Source: Candidatus Thiopontia autotrophica
GTDB taxonomy: Bacteria; Pseudomonadota; Gammaproteobacteria; GCF-002020875
NCBI GenBank assembly: GCA_014384675.1
Contig: JACNFK010000038.1
Span: 1 to 47,804, forward strand
Length of the DNA: 47,804 bases
Reading direction: 5' to 3'
This document shows, one piece after another, positions 1 to 47,804 of the stretch. A model generated the notes under the pieces. The model was given only the letters and a program-made list of their open reading frames with translations, was not told the origin of the DNA and searched no databases. The stretch's first letter is position 1. The number at the start of each line of letters is the position of its first letter. Made by a program: the position numbers and the translations under genes.

Positions 1-48
1 ATCTCCATTTGTTACATGATCTCAATAACACTAAAAACGCAGACCTGA
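1..48 (-). repeat. Interspersed GGGGTCAGG repeat at the pepN 3' end
   Basis: On the minus strand the sequence GGGGTCAGGTCTGCGTTTTT followed by AGTGTTATTGA covers the last pepN codons and its TAG stop. A related copy (GGGGTCAGGCTTCGCTTTTT, then GTGGTTATTCA) lies just after pgi at 9166-9206. About 26 of 33 positions agree by eye. Such GGGGTCAG-type motifs are common near REP/RAYT-type repeats in gammaproteobacteria, but no transposase is present here. Confidence 0.5.
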
Positions 49-2628
49 CCCCCTCACAATCTCATATACATCCCTGGATAGCCCCTCTCTGTCGGCAATT
101 CTCTGTAGCTGAGCTCGCATCAGAGACTGCCTTCCATCGTCATATCGCCGCCACTGGTTGAATGCGCCAACCATGCGAGCCGCAACCTGAGAATTAAATT
201 TATCCAGCCTCAGAACCTGATCAGCCAGGAAACGGTACCCTCGCCCATCAGCATCGTGAAAATGGAGCTGATTTCCATGGGCAAAAACCCCGACCAGTGA
301 ACGCACTCTGTTGGGGTTAGTGATGTCGAAGTCAGGATGGTTTAGCAGAGCTTCAACCCGATTCATTGCATCTGGGAGTTGCGAGCCAGCCTGCAGCGCA
401 AACCACTTATCCACCACCAAGCGCTCATCTCTCCACTTATCGTAGAAGTTGTTAAGTGCTGATGTGCGTTGCGGCAGATCAACCTGCTCCAGTGCAGATA
501 GCGCCCCCATCTCATCACTCATGTTCTCTGCCTGCTCCAGCTGAGTAACTGCCATATCGACAACATCATCACTTCCGAGACGCATCAACATGCCGAGAAG
601 CTGGTTACGCAGCGTACGTCCGGCAATCATCTCCGGATCAAGTTTGTGATAGAGCTCAACCATCTCCTGCTGGTAACGTTCGGCAATGGCACGTATCGCA
701 AACTCACGAGCCTGGTGAATGGCTACCACATCAACCACCTCCATCTTCTCTGCCAGCCAGCGTTCACCAGGCAGCATCAGAGTCTCTGCAATAAATGCCG
801 GATCTTTCTCGCCATCTGCCAGCAGCTCTCCTATGGCATTGAGCCATGCCTCATCCATCTCAGGGGCAGATTCACCAACCCATTTCAATAGCAGTGATTC
901 TGCAATCTGCTGTCCTGCATCCCACCGATTGAACTGATCAGAGTCGTGTGCCATCAAGAAGAGTTGCTGCTCTTCCGTATGCGCTGTCTGTAACAGGATT
1001 GGTGCCGAGAATCCGCGCAGTATAGATGGCACTGCGTCAGCTGGAACCCCCTCAAAACGGAATGACTCACTTCTCTCCTGCAACTCAACCATACGGGTAG
1101 TTTCCGGCAACAGATCTTCCCCTGTTGTGGCAGAGAGAATACCAACTGCAACAGGAATGTGGTGCGGCTGCCACCCCTCTCTCTCTTCGTCACTTAGTGA
1201 CTCTGGAGGAAGTTGCTCCAGTGTCAGAGTCATGGTCTCCGACTCTGGATCATGGCTCCAGCTAGCCTGCAGTTGTGGTGTCCCTTTTTGTCTGTACCAG
1301 CTCATAAAATGGCTCAGATCACGTCCGGATGCCTCCTCCATACAGCGTACAAAATCCTCAACCGTAACGGCCTGCCCATCATGTCGCTTAAAATAGAGAT
1401 CCATCCCTTTGCGCCAGCTCTCCTCGCCCAACAGGGCGTGCTGCATACGTACAACCTCGGCCCCCTTCTCATAGACCGTAACGGTGTAGAAGTTTCTGAT
1501 CTCTATATAGTGGTCTGGGCGAACCGGATGCGACATCGGCCCACTATCCTCAACAAACTGGGCACTGCGTAGCAGCCTTACATCCTGAATCCTCTTTACT
1601 GCACGGGAGTTGTGGTCAGCCGTAAACTCCTGGTCACGAAATACCGTAAGCCCCTCCTTGAGGCTAAGCTGAAACCAGTCGCGACAGGTAATGCGGTTAC
1701 CGGTCCAGTTATGAAAATACTCATGACCAATCACAGCCTCAATATTCAGATAGTCCACGTCGGTCGCCGTCTCTGGCCTGGCCAACACAAATTTGGAGTT
1801 GAAGATATTGAGACTTTTATTCTCCATCGCCCCGGAGTTAAAGTCATCAACAGCAACTATATTGAACAGATCAAGATCATATTCACGGCCATAGACTTTT
1901 TCATCCCATGCCATGGAGCGCCTGAGAGAGACCATTGCATGGTCACACTTGTCAACGTTATGGGGCTCGGTAAATATGCGCAGGGTTACATCTCGCCCCG
2001 ATGCTGTCTTGAACTGGTCCTGGATCCCTTGCAGCTTTCCTGCAACCAGGGCAAACAGATATGCCGGCTTGGGAAATGGATCCTCCCAGCTGACCCAGTG
2101 ACGGCCATCAGGATAACCACTATGTCCTGTCTGGTTACCATTGGACAACATAACCGGACAGAGCTTTGGGTCGGCCGCAATGGTAACACTGAATTTTGAC
2201 ATCACATCAGGACGGTCGGGGAAAAAGATAATTTTTCTGAAACCCTCCGCCTCACACTGGGTACAGAAGATGGGGCCGGACCGGTATAACCCCTCCAGCG
2301 ACTTGTTCTTCTTCGGATAGAGTCGTGTCTCCATCTGCAGTACAAACTCATCGGGCACGTCACTTATGGTCAGGGTATCTCCATCTCTCTGGAATCTGTC
2401 ATCACCAAGTGACGCTCCGTCCAGTTGAAGCGAAATCAGCTCCTGACCACCACCACTGAGAACCAGAGGTGCTCCACTCTCGCCATCAGGAGAGGCCACA
2501 ATCTTGAGGCTCGCCTTTACCCGTGTCTCATCCTCCCCGAGATCAAAGAATAGCCGTACCTCGGGAACCAGATGGTTGGGTGGGGTGTAACTGCTTAGAT
2601 AAGTTGTTTCTGGAGTTGGTGATGTCAT
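31..2628 (-). CDS. pepN: Aminopeptidase N (M1 zinc metallopeptidase)
   Basis: Cytoplasmic zinc aminopeptidase that trims N-terminal residues from peptides during protein turnover. The 865-residue product is the usual length for the E. coli PepN type. The exopeptidase motif GAMEN lies at residues 266-270 and the zinc site HEYFH at 302-306, with the third ligand in LKEG near residue 325; the alpha-helical C-terminal half characteristic of PepN follows. The ATG start has AGGA a suitable distance upstream. The last codons and the TAG stop fall inside a short interspersed repeat (GGGGTCAGG...TTTTTAG), so the C-terminus GSGLRF may be repeat-derived. It stands alone, divergent from the glutaredoxin gene. 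Identification is secure from the motifs and overall length. Confidence 0.97.
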   Translation of the reverse strand: MTSPTPETTYLSSYTPPNHLVPEVRLFFDLGEDETRVKASLKIVASPDGESGAPLVLSGGGQELISLQLDGASLGDDRFQRDGDTLTISDVPDEFVLQMETRLYPKKNKSLEGLYRSGPIFCTQCEAEGFRKIIFFPDRPDVMSKFSVTIAADPKLCPVMLSNGNQTGHSGYPDGRHWVSWEDPFPKPAYLFALVAGKLQGIQDQFKTASGRDVTLRIFTEPHNVDKCDHAMVSLRRSMAWDEKVYGREYDLDLFNIVAVDDFNSGAMENKSLNIFNSKFVLARPETATDVDYLNIEAVIGHEYFHNWTGNRITCRDWFQLSLKEGLTVFRDQEFTADHNSRAVKRIQDVRLLRSAQFVEDSGPMSHPVRPDHYIEIRNFYTVTVYEKGAEVVRMQHALLGEESWRKGMDLYFKRHDGQAVTVEDFVRCMEEASGRDLSHFMSWYRQKGTPQLQASWSHDPESETMTLTLEQLPPESLSDEEREGWQPHHIPVAVGILSATTGEDLLPETTRMVELQERSESFRFEGVPADAVPSILRGFSAPILLQTAHTEEQQLFLMAHDSDQFNRWDAGQQIAESLLLKWVGESAPEMDEAWLNAIGELLADGEKDPAFIAETLMLPGERWLAEKMEVVDVVAIHQAREFAIRAIAERYQQEMVELYHKLDPEMIAGRTLRNQLLGMLMRLGSDDVVDMAVTQLEQAENMSDEMGALSALEQVDLPQRTSALNNFYDKWRDERLVVDKWFALQAGSQLPDAMNRVEALLNHPDFDITNPNRVRSLVGVFAHGNQLHFHDADGRGYRFLADQVLRLDKFNSQVAARMVGAFNQWRRYDDGRQSLMRAQLQRIADREGLSRDVYEIVRGSGLRF

Positions 2629-2702
2629 ACCGCTTTCCTGTTTACGAGTTCACAAAATCGGCATATCATCCCGCATTCACCGAAAAATGGGAACTCATAA
2701 AC

Positions 2703-2957
2703 ATGGCCAGAAAAATAAAAATCTACAGTACCGGCACCTGCCCACGCTGTGACAAATCCAAACAGCTACTCACAAAATGGGGGATATCCTACATTGAGGT
2801 CAGGGTCGATCAGTCACAGAAGGGGTTGAAAGAGATGCTGAAGCGGACCAACAATGCCCGTACTGTTCCACAGATTTTTCTTGGGGATGATCACATCGGT
2901 GGACTGGATGAGCTAACCGAGGCCCATATGGACGGCGAGCTGGATGGGATCAGTTAG
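2703..2957 (+). CDS. Glutaredoxin (GrxC-like)
   Basis: Small dithiol glutaredoxin of 84 residues, expected to reduce disulfides or glutathionylated proteins in the cytoplasm using glutathione. The active site is CPRC at residues 13-16, close to the classical CPYC; the cis-proline motif TVPQIF is near residue 54 and the glutathione-binding GGLDEL segment follows. The ATG at 2703 gives the usual family length; the open frame extends upstream into the pepN divergent region but without family sequence. Its stop overlaps the 3' end of the convergent lipoprotein gene by about 8 bases. CPRC instead of CPYC is a modest variation. Family assignment is firm; the exact paralogue name is not. Confidence 0.9.
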   Translation: MARKIKIYSTGTCPRCDKSKQLLTKWGISYIEVRVDQSQKGLKEMLKRTNNARTVPQIFLGDDHIGGLDELTEAHMDGELDGIS

Positions 2958-3606
2958 GTAGACCGTCGTTTATCTTCAGAGAGAAACGCTTCTCCCTCTT
3001 TTTCTTGCCTGAATCTGATGACCTGGAGCGGCATTTTTTGAGCTGACTGCGGTAGCTGTTACTGGTCTCCTCCACCCACTTGGCAACCTTCATCAGACGC
3101 GGATGGTTCTCGTACTCTCTACTCAGAAAACCTCGGTGCCCTTCATGGTATGCCAGATAGAGGTTATAGGCATCTTCCCTTGGAATCTTCAGGCTACGGT
3201 GGGTACGATTCAGATACCAGCCGACAAAATCCACGGCATCGGCAAAATCATCACGTTCCGCATCGTTGCTATCTGTCTTCTCCTGGTACTCTCTCCAAGT
3301 CATATCCAGCGCCTGGGCATAGCCATATGCACTGGATAATCTCTCACCAGGGATAAATCCAAGATAGTGTCGACGGGGTGCACGTACATCCCCATCAAAA
3401 CCTGACTCATGACGCACAACTGCCATAATCACCTCCTGAGGAATCCCCCACTTCTGCTCTGCCCTGACAACCTCCTTTTCCCAATCCGGGTTCATCTTAT
3501 AGATAGAACATATATTGTCCGGATCAAATCGCTGCGACTCACAGCCACTAATCAACAGCAACAGAAATGGCAGCAACATGGTCTTTAAGTGATTCATCAA
3601 CAACAT
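2950..3606 (-). CDS. Lytic-transglycosylase-like (SLT fold) lipoprotein
   Basis: Probable outer- or inner-membrane lipoprotein with a lysozyme-like fold, presumably cleaving or binding peptidoglycan. The N-terminus is a hydrophobic signal ending in the lipobox LISGC, with Cys22 as the predicted lipidated residue. Residues 50-80 contain EVIMAVVRHESGF, the SLT-type segment with the likely catalytic Glu, and AYGYAQALDMTW is typical of the transglycosylase core. The tail (about residues 185-218) is strongly basic, suggesting contact with envelope polyanions. AGAGG lies 5 bases before the ATG at 3606; a second ATG at 3597 is also possible. It is convergent with the glutaredoxin gene. The fold is clear; the substrate is inferred. 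Confidence 0.85.
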   Translation of the reverse strand: MLLMNHLKTMLLPFLLLLISGCESQRFDPDNICSIYKMNPDWEKEVVRAEQKWGIPQEVIMAVVRHESGFDGDVRAPRRHYLGFIPGERLSSAYGYAQALDMTWREYQEKTDSNDAERDDFADAVDFVGWYLNRTHRSLKIPREDAYNLYLAYHEGHRGFLSREYENHPRLMKVAKWVEETSNSYRSQLKKCRSRSSDSGKKKREKRFSLKINDGLPN

Positions 3607-3681
3607 TGTAACCTCTGCCAGTTTTTTGTATTACCACTTTTTTCAAGGTAAACTCAGCCAGACAAGCTGGAGGAGATAATA

Positions 3682-4236
3682 ATGAAAACAATCCACACAC
3701 TGTTCACAACACTGTTTTTTTACCTGATCATAAGCCTACCGTCTGTTGCTGATGGCCTGTGGGTCCACCACAGCGTCGAAGAGGAATTCGACACCATCAA
3801 GGAGTATATTGAAGAGGGGATAACCAATCAGGGGTTAGTGGTTGCCCACAGCTCTGATGTCGGGGGGATGCTGCAACGTACCGGAAAAGATCTGGTTACC
3901 AGAGTACAGGATATCGCCCACACCATGATCAGCAAGGCAAAAGGTACGGTTGGGGTGGCTGATAATAGAGAGCCAACAGTGGTGGCTGCAACTTTTGTCC
4001 GCTCCGAGGTGATCGAGTTCTGTAGCGCAAAACTCTCTCGCAAAATGACAGATGCGGATCCTGCCAATGTTATCTTTTGCCCCTACTCAATAGCCATCTA
4101 CACCACAACCAAAAACCCGGAACTGGTTCATATCTCATATCTTCAACTCTCAAAAATTGGATCTCTGAAATCTCGTGATATTCTCAAAGAGGTGGAGGCG
4201 ATGCTTGAACAGATTGTGAATGAGGCAACCGAGTAG
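3682..4236 (+). CDS. Exported DUF302-family protein
   Basis: Periplasmic or secreted protein of 184 residues with a signal peptide (hydrophobic residues 5-22, cleavage around SVADG). The body matches DUF302-type domains seen in sulfur-oxidising gammaproteobacteria: GITNQGLVVAHSSDVGGML near residues 46-65, then an EFCSAKLSRKM and DPANVIFCPYSIAIY block near residues 112-140. Two Cys in these blocks (EFCSA and FCPYS) might bind a ligand or form a disulfide, but no biochemical role is established. GGAGGAGATAATA before the ATG is a strong ribosome site. Its TAG stop overlaps the GTG start of the next gene (TAGTG), implying co-translation. Function unknown. Confidence 0.8.
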   Translation: MKTIHTLFTTLFFYLIISLPSVADGLWVHHSVEEEFDTIKEYIEEGITNQGLVVAHSSDVGGMLQRTGKDLVTRVQDIAHTMISKAKGTVGVADNREPTVVAATFVRSEVIEFCSAKLSRKMTDADPANVIFCPYSIAIYTTTKNPELVHISYLQLSKIGSLKSRDILKEVEAMLEQIVNEATE

Positions 4237-4994
4237 TGATAGCTGCTGTAGCAGCGCTTCTGTTATCTGCATCTGTTCTTGCTACACCGGTTGAAAATAT
4301 CCAGCCAGCACTGGATTCAACAGATAATTCCGGTAGCGCCCCGGATTTTGGCAGCATAAAGGATCGCTCGATCCGCAAGAGCGCTTTCATTAGCTATATG
4401 GCATCACAGGCACGCCCAATTATCCACAAGATTGGCAAGGAGCGTACGGTTCTGCTTAGTCTATATCTGCGCTACCGTTCTGGTGACTCACTAAACGATA
4501 AAGAGCAGAGCTGGGTGCTGGAGCTGGCAAAAGTCCAGGGATTGCACAAATTCAACTCGGATAATGAGGAGAGCTGGAGCGAACTTCTAAAGAGGACAGA
4601 TATAATTCCACTATCCCTGCTGATGGCACAGGGAGCCCTTGAATCTGCATGGGGAACATCCCGTTTTGCCAGAGAGGGAAACAACTATTTTGGTATCTGG
4701 TGTTTTACCCCCGGGTGCGGCATGGTCCCCAAACAACGCAATGAGGGGGCAACTCATGAGGTTGAAAGTTACGTCAGCATGAAAGCTGCAATAGAGAAAT
4801 ATATCTACATACTCAATACACGTCCCGCATTTGAGGAGCTACGCAACCTGAGGCACCAACAGCGGCTCAACCTGCTAACACCATCCGGAACCATACTTCT
4901 CAAGGGGTTGGGGCTTTATGCAAAAAATGGGGCGGAGTACATGGAGCTGGTCAAAAAAATCATCCGCCAAAACGGTCTTGGACAATACGATTAA
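4236..4994 (+). CDS. Bax-type N-acetylglucosaminidase (FlgJ/Bax glucosaminidase domain)
   Basis: Exported peptidoglycan hydrolase of 252 residues. A short hydrophobic signal (residues 1-16, ending LATP) precedes a linker and the glucosaminidase domain. The motif MAQGALESAWGTSRFAREG near residues 128-146 carries the likely catalytic Glu; NNYFGIWCF follows, as in E. coli Bax and the FlgJ C-terminal domain. The GTG start is inferred from its one-base overlap with the stop of the DUF302 gene and the position of the signal peptide. The cotranscription suggests that the DUF302 protein acts in the same envelope compartment. Family assignment is strong; the start and physiological role (remodelling or lysis) are inferred. 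Confidence 0.85.
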   Translation: MIAAVAALLLSASVLATPVENIQPALDSTDNSGSAPDFGSIKDRSIRKSAFISYMASQARPIIHKIGKERTVLLSLYLRYRSGDSLNDKEQSWVLELAKVQGLHKFNSDNEESWSELLKRTDIIPLSLLMAQGALESAWGTSRFAREGNNYFGIWCFTPGCGMVPKQRNEGATHEVESYVSMKAAIEKYIYILNTRPAFEELRNLRHQQRLNLLTPSGTILLKGLGLYAKNGAEYMELVKKIIRQNGLGQYD

Positions 4995-5064
4995 CTGCCA
5001 ATTTCTGCTATCCTAACCACCATGATTCAGTAATCACCATTCTGGTGACCAGGAGATGTATAGG

Positions 5065-5562
5065 ATGAAAATAGTACGTACCAGGATAAGGATATCCACT
5101 GTTGCGTTCGCAGCTGGGGTTCTATTTAGCGGCGTAGCCACAGCACAATGGCTTGGCCCATGGGGAAGCGGGAATGATCTTGCTACTGCGTGGGGGCTCG
5201 AGACCGACTCAATCGATGATCCTGATGAGGGGCCGGGAGAGACTATCGACTATGGTGCCTCTGAAAAGGCTTTCGGGATGTCAGTGCAATCAGGTGCGGA
5301 ATCGAGACCACCAGTTGTTACCGAGAGAAGGGCTGCCGCTCCACCTCCACCTGTAAGGACAGAACGTCCGCGCATAAGGGGCAACCGTGCTGGAAATGGA
5401 TATAGAAGAGCCATCCCACCACAGAGATATAGAAACTATCGACAACGCCCTCCAGTGAGACCTGCACCATACTACGCCCCAAGGAGAATGGCTCCTCCGC
5501 CAAGAAGGATGCCTATGCGTCCAGTACGGCCTCTTTCCCCTTACCCGTACTATAGACGCTAA
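5065..5562 (+). CDS. Secreted Pro/Arg/Tyr-rich protein of unknown function
   Basis: A 165-residue low-complexity exported protein. Residues 1-27 form a Sec signal peptide ending in ATAQW. The mature start has WLGPWGSGND, reminiscent of the Trp/Gly/Pro-rich segments in sulfur-globule proteins, followed by an acidic stretch (TDSIDDPDEG). Residues from about 85 are dominated by Pro, Arg and Tyr (PPPP, YRRAIPP, RPPVRPAPYYAPRR) and end PYPYYRR. The ATG at 5065 is preferred because AGGAG is 9 bases upstream; an ATG at 5056 abuts the AGGAG. A bidirectional terminator follows at 5583. No enzymatic motif is visible; a structural envelope or globule-coating role is speculation. Confidence 0.7.
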   Translation: MKIVRTRIRISTVAFAAGVLFSGVATAQWLGPWGSGNDLATAWGLETDSIDDPDEGPGETIDYGASEKAFGMSVQSGAESRPPVVTERRAAAPPPPVRTERPRIRGNRAGNGYRRAIPPQRYRNYRQRPPVRPAPYYAPRRMAPPPRRMPMRPVRPLSPYPYYRR

Positions 5563-5582
5563 GGGAAGTATGGCTCTGACAA

Positions 5583-5618
5583 TAAAAAAGGATGATCAAT
5601 GATCATCCTTTTTTATTG
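5583..5618. terminator. Bidirectional intrinsic terminator
   Basis: AAAAAAGGATGATCA followed directly by TGATCATCCTTTTTT forms a perfect stem with A- and T-tracts on both sides. It can end the plus-strand gene at 5562 and minus-strand transcription coming from the ankyrin gene. Confidence 0.85.
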
Positions 5619-5644
5619 AAACTGGTCTCTTACAACCGTCCTCT

Positions 5645-5719
5645 CTATCTTTTCCTTATTCTGGCAATAATCACTACCACCAACACCAGTAGAATAATTA
5701 GCAGCCAGATTCGCCACAC
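5645..5719 (-). other. Candidate 24-residue transmembrane mini-ORF or detached tail of the ankyrin gene
   Basis: Downstream of, and in the same frame as, the ankyrin-repeat gene there is a GTG-initiated reading frame encoding a single hydrophobic helix (IWLLIILLVLVVVIIA) ending in the basic tail RIRKR and a TAG. GGAG lies 9 bases before the GTG. Only the TAA at 5735-5737 and five intervening codons separate it from the ankyrin frame. It may be an independent small membrane peptide, a readthrough extension, or a membrane anchor lost by a stop mutation. Coding status is unproven. Confidence 0.35.
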
Positions 5720-5734
5720 AATAACTGTCTCCGG

Positions 5735-6355
5735 TTAACGGTAGAGTTTGTAATTTACCAGCTCTTTTTTCATGGTGCGGCCAACTGCCAGATCCATTGC
5801 AACACGATCATCATCATTTTTTACATCAATCTCAGCACCAGATTGAATTAGCACTCTGGCCATTGCATGGTTACCACGACGTACCGCAGTATGGAGAACC
5901 GTATCACCATGTTTTCCCTGGTCATTTACATCTGCACCACTATCAATAAGTATCTTGGCCATTACGATCAGGTCACGATTTACCGCCTCCTGCAGAGGTG
6001 TATCACCAAACCTGTTCCTATGGTTAATGTTTGCTCCATGCTTGATCAACAACTCAGCCAACTCATGATCACCCTTGAGAACAGCCTGCATCAGAGGAGA
6101 ATCCCCGAAATGGTTCTCAATATTTACATCAGCACCATTCTTGATCAGCAGTTCCATCATCTCCGGGGTGCGTGCCAGATGGAGAGGCTGCTCATCATAA
6201 CGGTTAACCTTGTTAATCGAGATACCCTTCTTCAGCATATTCTGCACCTGCACGATATCATTGCGCGCAACAGAATCATGAACCGAGTGGGCTGCATGCA
6301 GGGATAGCGGTGCCAACAGCAATAGAGCCAGCACTGCCCCCTTATTAAATAACAT
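5735..6355 (-). CDS. Exported ankyrin-repeat protein
   Basis: About 206 residues. The ATG at 6355 is preferred: GAGG lies 9 bases upstream, and it places a clean signal peptide (MLFNKGAVLALLLLAPLSLHA) at the N-terminus; the open frame extends upstream into the tRNA-Leu gene, which cannot be coding. At least four ankyrin repeats follow (consensus pieces HLARTPEMMELLIKNGADVN, SPLMQAVLKGDHELAELLI, DTPLQEAVNRD, TVLHTAVRRGNHAMARVLI). Ankyrin arrays bind partner proteins, so a periplasmic scaffolding or inhibitor role is plausible, for example with a catalase as reported for some AnkB proteins, but nothing here identifies the partner. The frame continues past the stop into a hydrophobic segment. 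Confidence 0.85.
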   Translation of the reverse strand: MLFNKGAVLALLLLAPLSLHAAHSVHDSVARNDIVQVQNMLKKGISINKVNRYDEQPLHLARTPEMMELLIKNGADVNIENHFGDSPLMQAVLKGDHELAELLIKHGANINHRNRFGDTPLQEAVNRDLIVMAKILIDSGADVNDQGKHGDTVLHTAVRRGNHAMARVLIQSGAEIDVKNDDDRVAMDLAVGRTMKKELVNYKLYR

Positions 6356-6487
6356 CGATAATCCTCGCATCTCCCCTCTACTCCCAGCTTCAAACAATTC
6401 TTTGTAAAGCAATACAATAGCACTGCAATTTGGTAACTGTTGATTATCTAATTTAATAACATAAAAGTCCAGCTCGCTCGATAAATA

Positions 6488-6574
6488 TGGTGCCCGGAGC
6501 CGGAATCGAACCGGCACGATCTTTCAATCGAGGGATTTTAAATCCCTTGCGTCTACCAATTTCGCCATCCGGGC
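6488..6574 (-). tRNA. tRNA-Leu (anticodon TAA)
   Basis: On the minus strand the acceptor arm GCCCGGA pairs with CCGGGC before an encoded CCA. The anticodon loop is ATTTAAAAT, giving TAA, and a long variable arm (CGATTGAAAGATCG) identifies a class II leucine tRNA. GGTTCGATTCC is the T arm. Confidence 0.96.
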
Positions 6575-6592
6575 CTAACGCAAATTACCAAT

Positions 6593-6629
6593 AAAAAAGC
6601 CGCTGAATTATACCGATTCAGCGGCTTAT
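6593..6629 (-). terminator. Intrinsic terminator of recA
   Basis: On the minus strand AAGCCGCTGAAT, a short loop and ATTCAGCGGCTT followed by TTTTTAT form a GC-rich hairpin with a U-tract, about 30 bases after the recA stop and before tRNA-Leu. Confidence 0.88.
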
Positions 6630-6659
6630 GCACATCAGTGATTTCAGAGCAGGTAGCTG

Positions 6660-7715
<1,056 letters not shown>

Positions 7716-7767
7716 TTTTCATTCCTCCCGGATTACGGTATAGTGTAAACAGTTACAAAACAACAAG

Positions 7768-7792
7768 AGAACTTTTGTTCTCCTTTTGTTCT
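7768..7792. promoter_or_regulatory. Candidate LexA-type operator upstream of recA
   Basis: AGAAC-TTTT-GTTCT forms a palindrome at 7768-7781, and TTTTGTTCT is repeated 11 bases further on (7784-7792), adding another GTTC. GAAC-N4-GTTC is the LexA/DinR box known from Gram-positive bacteria. The site lies about 55-65 bases before the recA start, slightly upstream of a plausible minus-strand -10 (TATACC). No clear CTGT-N8-ACAG box is visible. Operator function is inferred. Confidence 0.45.
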
Positions 7793-7835
7793 TACTATAC
7801 CCGGAAAAAATAGAATTGCAAACAGAAATGTATAT

Positions 7836-9137
7836 TTATTTTTCTCCTCGCCCCACCCCATAGTATTTAATACCGGCAGATCTCATCTTCTCTGGCGAGT
7901 AGAGATTTCTACCATCAAAAACCACCGGGGTTTTCATCTTCTCAATCAATAAGTTAAAGTCTGGTGACCAGAAACTCTTCCACTCCGTCACAATCATCAG
8001 GCCATCAGCACCATCAAGAACTGAATCTCGCCCCTCCCCATAACTGATCGCACTCTGTTCTCCAAAATATCGCTTTGCGCTCTCCATCGCCTCGGGGTCG
8101 TAAATTTGTACCGATGCCCCCTGCCCCACTAGCGTCTCCACCAACTCGACTCCAGGAGCATTCCTGATATCACAGCTGCCCGGTTTGTAGGAGATCCCCC
8201 AGAGCGCAAACCGCTTTCCTCTCAGATCCATCTCGAAGTGACTCCACGCCTTGCGGAACAGCACCTCCTTCTGCTGTTCATTTATCTCCAATACCGCATC
8301 CAGCAGCTGTCCGGCAGACCCTGCCTCTCGAATTGTGTTGGCGAGAGTGGCGACATCCTTGGCAAAGTTGGGGCCACCGAAACCGGTACCTGGATATAGA
8401 TAGTCATAACCGATACGCTGATCAGACCCCATCCCCTGACGCACCTCCTCAATATCCGCCCCCACATCTTCCGCCACATCCGCCATCTCGTTCATAAAGC
8501 TGATACGGGTCGCCAGCATTGCATTGGAGGCAAACTTGGTAAGCTCTGCAGAGCGTGGGGACATCGTCATCACCACATCACGATTCCGGTTATAGGGAGC
8601 ATAGAGGTCACGCATAATCTCTACCCCCTCAACGGAGTCACTCCCCAACAGAATCCGATCTGGACGACGGAAATTCTGGATCATCCGCCCCTCAGTCATA
8701 AAATCTGGCTCCACAATCAGATGACAATGGCTCGGCGCCCCGCGCTGATTCAACTCATCCTGGACGATCTCATAAAGCCTGTCCGAGGTGCCAATCGGGA
8801 AGGTGGTACGGTTCACCAGAAGAGTGTCGCTCTCTATCACCATACCGATACGTCCCGCAATGGTCTCAGCCAGCTCCAGCTGCTCCGGATCTAGCAACAA
8901 AAAGTGCAGGCCACCATACTCAGCACCCTCATTCAGTGACTGGGAGAGACGCAGGCGACCACTATCCAACTGCTGGCCAAGCAGCTTCTTCAGCCCCGGC
9001 TCACTGATTGAGCTCTCTTCTATCTTCTCTGCAAATGGAAAAGTCGATGAGACCAGCAACACCTCATTACCGATATCCGCCAGACAGGCAGCTGTCACCA
9101 GAGCAGATGGATTATTGCCGTATACTGTTATTTTCAT
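7836..9137 (-). CDS. UDP-glucose/GDP-mannose dehydrogenase homologue lacking the catalytic cysteine
   Basis: A 433-residue protein with the full three-domain layout and length of nucleotide-sugar 6-dehydrogenases, which oxidise UDP-glucose to UDP-glucuronate. The family lysine/asparagine segment ELTKFASNAMLATRISF (residues 198-214) is kept, as are YPGTGFGG and the C-terminal ALWGISYKPGSCDIRNAP. However, the active-site motif GGSCFPKD reads GGPNFAKD, so the nucleophilic Cys is Asn257. The N-terminal Rossmann motif is also degenerate: YGNNPSALVTAA instead of the usual GTGYVG pattern. The frame is intact, so it is either a pseudoenzyme or has altered chemistry. It follows galU and pgi on the same strand, consistent with sugar-nucleotide metabolism, separated from pgi by 75 bases. 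Confidence 0.85.
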   Translation of the reverse strand: MKITVYGNNPSALVTAACLADIGNEVLLVSSTFPFAEKIEESSISEPGLKKLLGQQLDSGRLRLSQSLNEGAEYGGLHFLLLDPEQLELAETIAGRIGMVIESDTLLVNRTTFPIGTSDRLYEIVQDELNQRGAPSHCHLIVEPDFMTEGRMIQNFRRPDRILLGSDSVEGVEIMRDLYAPYNRNRDVVMTMSPRSAELTKFASNAMLATRISFMNEMADVAEDVGADIEEVRQGMGSDQRIGYDYLYPGTGFGGPNFAKDVATLANTIREAGSAGQLLDAVLEINEQQKEVLFRKAWSHFEMDLRGKRFALWGISYKPGSCDIRNAPGVELVETLVGQGASVQIYDPEAMESAKRYFGEQSAISYGEGRDSVLDGADGLMIVTEWKSFWSPDFNLLIEKMKTPVVFDGRNLYSPEKMRSAGIKYYGVGRGEK

Positions 9138-9165
9138 CTGAAATCATCCTTGAAGCGCATCAATC

Positions 9166-9206
9166 TGATGCATGCGTTGAATAACCACAAAAAGCGAAGC
9201 CTGACC
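9166..9206 (-). repeat. Second copy of the GGGGTCAGG repeat, after pgi
   Basis: Minus-strand GGGGTCAGGCTTCGCTTTTT, then GTGGTTATTCA, begins a few bases after the pgi stop. It resembles the copy that contains the pepN stop codon at 1-48. Both copies lie at gene 3' ends in the same orientation relative to the gene. Confidence 0.5.
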
Positions 9207-9212
9207 CCAATA

Positions 9213-10799
9213 TCATTGCACTATCTTCTTCAATAGTCCGGCCGTTGAGCTGTCGTAATTCTCTAATGGTGACTCGTGGTTGAGAAGGTTCCGATGAACC
9301 TGATCCGCAACCTTCTTGCCCAGCTCCACCCCAAACTGATCAAACGGGTTAATCTCCCAGATCACACTCTCCACGAACACCTTGTGCTCATACATGGCAA
9401 CCAACACCCCCATACTTTTAGGGGTCAGCGCATCCAGCAGAAAAGTGCTGCTTGGGCGATTACCCTCATGTCTAAGATATGGATCCTCACTCTCCTGTCC
9501 AACCATAAAGGCGCGGCTCTGCGCCAGACAGTTGGCAATAGTCAGTTGGTACTGCTCCAAATCTGCCCCCGCCGGATCTATTGGCAGAATAAAATCCATC
9601 GGAGCAAAGCGCGTCCCTTGGTGAAGAAGCTGATAGAAGGCGTGCTGCGCATTGGAGCCCACCCCTCCCCAGACAATGGGTCCGGTATCGTAATCGACCC
9701 TCTCGCCCTGCAGAGTCACCGACTTGCCGAGGCTCTCCATCTCCAACTGCTCGAGATAGGAGGAGAAGTGGTTCATGTGGGCCGCGTACGGCAGAACCAC
9801 ATGGCCCGGCATCCCCAGGAAATTACTGTTCCAGACCCCGATCAACCCCATCATCACCGGAATGTTTGTCTCAAATGGCTCAGACTCAAAATGGCGATCC
9901 ACCAACCGTGCCCCCTCCAGCAGCTCCTCAAAGGCACCATTCCCAAGATAGAGCGCGATCGGCAGCCCAATGGATGACCACATCGAATAACGCCCCCCCA
10001 CCCACTCCCAGAACCGGAAGATATTCTCCTCAGGCAGCCCCCACTCCAGGGCCTTGTCAACATCTGCTGTGGCTGCTACAAAATGGCGATGAACAACATT
10101 GGCGCCCCCCGACGCCAGGGCAAGCCAGGCCCGGGCCGCGGCCGCATTGGACATTGTGTCCGCGGTGGTAAAGGTCTTTGAGGAGACCACAAACAGCGTG
10201 GTCTCCGGATCCAGGCGGGGCAGAATATCAGCCGCATGGGCGCCATCAATACTGGAGATAAAGTGAATATCAACTGTCTCATCCGCCATAGAACGTAGCG
10301 CTCGGCAGACCATCTTCGGCCCAAGATCAGAGCCCCCAACCCCGATATTGACCACATCGGTAATCTTCTTGCCGGTAAAACCGCGCCAGCTGCCTCCACG
10401 AACCTGCCCCACGAAATTGCGCATCTGCCCTCGCACAGCATGGACATCATCGACCACATTATGACCATCTACCTCCACCGGCTCTTGCGGACGGCTGCGC
10501 AGTGCAGTATGGAGCGCCGCACGCCCCTCCGTGCTATTGAGCGGATCACCACGCAACAGCTGGCTGATCCGCTCGGGAAGTTCCTGCTGGTTGGCCAGGG
10601 CAATCAGCTTATTGATAGTCTCCGGCTGAACCCTCTGTTTGGAGTAGTCGAACAGCACCCCATCGAGCTGGATTGAAAAACGGTCAAAGCGGTCGGGATC
10701 CTCCACAAACAGATCCCGCAGGTGCTGAGTACCCATCTCCGACACATGGCCCTGTAGCGCCTGCCATGCACTGCTATCTGTTACCAGCGGATTAGCCAT
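9213..10799 (-). CDS. pgi: Glucose-6-phosphate isomerase
   Basis: Interconverts glucose-6-phosphate and fructose-6-phosphate in glycolysis and gluconeogenesis. The protein (528 residues from the ATG at 10799) has the phosphosugar-binding core NIGVGGSDLGPKMV, the signature SSKTFTTADTM, GGRYSMWSSIGLP and the C-terminal YEHKVFVESVIWEINPFDQ segment with the catalytic residues. ATG 10799 is chosen over an upstream GTG-type start because GGTGGG sits just before it and it gives the family N-terminus MANPL. It overlaps the end of galU by 8 bases, indicating translational coupling. Together they feed glucose-1-phosphate chemistry and polysaccharide precursors. Confidence 0.97.
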   Translation of the reverse strand: MANPLVTDSSAWQALQGHVSEMGTQHLRDLFVEDPDRFDRFSIQLDGVLFDYSKQRVQPETINKLIALANQQELPERISQLLRGDPLNSTEGRAALHTALRSRPQEPVEVDGHNVVDDVHAVRGQMRNFVGQVRGGSWRGFTGKKITDVVNIGVGGSDLGPKMVCRALRSMADETVDIHFISSIDGAHAADILPRLDPETTLFVVSSKTFTTADTMSNAAAARAWLALASGGANVVHRHFVAATADVDKALEWGLPEENIFRFWEWVGGRYSMWSSIGLPIALYLGNGAFEELLEGARLVDRHFESEPFETNIPVMMGLIGVWNSNFLGMPGHVVLPYAAHMNHFSSYLEQLEMESLGKSVTLQGERVDYDTGPIVWGGVGSNAQHAFYQLLHQGTRFAPMDFILPIDPAGADLEQYQLTIANCLAQSRAFMVGQESEDPYLRHEGNRPSSTFLLDALTPKSMGVLVAMYEHKVFVESVIWEINPFDQFGVELGKKVADQVHRNLLNHESPLENYDSSTAGLLKKIVQ

Positions 10800-11676
10800 T
10801 GTTCCCACCAGCATGTTTCTGAATCAACTGCCCTACCTCATCACCAATTTCATTATCTCTCAACGCGTACTCTATATTTGCCCGTACGTATCCAAATTTA
10901 TATCCACAGTCATAGCTTATACCATCAAAGGTATAGGCATAGACTGACTCCTCCACAATCAAGGCGGCAATTGCATCTGTTAGCTGAATTTCGCCCCCCG
11001 CACCACTCTCGGTCGTCTCCAGCAGATCCATCACCTTTGGGGTTAATAGATAACGCCCAACAACAGAGAGTTGCGATGGCGCCTCCGCCGTCGATGGCTT
11101 CTCCACCACCCCACTCATCCTCTGCAATTTGCCGCTCTCCCCCTCCTCAAGCGAAACAATGCCATATTTCTCTACCTCATCCAGCGGCACCGTCTCTACG
11201 CCAATGATGGCAGAACCCTTTTCACCAAACGCCTTCACCATCTGCGCCATACACCCCTGGCCACCGTTATGGATCAACACATCAGGCAGGATCACCCCAA
11301 ACGGCTCATCGCCCACTGCATCCCTGGCACAGAGCACAGCGTGCCCAAGCCCAAGCGGCTGGTGCTGGTAGACAACGGAAACAGTGACCCCTTTGGGAAG
11401 AATGGAACGCACCTTCTGCAGCAGCTCATCCTTCCCCTTATCCTCCAGAGCAGCCTCAAGCCTGGGGTTCTCCCTAAAGTGCTCTTCCAGGGCACTCTTT
11501 TCAGGGTGAGATACCAGAATAATCTCTTCGGCACCAGCCTCCACCGCCTCCTCGACAACATACTGAATCAGCGGCCTATCGACAACCGTAAGCATCTCCT
11601 TCGGAATCGCCTTGGTCGCAGGCAAAAAACGAGTCCCCAGACCTGCTACAGGAAAAACATACTTAGTGATTTTCAC
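10792..11676 (-). CDS. galU: UTP-glucose-1-phosphate uridylyltransferase
   Basis: Makes UDP-glucose from UTP and glucose-1-phosphate, the precursor for glycans and for UDP-glucuronate. The 294-residue protein has the nucleotidyltransferase signature AGLGTRFLPATKAIPKEML at residues 11-30, YVVEEAVEAGAEEIILV, GLGHAVLCA and PFGVILPDVL, as in the bacterial GalU family. It is the first gene of galU-pgi and overlaps pgi by 8 bases. The upstream 250 bases contain only tRNA-Pro fragments and a presumed promoter. Confidence 0.97.
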   Translation of the reverse strand: MKITKYVFPVAGLGTRFLPATKAIPKEMLTVVDRPLIQYVVEEAVEAGAEEIILVSHPEKSALEEHFRENPRLEAALEDKGKDELLQKVRSILPKGVTVSVVYQHQPLGLGHAVLCARDAVGDEPFGVILPDVLIHNGGQGCMAQMVKAFGEKGSAIIGVETVPLDEVEKYGIVSLEEGESGKLQRMSGVVEKPSTAEAPSQLSVVGRYLLTPKVMDLLETTESGAGGEIQLTDAIAALIVEESVYAYTFDGISYDCGYKFGYVRANIEYALRDNEIGDEVGQLIQKHAGGNNG

Positions 11677-11929
11677 ATCAAATTCTTATAGTTATCAATT
11701 AATAGGGATGACATTATCAATCAACCATACAAACCGCAACCATTAAGAAGAGATGATCCAGGCATGGGAGGAGGAGCAGGGTTTGATCCCCGAAGGGGAG
11801 GTAGCTCTGCTGTCAACCACCTAAAGTTGGTCGGGGCGAGAGGATTCGATCCCGCAAGGGAGGCGCCGAAGGCAGCCCACCTCCGCTCATCCGAAGTCGC
11901 AATTCTACAGGGTTTGAACCACCTAAAGT
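11677..11929. repeat. Intergenic stretch with duplicated tRNA-Pro 3' end
   Basis: A 35-base sequence (AACCACCTAAAGTTGGTCGG continuing to GATTCGA) occurs at 11815-11849 and again, exactly, at 11917-11951. The second copy includes the last 22 bases of tRNA-Pro. The first copy diverges after the T-loop (GATTCGATCCCGCAAGGGAGG). A third, weaker unit (GGGTTTGATCCCCGAAGGGG) is at 11780-11799. This looks like a relic of repeated insertion or unequal duplication at the tRNA 3' end. No gene is supported here. Confidence 0.7.
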
Positions 11930-12009
<80 letters not shown>

Positions 12010-12015
12010 AATAAA

Positions 12016-12089
12016 TGGAGGCTGGAACCGGAGTCGAACCGGTGTACACGGCTTTGCAGGCCGGTGCATAACCACTCTGCCATCCAGCC
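12016..12089 (-). tRNA. tRNA-Cys (anticodon GCA)
   Basis: Acceptor GGCTGGA pairs with TCCAGCC; the anticodon loop CCTGCAAAG gives GCA; GTTCGACTCC forms the T arm and CCA is encoded. tRNA-Gly then tRNA-Cys after pgsA matches the order found in E. coli (glyW-cysT). Confidence 0.97.
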
Positions 12090-12112
12090 AAGATGACTTT
12101 GGAATTTTGAAA

Positions 12113-12156
12113 AATTAAGGGGACACATAACTAGTATATGTCCCCTTAACTTTTCC
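12113..12156. repeat. REP-like palindrome between tRNA-Gly and tRNA-Cys
   Basis: AATTAAGGGGACACATA and TATGTCCCCTTAA face each other around a short loop. Related palindromes occur at 14773-14815 and 35597-35636. The consensus (AATTAAGGGGnCA...TCCCCTTA) resembles REP elements mobilised by RAYT/IS200-like transposases, none of which is in this window. It could also fold in the tRNA precursor and affect processing. Confidence 0.65.
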
Positions 12157-12165
12157 AATAAAATT

Positions 12166-12241
<76 letters not shown>

Positions 12242-12302
12242 GTAAGAGTTGGCATATTCTATGCTTTGATTGCCTCCTGTCAACCCCCACTAGTCAAAAA
12301 GA

Positions 12303-12383
12303 GTTAGCCCAAATCCCCAGATAGAAACGTAGGATCAATCTGTTGTGCAGTATTTATGTTTATATCTGGGGATTTGGGGTTAG
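12303..12383. repeat. Imperfect inverted repeat containing the pgsA stop codon
   Basis: The 26-base arms at 12303-12328 and 12358-12383 match at 22 positions as inverted repeats (core CCCAAATCCCCAGATA). The pgsA TAA stop (12380-12382) lies inside the right arm. The 29-base centre has no coding sign. Size and structure suggest a small MITE- or REP-like element that may also terminate transcription. Confidence 0.65.
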
Positions 12384-12940
12384 TCGTCACCTTGTAAAAC
12401 TGGCCACGCTGCACGCAGATAGATAACCATTGACCACAGAGTCAGCAACATTGCTATATAGAGTAGCACCATACCGACTACTGAGGTCGGAATATCCCCT
12501 ATAGGCTCTAGATAAAGAAGCATCGAAATAGCAACCATCTGCACTGCGGTCTTTATTTTTCCAATCATTGAGACTGCCACATTGGCACGGCCGCCCATCT
12601 CTGCCATCCATTCACGCAGTGCCGAAATCGCAATTTCACGACCAATAATGACAATGGCAGGAATGGCTACCCAGAATGTAGGCATATCACTTACCAATAG
12701 CACCAGTGCAGCCGCCACCATCAATTTGTCTGCAACCGGATCCAGGAATGCCCCAAAGGGTGATGTTTGATTGAGTTTTCTTGCCAGAAATCCATCGAGC
12801 CAATCGGTCAGTGCCGCAAGCACGAAAATCCCTGCGGCTGCCATTCTCCCCCACTCAGCCGGCAGGTAGAAGGCGATGATGAAGAAGGGGATCAGGATGA
12901 TCCGCAGCAGTGTAAGAATTGTGGGGACGTTAAGCGTCAT
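12380..12940 (-). CDS. pgsA: CDP-diacylglycerol-glycerol-3-phosphate 3-phosphatidyltransferase
   Basis: Inner-membrane enzyme making phosphatidylglycerol-phosphate, the committed step to phosphatidylglycerol and cardiolipin. The 186-residue protein has the CDP-alcohol phosphatidyltransferase signature D-x2-D-G-x2-A-R...G-x3-D-x3-D as LTDWLDGFLARKL and GAFLDPVADK, near residues 40-70, plus several hydrophobic segments. Its ATG overlaps the uvrC stop (TAATG), indicating the classical uvrC-pgsA operon. The stop codon is supplied by an inverted repeat, so the last residues (QGDD) may differ from relatives. Confidence 0.97.
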   Translation of the reverse strand: MTLNVPTILTLLRIILIPFFIIAFYLPAEWGRMAAAGIFVLAALTDWLDGFLARKLNQTSPFGAFLDPVADKLMVAAALVLLVSDMPTFWVAIPAIVIIGREIAISALREWMAEMGGRANVAVSMIGKIKTAVQMVAISMLLYLEPIGDIPTSVVGMVLLYIAMLLTLWSMVIYLRAAWPVLQGDD

Positions 12941-14733
12941 TATTCGTGAAATCTATCATAAATCCGCTGAGCAATCTCTTGATTGATCCCTGGCACTGCG
13001 GATATATCCTCAACTCCTGCACGCACAATCTCCTGCAGCCCTCCAAAATGGTTGAGTAGTTGTTGTCTTCTCTTCGGCCCCACCCCTGAAATCTCCTCCA
13101 AGGGGGAGCGATTTCTCTTTTTGGCGCGACGTTGGCGGTGTCCAGTGATGGCGAAGCGGTGGGATTCGTCCCGGATCTGCTGGATCAGCAGTAGTGCCGG
13201 GGAGTCTGCAGGCAGGGTCTGCGCTGCTGCGCCGTCGAGGAAGAGCCTCTCTTGTCCCGCTCTGCGGTCTGGCCCTTTGGCGACCCCCAGTACGGTTACC
13301 CCCTCGATCTGGAGCTCTTCCAGTACGCTGCTGGCCTGACTGCACTGCCCCGGACCGCCGTCAATCAGCAGTAGATCGGGGAGCTTTCCCTCCCCTTTGA
13401 TTAGGCGTGTGTAGCGTCGCTGCAGGGCCTGGCGCATTGCTGCGTAGTCATCCCCACCGGCAATGTCACGAATATTTAAACGTCGATAATCCGATTTGAG
13501 CGCCACCCCATCCTCAAAGACCACACAGGAGGCGACGGTCTCCTCCCCCATGGTGTGGCTGATGTCAAAACACTCCATCCGTTGCGGTAGCTGGTGCAGT
13601 TTGAGTGCGTCTTGAAGCGCCTCAACCCGGGCAATCGCGCTTGACGCATGTGATAGTCGACTCTGGAGGGCGAGTTCTGCATTTTCCTGTGCCATTTTCA
13701 TCCAGCGGGTACGATCCCCGCGCAGCTGGTGGCGAATCGAGACTTTGTGGCCTGCGTGGGTGGAGAGCACATCCTGCAGTAGCTCTCGCTGATCTGGCTC
13801 TTGAGTCACCAGAATTTCCGCGGGGGCGCTCTGTTCCAGATAGCGTTGGGAGAGGAAGGCGTAGAGAACCTCCGATTCACTTTTGCCTTGTGCATTTTTG
13901 GGGAAGTAAGTGCGGTTGCCGAGATTCTGGCCATGGCGAAAATTGAAGAGCTGGATCGATGCACTGCCCCCCTGCATTGCCACTGCCACCACGTCGAGAT
14001 CTCCACGCTCTCCGCTGATGTACTGTCTCTCTTGTACCCTGCGCAGAGTCGAGATCTGATCTCTGAAGCGGGCTGCCTTTTCGTACTGCAACCCGGATGC
14101 TGCCTGCCCCATTTTTGTTATCAGATCATCGACCACCTCACCGCTTTTGCCCTCCAGGAAGAGCACCGCATGGTCTACGTCCTGCCGATACTCTTCGGGG
14201 GTAATCAGTCTGGTGCAGGGGGCACTGCAGCGCTGGATCTGATGCTGCAGACAGGGGCGGGAGCGGTTGCGAAAGAAGCCATCCTCGCACTGGCGTACCG
14301 GAAAGAGTTTCTGCATCAGCCTCAGGCTTTCGCGCACCGCCCCGGCACTTGGGTAGGGGCCAAAATAGCGCCCCTTGCCATTTCGAGCACCGCGATGGAG
14401 TCCGAGCCTGGGGAATTTGGTGTGGGTGGAGAGGTATATGTATGGATAGCTTTTGTCATCCCGCAGCAGAATGTTGTAACGGGGACGGTGTCTCTTGATC
14501 AGATTGCTCTCAAGAATCAGTGCCTCATTCTCGGTATGGGTGGTCGTAACCTCAACTGAGGCGACATGAGACATCAACGCCCTGGTTTTTGGGGCTAGTC
14601 CACTGCTACGAAAATAGCTGGAGACCCGCTTTTTGAGATTGCGCGCCTTCCCTATGTAGAGGATCTCACCATCCGCATTGAGCATCCGGTAGACGCCGGG
14701 GCGTGTGGTTTCGGGCAGGGTTGGCCTCTCCAT
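12940..14733 (-). CDS. uvrC: Excinuclease ABC subunit C
   Basis: Nuclease of nucleotide excision repair that makes both incisions after UvrAB loads on damage. The protein (597 residues from the ATG at 14733) has the N-terminal GIY-YIG domain (GVYRMLNADGEILYIGKARN), a UVR UvrB-binding helix pair around residue 200, the RNase H-like C-terminal nuclease with ECFDISHTMGEETVASCVVF and LLIDGGPGQ, and helix-hairpin-helix motifs near the end (ISGVGPKRRQQLLNHFG). An alternative GTG at 14751 exists; neither start has a clear ribosome site. Co-transcribed with pgsA. Confidence 0.97.
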   Translation of the reverse strand: MERPTLPETTRPGVYRMLNADGEILYIGKARNLKKRVSSYFRSSGLAPKTRALMSHVASVEVTTTHTENEALILESNLIKRHRPRYNILLRDDKSYPYIYLSTHTKFPRLGLHRGARNGKGRYFGPYPSAGAVRESLRLMQKLFPVRQCEDGFFRNRSRPCLQHQIQRCSAPCTRLITPEEYRQDVDHAVLFLEGKSGEVVDDLITKMGQAASGLQYEKAARFRDQISTLRRVQERQYISGERGDLDVVAVAMQGGSASIQLFNFRHGQNLGNRTYFPKNAQGKSESEVLYAFLSQRYLEQSAPAEILVTQEPDQRELLQDVLSTHAGHKVSIRHQLRGDRTRWMKMAQENAELALQSRLSHASSAIARVEALQDALKLHQLPQRMECFDISHTMGEETVASCVVFEDGVALKSDYRRLNIRDIAGGDDYAAMRQALQRRYTRLIKGEGKLPDLLLIDGGPGQCSQASSVLEELQIEGVTVLGVAKGPDRRAGQERLFLDGAAAQTLPADSPALLLIQQIRDESHRFAITGHRQRRAKKRNRSPLEEISGVGPKRRQQLLNHFGGLQEIVRAGVEDISAVPGINQEIAQRIYDRFHE

Positions 14734-14772
14734 AAAAATGGATGGTATCACGGTAGACTATGGGTTCAGCAG

Positions 14773-14815
14773 TAAATAAGGGGAGGTTCCTTAGGTATAT
14801 GCCCCTTAATTACCG
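14773..14815. repeat. REP-like palindrome between uvrC and the DUF721 gene
   Basis: AATAAGGGGAGG and ATGCCCCTTAATTA form an imperfect inverted repeat related to those at 12113 and 35597. It sits in the divergent gap between uvrC and the DUF721 gene. Confidence 0.55.
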
Positions 14816-14829
14816 TATCATGTCAAACC

Positions 14830-15438
14830 ATGAGTTCCACAGATAACAGCCTGAAGAGGCTGCATAAGTTGTTGCAGAGTAGTGGTATGACATCCGATAA
14901 GCCGGGGCGTTCGCTGCGTCCCAGAAAGGAGTTGCCGGATGATTTTGTCGAGGCGAGTCTGCCGCCACTGAAAAACCGCAAGCCTTGGGGAAAACAACCA
15001 ACATTCTTTCTCTCCAGGGGTGAGGTCTCCAGCCATCTGCTAAAAAAGGCATACTATATTAACCAGTTAAACAGAAAGGTGATCCCCAGGCTGGGGCTTC
15101 CATACTCATCCCATCTGCGGCTGAGCTCAATAAATGCCGAGGGGGTTGCCATTGTCCATGCAGACTCCCCTGCCTGGGCACAACGAGGACGCTTTCTGCA
15201 GCAGAATATTCTTGATCTGCTGCATCAGGAGGGGGTGCGCCAGGTTAAGCGGGTGAGGTTGAAAGTCCGCTTCTCCAGCGAGCCACCACCACCCGAGATA
15301 ATCACTGCAAAACAGGCCTCTACCAAGGTGGCGGAACAGCTCTCTCGCCAGGCACGCTCTATCAAGGGGGAGCTGGGGCAGTCGATGCAGCGCCTATCCA
15401 ACACGCTACTTCGCAATCGACAGCGGGGAGGCAAATAG
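14830..15438 (+). CDS. DUF721 (DciA-like) protein
   Basis: The 202-residue product has the DUF721 core at about residues 90-145 (LRLSSINAEGVAIVHADSPAWAQ, then RFLQQNILDLL and VKRVRLKVRF). DUF721 proteins of the DciA group help load the replicative helicase DnaB in bacteria that lack DnaC. The N-terminal 60 residues are basic and proline-rich and the C-terminus is again basic, consistent with DNA or protein contacts. No clear ribosome site precedes the ATG; an in-frame ATG about 20 codons later is an alternative start. Function in helicase loading is inferred from family membership. Confidence 0.75.
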   Translation: MSSTDNSLKRLHKLLQSSGMTSDKPGRSLRPRKELPDDFVEASLPPLKNRKPWGKQPTFFLSRGEVSSHLLKKAYYINQLNRKVIPRLGLPYSSHLRLSSINAEGVAIVHADSPAWAQRGRFLQQNILDLLHQEGVRQVKRVRLKVRFSSEPPPPEIITAKQASTKVAEQLSRQARSIKGELGQSMQRLSNTLLRNRQRGGK

Positions 15439-15510
15439 GGGGCACTAGCCCGTTCTGGTGAAATATTCGGGCTAAGGTATAATGGCGCTTTTTTTCAGGG
15501 AAGAAGAGCT

Positions 15511-15984
15511 ATGTCTAAAGCAGAAGATGGTAATACCGTAAAGATACATTACACAGGGACTCTGGAGGATGGATCCCAGTTCGACTCATCGGAGGGTAGA
15601 GAGCCTCTAGAATTCACTATCGGCAGCGGCCAGGTTATTCCAGGCTTTGACAAGGCTTGCTGTGGAATGGTGGTTGGAGAGAGCGTTACTGTAACCCTTG
15701 CTCCAGAGGATGCCTACGGAGAGCATAACCCGGAGATGATCGCACAGGTTGATCGCTCGATGATGCCAGATGATCTGGAGCCTGAGGTTGGAATGCCGAT
15801 GAATGCATCTGGACCAAACGGTGAGACTCTAAATTTCGTCATCACCGCATTCGATGATGAGACGGTTACCGTAGATGGCAATGCCCCACTAGCCGGCAAG
15901 GCCCTGACCTTTGCAATCGAGATGGTTGAGATTAGTGAGGGACCGTCTGAAGGAGAGTCTTCCGAGCAGGAAGCTGCTGAATAG
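15511..15984 (+). CDS. FKBP-type peptidyl-prolyl isomerase (SlyD/FkpB-like)
   Basis: Folding catalyst of 157 residues. The FKBP part begins [20 protein letters not shown] and continues [16 protein letters not shown]; an inserted IF chaperone domain ([13 protein letters not shown] through TLNFVITA) gives the SlyD-type layout, and the isomerase strand returns at FAIEMVEI. There is no His-rich metal tail; the C-terminus is acidic ([12 protein letters not shown]). GGAAGAAGAGCT before the ATG serves as ribosome site. It precedes prfC by 11 bases and is probably cotranscribed. Confidence 0.92.
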
Positions 15985-15995
15985 ATTCAAAACAG

Positions 15996-17576
15996 ATGAG
16001 TCAACTCCAGGATGAGATCGGCAAACGGCGGACGTTTGCCATCATCTCACACCCCGATGCGGGTAAAACAACCATTACCGAGAAGCTGCTGCTGTTCGGA
16101 AAGCTGATTCAGCAGGCCGGTACCGTCAAGGGGCGTGGCTCTGATCGTCACGCCACCTCGGACTGGATGGAGATGGAGAAGGAGCGTGGCATCTCGGTCA
16201 CCACTTCGGTGATGCAGTTCCCTTATAAAGAGCGGATGGTAAATCTGCTCGATACCCCGGGGCATGAGGATTTCTCGGAGGATACCTATCGCACCCTGAC
16301 TGCGGTTGACTCTGCATTGATGGTGATTGATGGTGCCAAGGGTGTTGAGCCTCGCACAATCAAGCTAATGGAGGTATGCCGACTGCGTACTACCCCCATT
16401 CTCACCTTTATCAACAAGATGGATCGTGATATCCGTGACCCCATTGAGCTGCTGGATGAGGTGGAGGAGATTCTTAACATAAAGTGTGCCCCCATCAACT
16501 GGCCGATCGGTATGGGCAAAGAGTTCAAGGGGATCTATCAGCTCGACAGAGACCGCACCATTCTCTACCAGAAGGGTCAGGGCCATACCATTCAGGATGA
16601 GCAGATAATTGAGGGGCTGGACAATCCGGCACTGGATGAGGCGATCGGCAGCCTGGCTGATGATCTGCGTGAGGAGCTGGAGCTGGTGCAGGGGGCGAGC
16701 CACCCATTTGATCTGGATGAGTATCTGGCCGGGAGTCTCACCCCTGTCTACTTTGGTACTGCACTGGGCAATTTTGGGGTCAAGGAGATGCTGGATGGCT
16801 TTGTGGAGATTGCCCCCACTCCTCAATCGCGTGACACAGAGGATCGAACTGTCACTCCGGATGAGGAGAAGTTCACCGGCTTTGTCTTCAAGATCCAGGC
16901 CAATATGGATCCAAAACATCGTGACCGGATCGCCTTTATGCGGGTCTGTTCAGGAAAATTCCAGCAGGGGATGAAGCTACGCCATAGCCGCATCAACAAG
17001 GATATTGCAGTCCCCAATGCCCTCACCTTTCTGGCCGGTGACCGCTCCCACACGGATGAGGCGTGGCCGGGGGATATTATCGGGCTCCATAACCACGGCA
17101 CCATTCAGATTGGAGATAGCTTCAGTCAGGGGGAGTCACTACGTTTTACCGGCATCCCCCACTTTGCCCCGGAGCTCTTCCGTCTGGTTCGGCTCAAGGA
17201 TCCGCTAAAGAACAAACAGCTACAGAAAGGGCTGCAGCAGCTATCCGAAGAGGGGGCGACCCAGCTCTTTATGCCTCTTAATAACAACCACCTTATTCTA
17301 GGCGCTGTCGGCATACTGCAGTTTGATGTGGTTGCCCACCGACTTAAACATGAGTACAAGGTGGAGGCGATCTATGAGAATGTCTCGGTTGCAACTGCAC
17401 GCTGGGTCGAGTGCGAGGATGGGGTTGAGCTGGAGCGATTTAGAAAAAGAGCTAGTGACAACCTGGCGATTGATGGTGGCGGCAACCTCACCTATCTGGC
17501 ACCAACCAGGGTCAACCTTGATCTGACTATAGAGCGTTGGCCAGAAGTTGAGTTCCACCCAACCAGAGAGCATTAG
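15996..17576 (+). CDS. prfC: Peptide chain release factor 3
   Basis: GTPase that recycles RF1/RF2 from the ribosome after termination. The 526-residue length is typical. The G-domain motifs are [12 protein letters not shown] (G1, residues 15-26), the switch region with [22 protein letters not shown] (G3) and FINKMDRD (G4); the RF3-specific domains II-III follow, including [20 protein letters not shown]. Shortly after the FKBP gene and likely in the same transcript. Downstream lies the promoter of the first sulfur-globule-like gene. Confidence 0.98.
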
Positions 17577-17606
17577 TTTTATCTATATGCGGATAAATAA
17601 CTACTA

Positions 17607-17635
17607 TTTTACTATCCAAGGATTTTCTTTATAAT
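17607..17635 (+). promoter_or_regulatory. Promoter of the first sulfur-globule-like gene
   Basis: A perfect -10 TATAAT at 17630-17635 is preceded by TTTACT with 16-base spacing. It leaves a leader of about 75 bases, AT-rich, containing a small GTTG/CAAC hairpin before the AAAGGAAAA ribosome site of the gene at 17715. Assignment is by eye. Confidence 0.6.
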
Positions 17636-17714
17636 GGGCGCAAATGTTGAGGAGATACAACTCCGATTCAAAATTTTTAACCATTTTTTAATTTTAAGTT
17701 TAAAGGAAAATATC

Positions 17715-18032
17715 ATGAAAAAAATTATTGCTACTATCGCTCTTGTTGCTGTTGCTTCTAGCGCTTCTGCTTTCTTCGGTGGATCTGACGACAACCAGTC
17801 TGGTTACGGAACTGGTTCTGCTGACGGTGCTTTCGACGGAAAGGGTCGTGGTGCTGGTAAGGGAAATGCTGACGCAGAGGGTAACTTCAGCATGACTATC
17901 AACGCTTCTGGTAAGGGTTCTTCTAACATGGAAGCTGACATGGACGCTGCTGAGAATGCACGCATGAACGGTACTACTGACGTTCGCACTGAGAACACTC
18001 CTGCTTACTACGGAGCTCCTGTAGCTAAGTAA
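17715..18032 (+). CDS. Sulfur-globule-like exported Gly-rich protein, copy 1
   Basis: A 105-residue exported protein. Residues 1-19 form a signal peptide ending SSASA; the mature part is FFGGSDDNQSGYG, GSADGAFDGKGRGAGKG, then FSMTINASGKG, and ends YYGAPVAK. The DGxFDxxxRGxGxG and FSMxxxxSGxG patterns resemble sulfur-globule family proteins of purple sulfur and symbiotic sulfur bacteria, which coat periplasmic sulfur. Codons are strongly biased to GCT, GGT, GAC, ATC and CGT, unlike most neighbours, indicating very high expression. No cysteine is present. A strong terminator follows. The next gene is a near-identical paralogue. Family assignment rests on motif resemblance. Confidence 0.7.
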   Translation: MKKIIATIALVAVASSASAFFGGSDDNQSGYGTGSADGAFDGKGRGAGKGNADAEGNFSMTINASGKGSSNMEADMDAAENARMNGTTDVRTENTPAYYGAPVAK

Positions 18033-18047
18033 GAAGAGTACTCTTCG

Positions 18048-18090
18048 TATAAAAAAACCCCGTACATTTATGTATGGGGTTTTTTTTGTT
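18048..18090 (+). terminator. Intrinsic terminator after sulfur-globule-like copy 1
   Basis: AAAAACCCCGTACAT, a short loop and ATGTATGGGGTTTTTTTT make a hairpin with A- and T-tracts. A small GAAGAGTACTCTTC palindrome precedes it. Confidence 0.88.
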
Positions 18091-18322
18091 TAAAAGATAA
18101 TAAAGATCTATATTATATAAACACTGCATATTTATCAGATAGTTATCCTGCGCACAAAACGACCTATCGTCATAAGTATTTTTATTGACTTATAAATTAT
18201 TGCTTCTGTATTATTCAATAACTTTCTTATATACTTGCAGACAGTTGTTAAGGGGAGTTCCTCCGAGACAGAATTTTTATAGAAGGCCAGCCTGGTTGGC
18301 CAATTTTTGAAAGGAAAATATC
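18091..18322 (+). promoter_or_regulatory. Leader and presumed promoter region of sulfur-globule-like copy 2
   Basis: This AT-rich stretch holds no open frame. Near its end GGCCAGCCTGGTTGGCC (18285-18301) forms a compact stem-loop followed by AATTTTTG and the AAAGGAAAATATC ribosome site. The hairpin could stabilise the message or act as an attenuator. The -10/-35 are not convincing by eye; TTATAT at about 18228 is a candidate -10. Confidence 0.4.
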
Positions 18323-18646
18323 ATGAAAAAGATTATTGCTACTATCGCTCTTGTTGCTGTTGCTTCTAGCGCTTCTGCTTTCTTCGGTGGATCTGACGAC
18401 AACCAGTCTGGTTACGGAACTGGTTCTGCTGACGGTGCTTTCGACGGAAAGGGTCGTGGTGCTGGTAAGGGAAATGCTGACGCAGAGGGTAACTTCAGCA
18501 TGACTATCAACGCTTCTGGTAAGGGTTCTTCTAACATGGAAGCTGACATGGACGCTGCTGAGAATGCACGTTTCAAGGGTGACTCTGATGTTCGCACAGA
18601 GAGCCGTCCTTACTACTACGCTCCTGTAGCTCCTGCTGCACAGTAA
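18323..18646 (+). CDS. Sulfur-globule-like exported Gly-rich protein, copy 2
   Basis: A 107-residue paralogue of the preceding gene. From the ribosome site through residue 83 the DNA is identical except for one base (AAA/AAG in codon 3), then both DNA and protein diverge: RFKGDSDVRTESRPYYYAPVAPAAQ replaces RMNGTTDVRTENTPAYYGAPVAK. The same signal peptide, Gly/Asp repeats and highly biased codons are present. Its own leader and terminator mean it can be controlled separately. The pair fits sulfur-globule envelope genes, which often occur as paralogue sets, beside the dsr and nar functions in this window. Confidence 0.7.
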   Translation: MKKIIATIALVAVASSASAFFGGSDDNQSGYGTGSADGAFDGKGRGAGKGNADAEGNFSMTINASGKGSSNMEADMDAAENARFKGDSDVRTESRPYYYAPVAPAAQ

Positions 18647-18668
18647 GACACAGTTTTACTGAGTTTAG

Positions 18669-18708
18669 TAAAAACCCTGTACGATCTGATCGTACAGGGT
18701 TTTTTTAT
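18669..18708 (+). terminator. Intrinsic terminator after sulfur-globule-like copy 2
   Basis: AAAAACCCTGTACGATC, loop, GATCGTACAGGGTTTTTTT: a long perfect stem with a U-tract. Confidence 0.9.
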
Positions 18709-18784
18709 CGATTATTTTTTTGCCCGTTATGAGTATTACGGGTAGCGATTTCACAGATAATCTCGTAGAATTGCGCGCACATCT

Positions 18785-18876
18785 GGAGAGGTGACAGAGC
18801 TGGTTGAATGTACCGGTCTTGAAAACCGGCGTAGGTTAATAGCCTACCCAGGGTTCGAATCCCTGCCTCTCCGCCA
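18785..18876 (+). tRNA. tRNA-Ser (anticodon TGA)
   Basis: Acceptor GGAGAGG pairs with CCTCTCC; the anticodon loop TCTTGAAAA gives TGA; a long variable arm (GTAGGTTAATAGCCTAC) marks a class II serine tRNA; GGTTCGAATCC is the T arm and GCCA ends the gene with CCA encoded. Confidence 0.97.
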
Positions 18877-18926
18877 ATTGATCTTATTTTTCATTTAGTT
18901 ACAGAATAAAATAGTTTTTACCCAAC

Positions 18927-18963
18927 AAAAAGCCCATCATATGAAATATGGTGGGCTGTTTTT
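18927..18963 (+). terminator. Intrinsic terminator after tRNA-Ser
   Basis: AAAAAGCCCATCATAT, GAA loop, ATATGGTGGGCT followed by GTTTTT; a GC-rich stem with U-tract. Confidence 0.8.
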
Positions 18964-19229
18964 ATGGCGCCCGAAAACTCTATTATATAGTTACGGGCTA
19001 TTGTTAAATCACCTCTACTCCATCTCTCTCTGAATTTTCACAAACACGCCTCAATCGAATTGCCGCGTCACTGAATACAAGACCAAGAAAATGTCTCGAT
19101 CTCCAGGCCCCGCTAGAGGTTTATGAGAAGATCGTGGCAGTTTTGTCTTCTACTGTATCTCGGCCCCCGAACTGCCGGATCTTCTGAACCGTTTTGAGAA
19201 GTGGGTTACAGAGAGCTGAGACAGTCTCT
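18964..19229. other. Intergenic stretch without a supported gene
   Basis: About 265 bases between the tRNA-Ser terminator and the DsrC-like gene. Short plus-strand pieces such as QAPLEVYEKIVAVLSS followed by a frame change suggest, at most, a decayed remnant. No start, domain, hairpin or repeat is convincing, and no clear terminator for the nar operon is visible. Confidence 0.4.
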
Positions 19230-19607
19230 CTAGTGCTCACCTTTGGTTTTACGTATCCCGGCAATTCGATTCCCCTGCTTTTGGGGGCCACCCATGGGAA
19301 AAAGGTCATGAAGATAACGATTATTTCCATGCTCCTTGCCCCACACCTTGGCAAAGTGCTTAATCATTTTTCTCACCTCAATCTGCACCCCATGCTCGTC
19401 ATAGTGGTCTCGAATCAAGTTAATAACATCCCAGTGCTCATCGGTTAACGCCTCAATCCCCTCCTTCTTCGCCTGAGCAGTCGCAAACCCCTCTGACCAC
19501 TGATCAAGATCCTGGATATACCCCTCCTGGTCCGTTGCAATCTCCTTACCATCCACGTTGACATACTCAACCCGAATTGCTGTTGGATTTGTGTTCATTG
19601 CCATCAT
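19230..19607 (-). CDS. DsrC/TusE-family protein lacking both conserved cysteines
   Basis: About 125 residues, aligning along its whole length with DsrC: VNGKEI-type N-terminus (VDGKEIATDQEGYIQDLDQW), LTDEHWDVINLIRDHYDEHG and GNNRYLHDLFP. In DsrC the flexible C-terminal arm carries two Cys (KQACKIGG and PTGC); here the equivalents are KQGNRIAG and TKGEH, so both are replaced, by Asn and Glu. It therefore cannot form the DsrC trisulfide or intramolecular disulfide. Family members without these cysteines have been proposed to be regulatory (RspA type). It lies about 105 bases after narI on the same strand, suggesting a link with nitrate respiration. The ATG at 19607 is chosen for an AGGG upstream; ATGs at 19604 and 19598 are alternatives. 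Confidence 0.85.
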   Translation of the reverse strand: MMAMNTNPTAIRVEYVNVDGKEIATDQEGYIQDLDQWSEGFATAQAKKEGIEALTDEHWDVINLIRDHYDEHGVQIEVRKMIKHFAKVWGKEHGNNRYLHDLFPMGGPQKQGNRIAGIRKTKGEH

Positions 19608-19714
19608 TAATACCCTATTTTTTCTCAAAAAAAAGCTGGGGGTGCAGATTAATCAGCACATCCCCCAGCCCACAGAACTATTACAACACCACCGTATCAA
19701 GATAGATACAGATC

Positions 19715-20407
19715 CTAGTTCATCATCACTTTTTTGGCCCGAACGATCTGGTAAGCACGTCCCAGATAGGTGAGTGGAACACTCCAGACGTGAACCAAAC
19801 GAGTAAATGGGAAGACCAGGAATATTGTCATACCAAAGAACATATGGATCTTGTAGGCACCCGATACACCGGCAATCAGACTAGGATCAACGCTCAATGT
19901 TGCAATGCTCTTCACATAATCCGCAAGAACCAGCATCGTCGTCACATCCCCCTCAGCAGCATGGTGCAGTGAACCAGGAATGGTATTCAACCCCAGCGCA
20001 GCCGTTGCCAACAGCCAGATGATAACGAAGTTATCCCGTTTACGGCTTACTGCCTTCACTCTCGCATTGGTCATACGACGATTAACCAGTATTGCCGCAC
20101 CCACAAGCGCCATTCCACCAAACAGAGCACCCGCATAAATCGCAATGTACTGATGTTGCACATCGGTAGCAACCATCTGCCACCAACTATGGGGTAGCAA
20201 CATACCCGCTGCATGTCCAAAGAAGATCCCCAGGATCCCCACATGAAACAGGTTACTCCCCAACCACATCCCTTTATTGCTCAGTAACTGACTGGAATCC
20301 GCTTTCCAGGTGTACTGCTCACGATCAAAACGTATCCAACTGCCCAGAATAAAGACTGTTCCAGCCAGATAGGGATAAACACCAAAAATAAAATCATGTA
20401 ATGTCAT
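19715..20407 (-). CDS. narI: Respiratory nitrate reductase gamma subunit (cytochrome b)
   Basis: Di-haem b membrane subunit that oxidises quinol on the periplasmic side and passes electrons to NarH. The 230-residue length is standard. Five hydrophobic helices can be traced (first YPYLAGTVFILGSWIRF, last MFFGMTIFLVFPFTRLVHVW), with histidines in the second helix (FHVGILGIFFGHAAG) and last helix (FTRLVHVW) suited to bind the two haems. It starts 12 bases after the narJ stop. Confidence 0.96.
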   Translation of the reverse strand: MTLHDFIFGVYPYLAGTVFILGSWIRFDREQYTWKADSSQLLSNKGMWLGSNLFHVGILGIFFGHAAGMLLPHSWWQMVATDVQHQYIAIYAGALFGGMALVGAAILVNRRMTNARVKAVSRKRDNFVIIWLLATAALGLNTIPGSLHHAAEGDVTTMLVLADYVKSIATLSVDPSLIAGVSGAYKIHMFFGMTIFLVFPFTRLVHVWSVPLTYLGRAYQIVRAKKVMMN

Positions 20408-20418
20408 TTCCTGCTCCT

Positions 20419-20934
20419 TTAAGCGGCTTTAACCAATTGACCACGGTTCTCGACCATACGAACCAACTTTGCATACGGGCTGTCGGCCTTCTCCAGATTA
20501 TCTGCGAGGATCGCAAGGATCTTCCCAACGTCTGCCAGGAAGAAGCGGCACTCATCCTCTCCCAGTGTGGAGACATACTCCAACAACAGAGGCAGATAAT
20601 CAGGAATCTCCCCATCCTTCATCTCAAGACCGTTGGCCTTGAAATGCTCGGTCAGGTCGATCAATGCCGGACCACGATCACGACTGTCACCATGAATATG
20701 GTGGGTCATATGAAGATCATGCTCAGGAACCATATCAAAGGTCTGTACATAGACCTGCTGGATTCCAGTCAAGTCATGAAGCTGTAGCCAGCTGATAAAC
20801 TCACGTAGCGCCTTACCCTCACTTCTGTTGATCTCAGAGTCACTATCGATCACCTCCGTGATCTCCGATAGATGATTCATCAGCTCAGGCGTTGGATAAT
20901 CCAACAAGCGAGCCAGTACTGTATAAAGTTTCAT
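20419..20934 (-). CDS. narJ: Nitrate reductase assembly chaperone
   Basis: Cytoplasmic chaperone of the NarJ/DmsD family needed for molybdenum-cofactor insertion and membrane attachment of NarGH; not part of the final enzyme. At 171 residues it is shorter than E. coli NarJ (about 236) but has the family core: LLDYPTPELMNHL, the QQVYVQTFDMVPEHDLHMTHH segment near residues 58-80 and YLPLLLEYVSTL. Placed between narH and narI as in other narGHJI operons, 15 bases after narH. Confidence 0.94.
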   Translation of the reverse strand: MKLYTVLARLLDYPTPELMNHLSEITEVIDSDSEINRSEGKALREFISWLQLHDLTGIQQVYVQTFDMVPEHDLHMTHHIHGDSRDRGPALIDLTEHFKANGLEMKDGEIPDYLPLLLEYVSTLGEDECRFFLADVGKILAILADNLEKADSPYAKLVRMVENRGQLVKAA

Positions 20935-20949
20935 CTCTAACTCTCCTTA

Positions 20950-22512
20950 TTAAGATTTTCTGCTTTTGGGTGGAGCCACGATAGCCATCGGGGTGACCGT
21001 CTTCTTGCGAGGAACCGGGAACAGAGAGAGTCCTCGTCCAGAATCTTCGCCCTGCCCACTGGTGTTACCACCAGAGAAACCATTCTGCCCCTGGAACCCG
21101 TAAGGGTCATCAAGACGTAGCTCCTCATGAGAGGTCGGAATCACAAAGCGATCTTCATAGTTGGCAATACCAAGATATTGGTACATCTCCTCTGCCTGCT
21201 CAACCGTGAGACCCGCAGTCTTCAATGCATCCGCCCCTTCACCATCCTCAACCGCCTTCATACGCTGATGGCTACGCATCGCCAATAGACGACGGATCGC
21301 ATCGGTAACCGGCTTCTCATCCCCTGCCGTCAACAGATTGGCAAGGAACTTGGTTGGGAATCGCAGTGCATCCACCGTTGGAATCACACCATCGGCCTCA
21401 GTTGGCAGGTTACCCTGGTCAATCTGTCCCTGTACTGGCGACATTGGGGGCACATACCACATGCTAGGCAGGGTGCGATACTCTGGATGGAGCGGGAAGG
21501 CGATCTTCCAATCCACCGCCATCTTGTAGACAGGTGAGTTTTGCGCCGCATCAATCCAGGATTGAGGTATACCATCTGCCAATGCCTGCTTAATCACCTC
21601 TGGATCGTTTGGATCCATAAAGGTGTTCAGGTGATCCTGATAAAGATCGGTCTCTACTGGGGTACCGGCTGCATCACTAATGCGATCTGCATCATAGAGC
21701 ATCACACCCATATAACGGATACGACCTACACAAGACTCCGCACAGGCCGTCGGCATGCCAGACTCAATGCGAGGATAACAGAGGATACACTTCTCTGATT
21801 TACCCGACTCCCAGTTGTAGTAGATCTTCTTGTAGGGGCATGCACTCACGCACATGCGCCAGCCACGACAACGATCCTGATCCACCAGAACCACCCCATC
21901 CTCATCACGCTTATAGAGCGCGCCGGATGGGCAGCTGGCCACACAGGCCGGGTTCAGACAGTGGTTACAGAGGCGAGGCAGATACATGTGGAATGTATTC
22001 TCAAACTCTGAATACATCTGCTTCTGAATCCCCTCGAAGTTCTTATCCTGTGAACGCTTCTCGAACTCACCCGCCAGATCATCCTCCCAGTTCGGTCCCC
22101 AAGTAATCTTGTCCATGGTCTCACCGGTAATCTGGGAGAGTGGACGCGCTGTAGGCGCCGCCTCAGAGAGAGGTTTGTTCTGCAGTTTGGGGTAGTCATA
22201 GTCGAATGGCTCGTAGTAGTCATCCACCTCTGGCATGTCCGGGTTGGCAAAGATGTTCAGCAGTTTGCTGGCACGACCACCGGCCTTCAGCTCCAGCTTG
22301 CCATTCTTGTTGACCCAACCACCTCGCCATCTCTCCTGGTCTTCCCACATCTTGGGGTAACCAATACCGGGTTTAGACTCGACGTTATTGAACCAGGCGT
22401 ACTCAACCCCTTTACGGTTCGTCCAGATGTTCTTACAAGTTACTGAACAGGTATGACAACCAATACACTTGTCGAGGTTCAGTACCATTGCAATTTGTGC
22501 ACGTATTTTCAT
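20950..22512 (-). CDS. narH: Respiratory nitrate reductase beta subunit
   Basis: Iron-sulfur subunit carrying electrons from NarI to NarG at the cytoplasmic face. Four cysteine clusters are visible in 520 residues: CIGCHTCSVTC at residues 16-26, CNHCLNPACVASCPSG, CRGWRMCVSACPYKK and CILCYPRIESGMPTACAESC. The Trp in CRGWRMC replaces a Cys, as required for the 3Fe-4S centre of NarH. The order, spacing and N-terminal MKIRAQIAMVLNLDKC match the family. AGGAGAATAAA precedes the ATG. Confidence 0.98.
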   Translation of the reverse strand: MKIRAQIAMVLNLDKCIGCHTCSVTCKNIWTNRKGVEYAWFNNVESKPGIGYPKMWEDQERWRGGWVNKNGKLELKAGGRASKLLNIFANPDMPEVDDYYEPFDYDYPKLQNKPLSEAAPTARPLSQITGETMDKITWGPNWEDDLAGEFEKRSQDKNFEGIQKQMYSEFENTFHMYLPRLCNHCLNPACVASCPSGALYKRDEDGVVLVDQDRCRGWRMCVSACPYKKIYYNWESGKSEKCILCYPRIESGMPTACAESCVGRIRYMGVMLYDADRISDAAGTPVETDLYQDHLNTFMDPNDPEVIKQALADGIPQSWIDAAQNSPVYKMAVDWKIAFPLHPEYRTLPSMWYVPPMSPVQGQIDQGNLPTEADGVIPTVDALRFPTKFLANLLTAGDEKPVTDAIRRLLAMRSHQRMKAVEDGEGADALKTAGLTVEQAEEMYQYLGIANYEDRFVIPTSHEELRLDDPYGFQGQNGFSGGNTSGQGEDSGRGLSLFPVPRKKTVTPMAIVAPPKSRKS

Positions 22513-22549
22513 GTTTTATTCTCCTATTGTGCTGACGATACTGACGCGA

Positions 22550-25500
22550 TTAGTTATTGATGCCTGGAGGGTTTTTCTTCGCCTCCCGCTCTGGCGTCAA
22601 CGGACGCTCTAACCAATCCACATCCTGATCCTCGATCTTATGGACAATGACATGTTCATCACGATTCGAACCCACCGTACCGTAGTAGTTGAATGCATAA
22701 GATAGCTGTGCATAACCACCAATCATATGGGTGGGTTTGGGTACCGTACGGGTCACACTATTGAGAATTCCGCCACGTTTTCCTGTGGTATTGGAACCAG
22801 GAACGTTAACGTTCTTCTCCTGAGCGTGATACATGATGGCCATTCCATTAGGAACACGTTGTGAGACCACAACACGAGCAACGGTTGCACCGTTGTCATT
22901 CACCGCCTCAACCCAATCGTTATCCTTGAGCCCAATCGACCGTGCATCCTCCTCAGAGACCCAGAAGTAAGGGCCGCCGCGGAACAGGGTCAACATTCTC
23001 AGGTTATCCTGATAGGTGGAGTGAATGCCCCACTTGGAGTGTGGCGTAATCCAGTTCAGCACCAGATGAGGTTTACCCTTGACCGCTTCAGGCACATTCT
23101 TGTGCGCCTGCAGATCCACTGCCGGTTTGAAGGCACAGAACCCCTCACCAAAGTCGAGCATCCACTCATGATCCTGATAGAACTGGGCACGCCCAGTCAG
23201 CGTACGTAGAGGGATATGCTCATGCAGGTTGGTGTAACAGGCATTGTAGCTGACCTCTTCCGACTCAATACCAGACCAGGTGGGCGCGGTAATAATCTTG
23301 CGTGGCTGAGCCACAATGTCATGATAGGTGATCTTCTCATCCTGACGCCCTCTGTAGAGATGGCTATGGTCCACACCGGTCTTCTTAGACTGGGCACTCC
23401 ACGATTTATGCGCCACCTCACCATTGGTCTCTGGTGCCATCCGCATCACTGCATCACAGACATGAACATCCTCGGAGAGTGAAGGCATCCCCTTACTGAT
23501 CCCCTCCTCTTTGATTACACCATTGAGAGAGGCGAGCTCTTCCAGCTCCTTATCGGTATTCCAGTCTATCCCCTTGATGGTATTACCCAACTTGTTCATC
23601 AGGGGTCCAAGCGCAATGTACTTGGCATAGGTGTTGGGATAGTCACGCTCCACCACCTTGAAGATCGGTGCGGTCTTGCCCGGAATCAGATCACAATCAC
23701 CCTTCTTCCAGTCCTTGACCTCACCAAACGGTTGCGCCAGGGCCATTGGGGTATCGTGTTGCATTGGCAGTGCGACCACATCCTTCTGGGTACCGAGATG
23801 GGTCTCCGCCAGTTCAGAGAACTTCTTGGCAATGGTTTTAAAGATCTGCCAGTCTGATTTAGACTCCCATGCAGGATCCACCGCCTTACCCAGTGGGTGG
23901 ATGAAGGGGTGCATATCTGTGGTGTTCAGATCCGCCTTCTCATACCAGGTCGCTGTTGGCAGAACCATGTCGGAGTAGGCACCAGTAGAGTTGAGGCGGA
24001 AGTTGATATCCACCATCAGATCCAGTTTTCCGGTTGGAGACTTCTCTCTCCACTTGATCTCCTGACAGGCAGCACCCTCAGTACCCTCACTCATGACACC
24101 ATTCTGTGCGCCGAGCAGGTGCTTGAGGAAGTACTCATGCCCCTTGGAGGAGCAACCAATCAGGTTGGAACGCCATACAAACAGGTTACGTGGATGATTC
24201 TCTTCCGCATCGATATCCTCGTAGGCGAAGTTGATCTCACCCGCCTTCAGCTTCTCAGCCAGATAGCTGGATACACCCGCCTCATCGGTTGCGCCGGCTG
24301 CCTCTGCCTCCTTGACGATCTCAATCGGATTCTTGTCAAAGTGCGGCATGGATGGGGTCCATCCAAGACGCTGTGCGACCACATTGTAGTCACCCAGCTG
24401 GTAACCCTTATAACGACCCTTTGCGGTAGAAGCTAACAATCCATCGGCCTCAACCCGCTCATAACGCCATTGATCGGTATGGAAATACCAGTAGGTGGTC
24501 GAGGCGGTATGGCGCGGTGGGCGGTGCCAATCCAGACCAAAGGCAATCGGTGCCCAACCCGCCTGTGGACGGAGTTTCTCCTGACCCACATAGTGTGCCC
24601 AACCACCACCAGACTGACCCACGCAACCACAGATGTGGAGCAGGTTCATGATCCCGCGATAGTTCATATCGTTGTGGTACCAGTGGTTGATTGCTGCACC
24701 CAGAATCACCATCGATTTACCACGGGTCTTCGAGGCGTTGTCGGCAAACTCACGACCGGTACGCTCCAGATCCGCAGCAGGCACGCCAGTTACCTTGGCC
24801 GCCCATGCAGGAGTATAAGGTACAGACTCATCAGAGTAATCTTTTGCCAGGTTATCACCCAGACCACGATCAATACCGTACTGAGCAACCTGCAGATCAA
24901 ACACGGAGGTGACATAGACCTCTTCACCCGAGGCCAATTTCAGCTTGCGTGCCGGGATATTGCGAACCAGGCTGTCGCCATCTTCCGGAGTAAAGTGTGG
25001 GAAGGTAACCTCAACCACATCATCCTTGCTATCGATACAGCTCAACTCAGCCTCGGTCTCTCTGCCGTGGGCCTGTTCAAGAATGTTCCACTTACCCTCT
25101 TCACCCCAACGGAATCCTACAGAACCGTTCGGCGCAACAAAGGCGTTGCTCTTCTTGTCAAAAACAATGGTCTTCCACTCCGGGTTGTTGGACTCGCCCA
25201 TGTTGTTGTCAAAGTCAGAGGCGCGTAGGAAACGTCCGGTAACCAGCCTGTCGCCCTGCTTCTCCAGAATGACCTGCATCGGGAAGTCGGTAAAGCTACG
25301 TGCATACTCTGTAAAGTATGGATCCTGCTGATTGATATGGAACTCTTTCAGTGCCACATGGCCCATCGCCAGGAATGCAGCAGAGTCTGTACCCTGCTTG
25401 ACCGGCATCCAGAGGTCGGCAAACTTCACATACTCTGCATAGTCCGGCGCCATCGACACAATCTTGGTACCGTTGTAACGGGACTCCACCGCAAAGTGGG

Positions 25501-26293
25501 CATCCGGGGTACGGGTCATCGGCAGGTTGGCACCACAGACAATAATGTATTTTGAGTTATACCAGTCTGCGGACTCCGGTACATCGGTCTGTTCACCCCA
25601 GACCTGCGGTGAGGCAGGGGGCAGATCACAGTACCAGTCATAAAAAGAGCCAACTCCAGCACCTATTAGGGAGAGGTACCTGGAGCCAGCCGCATAAGAG
25701 ATCATCGACATCGCCGGGATTGGGGAGAATCCGTAGATCCGGTCCGGTCCCCACTTCTTGATGGTGTGGATATTGGCCGCTGCTATCATCTCAACCATCT
25801 CATCCCACTCTGCGCGAACAAATCCGCCCAGTCCACGAACGCCGACATAGCTTTCACGCTTTGCAGGGTCATTCTGAATCGCTGCCCATGAGTCCACAGG
25901 ATCCTTACCGCTTGCACGCTCTCTGCGGTAGAGGTCGACCAGTCGTCCTCTCACCAATGGATACTTGATCCGATGCGGGCTATAGAGATACCAGGAGAAC
26001 GAGGCGCCACGCTGACACCCTCTGGGCTCATGGTTGGGCAGATCATCACGGGTACGGGGATAGTTGGTCTGCTGCATCTCATAAGCAACCAGACCATTCT
26101 TGACAAAAATCTGCCAGGAACAACCACCGGTACAGTTCACACCATGGGTAGATCGAACCACCTTGTCATGACGCCAGCGATTACGATAGGTATCCTCCCA
26201 CTGACGATCATCCGTTGTGGTAATGCCGTGCCCTTTTGAGAAGGTATCCTTGACTTTGCCAAAATATCTCAGACGATCAAGAAAATGACTCAT
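22550..26293 (-). CDS. narG: Respiratory nitrate reductase alpha subunit (molybdenum catalytic)
   Basis: Reduces nitrate to nitrite at a Mo-bis-MGD centre, cytoplasmic side, using quinol electrons via NarHI. The 1247-residue size is standard. The FS0 4Fe-4S ligands are His50, Cys54, Cys58 (HGVNCTGGC) and Cys93 (GCQRG). The molybdenum-coordinating Asp lies in YDWYCDLPPASPQVWGEQTD, and YIIVCGANLPMTRTPDAHF is the cofactor-binding region. As in cytoplasmic NarG there is no Tat signal. The upstream gap to narK2 (about 125 bases) holds a TTGAT half-site but no full Fnr palindrome. The gene is transcribed with narHJI. Confidence 0.99.
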   Translation of the reverse strand: MSHFLDRLRYFGKVKDTFSKGHGITTTDDRQWEDTYRNRWRHDKVVRSTHGVNCTGGCSWQIFVKNGLVAYEMQQTNYPRTRDDLPNHEPRGCQRGASFSWYLYSPHRIKYPLVRGRLVDLYRRERASGKDPVDSWAAIQNDPAKRESYVGVRGLGGFVRAEWDEMVEMIAAANIHTIKKWGPDRIYGFSPIPAMSMISYAAGSRYLSLIGAGVGSFYDWYCDLPPASPQVWGEQTDVPESADWYNSKYIIVCGANLPMTRTPDAHFAVESRYNGTKIVSMAPDYAEYVKFADLWMPVKQGTDSAAFLAMGHVALKEFHINQQDPYFTEYARSFTDFPMQVILEKQGDRLVTGRFLRASDFDNNMGESNNPEWKTIVFDKKSNAFVAPNGSVGFRWGEEGKWNILEQAHGRETEAELSCIDSKDDVVEVTFPHFTPEDGDSLVRNIPARKLKLASGEEVYVTSVFDLQVAQYGIDRGLGDNLAKDYSDESVPYTPAWAAKVTGVPAADLERTGREFADNASKTRGKSMVILGAAINHWYHNDMNYRGIMNLLHICGCVGQSGGGWAHYVGQEKLRPQAGWAPIAFGLDWHRPPRHTASTTYWYFHTDQWRYERVEADGLLASTAKGRYKGYQLGDYNVVAQRLGWTPSMPHFDKNPIEIVKEAEAAGATDEAGVSSYLAEKLKAGEINFAYEDIDAEENHPRNLFVWRSNLIGCSSKGHEYFLKHLLGAQNGVMSEGTEGAACQEIKWREKSPTGKLDLMVDINFRLNSTGAYSDMVLPTATWYEKADLNTTDMHPFIHPLGKAVDPAWESKSDWQIFKTIAKKFSELAETHLGTQKDVVALPMQHDTPMALAQPFGEVKDWKKGDCDLIPGKTAPIFKVVERDYPNTYAKYIALGPLMNKLGNTIKGIDWNTDKELEELASLNGVIKEEGISKGMPSLSEDVHVCDAVMRMAPETNGEVAHKSWSAQSKKTGVDHSHLYRGRQDEKITYHDIVAQPRKIITAPTWSGIESEEVSYNACYTNLHEHIPLRTLTGRAQFYQDHEWMLDFGEGFCAFKPAVDLQAHKNVPEAVKGKPHLVLNWITPHSKWGIHSTYQDNLRMLTLFRGGPYFWVSEEDARSIGLKDNDWVEAVNDNGATVARVVVSQRVPNGMAIMYHAQEKNVNVPGSNTTGKRGGILNSVTRTVPKPTHMIGGYAQLSYAFNYYGTVGSNRDEHVIVHKIEDQDVDWLERPLTPEREAKKNPPGINN

Positions 26294-26420
26294 ACAAAAC
26301 TCTCCTTTAAAAATTAGTTGGAGCTAGATTGATTTAGAACAGGACAACCCATCTGCAGATCTATGTTGGGTTTGGTTAATCTGCGCAGAAGTATGCGTGG
26401 GTTGCCCTGAATTTTTTCCT

Positions 26421-28028
26421 TTACGGGTTATCAAACTCTCTCTTCGGACCGAGGTAGTACCACCAGTTCAATACCAGACAGACCGTATAGAAGATGGCAA
26501 ATCCATAGAGTGCATTCTCAGGTGTCGCTGCCTTGATCTGCTCACCAAACACCTTAGGGATAATGAAGGCGCCATAGGCCGCCACTGCTGAGGTCCACCC
26601 CAGTACAGGGCCTGCCTGCTCTTTATCAAACACCATTGCAATAGTACGGAAGGTAGAACCATTACCAATTCCTGTTGCTGCAAACAGAATCAGGAAGAGG
26701 ATAAAGAATGGGAAGAAGAACTCCTCAGGGGTTGCAGACTGGTAGGCCGCTGCGAGGAAATAGGCAACACCCAATGCACTACCAATCATGGTCAAGGAGA
26801 CATATTGTGTCACCTTGGCTCCACCCATCTTATCTGCCATCCAGCCGCCAATGGGGCGAATCAGCGCGCCAATAAAGGGGCCCATCCAGGCATACATCAG
26901 TGCTGAGGGGCCATTTGGATTGGCCACATCATGCATCATGGCGCCATCGGCACCCATGACATGGGTGAAACCGAAGACCACCTTGATCGCCAAAGCAAAA
27001 CCGGCAGAGTAACCAATAAAGCTTCCGAAAGTCATGGTGTAGATGATGCTCATCACCCATGTGTGCTTGTTCTCGAAAATCTTGAACTGGCGTTTCAGAT
27101 TGGGCTTGATATCCCCCGGGAGCAGTTTCAGAATCTGGACCGTCATAAACAGGATACCTGCAATAACCGGCCATTTCGCCCACCCTGGTGCACCGATTCC
27201 TGTTGGATCAGGAAGAATGACATAGAGTCCAGCCGCTGCTGTCATAAATCCAATGCCCAGCATCATGGTAATCATTGAGAAGGCACCAATCGGAGAGGGC
27301 AGATGCGGGGTGACATGGTCCACCTTGAGGTTATTCATCCCGAACCAGCCGGCAAAGGCCAGTGGAATCAGGAAAACCAGCCAGATAAACCCGGCATTAT
27401 GGATGTAGGTGTCAGAGCCTGCCGGAATCTTGCCAATCAGGGTTCCAGAGGAGGTCACCAACGTCATTGGATCACCACCAAAGATTCCGAAGGTCATCAC
27501 CAGAGGAACCAGAATCTGCATAGTGGTTACCCCTGCATTTCCCAGCCCTGCATTCAGCCCCAGCGCCAACCCCTGCTGCTTCTTGGGAAAGAAGAAGCTG
27601 ATATTTGACATTGAGGAGGCGAAGTTACCCCCACCAAAGCCAGAGAGGAATGCCAGAATCTGGAATACCCAGAGTGGAGTCTCCTTATCCTGCAGCGCAA
27701 GACCTGCACCAATGGCCGGTATCATCAATAGTGCGGTACTAAAGAAGATGGTATTTCGACCACCCGCAATACGTATAAAAAAGCTGCTGGGGATTCGCAG
27801 TGTTGCACCGGTCAGACCGGCAATGGCCATCAGGGTGAAGAGCTCCGGTTTTGCAAAGGGGAACCCCAAGTTGAGCATCTGCACGGTGATGATGCCCCAG
27901 TAGAGCCATACCGCAAAGCCATTTAACAGACTGGGGATCGAGATCCAGAGATTTCTGTTTGCGATCCTTTTTCCCTCCGACTCCCAGAACTGTTCGTTTT
28001 CCGGGTCCCACTTGGTGATATCCGACAT
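26421..28028 (-). CDS. narK2: Nitrate/nitrite antiporter (NarK2-type)
   Basis: Twelve-helix major-facilitator transporter of the nitrate/nitrite family, 535 residues, expected to exchange cytoplasmic nitrite for nitrate. The N-terminal WDPENEQFWESEGKRIANRNLW is characteristic of the NarK2/E. coli NarK branch, and the nitrate signatures appear as GFGGGNFASSMSNISFFFP near residues 135-155 and AATGIGNGSTFRTIAMVF near 450. An arginine in each signature half can bind the anion. It lies between narK1 and narG in one orientation. NarK2 naming follows the pairing, not proof of transport direction. Confidence 0.93.
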   Translation of the reverse strand: MSDITKWDPENEQFWESEGKRIANRNLWISIPSLLNGFAVWLYWGIITVQMLNLGFPFAKPELFTLMAIAGLTGATLRIPSSFFIRIAGGRNTIFFSTALLMIPAIGAGLALQDKETPLWVFQILAFLSGFGGGNFASSMSNISFFFPKKQQGLALGLNAGLGNAGVTTMQILVPLVMTFGIFGGDPMTLVTSSGTLIGKIPAGSDTYIHNAGFIWLVFLIPLAFAGWFGMNNLKVDHVTPHLPSPIGAFSMITMMLGIGFMTAAAGLYVILPDPTGIGAPGWAKWPVIAGILFMTVQILKLLPGDIKPNLKRQFKIFENKHTWVMSIIYTMTFGSFIGYSAGFALAIKVVFGFTHVMGADGAMMHDVANPNGPSALMYAWMGPFIGALIRPIGGWMADKMGGAKVTQYVSLTMIGSALGVAYFLAAAYQSATPEEFFFPFFILFLILFAATGIGNGSTFRTIAMVFDKEQAGPVLGWTSAVAAYGAFIIPKVFGEQIKAATPENALYGFAIFYTVCLVLNWWYYLGPKREFDNP

Positions 28029-28106
28029 TACTGTCTCCTTATCGTTAATAAAATAGTAAAACGCTAAAAATTAAATTTGAATAACTAACTACACAATCTG
28101 AATGGG

Positions 28107-29549
28107 CTACTCCAGAGACTCACTCGGAAGTGTCCCCTCCATTCGCTGTCGCTTCAACCGCTCTGCCTCCTGCCTGGCCTTCTCACGCGCAGAGGTATAG
28201 CTGTTATAGAACTGCTCGATAATCTCGGACTGCTCTACTGCTGCCCTGGCAGTGGCATAGGACTCCAGATCCTCATGGGACTGCTCATACTCACGCATCA
28301 CATGATCCCTTGCTAATAAAGCATCCTGTCGCTGCTTATCTTTTGCGAAGGTATAGTGCATCCAGACCAGTGAGACCGAGGTGGCACCATAGAGCAGCAT
28401 AAAGACCACACTGTTGATACCGGTAAAGTCGATCAACGCACCGAACATGATCGGTAGCAGAAAGCCCCCCATGCCCCCCGCCAGTCCAACAATGCCTGAG
28501 GCGACACCGATATTGTCTGGATACTCATCGGAGAGGAACTTGAAGACCGAGGCCTTTCCAAATCCCCAGGCGATACCGACAACAAACAGTAGACTGGTGA
28601 ATACCCAGACATTGAGACCGACACCCACAACCACACTACCGGTAGTGGTCTTGATCACCATCTCTGTCTGTGGATAGGACATCAGGAAGAGGCAGACCCA
28701 GGAGATCCACATTACCCACCAGGTCACCTTGTAGGCACCATATTTATCCGAGAACCAGCCGCCCAGCGCGCGAATAACCCCGGATGGCAACACAAAGACT
28801 GCCGCAAGGAGCGCTGCAGTGGTCAGATCAAAGCCATACTCTGCAATGTAGTACTTGGTCATCCACAGAGAGAGCCCCACAAACCCACCAAACACCAACG
28901 AGTAGTACTGCATGTACTTCCAGATCTTGGGGTCGCCCAACATCTTCAGCTGATCGGCAATCGTGATATGGCTCCCTACCTTATGCTCAGGATCCTCATA
29001 GGTGAACATCCAGTAGAGCACAACAACGACAAACATGGCGACAGCATAGACCTTGGGTACCATCTCCCAGCCATAGGCCACCACCAGTGAGGGGGCAACA
29101 AACTTGGTCAGTGCAGCACCTGCGTTACCGGCACCAAAGATACCCATGGCAAAGCCCTGCTTCTCCTTGGTAAACCAGCGTGCGGTGTAGGCGATACCCA
29201 CCGAGAACGAGGCGCCTGCGATACCCACAAACAGCCCCAATACAATAAACTGCCAGTATTCGGTCGCCTCACTGATAAACCAGAGTGGCAAAATCGTAGC
29301 CAGCATCAACAGAAAGTAGACAATCCGTCCACCAAATTTGTCTGTCAACATGCCCACCGGCAGTCGGGTGATCGATCCAGTCAGGATCGGGGTTGCGATC
29401 AGGATTCCAAACTGGGTCTCACTGAGCGTCAACAGCTCCTTGATCGGAATTCCGATGATGGAGAACATCACCCATACCGCAAAACACGCGGTAAAGGCAA
29501 AGGTGTTCATGGTGAGTACTGAAAGCTGCTGGGCTCTAAAACTTGGCAT
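28107..29549 (-). CDS. narK1: Nitrate transporter (NarK1-type)
   Basis: A second major-facilitator nitrate transporter, 480 residues, of the shorter NarK1 branch usually regarded as a proton-coupled nitrate importer. Helices are traceable from LTMNTFAFTACFAVWVMFSI on; the nitrate signatures are GIAGASFSVGIAYTARWF near residues 108-125 and ASGIVGLAGGMGGFLLP near 345. The C-terminal about 75 residues are hydrophilic, charged and coiled-coil-like (YTSAREKARQEAERLKRQRM), an unusual cytoplasmic tail. First gene of the narK1-narK2-narGHJI run and divergent from narX. Confidence 0.92.
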   Translation of the reverse strand: MPSFRAQQLSVLTMNTFAFTACFAVWVMFSIIGIPIKELLTLSETQFGILIATPILTGSITRLPVGMLTDKFGGRIVYFLLMLATILPLWFISEATEYWQFIVLGLFVGIAGASFSVGIAYTARWFTKEKQGFAMGIFGAGNAGAALTKFVAPSLVVAYGWEMVPKVYAVAMFVVVVLYWMFTYEDPEHKVGSHITIADQLKMLGDPKIWKYMQYYSLVFGGFVGLSLWMTKYYIAEYGFDLTTAALLAAVFVLPSGVIRALGGWFSDKYGAYKVTWWVMWISWVCLFLMSYPQTEMVIKTTTGSVVVGVGLNVWVFTSLLFVVGIAWGFGKASVFKFLSDEYPDNIGVASGIVGLAGGMGGFLLPIMFGALIDFTGINSVVFMLLYGATSVSLVWMHYTFAKDKQRQDALLARDHVMREYEQSHEDLESYATARAAVEQSEIIEQFYNSYTSAREKARQEAERLKRQRMEGTLPSESLE

Positions 29550-29840
29550 CTCGATTCCTCTCTTAGCTACTGCAGAAAATAGTGCTGAACCTGCTATGGA
29601 GTGTGCAATCTATCGATGCAGTGCTATCTATGCAATAGCCTGTAGGGAGGGGTAGAGCCTACTATTCTCTCTAAATACCACCAAGGTGGTATAGAGTGGT
29701 AAATAACTATCTACCTGTATATATTGATATTCATAGTAGATGTTATACGATAGTAGCCAGCCTAACCGCTCAAGAACACATTAGGTGGTATCCCCTTTTC
29801 CTGAAGCTCTATTGCTCCCCACACAACAAATAACAGACAT
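29550..29840. promoter_or_regulatory. Divergent narK1/narX control region with NarL-like boxes
   Basis: TACCACC-AA-GGTGGTA at 29676-29691 is a perfect inverted repeat with the 7-2-7 spacing of NarL/NarP sites (consensus TACYYMT; each half matches 5 of 7). AGGGGTA at 29648-29654 matches the reverse heptamer fully, AGTGGTA is at 29695, and GGTGGTA recurs at 29784-29790. No perfect Fnr box (TTGAT-N4-ATCAA) is present; TTGAT occurs alone at about 29723. The region probably lets NarL control nar transport and its own operon. Confidence 0.6.
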
Positions 29841-31778
29841 ATGTCAACTCAACCAAAAGAGCAGTCCCTTATTCTTCGTTTTGGTCTTGCGCTAGGGGGA
29901 ATCGTACTGCTGACATTCATCAGCATGCTCAGCTCAATTTTTATCTCTGAATCAATCACCGGAATGGCGAGTGCAATCAACCAGGCGGGCTCTCTTCGGA
30001 TGAAATCATTCCAGATTGCAACTGACCTGGTCTACAAGAATGCCGGCACCACCACCGAACCGAGCCCATCCGCTCCCGGGGACCTCTTCTCCAGCCATGT
30101 CCACAACTTTGATTCACGGCTTCACCATCCCAGTATCCGGTCATCCGTCCCAAAGGATCCGAACAGCCAAATCAACCAGACCTACCAGGAGGTTGTTCGG
30201 GTATGGCAGTATCAGATCAAACCCATACTGTTTGTTTATGAAAAAATGGAGGACCCCTCCTACTTTCCGGGAAGAGAGGGTGACGCCCAGTGGGATGCAT
30301 TGACAAAGACCTCACGAAACCTGATCCGGCAGCGCTATATGGGTCTTGTCAGCTATTTTGTCCGTAAGATTGACAGCATGGTAAAAGAGCTGGAGCTGGA
30401 GATGGAGGAGAAGATCAAGACGCTTCACCTCATCGAGTCGAGCAGCCTGTTTATTGCCATTGCCATTGTTCTGATGATCATGATTTTTCTCTACTCCAGG
30501 ATTCTCACCCCTCTGCAAACTCTGATGACGGCAACACAAAAGATCCGAGAGGGTGATTTCAGCTACCAGGCATCGGTGAGTGGAAACAATGAACTCACTC
30601 GACTGGTAAACACCTTCAATGCGATGTCTACCGAGCTCTCTAAAACCTACATTGATCAAGAGAGGGAGATCCATGAGAAGACGGAGGATCTGAAACAGAA
30701 AAAGAACACCATGGAGCTGCTCTACAACACCTCCAGCATTCTTGCCCAGAACCCCACAAGCTCCAGAAGCTACGAGAGAATTCTTGAGAAAATAGACCAA
30801 CTTCTCAACATCAAGTCCGGGCTGATCTGCCTCTCCGATGCCAGCGCCATGAGGGGGCATGTCCTCGCCTCCAATCTGCGGGATCACCACTGTAGTGCAG
30901 GTTGCAAAGGGTGCTTCTCATCAACCGAAAACAGTGGCAGTGAATTTGTGACCCCCATCAAAGACCGTAACCGCTCTCGTTCTTACGGCCTGTTGATGCT
31001 GAAACCCGATGGAAAGCAGCTGGATGAGTGGCAAACCTCCACCATCCAGATGATCTCAGAGCAGATTGGGGCCGCAATCACCATTGCTCGTGGCACCATC
31101 AAAGAGAAGGAGAACATTCTTAACCATGAACGGAGCAGTATTGCCCGTGAGTTACATGACTCCTTAGCACAATCACTCTCCTACCTGAAAATTGAGGTTA
31201 GTCGCATCCAAAAACACCTCTCGGAGATCGAGAACAGTGAAGTGGCCCAGACCATTGCGACAGATATTCGTACCGAACTTAATAATGCCTACCGTCAACT
31301 CCGTGAACTGCTCACCACCTTCAGACTCTCCATCGGGACCGATGAACTGGGCAATACCATCAAACAGTCAATTGAGGATTTCAGGCAACGGGAAGACGTG
31401 AAGATCATGCTGGATATCCGTCTGGGTGATTGCAGGGTCAACCCCCATGAGGCCATCCATCTGGTCTATATCCTTCGTGAGGCCCTGAATAATGTACACA
31501 AGCATGCAGAGGCCTCCAATGTCTGGGTCGAACTGCGCTGCACACCCACCAAGGCGATCACTCTAACCATTCAGGATGATGGCATTGGTGTGGACGAAAA
31601 TCTGATCCGCCAAGGGCACTTTGGCCTCTCCATCATGCAAGAGCGTACAACCGCATTGAATGGGGTCTATAAGATCAGCAGACGCAATGGGAGTGGCACC
31701 ACTGTTGAGATCAATTTTACCCCCGTAGAACACCATGAACCAACTGGAGACATCACCGCGTGGATCAACCAAACCTAA
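29841..31778 (+). CDS. narX: Nitrate/nitrite sensor histidine kinase (NarX-like)
   Basis: Inner-membrane sensor of 645 residues. A transmembrane helix at about 13-34 leads into the periplasmic domain with the ligand P-box NQAGSLRMKSFQIA near residues 46-60; a second helix is near 203-223, followed by HAMP and a coiled segment. The central GAF-like module carries a Cys cluster (Cys351, Cys355, Cys358; CSAGCKGC). The HisKA_3 phospho-acceptor is His439 in SIARELHDSLAQSL, and the HATPase has NNVHKHAEA, DDGIGV and GHFGLSIM. No strong ribosome site precedes the ATG. It overlaps narL by 19 bases. Specificity for nitrate follows from the P-box and the nar neighbourhood. Confidence 0.93.
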   Translation: MSTQPKEQSLILRFGLALGGIVLLTFISMLSSIFISESITGMASAINQAGSLRMKSFQIATDLVYKNAGTTTEPSPSAPGDLFSSHVHNFDSRLHHPSIRSSVPKDPNSQINQTYQEVVRVWQYQIKPILFVYEKMEDPSYFPGREGDAQWDALTKTSRNLIRQRYMGLVSYFVRKIDSMVKELELEMEEKIKTLHLIESSSLFIAIAIVLMIMIFLYSRILTPLQTLMTATQKIREGDFSYQASVSGNNELTRLVNTFNAMSTELSKTYIDQEREIHEKTEDLKQKKNTMELLYNTSSILAQNPTSSRSYERILEKIDQLLNIKSGLICLSDASAMRGHVLASNLRDHHCSAGCKGCFSSTENSGSEFVTPIKDRNRSRSYGLLMLKPDGKQLDEWQTSTIQMISEQIGAAITIARGTIKEKENILNHERSSIARELHDSLAQSLSYLKIEVSRIQKHLSEIENSEVAQTIATDIRTELNNAYRQLRELLTTFRLSIGTDELGNTIKQSIEDFRQREDVKIMLDIRLGDCRVNPHEAIHLVYILREALNNVHKHAEASNVWVELRCTPTKAITLTIQDDGIGVDENLIRQGHFGLSIMQERTTALNGVYKISRRNGSGTTVEINFTPVEHHEPTGDITAWINQT

Positions 31779-32416
31779 TCACCCTCATCATTATTGATGA
31801 CCACCCCCTGTTTCGCAAAGGGGTCAGGAATCTGCTCTCCATGAACCCCCGATTCTCCGTGGTTGGGGAGGCTGCAAATGGAAATGAAGGTATCCGGCTT
31901 GCCGCTGAGACAAAACCCGATCTGATCCTACTTGATATCGACATGAAAGGGATGAACGGAATTGAGACATTGAAACTTCTCAAGCAGGATAACCTCCCCT
32001 CAAAAGTCATCATGCTGACAGTCTCAAACCATGAGTCCAACGTCCTTGATGCGTTACGCAGTGGTGCGGATGGTTACCTGCTGAAAGATATGGAGCCGGA
32101 AGATATCCTGGAAAAAATTGAGCAGGCTGCTGACGGGCAGACCGTCATTAGTGAACAGTTGACCACACTATTGGCAAAGTCAATTCGTGATGATCATCTA
32201 TCGCCCCACTCCTCTGCAGAGGCAAACCTGACCAACCGTGAAGCTGAGATTCTACGGCTGGTTATGGATGGCATGAGCAACAAGGTTGTTGCGCGTCAAT
32301 TAGATATCTCTGACGGTACCGTCAAGGTCCACATGAAACATATCCTGAGAAAGTTACAGCTAAAAACCCGTGTTGAAGCCGCTATATGGGCAATTAAAAA
32401 TCTGGATGATGAGTAG
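31760..32416 (+). CDS. narL: Response regulator (NarL family)
   Basis: Transcription factor of 218 residues, partner of the NarX kinase. The receiver domain has the acidic pocket IIIDDHPLF, the phospho-acceptor in LILLDIDMKGMNG (about residue 57), and the Thr/Lys switch residues (MLTVSN, LLKDMEPED). The C-terminal LuxR-type helix-turn-helix is LTNREAEILRLVMDGMSNKV then GTVKVHMKHILRKL. The GTG start has GGAG ten bases upstream and lies within narX, indicating translational coupling. Its 3' end overlaps the convergent HPP gene by 23 bases. Confidence 0.95.
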   Translation: MDQPNLITLIIIDDHPLFRKGVRNLLSMNPRFSVVGEAANGNEGIRLAAETKPDLILLDIDMKGMNGIETLKLLKQDNLPSKVIMLTVSNHESNVLDALRSGADGYLLKDMEPEDILEKIEQAADGQTVISEQLTTLLAKSIRDDHLSPHSSAEANLTNREAEILRLVMDGMSNKVVARQLDISDGTVKVHMKHILRKLQLKTRVEAAIWAIKNLDDE

Positions 32417-32906
32417 TATCTTGATAGAAGGGATTCTTCTCACGTAACACCCCAACAGCCATCGCAATAGAGAGCAGAATGATCGCATTCAAAAAGACTG
32501 GAACCACCATAAAGGCATAACCCAGATTCTCAATCTGTTGGCTCCCGATCGCGGCAGTCACTGCTGTGGCCCCACCGGGCGGGTGCATACACCGCAGGAC
32601 GTGCATCAACACCATCGCTACAGCAATGGCGACAGATGAAGCGAGCAGGGGGCTATCAATCAGAAGCAGACAGCTGATCCCGACAAATGCAGAGGTGATG
32701 TGTCCTCCAACCAGATTCCATGGCTGTGAAACCGGGCTGTGGGGCAGGGCAAAGATCAGCATTGCGGAGGCCCCGGTAGAGGCGAGAATCATTGGCACAT
32801 GGTCCTCCTCCAGAATGGTGTAACTCATAAAAGAGGCCAACAGGGTCGCAATAAAGGCGCCAATCACCGAGAAGGTTGCCTCCCTATTGTTCATTCCACA
32901 CATCAT
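32394..32906 (-). CDS. HPP-family membrane protein
   Basis: Integral membrane protein of 170 residues with about five hydrophobic helices and the defining motif MHPPGGATA near residues 106-114. HPP-family proteins are little studied; a plastid member has been linked to nitrite import, and in bacteria they often sit beside nitrate or nitrite genes. Position next to narXL supports a nitrite-related role, which remains an inference. It is the last gene of a three-gene minus-strand set and ends inside the narL 3' end. Confidence 0.85.
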   Translation of the reverse strand: MMCGMNNREATFSVIGAFIATLLASFMSYTILEEDHVPMILASTGASAMLIFALPHSPVSQPWNLVGGHITSAFVGISCLLLIDSPLLASSVAIAVAMVLMHVLRCMHPPGGATAVTAAIGSQQIENLGYAFMVVPVFLNAIILLSIAMAVGVLREKNPFYQDTTHHPDF

Positions 32907-32938
32907 CTCGTTTTATCCCCTCCCCCAAGCGTCTCAGT

Positions 32939-33361
32939 TTAATGCGGTAACTGGTAGTAACCATCCTCTTGCAGAAAACGCTTCGCCTCTTCCGGATCCA
33001 GCTCCTCAATGGGTCTGGCAAGGTGGTAGGCAGGCTCAATGGGTGCCTCATTCAGCCTGACCGTCCCTGAATCCACCAAACGCTCCACCACAGAGAGAAT
33101 GGTACGCTCCAACTCTGCCGGTGGCTGCTCCATATACTGCCCCCGAAGGTGGCCGATCAATTCGCCCACGGTATGCTGCCCATCGGCCAGCATAAAGACG
33201 GTGGCTAACCAGGGCTCCAGGCTGACGGTTTGCTTTGGATCACGCTTGTCCACCAGCGCAACCTCACCATCCCCCCCAGTCAGCCTGGTATAGGCATTAT
33301 TGCGACAGAAGTAGTGGCTCTGATCCAATTCGTCGCTGCTCTCTATCTCTTCACCACCCAC
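32939..33361 (-). CDS. PqqD-like protein of unknown function
   Basis: A soluble 140-residue protein. Residues about 25-105 follow the PqqD-like pattern: GDGEVALVDKRD, then LADGQHTVGELIGHLRGQY and ELERTILSVVERLVDSGTV, the winged-helix fold used in RiPP systems to hold peptide precursors. No radical-SAM partner or precursor is visible nearby, so that role is unsupported. The GTG start is fixed by AGGAG 7 bases upstream. It starts 9 bases after the small membrane protein gene, so the pair is probably cotranscribed. One Cys (YFCRNN) is present. Confidence 0.6.
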   Translation of the reverse strand: MGGEEIESSDELDQSHYFCRNNAYTRLTGGDGEVALVDKRDPKQTVSLEPWLATVFMLADGQHTVGELIGHLRGQYMEQPPAELERTILSVVERLVDSGTVRLNEAPIEPAYHLARPIEELDPEEAKRFLQEDGYYQLPH

Positions 33362-33370
33362 GATCTACTC

Positions 33371-33724
33371 CTATAACCAGCCGTTTAACCTTGCCGCATG
33401 CGCAGTCAATAATAGTACAGCCGTATAAAGCGCAACATTCTGAACAAATATTTTACTCATCAACCGGGTGATGTTCTGTTCCAGCTCTCTACCGGCCTGC
33501 TCACGATCCTTCTCGGGGAGGGCCTCTATTTCAGCAAACTTCTCTTTTCGTATCCGAACCTGATCAGCAGCCTGGGTCACACAGACGACCAGAATGGCAA
33601 TCCCAATCCTCTCCGCCGTTGGCAGGAAAAAATATGCCCCCAACCACCCCATCAGGGCATGCATCATGAAGTTCCACAGCATAACCAGAAATCCTTTTGT
33701 TAAAACAAGCTTGGCAGTCTGCAT
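33371..33724 (-). CDS. Small membrane protein of unknown function
   Basis: A 117-residue protein with about three hydrophobic helices (residues 10-34, 40-56 and 92-112) around a charged central loop (RIRKEKFAEIEALPEKDREQAG). No recognised domain. First gene of the minus-strand trio with the PqqD-like and HPP genes, close to narXL; its function may be tied to theirs. Confidence 0.65.
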   Translation of the reverse strand: MQTAKLVLTKGFLVMLWNFMMHALMGWLGAYFFLPTAERIGIAILVVCVTQAADQVRIRKEKFAEIEALPEKDREQAGRELEQNITRLMSKIFVQNVALYTAVLLLTAHAARLNGWL

Positions 33725-33820
33725 GTCACCAGCAGATCAGTCAACTATTCTCTACTGTAATTTGTGAAAAATTACCTGTAATATCCGCTGATTCTTCTTC
33801 TCACGAGTACAGTTTGCACG

Positions 33821-34306
33821 ATGAAAATATGTAAAGATCGAGTCGTTACCATCGAATACAAGATGGTCGACGACAAGGGAGAGGTGATCGATAGTACCGA
33901 TCATAGTGAACCCCTCTCCTTTATTCAGGGCCACGCAACGGTGCTGCCCGCCATTGAGAAGCAGGTTGAAGGGCGTCAGGCAGGAGAGAGTATCACCTTT
34001 GCTCTTGACCCTGCTGATAGCTATGGGGAGCGGGATAAATCAAAAATCCAGGTGGTCCCTATCAGTCAGTTCAACACAGAGCGCGAAATCCATGTTGGCA
34101 TGCAGTTCTTCACCCAGAAGAACGGACATGATATCCCTGTTACTATCACTGCCGTCAGTGATAGCGAGGTTACCATTGATGGAAATCACCCACTGGCTGG
34201 AGCCGACATCAATGTTAATCTGGTGATTGTAGAGGTTCGTGAGGCGGTGGATGCTGAACTGGAAAGTGGTGAGATCCAGACTGATCAGGAGCTGTTTAGC
34301 CAATAG
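33821..34306 (+). CDS. FKBP-type peptidyl-prolyl isomerase, second SlyD-like paralogue
   Basis: A 161-residue isomerase and chaperone with the SlyD layout: VVTIEYKMVDDKGEVIDSTD, FIQGHATVLPAIEKQVEG, then the inserted chaperone domain (DSYGERDKSKIQVVPISQF to VTITAVSDSEVTIDGNHPLAGADI) and the closing strand VNLVIVEV. No His-rich tail. Distinct from the paralogue at 15511, which lies beside prfC. No ribosome site is obvious before the ATG. Its location between the nar and dsr regions might mean a role in maturing those enzymes, but that is speculation. Confidence 0.9.
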   Translation: MKICKDRVVTIEYKMVDDKGEVIDSTDHSEPLSFIQGHATVLPAIEKQVEGRQAGESITFALDPADSYGERDKSKIQVVPISQFNTEREIHVGMQFFTQKNGHDIPVTITAVSDSEVTIDGNHPLAGADINVNLVIVEVREAVDAELESGEIQTDQELFSQ

Positions 34307-34433
34307 AGTCCATTGCTGAGGATTCCAGGAGCCTGCCCAGGTGCCCACCACATGGTGACCAATTTTACGGAACCATTGACCACTTTTATGTTCTAATATC
34401 TCAATATTGACTACTTAAAATTTGAGGAAAATC

Positions 34434-35102
34434 ATGAACCCAATGGAACAATCTATATCACGTAGCCAGGAGTCAACTCTTGCTACCAACAAGGTTATCA
34501 AGAGTACCTACACCCTACTCTCTACAACCCTGATCTTTAGTGCCCTGATGGCTGCTCTCTCTGTAGTCATGCAGACATCACCGGGGGTAAGTCTTGTATC
34601 CTCACTGGGAGCTTTAGGGCTGATATGGCTGGTTCTTCCTCGTACAGCCAACTCTGCCAGCGGTCTTGGGGTTGTGTTTGCAATTACCGGTCTTCTTGGT
34701 TTTGGTCTGGGCCCAATGTTAACCCATTATCTGAGTATGCCAAATGGTGGCGAGCTGATTGCAACTGCATTTGGTGGAACCGGAATTATCTTTCTTGGGC
34801 TCTCTGGCTACGCCCTGACCACCCAGAAGGATTTCAGCTTTATGGGTGGATTCCTGATTGCAGGTCTGATGATGGCGCTAGTGGTTATGCTGGCAAACAT
34901 CTTCTTTAATATTCCTGCACTCTCACTGGCGATATCCGGGGTGATTATCATGCTGATGAGCGGTTTCATTCTCTATGACACCAGCCGCATGATTCACGAT
35001 CCAAATGCCAACTACATTATGATGACCGTTGGTCTTTATCTGAATATATTCAATCTGTTTGTCCATCTGCTCCACATTCTTGGTGCGATGAGAGACGACT
35101 GA
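34434..35102 (+). CDS. Bax-inhibitor-1 family membrane protein (YccA-like)
   Basis: Integral membrane protein of 222 residues with seven hydrophobic helices, of the Bax-inhibitor-1/YccA family. The family signature near the C-terminus is seen as SGFILYDTSRMIHDPNANYIM followed by LYLNIFNLFVHLLHILG. E. coli YccA modulates the FtsH protease; whether this protein does so is inferred. The ATG at 34434 is preferred to an upstream TTG because GAGG lies 6-9 bases before it. A strong terminator follows. Confidence 0.92.
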   Translation: MNPMEQSISRSQESTLATNKVIKSTYTLLSTTLIFSALMAALSVVMQTSPGVSLVSSLGALGLIWLVLPRTANSASGLGVVFAITGLLGFGLGPMLTHYLSMPNGGELIATAFGGTGIIFLGLSGYALTTQKDFSFMGGFLIAGLMMALVVMLANIFFNIPALSLAISGVIIMLMSGFILYDTSRMIHDPNANYIMMTVGLYLNIFNLFVHLLHILGAMRDD

Positions 35103-35122
35103 TATTAATTTACCCAACAATG

Positions 35123-35153
35123 CAAAAGCCCCGCACTGTCGGGGCTTTTTTCT
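35123..35153 (+). terminator. Intrinsic terminator after the Bax-inhibitor family gene
   Basis: AAAAGCCCCGCACTGTCGGG, then GCTTTTTT: a stem of seven pairs with a U-tract. Confidence 0.9.
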
Positions 35154-35176
35154 TTTTAGAACAGTGAGGTGACCAT

Positions 35177-35356
35177 ATGGACTGGATGAAAATTGGCTCA
35201 GCCCTGCTTCTGCTGATGATGATTATCTACATCTTTCCAAGAGCCAGACACATGATGACAAACAGCCCCAAGGCTGAGGCAGGCGAGTGGCAGAGTGCAA
35301 TTCTGCTTCTACTGGCAGTAGTCCTTTTTGTTCTGGTCCTGATTGCCCTGGTTTGA
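35177..35356 (+). CDS. Small two-helix membrane protein (59 residues)
   Basis: Starts MDWMKIGSALLLLMMIIYIF, has a short polar loop (PRARHMMTNSPKAEAGEWQ) and a second helix SAILLLLAVVLFVLVLIALV before TGA. GTGAGGTGACCAT before the ATG supplies a ribosome site. The length and hydrophobic pattern support a genuine small membrane protein. No family is recognised. It sits between a terminator and the next small gene, and both could form a two-gene unit. Confidence 0.6.
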   Translation: MDWMKIGSALLLLMMIIYIFPRARHMMTNSPKAEAGEWQSAILLLLAVVLFVLVLIALV

Positions 35357-35380
35357 TATTTTCAGGATAATAGGACGACC

Positions 35381-35593
35381 ATGAGTGAGATCAGCTACTA
35401 CGATGCCGTCTGCAGAATGATTGAGATGAATGTTAATTCTGAGTATATGGAGGGGTGGATGGCAGGCTATCTACGCAACCCCAGGCGTGAGGAGCACGAG
35501 ATTACGCAGGAGTACTCATCAGGCTTTGAGGATGGTCTGGAGCGTGATGTCAGACACTTCTGTAGTTGGGTTATTCCGCTGAAGAGCAGTTAG
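35381..35593 (+). CDS. Small acidic protein of unknown function (70 residues)
   Basis: Soluble 70-residue product, beginning MSEISYYDAVCRMIEMNVNS with central MEGWMAGYLRNPRREEHEIT and EYSSGFEDGLERD. Two Cys (C11 and C61) are present. AGGATAATAGGACGACC before the ATG contains ribosome-site-like AGGA. Short spacing (24 bases) after the small membrane gene suggests cotranscription. No family recognised. It converges on dsrS across a palindromic repeat. Confidence 0.5.
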   Translation: MSEISYYDAVCRMIEMNVNSEYMEGWMAGYLRNPRREEHEITQEYSSGFEDGLERDVRHFCSWVIPLKSS

Positions 35594-35596
35594 GAG

Positions 35597-35636
35597 TTAT
35601 GACGGGGACTTAAGTATTGTGTTCCCTTAATTCAAT
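35597..35636. repeat. REP-like palindrome containing the dsrS stop codon
   Basis: Minus-strand GAATTAAGGGAACACAATAC, then TTAAGTCCCCGTCAT, is an imperfect palindrome related to the elements at 12113 and 14773. The dsrS TAA is the TAA of AATTAAGGG. It separates dsrS from the convergent small gene. Confidence 0.55.
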
Positions 35637-36193
35637 TCAACACCGACAATTCCCTCGATTGATTTTTTCAGTGCCTCAATGGCGTCCGGGACCTCAATCT
35701 CCATGATCTGATCAATCACCCAGCGGTTGTCCTGGTCGTCACCCATAATGGCACCTACTCTCTCTCCAAAGTAACGAATAAAGTGGTAGCTTGGCCCATC
35801 GTCACCAAAACTGAATTCTGCATAGTCAGCTGCCCTCTCGTTTATCAACCCTACCAGATCGGTACGGTCAGGCCCCTGCTCTGGCAGGTCGGCATAGTTA
35901 TCCTCAACAATATCTAGCAACCGATAGGCCATTGCACCGATGAACTGTCCCCGTATATCAGGCTCCATAGAGTCATAAACCAGTCGGTCTGTAATCTGGA
36001 TCAGAAAAATCAACATTTCGGTCATCACCTCCAGACCCTGGGATTTGGAGGTGAAATAGAACTTCTCATCCTGCAGGTTTCTAACCATCTTCAGGGAGAA
36101 CTTCCAGCAGTTATAGGATAGTGAACCAGCCAGCTCACTTATTTCATGCTTGTCATCCTTGTGCCATTTATGGGCAATCCGCATGAACGCCAT
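35627..36193 (-). CDS. dsrS: DsrS, dsr operon accessory protein
   Basis: A soluble 188-residue protein occupying the terminal dsrS position of an operon otherwise identical in order to that of A. vinosum. It is helical and acidic, with LVYDSMEPDIRGQFIGAMAYRLLDIVEDNYADL near its centre; no catalytic motif is visible. Its role is unclear; in A. vinosum DsrS has been described as soluble and affecting expression of other Dsr proteins. The ATG lies 2 bases after the dsrR stop. The stop codon is inside a palindromic repeat. Identification is mostly by position. Confidence 0.75.
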   Translation of the reverse strand: MAFMRIAHKWHKDDKHEISELAGSLSYNCWKFSLKMVRNLQDEKFYFTSKSQGLEVMTEMLIFLIQITDRLVYDSMEPDIRGQFIGAMAYRLLDIVEDNYADLPEQGPDRTDLVGLINERAADYAEFSFGDDGPSYHFIRYFGERVGAIMGDDQDNRWVIDQIMEIEVPDAIEALKKSIEGIVGVELN

Positions 36194-36195
36194 AT

Positions 36196-36519
36196 TTAGT
36201 TTCTCTTTTTCGATGGAGAGGTGTAGGTAGGGTCATTTGGATTGAGCACAATCAGGCTCATCTCCCCGCCATCCATCTCCACATAATCCAGGGTAGCGTC
36301 TTCCAGATATTCTCGCAGCTCTTCATTGATGAACACCGTTACCTCTCCGAACTTGAATTCAAGATCACTCTCACGTTTTTCGTCAAATCCGATACCATAA
36401 TCATACCCACCATCTGACGACTCTTTGATGGCAACCCTGAGCCCCAGCTCATTTTCAATACCACCTGTCTCTATGGAGTGGTTAATAAAACCGAGTGCAT
36501 TTTCTGTAACTGTAATCAT
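36196..36519 (-). CDS. dsrR: DsrR, A-type-scaffold-like protein without cysteines
   Basis: A 107-residue protein with the beta-rich IscA/A-type carrier pattern (MITVTENALGFINHSIETG, GLRVAIKESSDGGYDYGIGF) and a short basic tail. All three Cys that bind the cluster in IscA are absent; the protein contains no Cys at all, which is characteristic of DsrR. In A. vinosum it is needed for normal Dsr function and may act post-transcriptionally. Sits directly after dsrN (no gap) and before dsrS. Confidence 0.88.
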   Translation of the reverse strand: MITVTENALGFINHSIETGGIENELGLRVAIKESSDGGYDYGIGFDEKRESDLEFKFGEVTVFINEELREYLEDATLDYVEMDGGEMSLIVLNPNDPTYTSPSKKRN

Positions 36520-37902
36520 CTATTTTTCCTGTTTAGTCTCGTTTTTTATCTCTCTGACACGGTCGACAAACTCTTTAACCCATGGATTTTGTCTGCTGTT
36601 TCTCTGGTGGACATAACTTGCCAGAAGGTTTTTGTAGACAATTCCATCGTGCCTGCCATCAACCCCAAAGCCACGATGAATCGAGTAGGCAAACTCCGTA
36701 TCCTCTGCAAGATTCTCAAGTGATGAGTAGTGAAACTCATGTGCTGGGGTATCAGATGACTCTCCACTACGCTGGAAGCGGGCGTACCCACGCCCCTGGG
36801 GTCTCTTGTGCATCACACTGTCGCCGTCAACTATCCCCACCATCTCACGGCAATCATCACCCCAGCTTATCTGACGTGACAGATACATCAGGCCGCCACA
36901 CTCCGCATAGGTTGGTACTCCATTCTCAATGGCATCATAAATCTGTCTACGCATAGAGCGGTTCTGCTCCAGTTGAGCCATGTGGGTCTCGGGAAAACCT
37001 CCCCCAATAAAGAGGCCGTCTACATCCGGCAGATCACTGTCATGAAGTGGACTGAACGGAACCAACTCTACCCCCTGTTGACGAAACGCATCCAGATCTG
37101 CCGAGTAGTAAAAACCAAACGCCTCATCTCTGGCAATCCCAACCCGCAGTGGTGGTGTCACCACACTCTGAACAGAGCTATCACCTATCACCTCTGAAAC
37201 AGAATGATCATCCTGTTCCTGAGAGTCAGGAACAAGCTCCAGCAGACGATCAAGATCTACCTGCTCCTCGACAACTCTGCGAATGGTCTCAATCTTGTTG
37301 CGAGCCTCATGGGCCTCATTGCTTGGAACCAGTCCAAGGTGACGCTCTACGATCTCCAGGTCTGGATGACGCGGTATGGTGCCCAGAACAGCCATATCAG
37401 TATAGTGTTCAACCACCTGTTGCAATTTTTTCTCATGGCGTGAACCTCCAGTCTGATTAAGGATTACCCCTACAAAATTGATCTCCGGGTCAAAATTCTG
37501 ATACCCCAGCAGTAACGGGGCAATACCTCTGGTGATTCCATTGGTGTTTATTACTAACACAACTGGTAGATCCAGCAGTTTTGCCATCGCTCCATTACTA
37601 TCACTACCATCAACCGAAAGGCCATCAAATAGCCCCTTGTTGCCCTCTACAATAGAGAGGTCTGAACCTGCCTGTTCTGCATGGTAGAGCGCGAGTATCT
37701 CTTCACGCTCCATGGTATAGAAATCCAGGGTATGGCACGGTAGGCCTGATGCCATCGAGAGCCACATTGGATCAATATAGTCAGGGCCCTTCTTGAATGG
37801 GGATACAGAGAGGCCCCGTGCAGCATATGCTGCACAGAGGCCTAGAGTTACGGTTGTTTTCCCTGAAGATTTATGGGCTGCAGAGATGTAGAGCTGCTTC
37901 AA
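36520..37902 (-). CDS. dsrN: DsrN, sirohaem amidase (cobyrinate a,c-diamide synthase family)
   Basis: Glutamine- and ATP-dependent amidase thought to convert sirohaem into sirohaem amide for DsrAB. The 460-residue protein has the CobB/CbiA layout: the N-terminal P-loop HKSSGKTTVTLG at residues 9-20, VEGNKGLFDG near 84-93 and a C-terminal class I glutamine amidotransferase with the nucleophile Cys in YAECGGLMYLS near residue 340. Located in the dsr operon after dsrP as in A. vinosum, abutting dsrR. The context distinguishes it from a cobalamin enzyme. Confidence 0.94.
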   Translation of the reverse strand: MKQLYISAAHKSSGKTTVTLGLCAAYAARGLSVSPFKKGPDYIDPMWLSMASGLPCHTLDFYTMEREEILALYHAEQAGSDLSIVEGNKGLFDGLSVDGSDSNGAMAKLLDLPVVLVINTNGITRGIAPLLLGYQNFDPEINFVGVILNQTGGSRHEKKLQQVVEHYTDMAVLGTIPRHPDLEIVERHLGLVPSNEAHEARNKIETIRRVVEEQVDLDRLLELVPDSQEQDDHSVSEVIGDSSVQSVVTPPLRVGIARDEAFGFYYSADLDAFRQQGVELVPFSPLHDSDLPDVDGLFIGGGFPETHMAQLEQNRSMRRQIYDAIENGVPTYAECGGLMYLSRQISWGDDCREMVGIVDGDSVMHKRPQGRGYARFQRSGESSDTPAHEFHYSSLENLAEDTEFAYSIHRGFGVDGRHDGIVYKNLLASYVHQRNSRQNPWVKEFVDRVREIKNETKQEK

Positions 37903-37920
37903 TGGCAGACTGTTCCACGC

Positions 37921-39135
37921 TTAGGCTGGAACCTCAGTGATATTCTCTGTGTGCTCGGCATCAAGATTGTCTGGCACCAGGCGCAACATCTTGATTGCAA
38001 ACAGGAAGAGCGCGATCGCAACAGCAACTCCACCAAGCCCCAACAGAATCTCTGGAAGTGATGGGGTGTAGCTATTTACCACCCCCTCATTGAAGCTGCT
38101 GCTAACCTCTTTGCCCGGGAAGAGCACCAGAGGGAAGGCCTGACCACCGACTACAATGCCGTAGATATGGGCAAATCCACCCACAATCACCAGCGAGGAT
38201 GCGGTAATGAGTGAGCGAATGTCATAACGAAATGAGGGGTGGTAGATCAGGATTAGTGGAACAACCCCGCCCAGCAGAACCTGAACAACCCAGAAGAGGA
38301 AGGTGTAGATACCACCATCCATCAGGATAAAGCGCTCAAAACCGGCATGCTCTGCAGCATAGAGGTTGGTCAGATGGAAGACCACAGTAAAGTAGAGAAC
38401 CGCAGCCACAAAGACCCCAAACAGATTGTTGAGGCGCTCAATCAGATCGGCACTGATGGAGCGGTCGGTATAGCGATAGATCCCGATCAGCAGGATCATG
38501 AAGATCGCCTTGCCGAATGCAAATGACATGATAATAAACATGGGCGCCATGATCGCCGCATCGTAGCCCTGTCTGGCTGAGAGGAAGCCGAAGATCGATC
38601 CGGTACCTGTGGTCAACACAAGTCGCCAGATAAAGGCTGCAGTACCAGCCTTGCGGGTATGCTGATGCATCTTTGGATCAAACATGGTCCAGAGATAGGT
38701 GAGCACAATCACGAAGAACCCTGTGTAGAGGATTATGTTCCAGGCAAATATTGATTTGAAGTTGTATGAGGTTATTGCGGTGATCATACGGTCTGCACGC
38801 CCAAGATCGAGCAGTAGAACCACCAACCCGCCCGCCAGCAGGGTCAATGCCAACATTGCCGACATTCTGGCCATCGGTTTGTAGATCTTCTGGTTGAAAA
38901 CTGATGAAATCGAGGCTACGTTAAGGGCACCAGAAGCGGCAACAATCAGGAAAATCGCAAATACGTGCGGCATTCCCCAGACAACCTGGTTGTTCATCCC
39001 GGTTACGTGGTGGCCACTGTGCTCCATATAGAGGAATGCCCCGGCAGCCATCAGGATGAAAAATCCCAGTGCTCCCATCAATCCCCAGTAGCCAAGGCTA
39101 CGACCCTCTATTCCGCTGTAGACGACTCTTTTCAT
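37921..39135 (-). CDS. dsrP: DsrP, NrfD-like quinone-interacting membrane subunit
   Basis: Polytopic membrane subunit of 404 residues with about ten hydrophobic helices (for example GFFILMAAGAFLYMEHSG at the N-terminus and LGLGGVAVAIALFLFAI near the end), belonging to the NrfD/PsrC family. With DsrO and DsrJ it forms the periplasmic-side module of DsrMKJOP and exchanges electrons with the quinone pool. GGAAAACAGAG precedes the ATG and dsrO ends 11 bases upstream, so the pair is translationally close. Confidence 0.96.
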   Translation of the reverse strand: MKRVVYSGIEGRSLGYWGLMGALGFFILMAAGAFLYMEHSGHHVTGMNNQVVWGMPHVFAIFLIVAASGALNVASISSVFNQKIYKPMARMSAMLALTLLAGGLVVLLLDLGRADRMITAITSYNFKSIFAWNIILYTGFFVIVLTYLWTMFDPKMHQHTRKAGTAAFIWRLVLTTGTGSIFGFLSARQGYDAAIMAPMFIIMSFAFGKAIFMILLIGIYRYTDRSISADLIERLNNLFGVFVAAVLYFTVVFHLTNLYAAEHAGFERFILMDGGIYTFLFWVVQVLLGGVVPLILIYHPSFRYDIRSLITASSLVIVGGFAHIYGIVVGGQAFPLVLFPGKEVSSSFNEGVVNSYTPSLPEILLGLGGVAVAIALFLFAIKMLRLVPDNLDAEHTENITEVPA

Positions 39136-39146
39136 CTCTGTTTTCC

Positions 39147-39935
39147 TTAAATCCCGCTGTAACGGATACCTGGGTTCAACCCAAGATCGGCACGAATCTG
39201 GGTAGAGTCAACCTCTGCCAGTTTCTTGGAAATATCGCTATTGGGATCATTCAGATCACCAAACATCATTGCTCCACTGCTGCACTTTTCAACACAGGCT
39301 GGCTGATCACCACGGTCCACTCTATGTACACACATGGTACATGCCTCAACTGTTCCCTTGCCGCGGGGTGAGTTGCTCTTCTGGTCATGCAGTGGCTCAT
39401 GGACAAAGGAACGTGCCTTGTATGGGCAGGCCATCATGCAGTAGCGGCAACCGATACAGATATGTTTGTCAACCAACACAATGCCATCAGCTCGCTTCAT
39501 CGAGGCACCAGTTGGGCAGACATCTACACAGGCTGGATTCTCGCAGTGCTGACACATCATCGGCAGCTGATCGGTATGTCCAGTCTGTTTGTCGCGGATG
39601 GTTACGGTACGGATCCACTGCGCCTTCTGTTGTGGGTTGGATTGAGACTCATCAGTTGAGCCCTCGCCCCAGCCATTCTCCTGCTGACAGGCGGAGACAC
39701 AGTCGCTGCATCCGTCTGTACATTTGTTGGTATCAACCAACATGCCCCAACGCTTGCTGCTGCTTGCGCCCTCTGGCTGATCCTGATCTGCCTGGGCAAT
39801 AGTCATCAGGGTAATTCCTGGTGCGATTAGTGCGGTTGCACCCGCAGCCTGGACCATAAAGCGACGACGCTGCCGACTCTCTAACTGAGAATCCATCTCT
39901 TCTGTTCTGTTGTCTGTTGTCTGATCTTGACTCAT
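39147..39935 (-). CDS. dsrO: DsrO, periplasmic ferredoxin-like iron-sulfur subunit
   Basis: Tat-exported subunit of DsrMKJOP, 262 residues from the ATG at 39935. The twin-arginine signal is SRQRRRFMVQAAGATALIAP; the mature part has four Cys clusters: CTDGCSDCVSAC, CQHCENPACVDVCPTG, CIGCRYCMMACPYKA and CTMCVHRVDRGDQPACVEKC, giving room for up to four 4Fe-4S centres. The start is fixed by the ATGA overlap with the dsrJ stop; an upstream frame extension inside dsrJ is not used. It passes electrons between DsrJ and DsrP. Confidence 0.95.
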   Translation of the reverse strand: MSQDQTTDNRTEEMDSQLESRQRRRFMVQAAGATALIAPGITLMTIAQADQDQPEGASSSKRWGMLVDTNKCTDGCSDCVSACQQENGWGEGSTDESQSNPQQKAQWIRTVTIRDKQTGHTDQLPMMCQHCENPACVDVCPTGASMKRADGIVLVDKHICIGCRYCMMACPYKARSFVHEPLHDQKSNSPRGKGTVEACTMCVHRVDRGDQPACVEKCSSGAMMFGDLNDPNSDISKKLAEVDSTQIRADLGLNPGIRYSGI

Positions 39936-40369
39936 TTTGCAGAACTCCCAACAGCGATTCTGGGCTGGTCTGGTTTGGTTGCATGACACTCGAAACAGTC
40001 TATGCTCACCGAGGTAAAGGCGTGACAACTACTGCAGAACTGATCCTCCGCATTAATTGCAATGCTGTTTCCATGGTCATCCTGCTGAGTATGGCACTCA
40101 ACACACCCCTTGATGCTACCCTCAACCGGGCGGATCCCAAGTTGCAGGGTACGATCACGATCGTGCTGCAACAGCTCCATGTGGTTGCGTCGCATCCATG
40201 CGGTCTCGCGCACACAGGCGTCACCCGCGTTGGAGCTGATAGATGATCTGGCTCCATCATGATCGCCGCCACTCTGAGCGATCGAGGCATAACCCATCAA
40301 TGAACTCAGAACCAGTGCCACCACTGTGACACGCTGTCTTGAAATCTGTTTTAACATTTGTGACAACAT
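39932..40369 (-). CDS. dsrJ: DsrJ, periplasmic triheme cytochrome c
   Basis: Exported cytochrome of 145 residues from the ATG at 40369. An uncleaved or cleaved signal helix (RVTVVALVLSSLMGYASIA) is followed by three CXXCH motifs: CVECH, CSSCH and CFECH. An extra Cys (GDACVRETAW) and a nearby Met-rich segment could supply the unusual axial ligands known for DsrJ haems. GAGG 9 bases upstream chooses this start over an ORF extension into dsrL. It overlaps dsrO by 4 bases. Confidence 0.95.
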   Translation of the reverse strand: MLSQMLKQISRQRVTVVALVLSSLMGYASIAQSGGDHDGARSSISSNAGDACVRETAWMRRNHMELLQHDRDRTLQLGIRPVEGSIKGCVECHTQQDDHGNSIAINAEDQFCSSCHAFTSVSIDCFECHATKPDQPRIAVGSSAK

Positions 40370-40394
40370 CACATTCAACCTCTGGTTGTGGTAT

Positions 40395-42374
40395 CTACTC
40401 ACCGAGCCCCATCTGGATATAACCGGTTGGACATACGTCCTCACAGATGTTGCAGCCAACACATTTAGAGTAGTCCGTATCTACGTAACGACCCATGGCG
40501 CTCTCATTCTTGCGCACCTTGAATACTGCCTGCTGGGGACAGAAGATAACGCAGTTATCACACTCAAAGCACATACCACAGCTCATGCAGCGCTTTGCCT
40601 CTGCAACCGCAGTATCCTTGTCCAGGCCGACCATGCGCTCCTCGAAGTTCTGCAGAACTACCTCAGCATCAACCTCCTTGAAACTGCGGTGGTTGCGCGG
40701 ACTATTCTCGAAATGGCCCAGGAAGAGCTTCTCATGGGTAATTACCGAGGCAAAAGAGCGGTCCTCATAGTTATGGATCGCAAACTTGCTGCTATCGGTA
40801 CCTCTGAGTCCATCCTCCTTCTCCCTGCCATCACCCTCTGGCGCAAAGTTCTCTGGCTCAAGACCTGCACGCTGTAGCTGATCCCCCAACTGGAAGTGAT
40901 GTACGTCAACCTTTGGTCGGACTGACAACTCTTCACCCTTCAGGTACTCATTAATTGACTCAACCGCAACTGACGCCTGGCCAATTGCTGTAGTGAGTAG
41001 ATGTGGACGGATGATATCGCCAGCAACAAAGTGTCCTGGCTTGCCCTTTACTGCATAGTTTTTGGTGGCATCAATCAGACCACGACCATTGTCAAGATCC
41101 TCATAACCGGTGAAATCACCAGTCTGCCCGATTGCTGAGGCGATTAGTGAACACTCAAGAATCTCCTCTGTACCCTCGATAGGCTCGGCCTTGCCGGACT
41201 CGTAACTGAGCTGCACCACCTTGAGACCGGTAGCACGGCCATCTGCATCGAGGACAACCTCGACAGGGCTCAGTGAGCCACGGATCTCTACACCCTCACG
41301 CAGGGCATCATCAATCTCGTGCTGTGCTGCACTCATGTTTTCGATTGGCTGACGCGAGATCAACAGAACCTCAGCACCCTCACGGGCCGCAGTATCTGCA
41401 ACATCATGTGCAGTATCACCCATAATGATATGTTCTGGGCGATCATTGTCATGAGGCGTATCAATATGGCCAATACGGCGGGCAACAGAGGCGACATCGA
41501 TGGAGGTATCACCACCACCAACCACAACCACCTTGCCAGATACATGTTTCAGTCGACCAGAGTTGAAGGCACTAAGGAAGGCAACACCGGTAATACAGTT
41601 GGGAGCCTCGGCACCATCAATAGGTAGTGGACGGCCAGACTGGGCGCCAATTGCCCAGAAAACAGCATCAAATTCTTTCTCAATATCCTCTACAGAGATA
41701 TCAGTTCCAACACGGGTATTGAGGCGGAGCTCAACACCCATATCAGTAATACGTTTGACCTCACCGGCCAGCATCTCACGTGGGGTACGATATCCAGGAA
41801 TACCGTAGACCATCATTCCACCCAGGGTGTCATGGTCATCAAAGATGGTTGCACCGTGACCAATCTTGCGCAGCTGGTAGGCTGCCGCCAATCCTGCTGG
41901 ACCGCCACCGATGATTGCAACCTTCTTGCCGCTATCCTCGCCAGACTCAAACCCGAGATCACTCTCCAGGGCGCTGTCACCGATAAACTGGTCAATCGAG
42001 TTAATCCCTACAAAATCCTCAACCTCATTACGGTTACAGCCATCCTGACAGGGTGCAGGACAGACTCGACCCATGGTTGAAGGGAAGGGGTTGGCCTCGG
42101 TGTAGAGACGAAATGCATGCTCTTCCATGGTCACACCCTCTGGTGGGGTATCGAGGCCACGGACGATATCGAGCCAGCCACGAACATCATGACCTGATGG
42201 GCAACTAGCCTGACAGGGTGGAGTCTGGTGAACGTAGGTGGGACACTTGTGGGTCCAGCTAGCCTGCCAGATCATCTCATCGTTATCGTAAAAACGTCCA
42301 AACTCTTCACGAGGATAGTCCTCGTAACGACGGAAATTCAGCTCTTTGTTCATCTCATCACTTGGCGTTGCCAT
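40395..42374 (-). CDS. dsrL: DsrL, NAD(P)H:acceptor iron-sulfur flavoprotein
   Basis: Cytoplasmic oxidoreductase of 659 residues, related to the small subunit of glutamate synthase. In order: N-terminal Cys-rich iron-sulfur region (CPTYVHQTPPCQASCPSG, CPAPCQDGCNRNEV), FAD-binding KVAIIGGGPAGLAAAYQL near residues 150-167, NAD(P)-binding GKVVVVGGGDTSIDVASVARR near 281-301, and a C-terminal ferredoxin with two clusters (CMSCGMCFECDNC and CVGCNICEDVCPTG). In A. vinosum DsrL interacts with DsrAB and is essential for sulfur oxidation, delivering electrons to NAD+. It starts 36 bases after dsrK. Confidence 0.97.
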   Translation of the reverse strand: MATPSDEMNKELNFRRYEDYPREEFGRFYDNDEMIWQASWTHKCPTYVHQTPPCQASCPSGHDVRGWLDIVRGLDTPPEGVTMEEHAFRLYTEANPFPSTMGRVCPAPCQDGCNRNEVEDFVGINSIDQFIGDSALESDLGFESGEDSGKKVAIIGGGPAGLAAAYQLRKIGHGATIFDDHDTLGGMMVYGIPGYRTPREMLAGEVKRITDMGVELRLNTRVGTDISVEDIEKEFDAVFWAIGAQSGRPLPIDGAEAPNCITGVAFLSAFNSGRLKHVSGKVVVVGGGDTSIDVASVARRIGHIDTPHDNDRPEHIIMGDTAHDVADTAAREGAEVLLISRQPIENMSAAQHEIDDALREGVEIRGSLSPVEVVLDADGRATGLKVVQLSYESGKAEPIEGTEEILECSLIASAIGQTGDFTGYEDLDNGRGLIDATKNYAVKGKPGHFVAGDIIRPHLLTTAIGQASVAVESINEYLKGEELSVRPKVDVHHFQLGDQLQRAGLEPENFAPEGDGREKEDGLRGTDSSKFAIHNYEDRSFASVITHEKLFLGHFENSPRNHRSFKEVDAEVVLQNFEERMVGLDKDTAVAEAKRCMSCGMCFECDNCVIFCPQQAVFKVRKNESAMGRYVDTDYSKCVGCNICEDVCPTGYIQMGLGE

Positions 42375-42410
42375 TATCAGATGCTCCTATCTTTTAAATT
42401 AATCATTGCT

Positions 42411-43949
42411 TTAATCGTTGTTCTCAAACACCAGTGCATCACCAACCAGTTGGTGAACACTTATAATCATATCCATTGGCATCTTGTAATAAGGCAGCAC
42501 CTTGGTGAACTGGCTCTTACAAATTGCACATATTGCTGCAAGGGTATCTACCCCCTCCTCCTCAAACACCTTATGGAGAGCATTCATGCGAGGCATTGCC
42601 CCCTTGACACGGAGCTCCATCAGATCGTCTGTCAGCAGACCGCCGCCACCACCACAACAGAGGGTCTCCTCATACATGGTAGAGCTATCCATCTCGACGT
42701 AATTGTTGACCACACCCTTGATAACCTCACGAGGCAGAATAAACTGGCCACGCTCAATACCGCCCATACCAGATCCACGTGCCACGTTACAGGAGTCATG
42801 GAAGGTAACGGTACGGTGGTCATTTGCCGATTTATCAATCTTCAAGGCGCCACGTTGCATCAAATCGTAGGTAAATTCTATGATGTGCTGGGGGGCGGGA
42901 TAGCGCGGATCAAGCTGCTTCTGCAGCATCTGCGCATATTTGTCATCTGCCGCAGCACCGTGTCCGGTACCAGCAAGGGTATTCCAGAAGCTGTAGGCAA
43001 CACGCCATGCGTGGCCACACTCACCAACAATTACCCGCTTCACACCCAACTCAAGAGCTGCGGTACGAATTCTCTCCGCAACACTCTTCATGGTTGCATA
43101 GTTGCCGATAAACATACCGAAGTTGGCACCTTCAGAGGCGTAAGAGCTCATGGTCCAGCTAATTCCAGCCTGGTGGAATACCTTGGCATAACCCAGCAGT
43201 CCATCAATATGGGGCTCTGCAAAAAAGTCTGCCGATGGGGTGATCAACAGCACGTCTGCACCCTTCTCATCAAGTGGCATGCGAATTGGCAGACCAGTCT
43301 CATCCTCCAGATCCTCTTCGAGATCCTCCAGAGTCGCCTTCAGAGCGGGGCCTGGCAGACCCAGATTGTTACCAATCTTTAGCACCTTGCCCAAAATCTC
43401 ATTGTCATACTTCTGGCCATAACCGACAGCATCGAGAATATCTCGTGCAGCCATGGTGATCTCTGCAGTATCAATACCGTAGGGACAGAAAACGGAGCAG
43501 CGACGACACTCTGAACACTGATGATAGTAGCTGTGCCACTCATCCAGAGTTTCACGGGTCAGATCCTTCGCCCCCACCAGGTTGGGGAAGAACTTGCCGG
43601 CAAAGGTAAAGTAACGACGGTAGACACTACGCAGTAGCTCCTGACGAGCAACCGGCATGTTTTTGGGGTCTGCAGTACCGAGGAAGTAGTGACACTTGTC
43701 GGTACAGGATCCACAGTGGACACAGATATCGAGGAACAGGCTAAAGCTACGAGAGGTCTTGTTCAGATCTGCCATCTTCGCAATTGCCCGGTCATGCCAA
43801 TCATCAACCAGCTCGCCCGGGAAGTTCAGCGCCTCCTGGTGGTCTGGCTTGGCCACAAATGGTGAGGAGTGAGCCATAGCCCCCTCCTGCAGCACAGGAA
43901 TCTCTACGTACTCTGTCAGCTCTGGAGCATCAATCTTTACTCTGGCCAC
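42411..43949 (-). CDS. dsrK: DsrK, HdrD-like iron-sulfur catalytic subunit
   Basis: Cytoplasmic subunit of DsrMKJOP thought to act on the DsrC disulfide or trisulfide. About 512 residues from GTG at 43949. Two 4Fe-4S motifs (CVHCGSCTDKC and CSECRRCSVFCP) and a CCG-type site (ETLCCGGGGGLL), plus VIVGECGHAWR, match heterodisulfide-reductase HdrD. The GTG is preferred because GGAG lies 8 bases upstream and it follows the dsrM TAA directly; an ATG at 43976 would overlap dsrM by 25 bases without a ribosome site. Adjacent to dsrM and dsrL as expected. Confidence 0.95.
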   Translation of the reverse strand: MARVKIDAPELTEYVEIPVLQEGAMAHSSPFVAKPDHQEALNFPGELVDDWHDRAIAKMADLNKTSRSFSLFLDICVHCGSCTDKCHYFLGTADPKNMPVARQELLRSVYRRYFTFAGKFFPNLVGAKDLTRETLDEWHSYYHQCSECRRCSVFCPYGIDTAEITMAARDILDAVGYGQKYDNEILGKVLKIGNNLGLPGPALKATLEDLEEDLEDETGLPIRMPLDEKGADVLLITPSADFFAEPHIDGLLGYAKVFHQAGISWTMSSYASEGANFGMFIGNYATMKSVAERIRTAALELGVKRVIVGECGHAWRVAYSFWNTLAGTGHGAAADDKYAQMLQKQLDPRYPAPQHIIEFTYDLMQRGALKIDKSANDHRTVTFHDSCNVARGSGMGGIERGQFILPREVIKGVVNNYVEMDSSTMYEETLCCGGGGGLLTDDLMELRVKGAMPRMNALHKVFEEEGVDTLAAICAICKSQFTKVLPYYKMPMDMIISVHQLVGDALVFENND

Positions 43950-43951
43950 AA

Positions 43952-44677
43952 TTATTTCTCCATCTCTGCTGCCCATGGAGCGATATGTCGCTTCTCACGT
44001 GAATCATCGATTTGATTACGGGTTGGGCTAAAGAAAATGCCTGGGGCATGCATCAATTTACTGATCGGGAAGATCACCATCAACAGAATAACCAGTGAAA
44101 GATGAACAATCAAAATTGGGTCTGCTGGCAGCTCATGGGATAGATCAAACGAGATTACCCCCAACATAAACTCTTTAAGGGCAACAATATCGGTATGGAA
44201 TACCATGGTTGTCATCATCCCGCTTACACCAATACCAAGCAGCAGTAGTAGCATCAGGTGGTCGGATGGAGTACTGATGTAACGAATCCGCTCCACAATA
44301 AAACGACGTGCCCAGAGTCCTGCAAGACCGGCGATCATGGCAAATCCTGCATACTTGCCAAAGGGTTGAACAATATTGACCCAGAACCAGGGAAACTCCT
44401 GGAAATAACGAACATGACGAGCAAGCACCAGGAACAGTGCCATATGGAACATCCAGCCAAATATCCAGATCCACTTGTTGGACTTGAACAGGCTTTCAAA
44501 CAGTACAACCTCGCGGGCCATACGGTAGACCATCCCTGTCTGTGTTCTAGGTGCAGGCATGGTAGGAATTTTGAGCGGAGCCGGGGTGCGCCAGTAGGCA
44601 ACGACTCTCAGAGCAACGCCAATCACCAGAATGGCCGTGGCTACATAAAAAAGTATGGCAAACAGTTCAGTTAACAT
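43952..44677 (-). CDS. dsrM: DsrM, cytochrome b membrane subunit
   Basis: Membrane haem b protein of 241 residues, NarI-like, partner of DsrK in the cytoplasm-facing module of DsrMKJOP. Five or six helices include ELFAILFYVATAILVIGVAL at the N-terminus and DPILIVHLSLVILLMVIFPIS near residue 195; histidines in MFHMALFLVLARHVRYF and in IVHLSLV can bind haem. Preceded by a structured intergenic region and a terminator-like hairpin that separate it from dsrC, so its expression may be lower than that of dsrC. Confidence 0.95.
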   Translation of the reverse strand: MLTELFAILFYVATAILVIGVALRVVAYWRTPAPLKIPTMPAPRTQTGMVYRMAREVVLFESLFKSNKWIWIFGWMFHMALFLVLARHVRYFQEFPWFWVNIVQPFGKYAGFAMIAGLAGLWARRFIVERIRYISTPSDHLMLLLLLGIGVSGMMTTMVFHTDIVALKEFMLGVISFDLSHELPADPILIVHLSLVILLMVIFPISKLMHAPGIFFSPTRNQIDDSREKRHIAPWAAEMEK

Positions 44678-44724
44678 ACGCCTATCGCCTCCGCGACATT
44701 TTCTCTACAGGTAAATTACTGTGC

Positions 44725-44762
44725 AAAATCAGGAGGTTGCAGTACAACTAACTCCTGAATAA
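44725..44762 (-). terminator. Terminator- or attenuator-like hairpin between dsrC and dsrM
   Basis: On the minus strand TTCAGGAGTTAGTTG, loop TACTG, CAACCTCCTGATTTTG gives a stem (TCAGGAG/CTCCTGA with inner GTTG/CAAC and a 3-base bulge) followed by TTTT. This could partly stop transcription after dsrC, leaving dsrMKLJOPNRS at lower level. Confidence 0.5.
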
Positions 44763-44769
44763 ATTATTG

Positions 44770-44878
44770 CTCAGATTGCCGACTGCAGGGTTCCAGTGCA
44801 AGGCAGAAAATGTGAATTTACAAGTGTAAATTACCATTTTCAAACGCCGCAATGGGGCGCTACAGTCGGTAAGCTGAG
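44770..44878. repeat. Nested palindromes in the dsrC-dsrM spacer
   Basis: Outer arms CTCAGATTGCCGACTGCAG (44770-44788) and CTACAGTCGGTAAGCTGAG (44860-44878) match at 16 of 19 positions as inverted repeats. Inside them GAAAATGTGAATTTACA (44806) faces TGTAAATTACCATTTTC (ending 44841) with 15 of 17 pairs and a 2-base loop. The whole 109-base unit resembles a MITE-like element or a processing/stability structure in the dsr transcript. No coding potential. Confidence 0.65.
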
Positions 44879-44885
44879 TGAGAAC

Positions 44886-45218
44886 TTAGATACAGCCTGT
44901 TGGCTTGGGTAACCCACCAATCTTACAAGCCTGCTTTGCAGGGCCGAATGGGAACAACTCATACAGATACTTGCTGTTACCCTTCTCCTTACCAAGCTTT
45001 TTACCAAGAGCCTTGGTCAATACACGTACTGCAGGGGCAATCTGATACTCGTCGTAATACTCACGCAGGAAGTCAATTACCTCCCAATGTGCATCAGTCA
45101 ACTCAACATCCTCATCAGCAGCCAATACTGCAGCCACATCTCTTGTCCAATCATTAATATCGGAGAGGTAACCCTCTTCATCAACTTCTACAGCCTGACC
45201 GTTTACATCAATACTCAT
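44886..45218 (-). CDS. dsrC: DsrC, sulfur-carrier substrate of DsrAB
   Basis: Small cytoplasmic protein of 110 residues that carries persulfide sulfur and, as a trisulfide, is the physiological partner of DsrAB and DsrMKJOP. The typical fold runs VNGQAVEVDEEGYLSDINDW to LTDAHWEVIDFLREYYDEY. Both redox cysteines are in the C-terminal arm, KQACKIGGLPKPTGCI: the penultimate Cys (CysA) and the one ten residues earlier (CysB). Preceded by AGGAGAAATGTT; followed by a palindromic spacer and a terminator-like hairpin. Compare the cysteine-less paralogue at 19230. Confidence 0.98.
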   Translation of the reverse strand: MSIDVNGQAVEVDEEGYLSDINDWTRDVAAVLAADEDVELTDAHWEVIDFLREYYDEYQIAPAVRVLTKALGKKLGKEKGNSKYLYELFPFGPAKQACKIGGLPKPTGCI

Positions 45219-45269
45219 AACATTTCTCCTAAAAAACAGGTAAAAAATAAAACTTAATAATTAACTCTC

Positions 45270-45557
45270 TTACACCCAGGATTGAACCCCATCGCCATTA
45301 GCGACAAGATCAACAAAATCGGCATAATCAACCAGATCAACTCCCTCTACGAGATTGCCCTCGATTCCTCGAGCCGCAACATCACTCTGCAGAGCCACGA
45401 CCTTGGCCTTGGAGAGATCTCCCTCAACTGAACTACCTTTCAGAGCTGCATAGACACCATCCTCAATCAACAGAACCGTACTGCTGTCAGTCGCATGAGC
45501 CATACAGGAGGTGAATGAATCCTTTTCAAAAGGTGACTTGTTTACAATGTGTAGCAT
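45270..45557 (-). CDS. dsrH: DsrH, sulfur-relay subunit
   Basis: A 95-residue member of the DsrH/TusB family, part of the DsrE2F2H2 hexamer that transfers persulfide sulfur to DsrC. The conserved Cys is Cys18 in SFTSCMAHA. MLHIVNKSPF and STVLLIEDGVYAALKG are family segments. GGGGATTAAAT before the ATG acts as ribosome site. Located between dsrF and dsrC. Confidence 0.95.
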   Translation of the reverse strand: MLHIVNKSPFEKDSFTSCMAHATDSSTVLLIEDGVYAALKGSSVEGDLSKAKVVALQSDVAARGIEGNLVEGVDLVDYADFVDLVANGDGVQSWV

Positions 45558-45576
45558 AATTTAATCCCCTTCTATC

Positions 45577-45984
45577 CTAGAAACTCAGAACCACTTCGCT
45601 CTCTTCCATGAGATCACGAATCTCATCGGCAGAGACCAGATGCATTGATGATTTTTCAGCCCAATCATCATCCTCATCCTCATAGGTAAGTGCCATCAGA
45701 TCATCCATGGTCAGACCACGAGCCTCTAGCGACTCTTTCTCGACATAGATCTTGTTGACATCATAATCACCCAGCGCGTTGAACGTTGGCGAGAAGTTCT
45801 TCATTCCTGAAGCTTCACTATTTTGATCTTTCTTCAGCTGAAAAACGCCATCATCCATGAATACCAGACTTACATCCTGATCAAAGGCTGCGCCAATCAG
45901 AACCACCTCAAGTGACTCCAGTGCATATACAGTTCCGTAAGGGGCTCTACGATTTACATAGAGAAACTTTTTAATCTCAGACAT
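45577..45984 (-). CDS. dsrF: DsrF, sulfur-relay subunit
   Basis: A 135-residue DsrF/TusC-family subunit of the DsrEFH hexamer. FLYVNRRAPYGTVYALESLEV is the family N-terminus and VSLVFMDDGVFQL follows. The protein contains no cysteine, consistent with transfer relying on DsrE and DsrH. It is preceded by AGGAGAAGCACAA and lies 14 bases after dsrE. Confidence 0.95.
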   Translation of the reverse strand: MSEIKKFLYVNRRAPYGTVYALESLEVVLIGAAFDQDVSLVFMDDGVFQLKKDQNSEASGMKNFSPTFNALGDYDVNKIYVEKESLEARGLTMDDLMALTYEDEDDDWAEKSSMHLVSADEIRDLMEESEVVLSF

Positions 45985-45998
45985 TTGTGCTTCTCCTA

Positions 45999-46391
45999 TT
46001 AATCACCAAAGACAACCAGACGGTCGGACTGAACCCCAGCCTCAATCAGCTGACCCAGACCAGAGATACGAAACCCATCCATGATGTTGGTCGCATCTTT
46101 GCCATTACGCTCTGCCTCGCCATCATCCACAATGCCGCGACGCTGAGCCGCTGCAACACAGATCACCAGATCAAGCTCATGCTCCTTGGAGAGATCACTC
46201 CAGAGCTGTTGAACATTACGATCATCCTGTGGTGGAGTCGCCAGGCGAGTCCCGTTATTTACACCATCGTGATAGAAGAAGACACGAAATATCTCATGCC
46301 CCTTCTCCAGTGCCGCCTTTACAAAATTGTAGGCACTGTCAGAGGCCTGATGCTGATATGGCCCCTCATTTACCTGTACTGAAATTTTCAT
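45999..46391 (-). CDS. dsrE: DsrE, sulfurtransferase subunit
   Basis: Catalytic subunit of DsrEFH, 130 residues. The persulfide-binding Cys78 is in LVICVAAAQRRGI, at the same residue number as in A. vinosum DsrE. Flanking family segments are FRVFFYHDGVNNG and GFRISGLGQLIEAG. Follows dsrB by 58 bases and precedes dsrF. Confidence 0.96.
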   Translation of the reverse strand: MKISVQVNEGPYQHQASDSAYNFVKAALEKGHEIFRVFFYHDGVNNGTRLATPPQDDRNVQQLWSDLSKEHELDLVICVAAAQRRGIVDDGEAERNGKDATNIMDGFRISGLGQLIEAGVQSDRLVVFGD

Positions 46392-46449
46392 CTAAACAAT
46401 CCTTTTAATATCTTAAAACCATAGACCCAAGATTTCGCTAACAACGAGA

Positions 46450-47523
46450 TCAGAAGTGGATATGTGTAGAGGCATTCAGTCTGGCAGTTGCACCGCGCCA
46501 GGTATCGATATGGTATTTAGTGAATGGAAGCTCAGTCTTCTCGAAGAATGCTGGCCAGCCGATACGTTCGGCCCACTCACCCATACGCTCCCAATCTCTT
46601 GCATCTTCCTTGTAGACCGCGAGGATCTTCTTGACCACTGCACCAACCTCAGGCCAGCGTGGAGGATTATTAGGGAGGCCTGCAGCAACCAGCTTATGGA
46701 ACATTGGCTTGCTACGTGCATTCGAGTGCTTGCCGCCCACCCAGATTGCCAACTTGGAGTGCTCAGGATCGTTGATCAGCATTGGGGGACATGGAGGAAA
46801 ACATGCGCCACAGCAGACACACTTCTTCTCATCAACCTCAAGTGAAGGCTTACCGTTGACGATTGCTGGACGAATCGCAGCAACTGGGCAACGAGCCACA
46901 ACGGTTGGGCGCTCACAGACACCGGAAACCAGGTCATGGTTGATCTTTGGTGGCTTGGTATGCTGGATATTGATTGCAATATCACCCTGCCCACCACAGT
47001 TAATCTGACAGCATGAAGAGGTAATCTTCACACGGTTTGGCATCTCTTCACGAATAAATTCCTCATGCAGCTCATCCATTAAGGACTTAACCGCACCAGA
47101 TGCGTCTGTTCCAGGAATATCACAGTGCATCCAGCCCTGAGTATGAGAGATACTGGTGATAGATGGTCCGGTTCCACCAACGGGGAAGCCCTCTTCATTC
47201 AGTCGCTCAATCAGTGGGGCCACACGGCTCTCATCCTTACAGAGGAATTCGACATTGTTTCGCACAGTAAAGCGAAGATATCCATCACTAAACTCATCAG
47301 CAATATCTGCCAACAGACGAATAGTGTATAGATCCATCTGACGCTGGGTACCACAACGGACACTCCAGATCTCATCACCAGATTTAGCCACGTGGTGGAG
47401 TACACCTGGACGAGGGCGGTCATGGAACTTCCATGATCCGTAGTTCTCCTTCATGATGGGGTGCATAAACGGTATTGCGCTTGGTACACCAGTCTCTTCC
47501 GGCATGCGGGGTGCTTCTGCCAT
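46450..47523 (-). CDS. dsrB: Reverse dissimilatory sulfite reductase beta subunit
   Basis: Sirohaem- and Fe-S-containing subunit, 357 residues, that with DsrA oxidises DsrC-bound sulfur to sulfite in the oxidative (reverse) direction. The catalytic cluster ligands are in SSCCQINCGGQGDIAINIQ and VVARCPVAAIRP, and the ferredoxin domain has CVCCGACFPPCPP. The operon order with dsrEFH and dsrL, both confined to sulfur oxidisers in this arrangement, argues for the reverse type. GGAGAAAAATT precedes the ATG. Confidence 0.98.
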   Translation of the reverse strand: MAEAPRMPEETGVPSAIPFMHPIMKENYGSWKFHDRPRPGVLHHVAKSGDEIWSVRCGTQRQMDLYTIRLLADIADEFSDGYLRFTVRNNVEFLCKDESRVAPLIERLNEEGFPVGGTGPSITSISHTQGWMHCDIPGTDASGAVKSLMDELHEEFIREEMPNRVKITSSCCQINCGGQGDIAINIQHTKPPKINHDLVSGVCERPTVVARCPVAAIRPAIVNGKPSLEVDEKKCVCCGACFPPCPPMLINDPEHSKLAIWVGGKHSNARSKPMFHKLVAAGLPNNPPRWPEVGAVVKKILAVYKEDARDWERMGEWAERIGWPAFFEKTELPFTKYHIDTWRGATARLNASTHIHF

Positions 47524-47586
47524 AATTTTTCTCCAATTACTCTATTGTTTTAACTCAATAATTCTTAAACAAGGGCACTATTTAAC

Positions 47587-47804
47587 CTAGGCGCTCTTTC
47601 GCTCTTCCCACTTGGCCACCTCATCATCCCAGTCATCCATACGGACGTAAGGTGTGGTTCGTGGAACAGCAATCATGTTCGGATCAACTTCCAAATCCAT
47701 TCCTTCCAGGTAGGCAGTAATGCCGATACGCTCGATCATCTCACCTGAACGCTCATGCTCCAGAGCATTCTCTGCAAAGAAGTCAACGTGGTCACCACTG
47801 ATCT
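47587..47804 (-). CDS. dsrA: Reverse dissimilatory sulfite reductase alpha subunit (3' end only)
   Basis: The last 71 codons and the TAG of dsrA; the start is beyond the window. The fragment reads SGDHVDFFAENALEHERSGE, later AVPRTTPYVRMDDWDDEVAK and ends EERKSA, matching DsrA C-termini (TNPYVR...DWDEE-type ending). It lies 63 bases upstream of dsrB. The partial state is due only to the window edge. Confidence 0.93.
   Translation of the reverse strand, partial: ISGDHVDFFAENALEHERSGEMIERIGITAYLEGMDLEVDPNMIAVPRTTPYVRMDDWDDEVAKWEERKSA

Follow-up and report, generated by a model that had tools for sequence, protein, structure and literature searches.

Can a protein that keeps the length and the fold of a nucleotide sugar dehydrogenase still be one when its catalytic cysteine and its NAD-binding motif are gone, and if not, why is its gene retained? 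This question is raised by a gene in the window, the whole stretch of 47,804 nucleotides of Candidatus Thiopontia autotrophica that was analysed. A preliminary description of this DNA had noted a full-length frame positioned next to galU and pgi and had suggested 'a pseudoenzyme or new activity'. The features used below are as follows.

7836..9137, minus strand: Cys-less, NAD-site-less UDP-glucose dehydrogenase homologue, proposed UDP-sugar-binding pseudoenzyme, 433 aa
8346..8403, minus strand: former catalytic loop YLYPGTGFGGPNFAKDVAT (aa 246-264; coordinates derived from residue numbers)
9093..9119, minus strand: degenerate Rossmann motif YGNNPSALV (aa 6/7-14/15; position calculated from the residue numbering, accurate to about one codon)
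9213..10814, minus strand: pgi, glucose-6-phosphate isomerase, directly upstream of the pseudoenzyme gene (NCBIfam NF001211, 726.7 bits vs cut-off 492)
10792..11676, minus strand: galU, UTP-glucose-1-phosphate uridylyltransferase (NCBIfam TIGR01099, 333.3 bits vs cut-off 326.8)

The window protein and its losses

The frame is intact from end to end, with no internal stops, and both motifs had been read correctly: GGPNFAKD stands where canonical enzymes have GGSCFPKD, and YGNNPSALV where they have GxGxxG. The loop YLYPGTGFGGPNFAKDVAT retains the UDP-binding glycines, with Asn257 in place of the catalytic Cys. The alignment revealed a third loss: seven residues are deleted, and with them the NAD-contacting VGTPxxxDGSAD loop. 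The NAD-ribose Asp at the end of beta 2 (Ser here) and Tyr10 are missing as well. A sequencing error or frameshift as the cause of the losses was excluded, since homologues carry the same losses; the position equivalent to 257 is Asn in an 82%-identical genus-mate and His in a 67%-identical one.

Family membership is clear. All three Pfam domains of the UDP-glucose/GDP-mannose dehydrogenase family were recognised: NAD-binding PF03721, central PF00984 and UDP-binding PF03720 scored 64, 112 and 84.3 bits against cut-offs of 27, 25.4 and 30, and the NCBIfam model TIGR03026, 'nucleotide sugar dehydrogenase', scored 277.6 against 189.8. No NCBIfam equivalog model scored above its cut-off.

The nearest solved structures are those of BceC of Burkholderia cepacia (2Y0C-E), a UDP-glucose 6-dehydrogenase of the BceC/TuaD type (2Y0C/2Y0D/2Y0E) with about 40% identity to the window protein. 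The predicted fold was superimposed on 2y0c with Z of 38.4 over 398 aligned residues and an rmsd of 2.8 Å, and the Rossmann topology is preserved in the AlphaFold model, which was built for a single chain and is of low quality in the loop 245-257. For the same model Foldseek gave an rmsd of about 7 Å, compared to 2.8 Å from the second aligner; the larger value is due to the hinge and the central helix, where the monomer model has low confidence. The two proteins have the three domains and the UDP-glucose contact residues in common, while the window protein is without the catalytic Cys, Tyr10, the second Rossmann glycine, the NAD-ribose Asp and the VGTP loop.

A clade with an erased cofactor site

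Eighteen residues, the catalytic Cys260 of GGxC among them, were reported as invariant across 229 nucleotide sugar dehydrogenases, with their roles (PMC4794789). Using the roles given in that study and in PMC3184952, we scored these residues, along with several further ones, in 68 clade rows against 50 canonical rows. The 68 rows represent 67 distinct proteins (L003 and L051 are the same record), and a more diverged homologue, L176, stands outside the 67. The two sets were divided by the Cys itself, so the counts of Cys260 (0/68 and 50/50) are as they are by construction, which holds for no other residue scored. The canonical rows retained all 17 scored invariants.

The losses in the clade are concentrated in the cofactor site. 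Gly9, the second Rossmann glycine, and the Thr83 loop (VGTP, deleted) are gone in 68/68 rows; Asp29 is Asp in 50/50 canonical rows, and no Asp was found among the residues counted in the clade. In active enzymes Asp29 binds the NAD adenosine ribose, and Thr83 contacts the nicotinamide ribose (PMC4794789 / PMC3184952). Tyr10, which serves thioester hydrolysis, is gone in most rows, and Gly12 is lost in 40 of the 68. Arg327, which binds the NAD pyrophosphate, is retained in only 4/68 rows and Lys263 (nicotinamide ribose) in 3/68; unlike most members, the window protein has kept both.

On the other hand, Gly7, Pro140, Glu201, Lys204, Asn219, Arg244, Gly257, Gly258, Asn287 and Lys320 are invariant in 68/68 rows, and so is the Arg of DGRN. 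Arg244 crosses the dimer to reach the glucose and Lys320 is a UDP diphosphate contact (PMC4794789 / PMC3184952). All 68 rows also have Leu at index 359, which is typical of UDP-glucose enzymes and not of those acting on GDP-mannose or UDP-ManNAc (PMC4794789 / PMC3184952). Asp264 is present in 67 rows (L159 has lost it, as has L176), Glu145 in 64. Asn208 is lost in 20/68 rows, which suggests that the sugar pocket is not wholly fixed in the clade. These residues show a clear pattern across the clade, with the cofactor site erased and the sugar-nucleotide site frozen.

Could the nucleophile have moved to another cysteine, as the preliminary description had considered? We found no new conserved Cys across the clade. 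Near the loop a Cys recurs at one position only, that of T251; canonical enzymes have it there just as often, and the window protein has Thr. The three cysteines of the window protein (18, 138 and 322) all lie off the loop, and an alternative catalytic Cys was therefore rejected. The old Cys position itself is occupied by S, N, H, K, A or G.

The distinct Cys-less homologues (n=67) came from three gammaproteobacterial groups. In the window's own order they were found in three of six genomes, the window's genome included, and not in the other three. The second group is the family f51, and the third is the family around the genome of Pseudomonas sp. MYb185, where 29 of 298 genomes have one. Among the 369-370 genomes drawn from the class, at the E-value limits used, no additional family with Cys-less homologues was detected. 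However, L176, from a fourth family, came up via the pgi search, which suggests that the true spread of the clade exceeds the count.

Several members deserve a separate mention. L176 (genome G251, 606-4397), with the gene order galU-pgi-pseudoenzyme, reads GGNNFPQT and is without Asp264 and Asn208. L119, L120, L121 and L174 (f51, genus code g169) are a shorter diverged form of about 415 aa with GGDNFTRD, GGTHFERD or GGAYLERD, and pgi still adjoins them where tested. A Cys-less relative on a very long branch (L118 in G373, from 1459 on) has an altered VIQTLQGVG segment, with pgi upstream and galU downstream in an order that differs from all others. Two f51 loci, L048 and L049, have sox-like genes nearby, as judged by eye from the protein sequences. 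A contig filed under Candidatus Neomarinimicrobiota (L005, JABHBL010000018.1) carries a gene with motifs identical to those of the G002/L004 gene, next to a transposase-like gene; this contig is probably mis-binned.

In a maximum-likelihood tree, rooted on distant family members and made with the diagnostic segments (the trait columns) excluded, all 31 of the 31 clade members tested grouped together with a support of 99/100 and in all 200 bootstrap trees. A larger quick tree also placed the Cys-less proteins in a single group. Branches within and below the clade are long, and the canonical sequences were best matches only, so that the sister lineage is not fixed by this sample. With these caveats the trees point to a single origin of the Cys-less proteins, and independent decay in each lineage is not favoured.

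Frames are intact in all 67 proteins. For close pairs within the clade, dN/dS over the whole gene was about 0.01-0.11, with the lowest values in the central domain, the part of the protein that makes up the UDP-glucose pocket and the dimer. The clade proteins are under strong purifying selection. For pairs of comparable divergence, identities of the N-terminal and the C-terminal domains were 42% and 54% in the clade compared to 59% and 57% in canonical enzymes. Given these values, the gene is strongly constrained overall, and the former NAD domain is relatively released from constraint in comparison with canonical enzymes.

The preliminary description had proposed aligning homologues and measuring dN/dS. 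Both bear out its pseudoenzyme reading: the losses at the Asn257 site and in the degenerate N-terminus are conserved across a clade of at least 67 proteins that selection maintains. Its remark that the enzyme 'could at most do the first step' was too generous. Neither NAD-dependent step is expected, because the second Rossmann glycine, the NAD-ribose Asp, the Thr83 loop and, mostly, the pyrophosphate Arg are gone.

Linkage to pgi and galU, and other dehydrogenases in the same cells

In the window the cluster galU-pgi-pseudoenzyme lies on one strand with galU as the first gene; galU and pgi share 23 bp. The pseudoenzyme gene of relatives overlaps pgi by 4 bp or abuts it. The position next to galU and pgi given in the preliminary description holds in relatives too. 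We observed pgi adjoining the pseudoenzyme gene on the same strand in 64/64 loci tested. Near canonical genes (within about 1.5 kb) pgi was present in 0/50 loci and galU in 1/50. The difference in the pgi linkage has a Fisher p of 1.5e-33, a value not corrected for relatedness. The order galU-pgi-pseudoenzyme is found in the window's group and in f51, while in the family of Pseudomonas sp. MYb185 it is galU-pseudoenzyme-pgi. Because the linkage has survived this rearrangement, it argues for a shared function, though it could reflect co-regulation only.

In genus-mates that lack the pseudoenzyme, galU stands alone, and a pgi that differs from the window's lies elsewhere. As to co-inheritance of one pgi type with the pseudoenzyme, the window pgi is 45-47% identical to theirs, but similar values were obtained with many unlinked pgi genes. 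Further along the window, at 11764-12096 on the plus strand, there is a 110-aa ORF with a repeated 13-letter protein string; the repeats lie in the upstream part. It runs antisense over a tRNA cluster (tRNA-Pro, tRNA-Cys and tRNA-Gly, 11930-12241, minus strand) and is probably spurious.

A search of the genome for a canonical Ugd, also proposed in the preliminary description, found an intact one of the E. coli type (PRK15057; locus L002) on another contig, adjoining a UDP-glucuronate epimerase-like gene. This Ugd, of the same superfamily, is 26-29% identical to the pseudoenzyme, and its motifs are intact (GTGYVG, ATPTD, GGYCLPKD). Canonical family members are also encoded in G281 and G459. In four single-contig genomes (G397, G401, G403 and G430), however, the Cys-less protein is the sole PF00984 (UDPG_MGDP_dh) protein, and the PF00984 search found no recognisable Ugd. 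Since it stands alone in these four genomes, the pseudoenzyme functions independently of a canonical Ugd.

Competing explanations and a possible function

Loss of the dehydrogenase function is well supported by the residues. The explanation that we consider reasonably probable is that the protein is a pseudoenzyme derived from a UDP-glucose 6-dehydrogenase, which likely binds UDP-glucose and signals to GalU and/or Pgi as a feedback sensor or scaffold. It is built on the observed residue losses and retentions, the single clade, purifying selection, the linkage to pgi and galU, the fold and the genomes without another family member. Binding of UDP-glucose and dimerisation are what the retained residues suggest; the partner proteins and the regulatory role we infer from gene linkage only.

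The ancestral fold would have been kept, and with it the composite, dimeric UDP-hexose site of the enzyme, and the UGDH dimer would still form, with Arg244 and the central helix retained. NAD would not be bound in the usual way and the thiohemiacetal/thioester would not be formed, so no UDP-glucuronate would be made. UDP-glucose, the product of GalU from the same cluster, would occupy the old substrate site, and the signal would be passed to GalU and/or Pgi by protein contact. The protein would then link glucose-6-phosphate/fructose-6-phosphate with UDP-glucose, either as a feedback sensor or as a scaffold.

The main rival, and the part of the preliminary description that survives as an alternative we hold unlikely, is a new activity on UDP-sugars that needs no NAD, such as hydrolysis, isomerisation or transfer, and that uses Lys204, Asp264 and Glu145. 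The retention of these residues (68, 67 and 64 of the 68 rows) and the very low dN/dS in the central domain would fit such an enzyme. Yet Asp264 is lost in L159 and L176, Glu145 in four rows and Asn208 in 20, and the positions around the old nucleophile vary freely, unlike a new fixed active site. Some residual NAD-independent chemistry is possible, as Lys204 and Asp264, which are also catalytic, are kept in nearly all members; the diverged L176 is without Asp264 and Asn208. It is quite improbable that the protein regulates or structurally supports the canonical UDP-glucose dehydrogenase of the cell by forming mixed oligomers with it. The second Ugd of the window genome, the canonical members in G281 and G459 and the invariant dimer-crossing Arg244 are in line with that role, which as a general one is weakened by the four single-contig genomes; moreover, the window genome's Ugd is of a distant type and is encoded on another contig.

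We regard as very improbable a protein that still functions as an oxidoreductase, whether it uses a different cofactor, a nucleophile other than the Cys, or carries out the first oxidation only. In favour of this, the model preserves the Rossmann topology, and Gly7, the first glycine, is invariant. Against it, the second glycine, the ribose Asp and Thr83 are absent from all members and the pyrophosphate Arg from most, no new conserved Cys has appeared, and the N domain is under looser constraint than in canonical enzymes. Finally, the loss of the catalytic motifs and the absence of the gene from three of the six genomes of the order could be read as decay, a pseudogene in the making held only by its operon position. 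The dN/dS values refute this in practice, and the 67 intact frames also speak against it, as does the presence of one clade in three or more families, repeatedly linked to galU-pgi; decay is extremely improbable.

The proposed pseudoenzyme has a precedent in GalF of enteric bacteria, a catalytically weakened GalU paralogue kept by selection (PMC4643126); inactivated relatives are thus kept in the UDP-glucose pathway. Both are weakened paralogues of enzymes of UDP-glucose metabolism, and GalF is a precedent for the idea, although it derives from the nucleotidyltransferase GalU, not from a dehydrogenase, and is not homologous to the pseudoenzyme. OpgH (PMC3723540) and UgtP (PMC5889556) are UDP-glucose-responsive size regulators, and the UDP-glucose level is a bacterial signal. 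They likewise report the UDP-glucose supply to another process, but the analogy is functional only, as they are glucosyltransferases of unrelated fold and active enzymes. No description of a UGDH or other nucleotide sugar dehydrogenase pseudoenzyme was found in the literature searched, which covers few subscription papers and is weak evidence of novelty. We put forward tentatively, as a possibility, that the clade is a hitherto undescribed family of UDP-glucose sensors of ancient derivation that directly control GalU and Pgi in several gammaproteobacterial groups, setting the split between glycolysis/gluconeogenesis and UDP-glucose-derived polymers.

Within the nucleotide sugar dehydrogenases the clade is a branch of non-dehydrogenases, which current models misname: TIGR03026 scores the whole of it above the cut-off. 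Genome annotation and metabolic modelling would attribute to these bacteria a dehydrogenase activity that the clade protein very likely lacks; in the four single-contig genomes, where it is the sole family member, they would be wrong to assign UDP-glucuronate synthesis by this route. The clade also provides a clean natural experiment, in which the cofactor site has been erased, the substrate site is frozen and the gene neighbourhood does not change. UDP-glucose sensing in bacteria and the division of hexose phosphate between pathways become testable with three purified proteins.

Follow-up and report, generated by a model that had tools for sequence, protein, structure and literature searches.

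A clade of cysteine-free DsrC paralogues associated with nitrate-reduction and dsr genes

Results

A cysteine-free DsrC paralogue downstream of narI

The final gene of the narK-narK-narGHJI series in the window, the 47,804-nt stretch of DNA from a marine sulfur-oxidising bacterium analysed here, encodes a DsrC-family protein that lacks cysteine and belongs to a clade of its own, designated class N. The occurrence of class N genes with nitrate-reduction clusters in many sulfur oxidisers points to a link between nitrate use and sulfur oxidation. The relevant features of the window are as follows.

19230..19607, minus strand: class N gene, cysteine-free DsrC paralogue of 125 aa, Asn113 at CysB and Glu124 at CysA
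19627..19670, minus strand: terminator-like hairpin GCTGGGG...CCCCAGC followed by T8, about -21 kcal/mol
19715..20407, minus strand: narI, profile match
20419..20934, minus strand: narJ, profile match
20950..22512, minus strand: narH, profile match
22550..26293, minus strand: narG, profile match
26421..28028, minus strand: narK-type nitrate/nitrite transporter, profile match
28107..29549, minus strand: second narK-type transporter, profile match
29841..31778, plus strand: NarX/NarQ-like sensor kinase, oriented divergently to the nar operon, profile match
31760..32416, plus strand: NarL-type response regulator, above the NCBIfam cut-off
32394..32906, minus strand: HPP-family membrane protein; HPP genes adjoin class N in other genomes too
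44886..45218, minus strand: canonical dsrC with both cysteines, gene order dsrB-E-F-H-C-M-K-L-J-O-P-N

In profile searches, the ORF at 19607-19230 scored 115.9 bits against PF04358 (cut-off 24.9) and 101.6 bits against TIGR03342 (cut-off 53.5), and the protein therefore falls in the DsrC/TusE/DsvC superfamily. Its product contains the DsrC domain at full length and no Cys residue. The C-terminal end, GGPQKQGNRIAGIRKTKGEH, matches the arm of the true DsrC of the window, GPAKQACKIGGLPKPTGCI, residue by residue except for one extra Gly, located before the arm in the class N protein; P-A-K-Q-A-C-K-I-G-G-L-P-K-P-T-G-C-I of DsrC is aligned to P-Q-K-Q-G-N-R-I-A-G-I-R-K-T-K-G-E-H of class N. This alignment bears out the first-pass annotation, which had described collinearity with DsrC to the end, Asn in place of CysB and Glu in place of CysA. 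The two-cysteine dsrC that it had placed in the same window was found at 44886-45218, and the gene indeed follows narI (end at 19715) on the same strand.

The class N protein is not DsrC sensu stricto, as CysA and CysB are replaced by Glu124 and Asn113 and the locus lies outside the dsr operon, after narI. The penultimate Cys of TusE is likewise represented by Glu124. Neither redox Cys is present, as in RspA. The distance from the class N gene to the canonical dsrC and the dsr operon is ~25 kb. A third DsrC-family gene of the genome (G000, contig C13) also lacks the tail cysteines. Elsewhere in the window, yccA is found at 34422-35102, and the plus strand carries tandem duplicate genes (17634-18032 and 18323-18646) for small, probably exported proteins that are 92% identical, have a Tyr/Pro/Ala-rich C-terminal tail and match no NCBIfam model; they are reminiscent of sulfur globule proteins.

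Conservation and predicted structure of class N

Class N loci were taken from a scan of the GTDB genome collection and from 369 genomes of the same taxonomic class, and were reduced to 96 distinct sequences. In the 369-genome scan, class N members scored at least 156 bits, as compared with 128 bits or less for others. The group was monophyletic, with SH-aLRT support of 99 in the first tree and support of 100/99 in the careful tree, and forms a clade of its own that is sister to clade D (100/94) and stands apart from E. coli TusE. Phylogeny with genomic neighbourhood, the check proposed in the first-pass annotation, thus returned a separate clade with nar, nas and dsr placements.

The class N tail, GGPQKQGNRxAGxxRTKGEH, is almost invariant. 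Its mean majority frequency is 0.924, which is close to that of DsrC's own tail (0.923), as compared with 0.70 for the class N body. A 61-row alignment of relatives shows no variation in the N113 and E124 columns, and the Asn and Glu replacements are therefore not due to chance; no close homologue with Cys at the CysA or CysB position was found among the clade sequences or in this alignment. For the gene, dN/dS is below about 0.05; compared with two genus relatives, its tail shows no amino-acid replacement despite saturation at synonymous sites. As judged by these values, class N is under strong purifying selection, the cysteine-free arm included.

A non-functional dsrC copy, decaying or hitch-hiking, might be suspected from the loss of both catalytic cysteines and from the terminator-like hairpin that precedes the gene in the window. 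However, the replacement residues are invariant, dN/dS is low, the gene is kept clade-wide and its placement in nitrate clusters recurs, and on sequence grounds this very improbable reading is refuted by the conservation data. Sulfur transfer via another cysteine, which the automatic annotation by TIGR03342 as a sulfur relay protein would imply, has a probability close to nil: the window protein is Cys-free, as are most class N members, and those with one Cys carry none in the conserved tail. For the window protein, its composition refutes this possibility.

The AlphaFold2 monomer model of the class N protein (pLDDT 91.9) had Allochromatium vinosum DsrC (1YX3) as its best match, with Z of 15.4, and superimposed on DsrAB-bound DsrC from crystals 2V4J and 3OR1 with an rmsd of 1.7 A over 103-104 residues, the final one included. 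The full chain is thus predicted to adopt the DsrC fold with its C-terminal arm.

Genomic placement of class N genes

As the seeds of the GTDB scan were mostly nar-linked, the following proportions are biased. Thirty-nine of the 96 class N genes lie in nar operons, all 39 on the same strand, with 32 after narI and seven between narK and narG (Thiothrix). Those after narI belong to Sedimenticola, Thiodiazotropha, Marithrix, Thiohalomonas, a Lamellibrachia symbiont, Sulfuritalea and the genus of the window. Adjoining narGHJI on the same strand, as kept in relatives, was thus found at 39 distinct loci; absence of a nar link in relatives, named in the first-pass annotation as evidence against its proposal, was not observed, since the link occurs in many genera. 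In a Thiothrix MAG (L112), the nar operon is flanked by two class N genes (7950-8363 and 15038-15352), one of them ahead of narG and the other past narI.

A further 21 of the 96 are in assimilatory nitrate/nitrite (nas/nirBD) clusters, where the neighbours are nirB, nirD or genes for a NasA-type molybdoenzyme, a Ser/Thr kinase-phosphatase or a fused Fe-S/DmsC-type subunit. Fourteen lie between dsrN and dsrR in betaproteobacteria, the only class N relatives with a dsr-operon placement. Three are located beside dsrAB or class D and six by an HPP-family gene, and for 13 the neighbours were uninformative or the contig end was reached.

Clusters of nirBD-NasA type with a fused Fe-S/DmsC-type subunit are present at L109:487-4881, L138:2926-7518 and, in the genome of the window, L198:2096-9221; their gene content suggests a membrane-bound, quinol-linked assimilatory nitrate reductase. 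In nas clusters, a conserved protein of ~126 aa without Pfam or NCBIfam matches is encoded between the FeS-DmsC and DsrC-like genes (L138:7597-7977, L150:1973-2326, L109:4925-5260 and L254:1155-1430). The yccA gene adjoins class N in L138, L150, L109, L128, L191 and L195, and adjoins tusE in E. coli (L225).

The hairpin between narI and the class N gene

In the window, the gap between narI and the class N gene is 107 nt, and the T-run of the hairpin stops 19 nt 5' of the ATG. Given this strong terminator-like hairpin before the start codon, simple co-transcription by read-through from narI appears doubtful in the window genome. The space 3' of the hairpin is too short for a promoter of the gene's own, and transcription must therefore cross the hairpin; judging from this spacing, its source must be either nar or a promoter upstream of the hairpin, which may possibly be an attenuator. 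Among the 22 gaps of 30-350 nt between narI and class N, 7 contain similar hairpins, as compared with 8 of 440 dinucleotide shuffles. They occur in the window's genus and in Sedimenticola, and their T-runs stop 13-22 nt short of the start codon. In most Thiodiazotropha this gap showed no detected hairpin, in Marithrix narI and the class N gene touch or overlap, and in Thiothrix the class N gene sits between narK and narG. The conserved feature across relatives is the common location. A search near the class N gene for FNR-like and NarL-like sites and sigma-70 promoters gave nothing convincing; an FNR-like match at the start codon was dismissed, having two mismatches, as such matches are frequent by chance.

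Co-occurrence with dsr and nitrate genes

The 369 genomes were sampled regardless of the gene, and 21 carry class N. A dsrA or dsrB gene was present in 20 of these 21, as compared with 98 of the 348 others (Fisher 6e-10), and narH or nirB was present in all 21. The genome of the window (G000) was scored as dsr-positive on the basis of dsrB in the window, as dsrA was not found intact. When only dsr-positive genomes were considered, narH or nirB was found in all 20 carriers and in 64 of the remaining 98 (p = 5e-4). In the 41 further class N carrier genomes, dsrB was present in 37. On the contigs, and by one strict measure, 13 of 21 class N genes were within 15 kb of narH or nirB, as against none of 73 canonical dsrC genes (p = 7e-11). 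Both the position of the gene and this co-occurrence support the sulfur/nitrate link put forward in the first-pass annotation.

In the carrier G190, whose genome is 81% complete, no dsrA was found. A genome of the window's genus with dsr genes (G004) lacks class N, narH and nirB altogether. Class N is not required for nitrate-linked sulfur oxidation, since it is missing from 19 of the 29 sampled genomes with dsr and narH. NirB, the siroheme nitrite reductase, was ruled out as an obligate partner, as a true NirB is missing from 4 of the 21 carriers.

Other DsrC-family classes in the same positions

Genes of other DsrC-family classes that retain CysB and lack CysA were found in some genomes with dsr and nar but without class N. 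Directly after narI, G067 carries a class Q gene with the tail GYGQQACKIAGMRKPLKLMLDV, and G250 and G229 carry a class W gene with the tail GYVKQACKVAGMRRPRAWSTG. Fourteen of 74 Q/W genes were within 15 kb of narH or nirB, as compared with 0 of 73 canonical dsrC genes (p = 6e-5), and some adjoin the NasA or FeS-DmsC gene, the same slot as for class N. Classes Q and W thus occupy class N slots where the genome or cluster has no class N gene, and CysA-less members of the family have therefore reached nitrate clusters more than once. This repeated arrival is the strongest reason to consider the nitrate link functional. Genes with the tails ...KPLKLMLDV and ...RPRAWSTG, either immediately following narI or adjoining NasA/FeS-DmsC genes, were recorded at L229:11475-11813, L238:12829-13185 and L240:12534-12866 and in L246, L250, L254 and L263; these classes are separate recruitments to nitrate clusters.

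The use of one slot by class N and two other DsrC-family classes, directly after narI or the FeS-DmsC gene in many genera, would also be expected of an accessory subunit or maturation factor of quinol-linked nitrate reductases (NarGHI, or NasA with its Fe-S/DmsC-type partner). Such a role is nevertheless distinctly unlikely. Nitrate reductases work without class N in most genomes, 52 of the 62 sampled genomes with narH lacking it, and class N follows dsr, which all carriers but one possess, and not nar. Moreover, the 14 copies in dsr operons have no adjoining nar genes.

The sister clade D is also cysteine-free, and its gene shares an operon with those of a NarX/NarQ-like kinase and a NarL-like regulator, next to dsrA. 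The operon (L002:41-3191 and, in the window's own genome, L197:1190-4963 on contig C13) includes genes for an unknown protein, a Cas6-family protein (PF09559, E 1.5e-53), the cysteine-less DsrC paralogue, the kinase and the regulator; in relatives it is divergent and lies a few kb upstream of the dsr genes. This arrangement favours the main rival explanation, that class N is a DNA-binding or other regulator of nar/nas or dsr transcription. Cysteine-less DsrC members were reportedly named RspA in Venceslau 2014 and proposed there as regulators. A role of DsrC in transcription, as proposed in that review, is repeated in PMC7787665. The model also matches the winged helix of LexA weakly (Z about 3), but this match would be expected anyway, as the helix-turn-helix-like part of DsrC's own fold would give the same. 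In addition, class N proteins range from acidic to neutral, with a mean pI of 6.8, conservation peaks in the arm and not in the putative DNA helix, and regulators are rarely the final gene of an operon under their control. A regulator is considered somewhat unlikely, but a serious rival.

Discussion

Class N is best regarded, tentatively and at a little under even probability, as a thiol-free DsrC look-alike that is genomically tied to nitrate reduction and has its partner probably in the Dsr sulfur-oxidation pathway. Because class N tracks dsr closely and adjoins nitrate genes, we infer that it would be called on during nitrate reduction and would act on the Dsr pathway. The protein would be made when nitrate reduction is on, would occupy a docking site of DsrC without carrying sulfur, and would thereby tune or shield the Dsr machinery. 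In the most concrete version, the class N arm would enter the DsrC channel of DsrAB during nitrite production and either limit turnover or keep nitrite off the siroheme. Capping of DsrAB would explain the links to both respiratory and assimilatory nitrate reduction, to HPP-family genes and to the betaproteobacterial dsr operon; the HPP family includes plant nitrite transporters. Against it, many class N genes belong to assimilatory clusters, which produce little nitrite flux. Binding of DsrC to DsrEFH in Allochromatium needs the penultimate Cys, and competition by class N at DsrEFH is therefore unlikely.

A more general proposal is that DsrC paralogues of sulfur oxidisers repeatedly became non-catalytic mimics made with nitrate or nitrite reductases, which would cap or gate DsrAB or another Dsr partner during nitrite formation. 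This is thought unlikely; if true, DsrC mimics would switch cells between sulfur oxidation and nitrate reduction at the protein level. In network data from a Riftia symbiont, narGHI has neighbours in common with assimilatory genes, and assimilatory nitrate genes neighbour the CBB cycle (PMC11636981); these data fit a Dsr/nitrate connection and are no test of it.

Nitrate-coupled sulfur oxidation is central in oxygen-deficient waters, in vent and lucinid symbioses and in sewage filaments. We know of no cytoplasmic protein that is established as linking nitrate reductases to the Dsr pathway. A family found in both types of cluster, always minus the catalytic cysteine, offers a direct genetic handle, as a single gene in culturable Thiothrix or Sedimenticola. 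The automatic annotation as sulfur relay protein is misleading for genes of the class N type and inflates dsrC counts in metagenomes.

Cysteine-less DsrC homologues were already known, multiple dsrC homologues of this kind having been noted in the Solemya velum symbiont (PMC4287430). What appears new is the tie to nitrate clusters: in the open-access literature we found no report of nar operons that contain a DsrC-family gene, or of nitrate slots shared by several CysA-less classes. In Thiodiazotropha, 'DsrC/TusE' genes are highly expressed (PMC13137333); contig numbering precluded placing them in class N by their distance from aprA.

As compared with DsrC (1YX3; 2V4J, 3OR1), class N has the same fold, length and arm at 44-45% identity, but has Asn and Glu for the arm cysteines, an extra Gly before the arm and a location in nar/nas clusters. 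E. coli TusE belongs to the same family (47% identity over 102 residues), and its yccA-tusE neighbourhood resembles the yccA genes beside class N in several genomes; however, the penultimate Cys on which tRNA thiolation depends is present in TusE, whereas class N has Glu there, and class N is a separate clade. The 7-residue stretch before the arm was rejected as a marker of DsrC versus TusE: it is missing in a short CysA-only subfamily, yet E. coli TusE has it, and it is therefore uninformative on DsrAB binding. The DsrC-like auxiliary genes of SUP05 phages (PMC4164917) encode family members with an incomplete cysteine pair, as does class N, but they lack one cysteine and a stretch of 7-8 residues that class N retains. 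Spread of class N by viruses or plasmids was rejected, as none was found in viral contigs and plasmid and phage records gave TusE-type matches only. RspA likewise has no conserved cysteines, and what is added here over RspA is the linkage to nitrate clusters and the division into two clades, of which N is nitrate-linked and D is dsr-linked.
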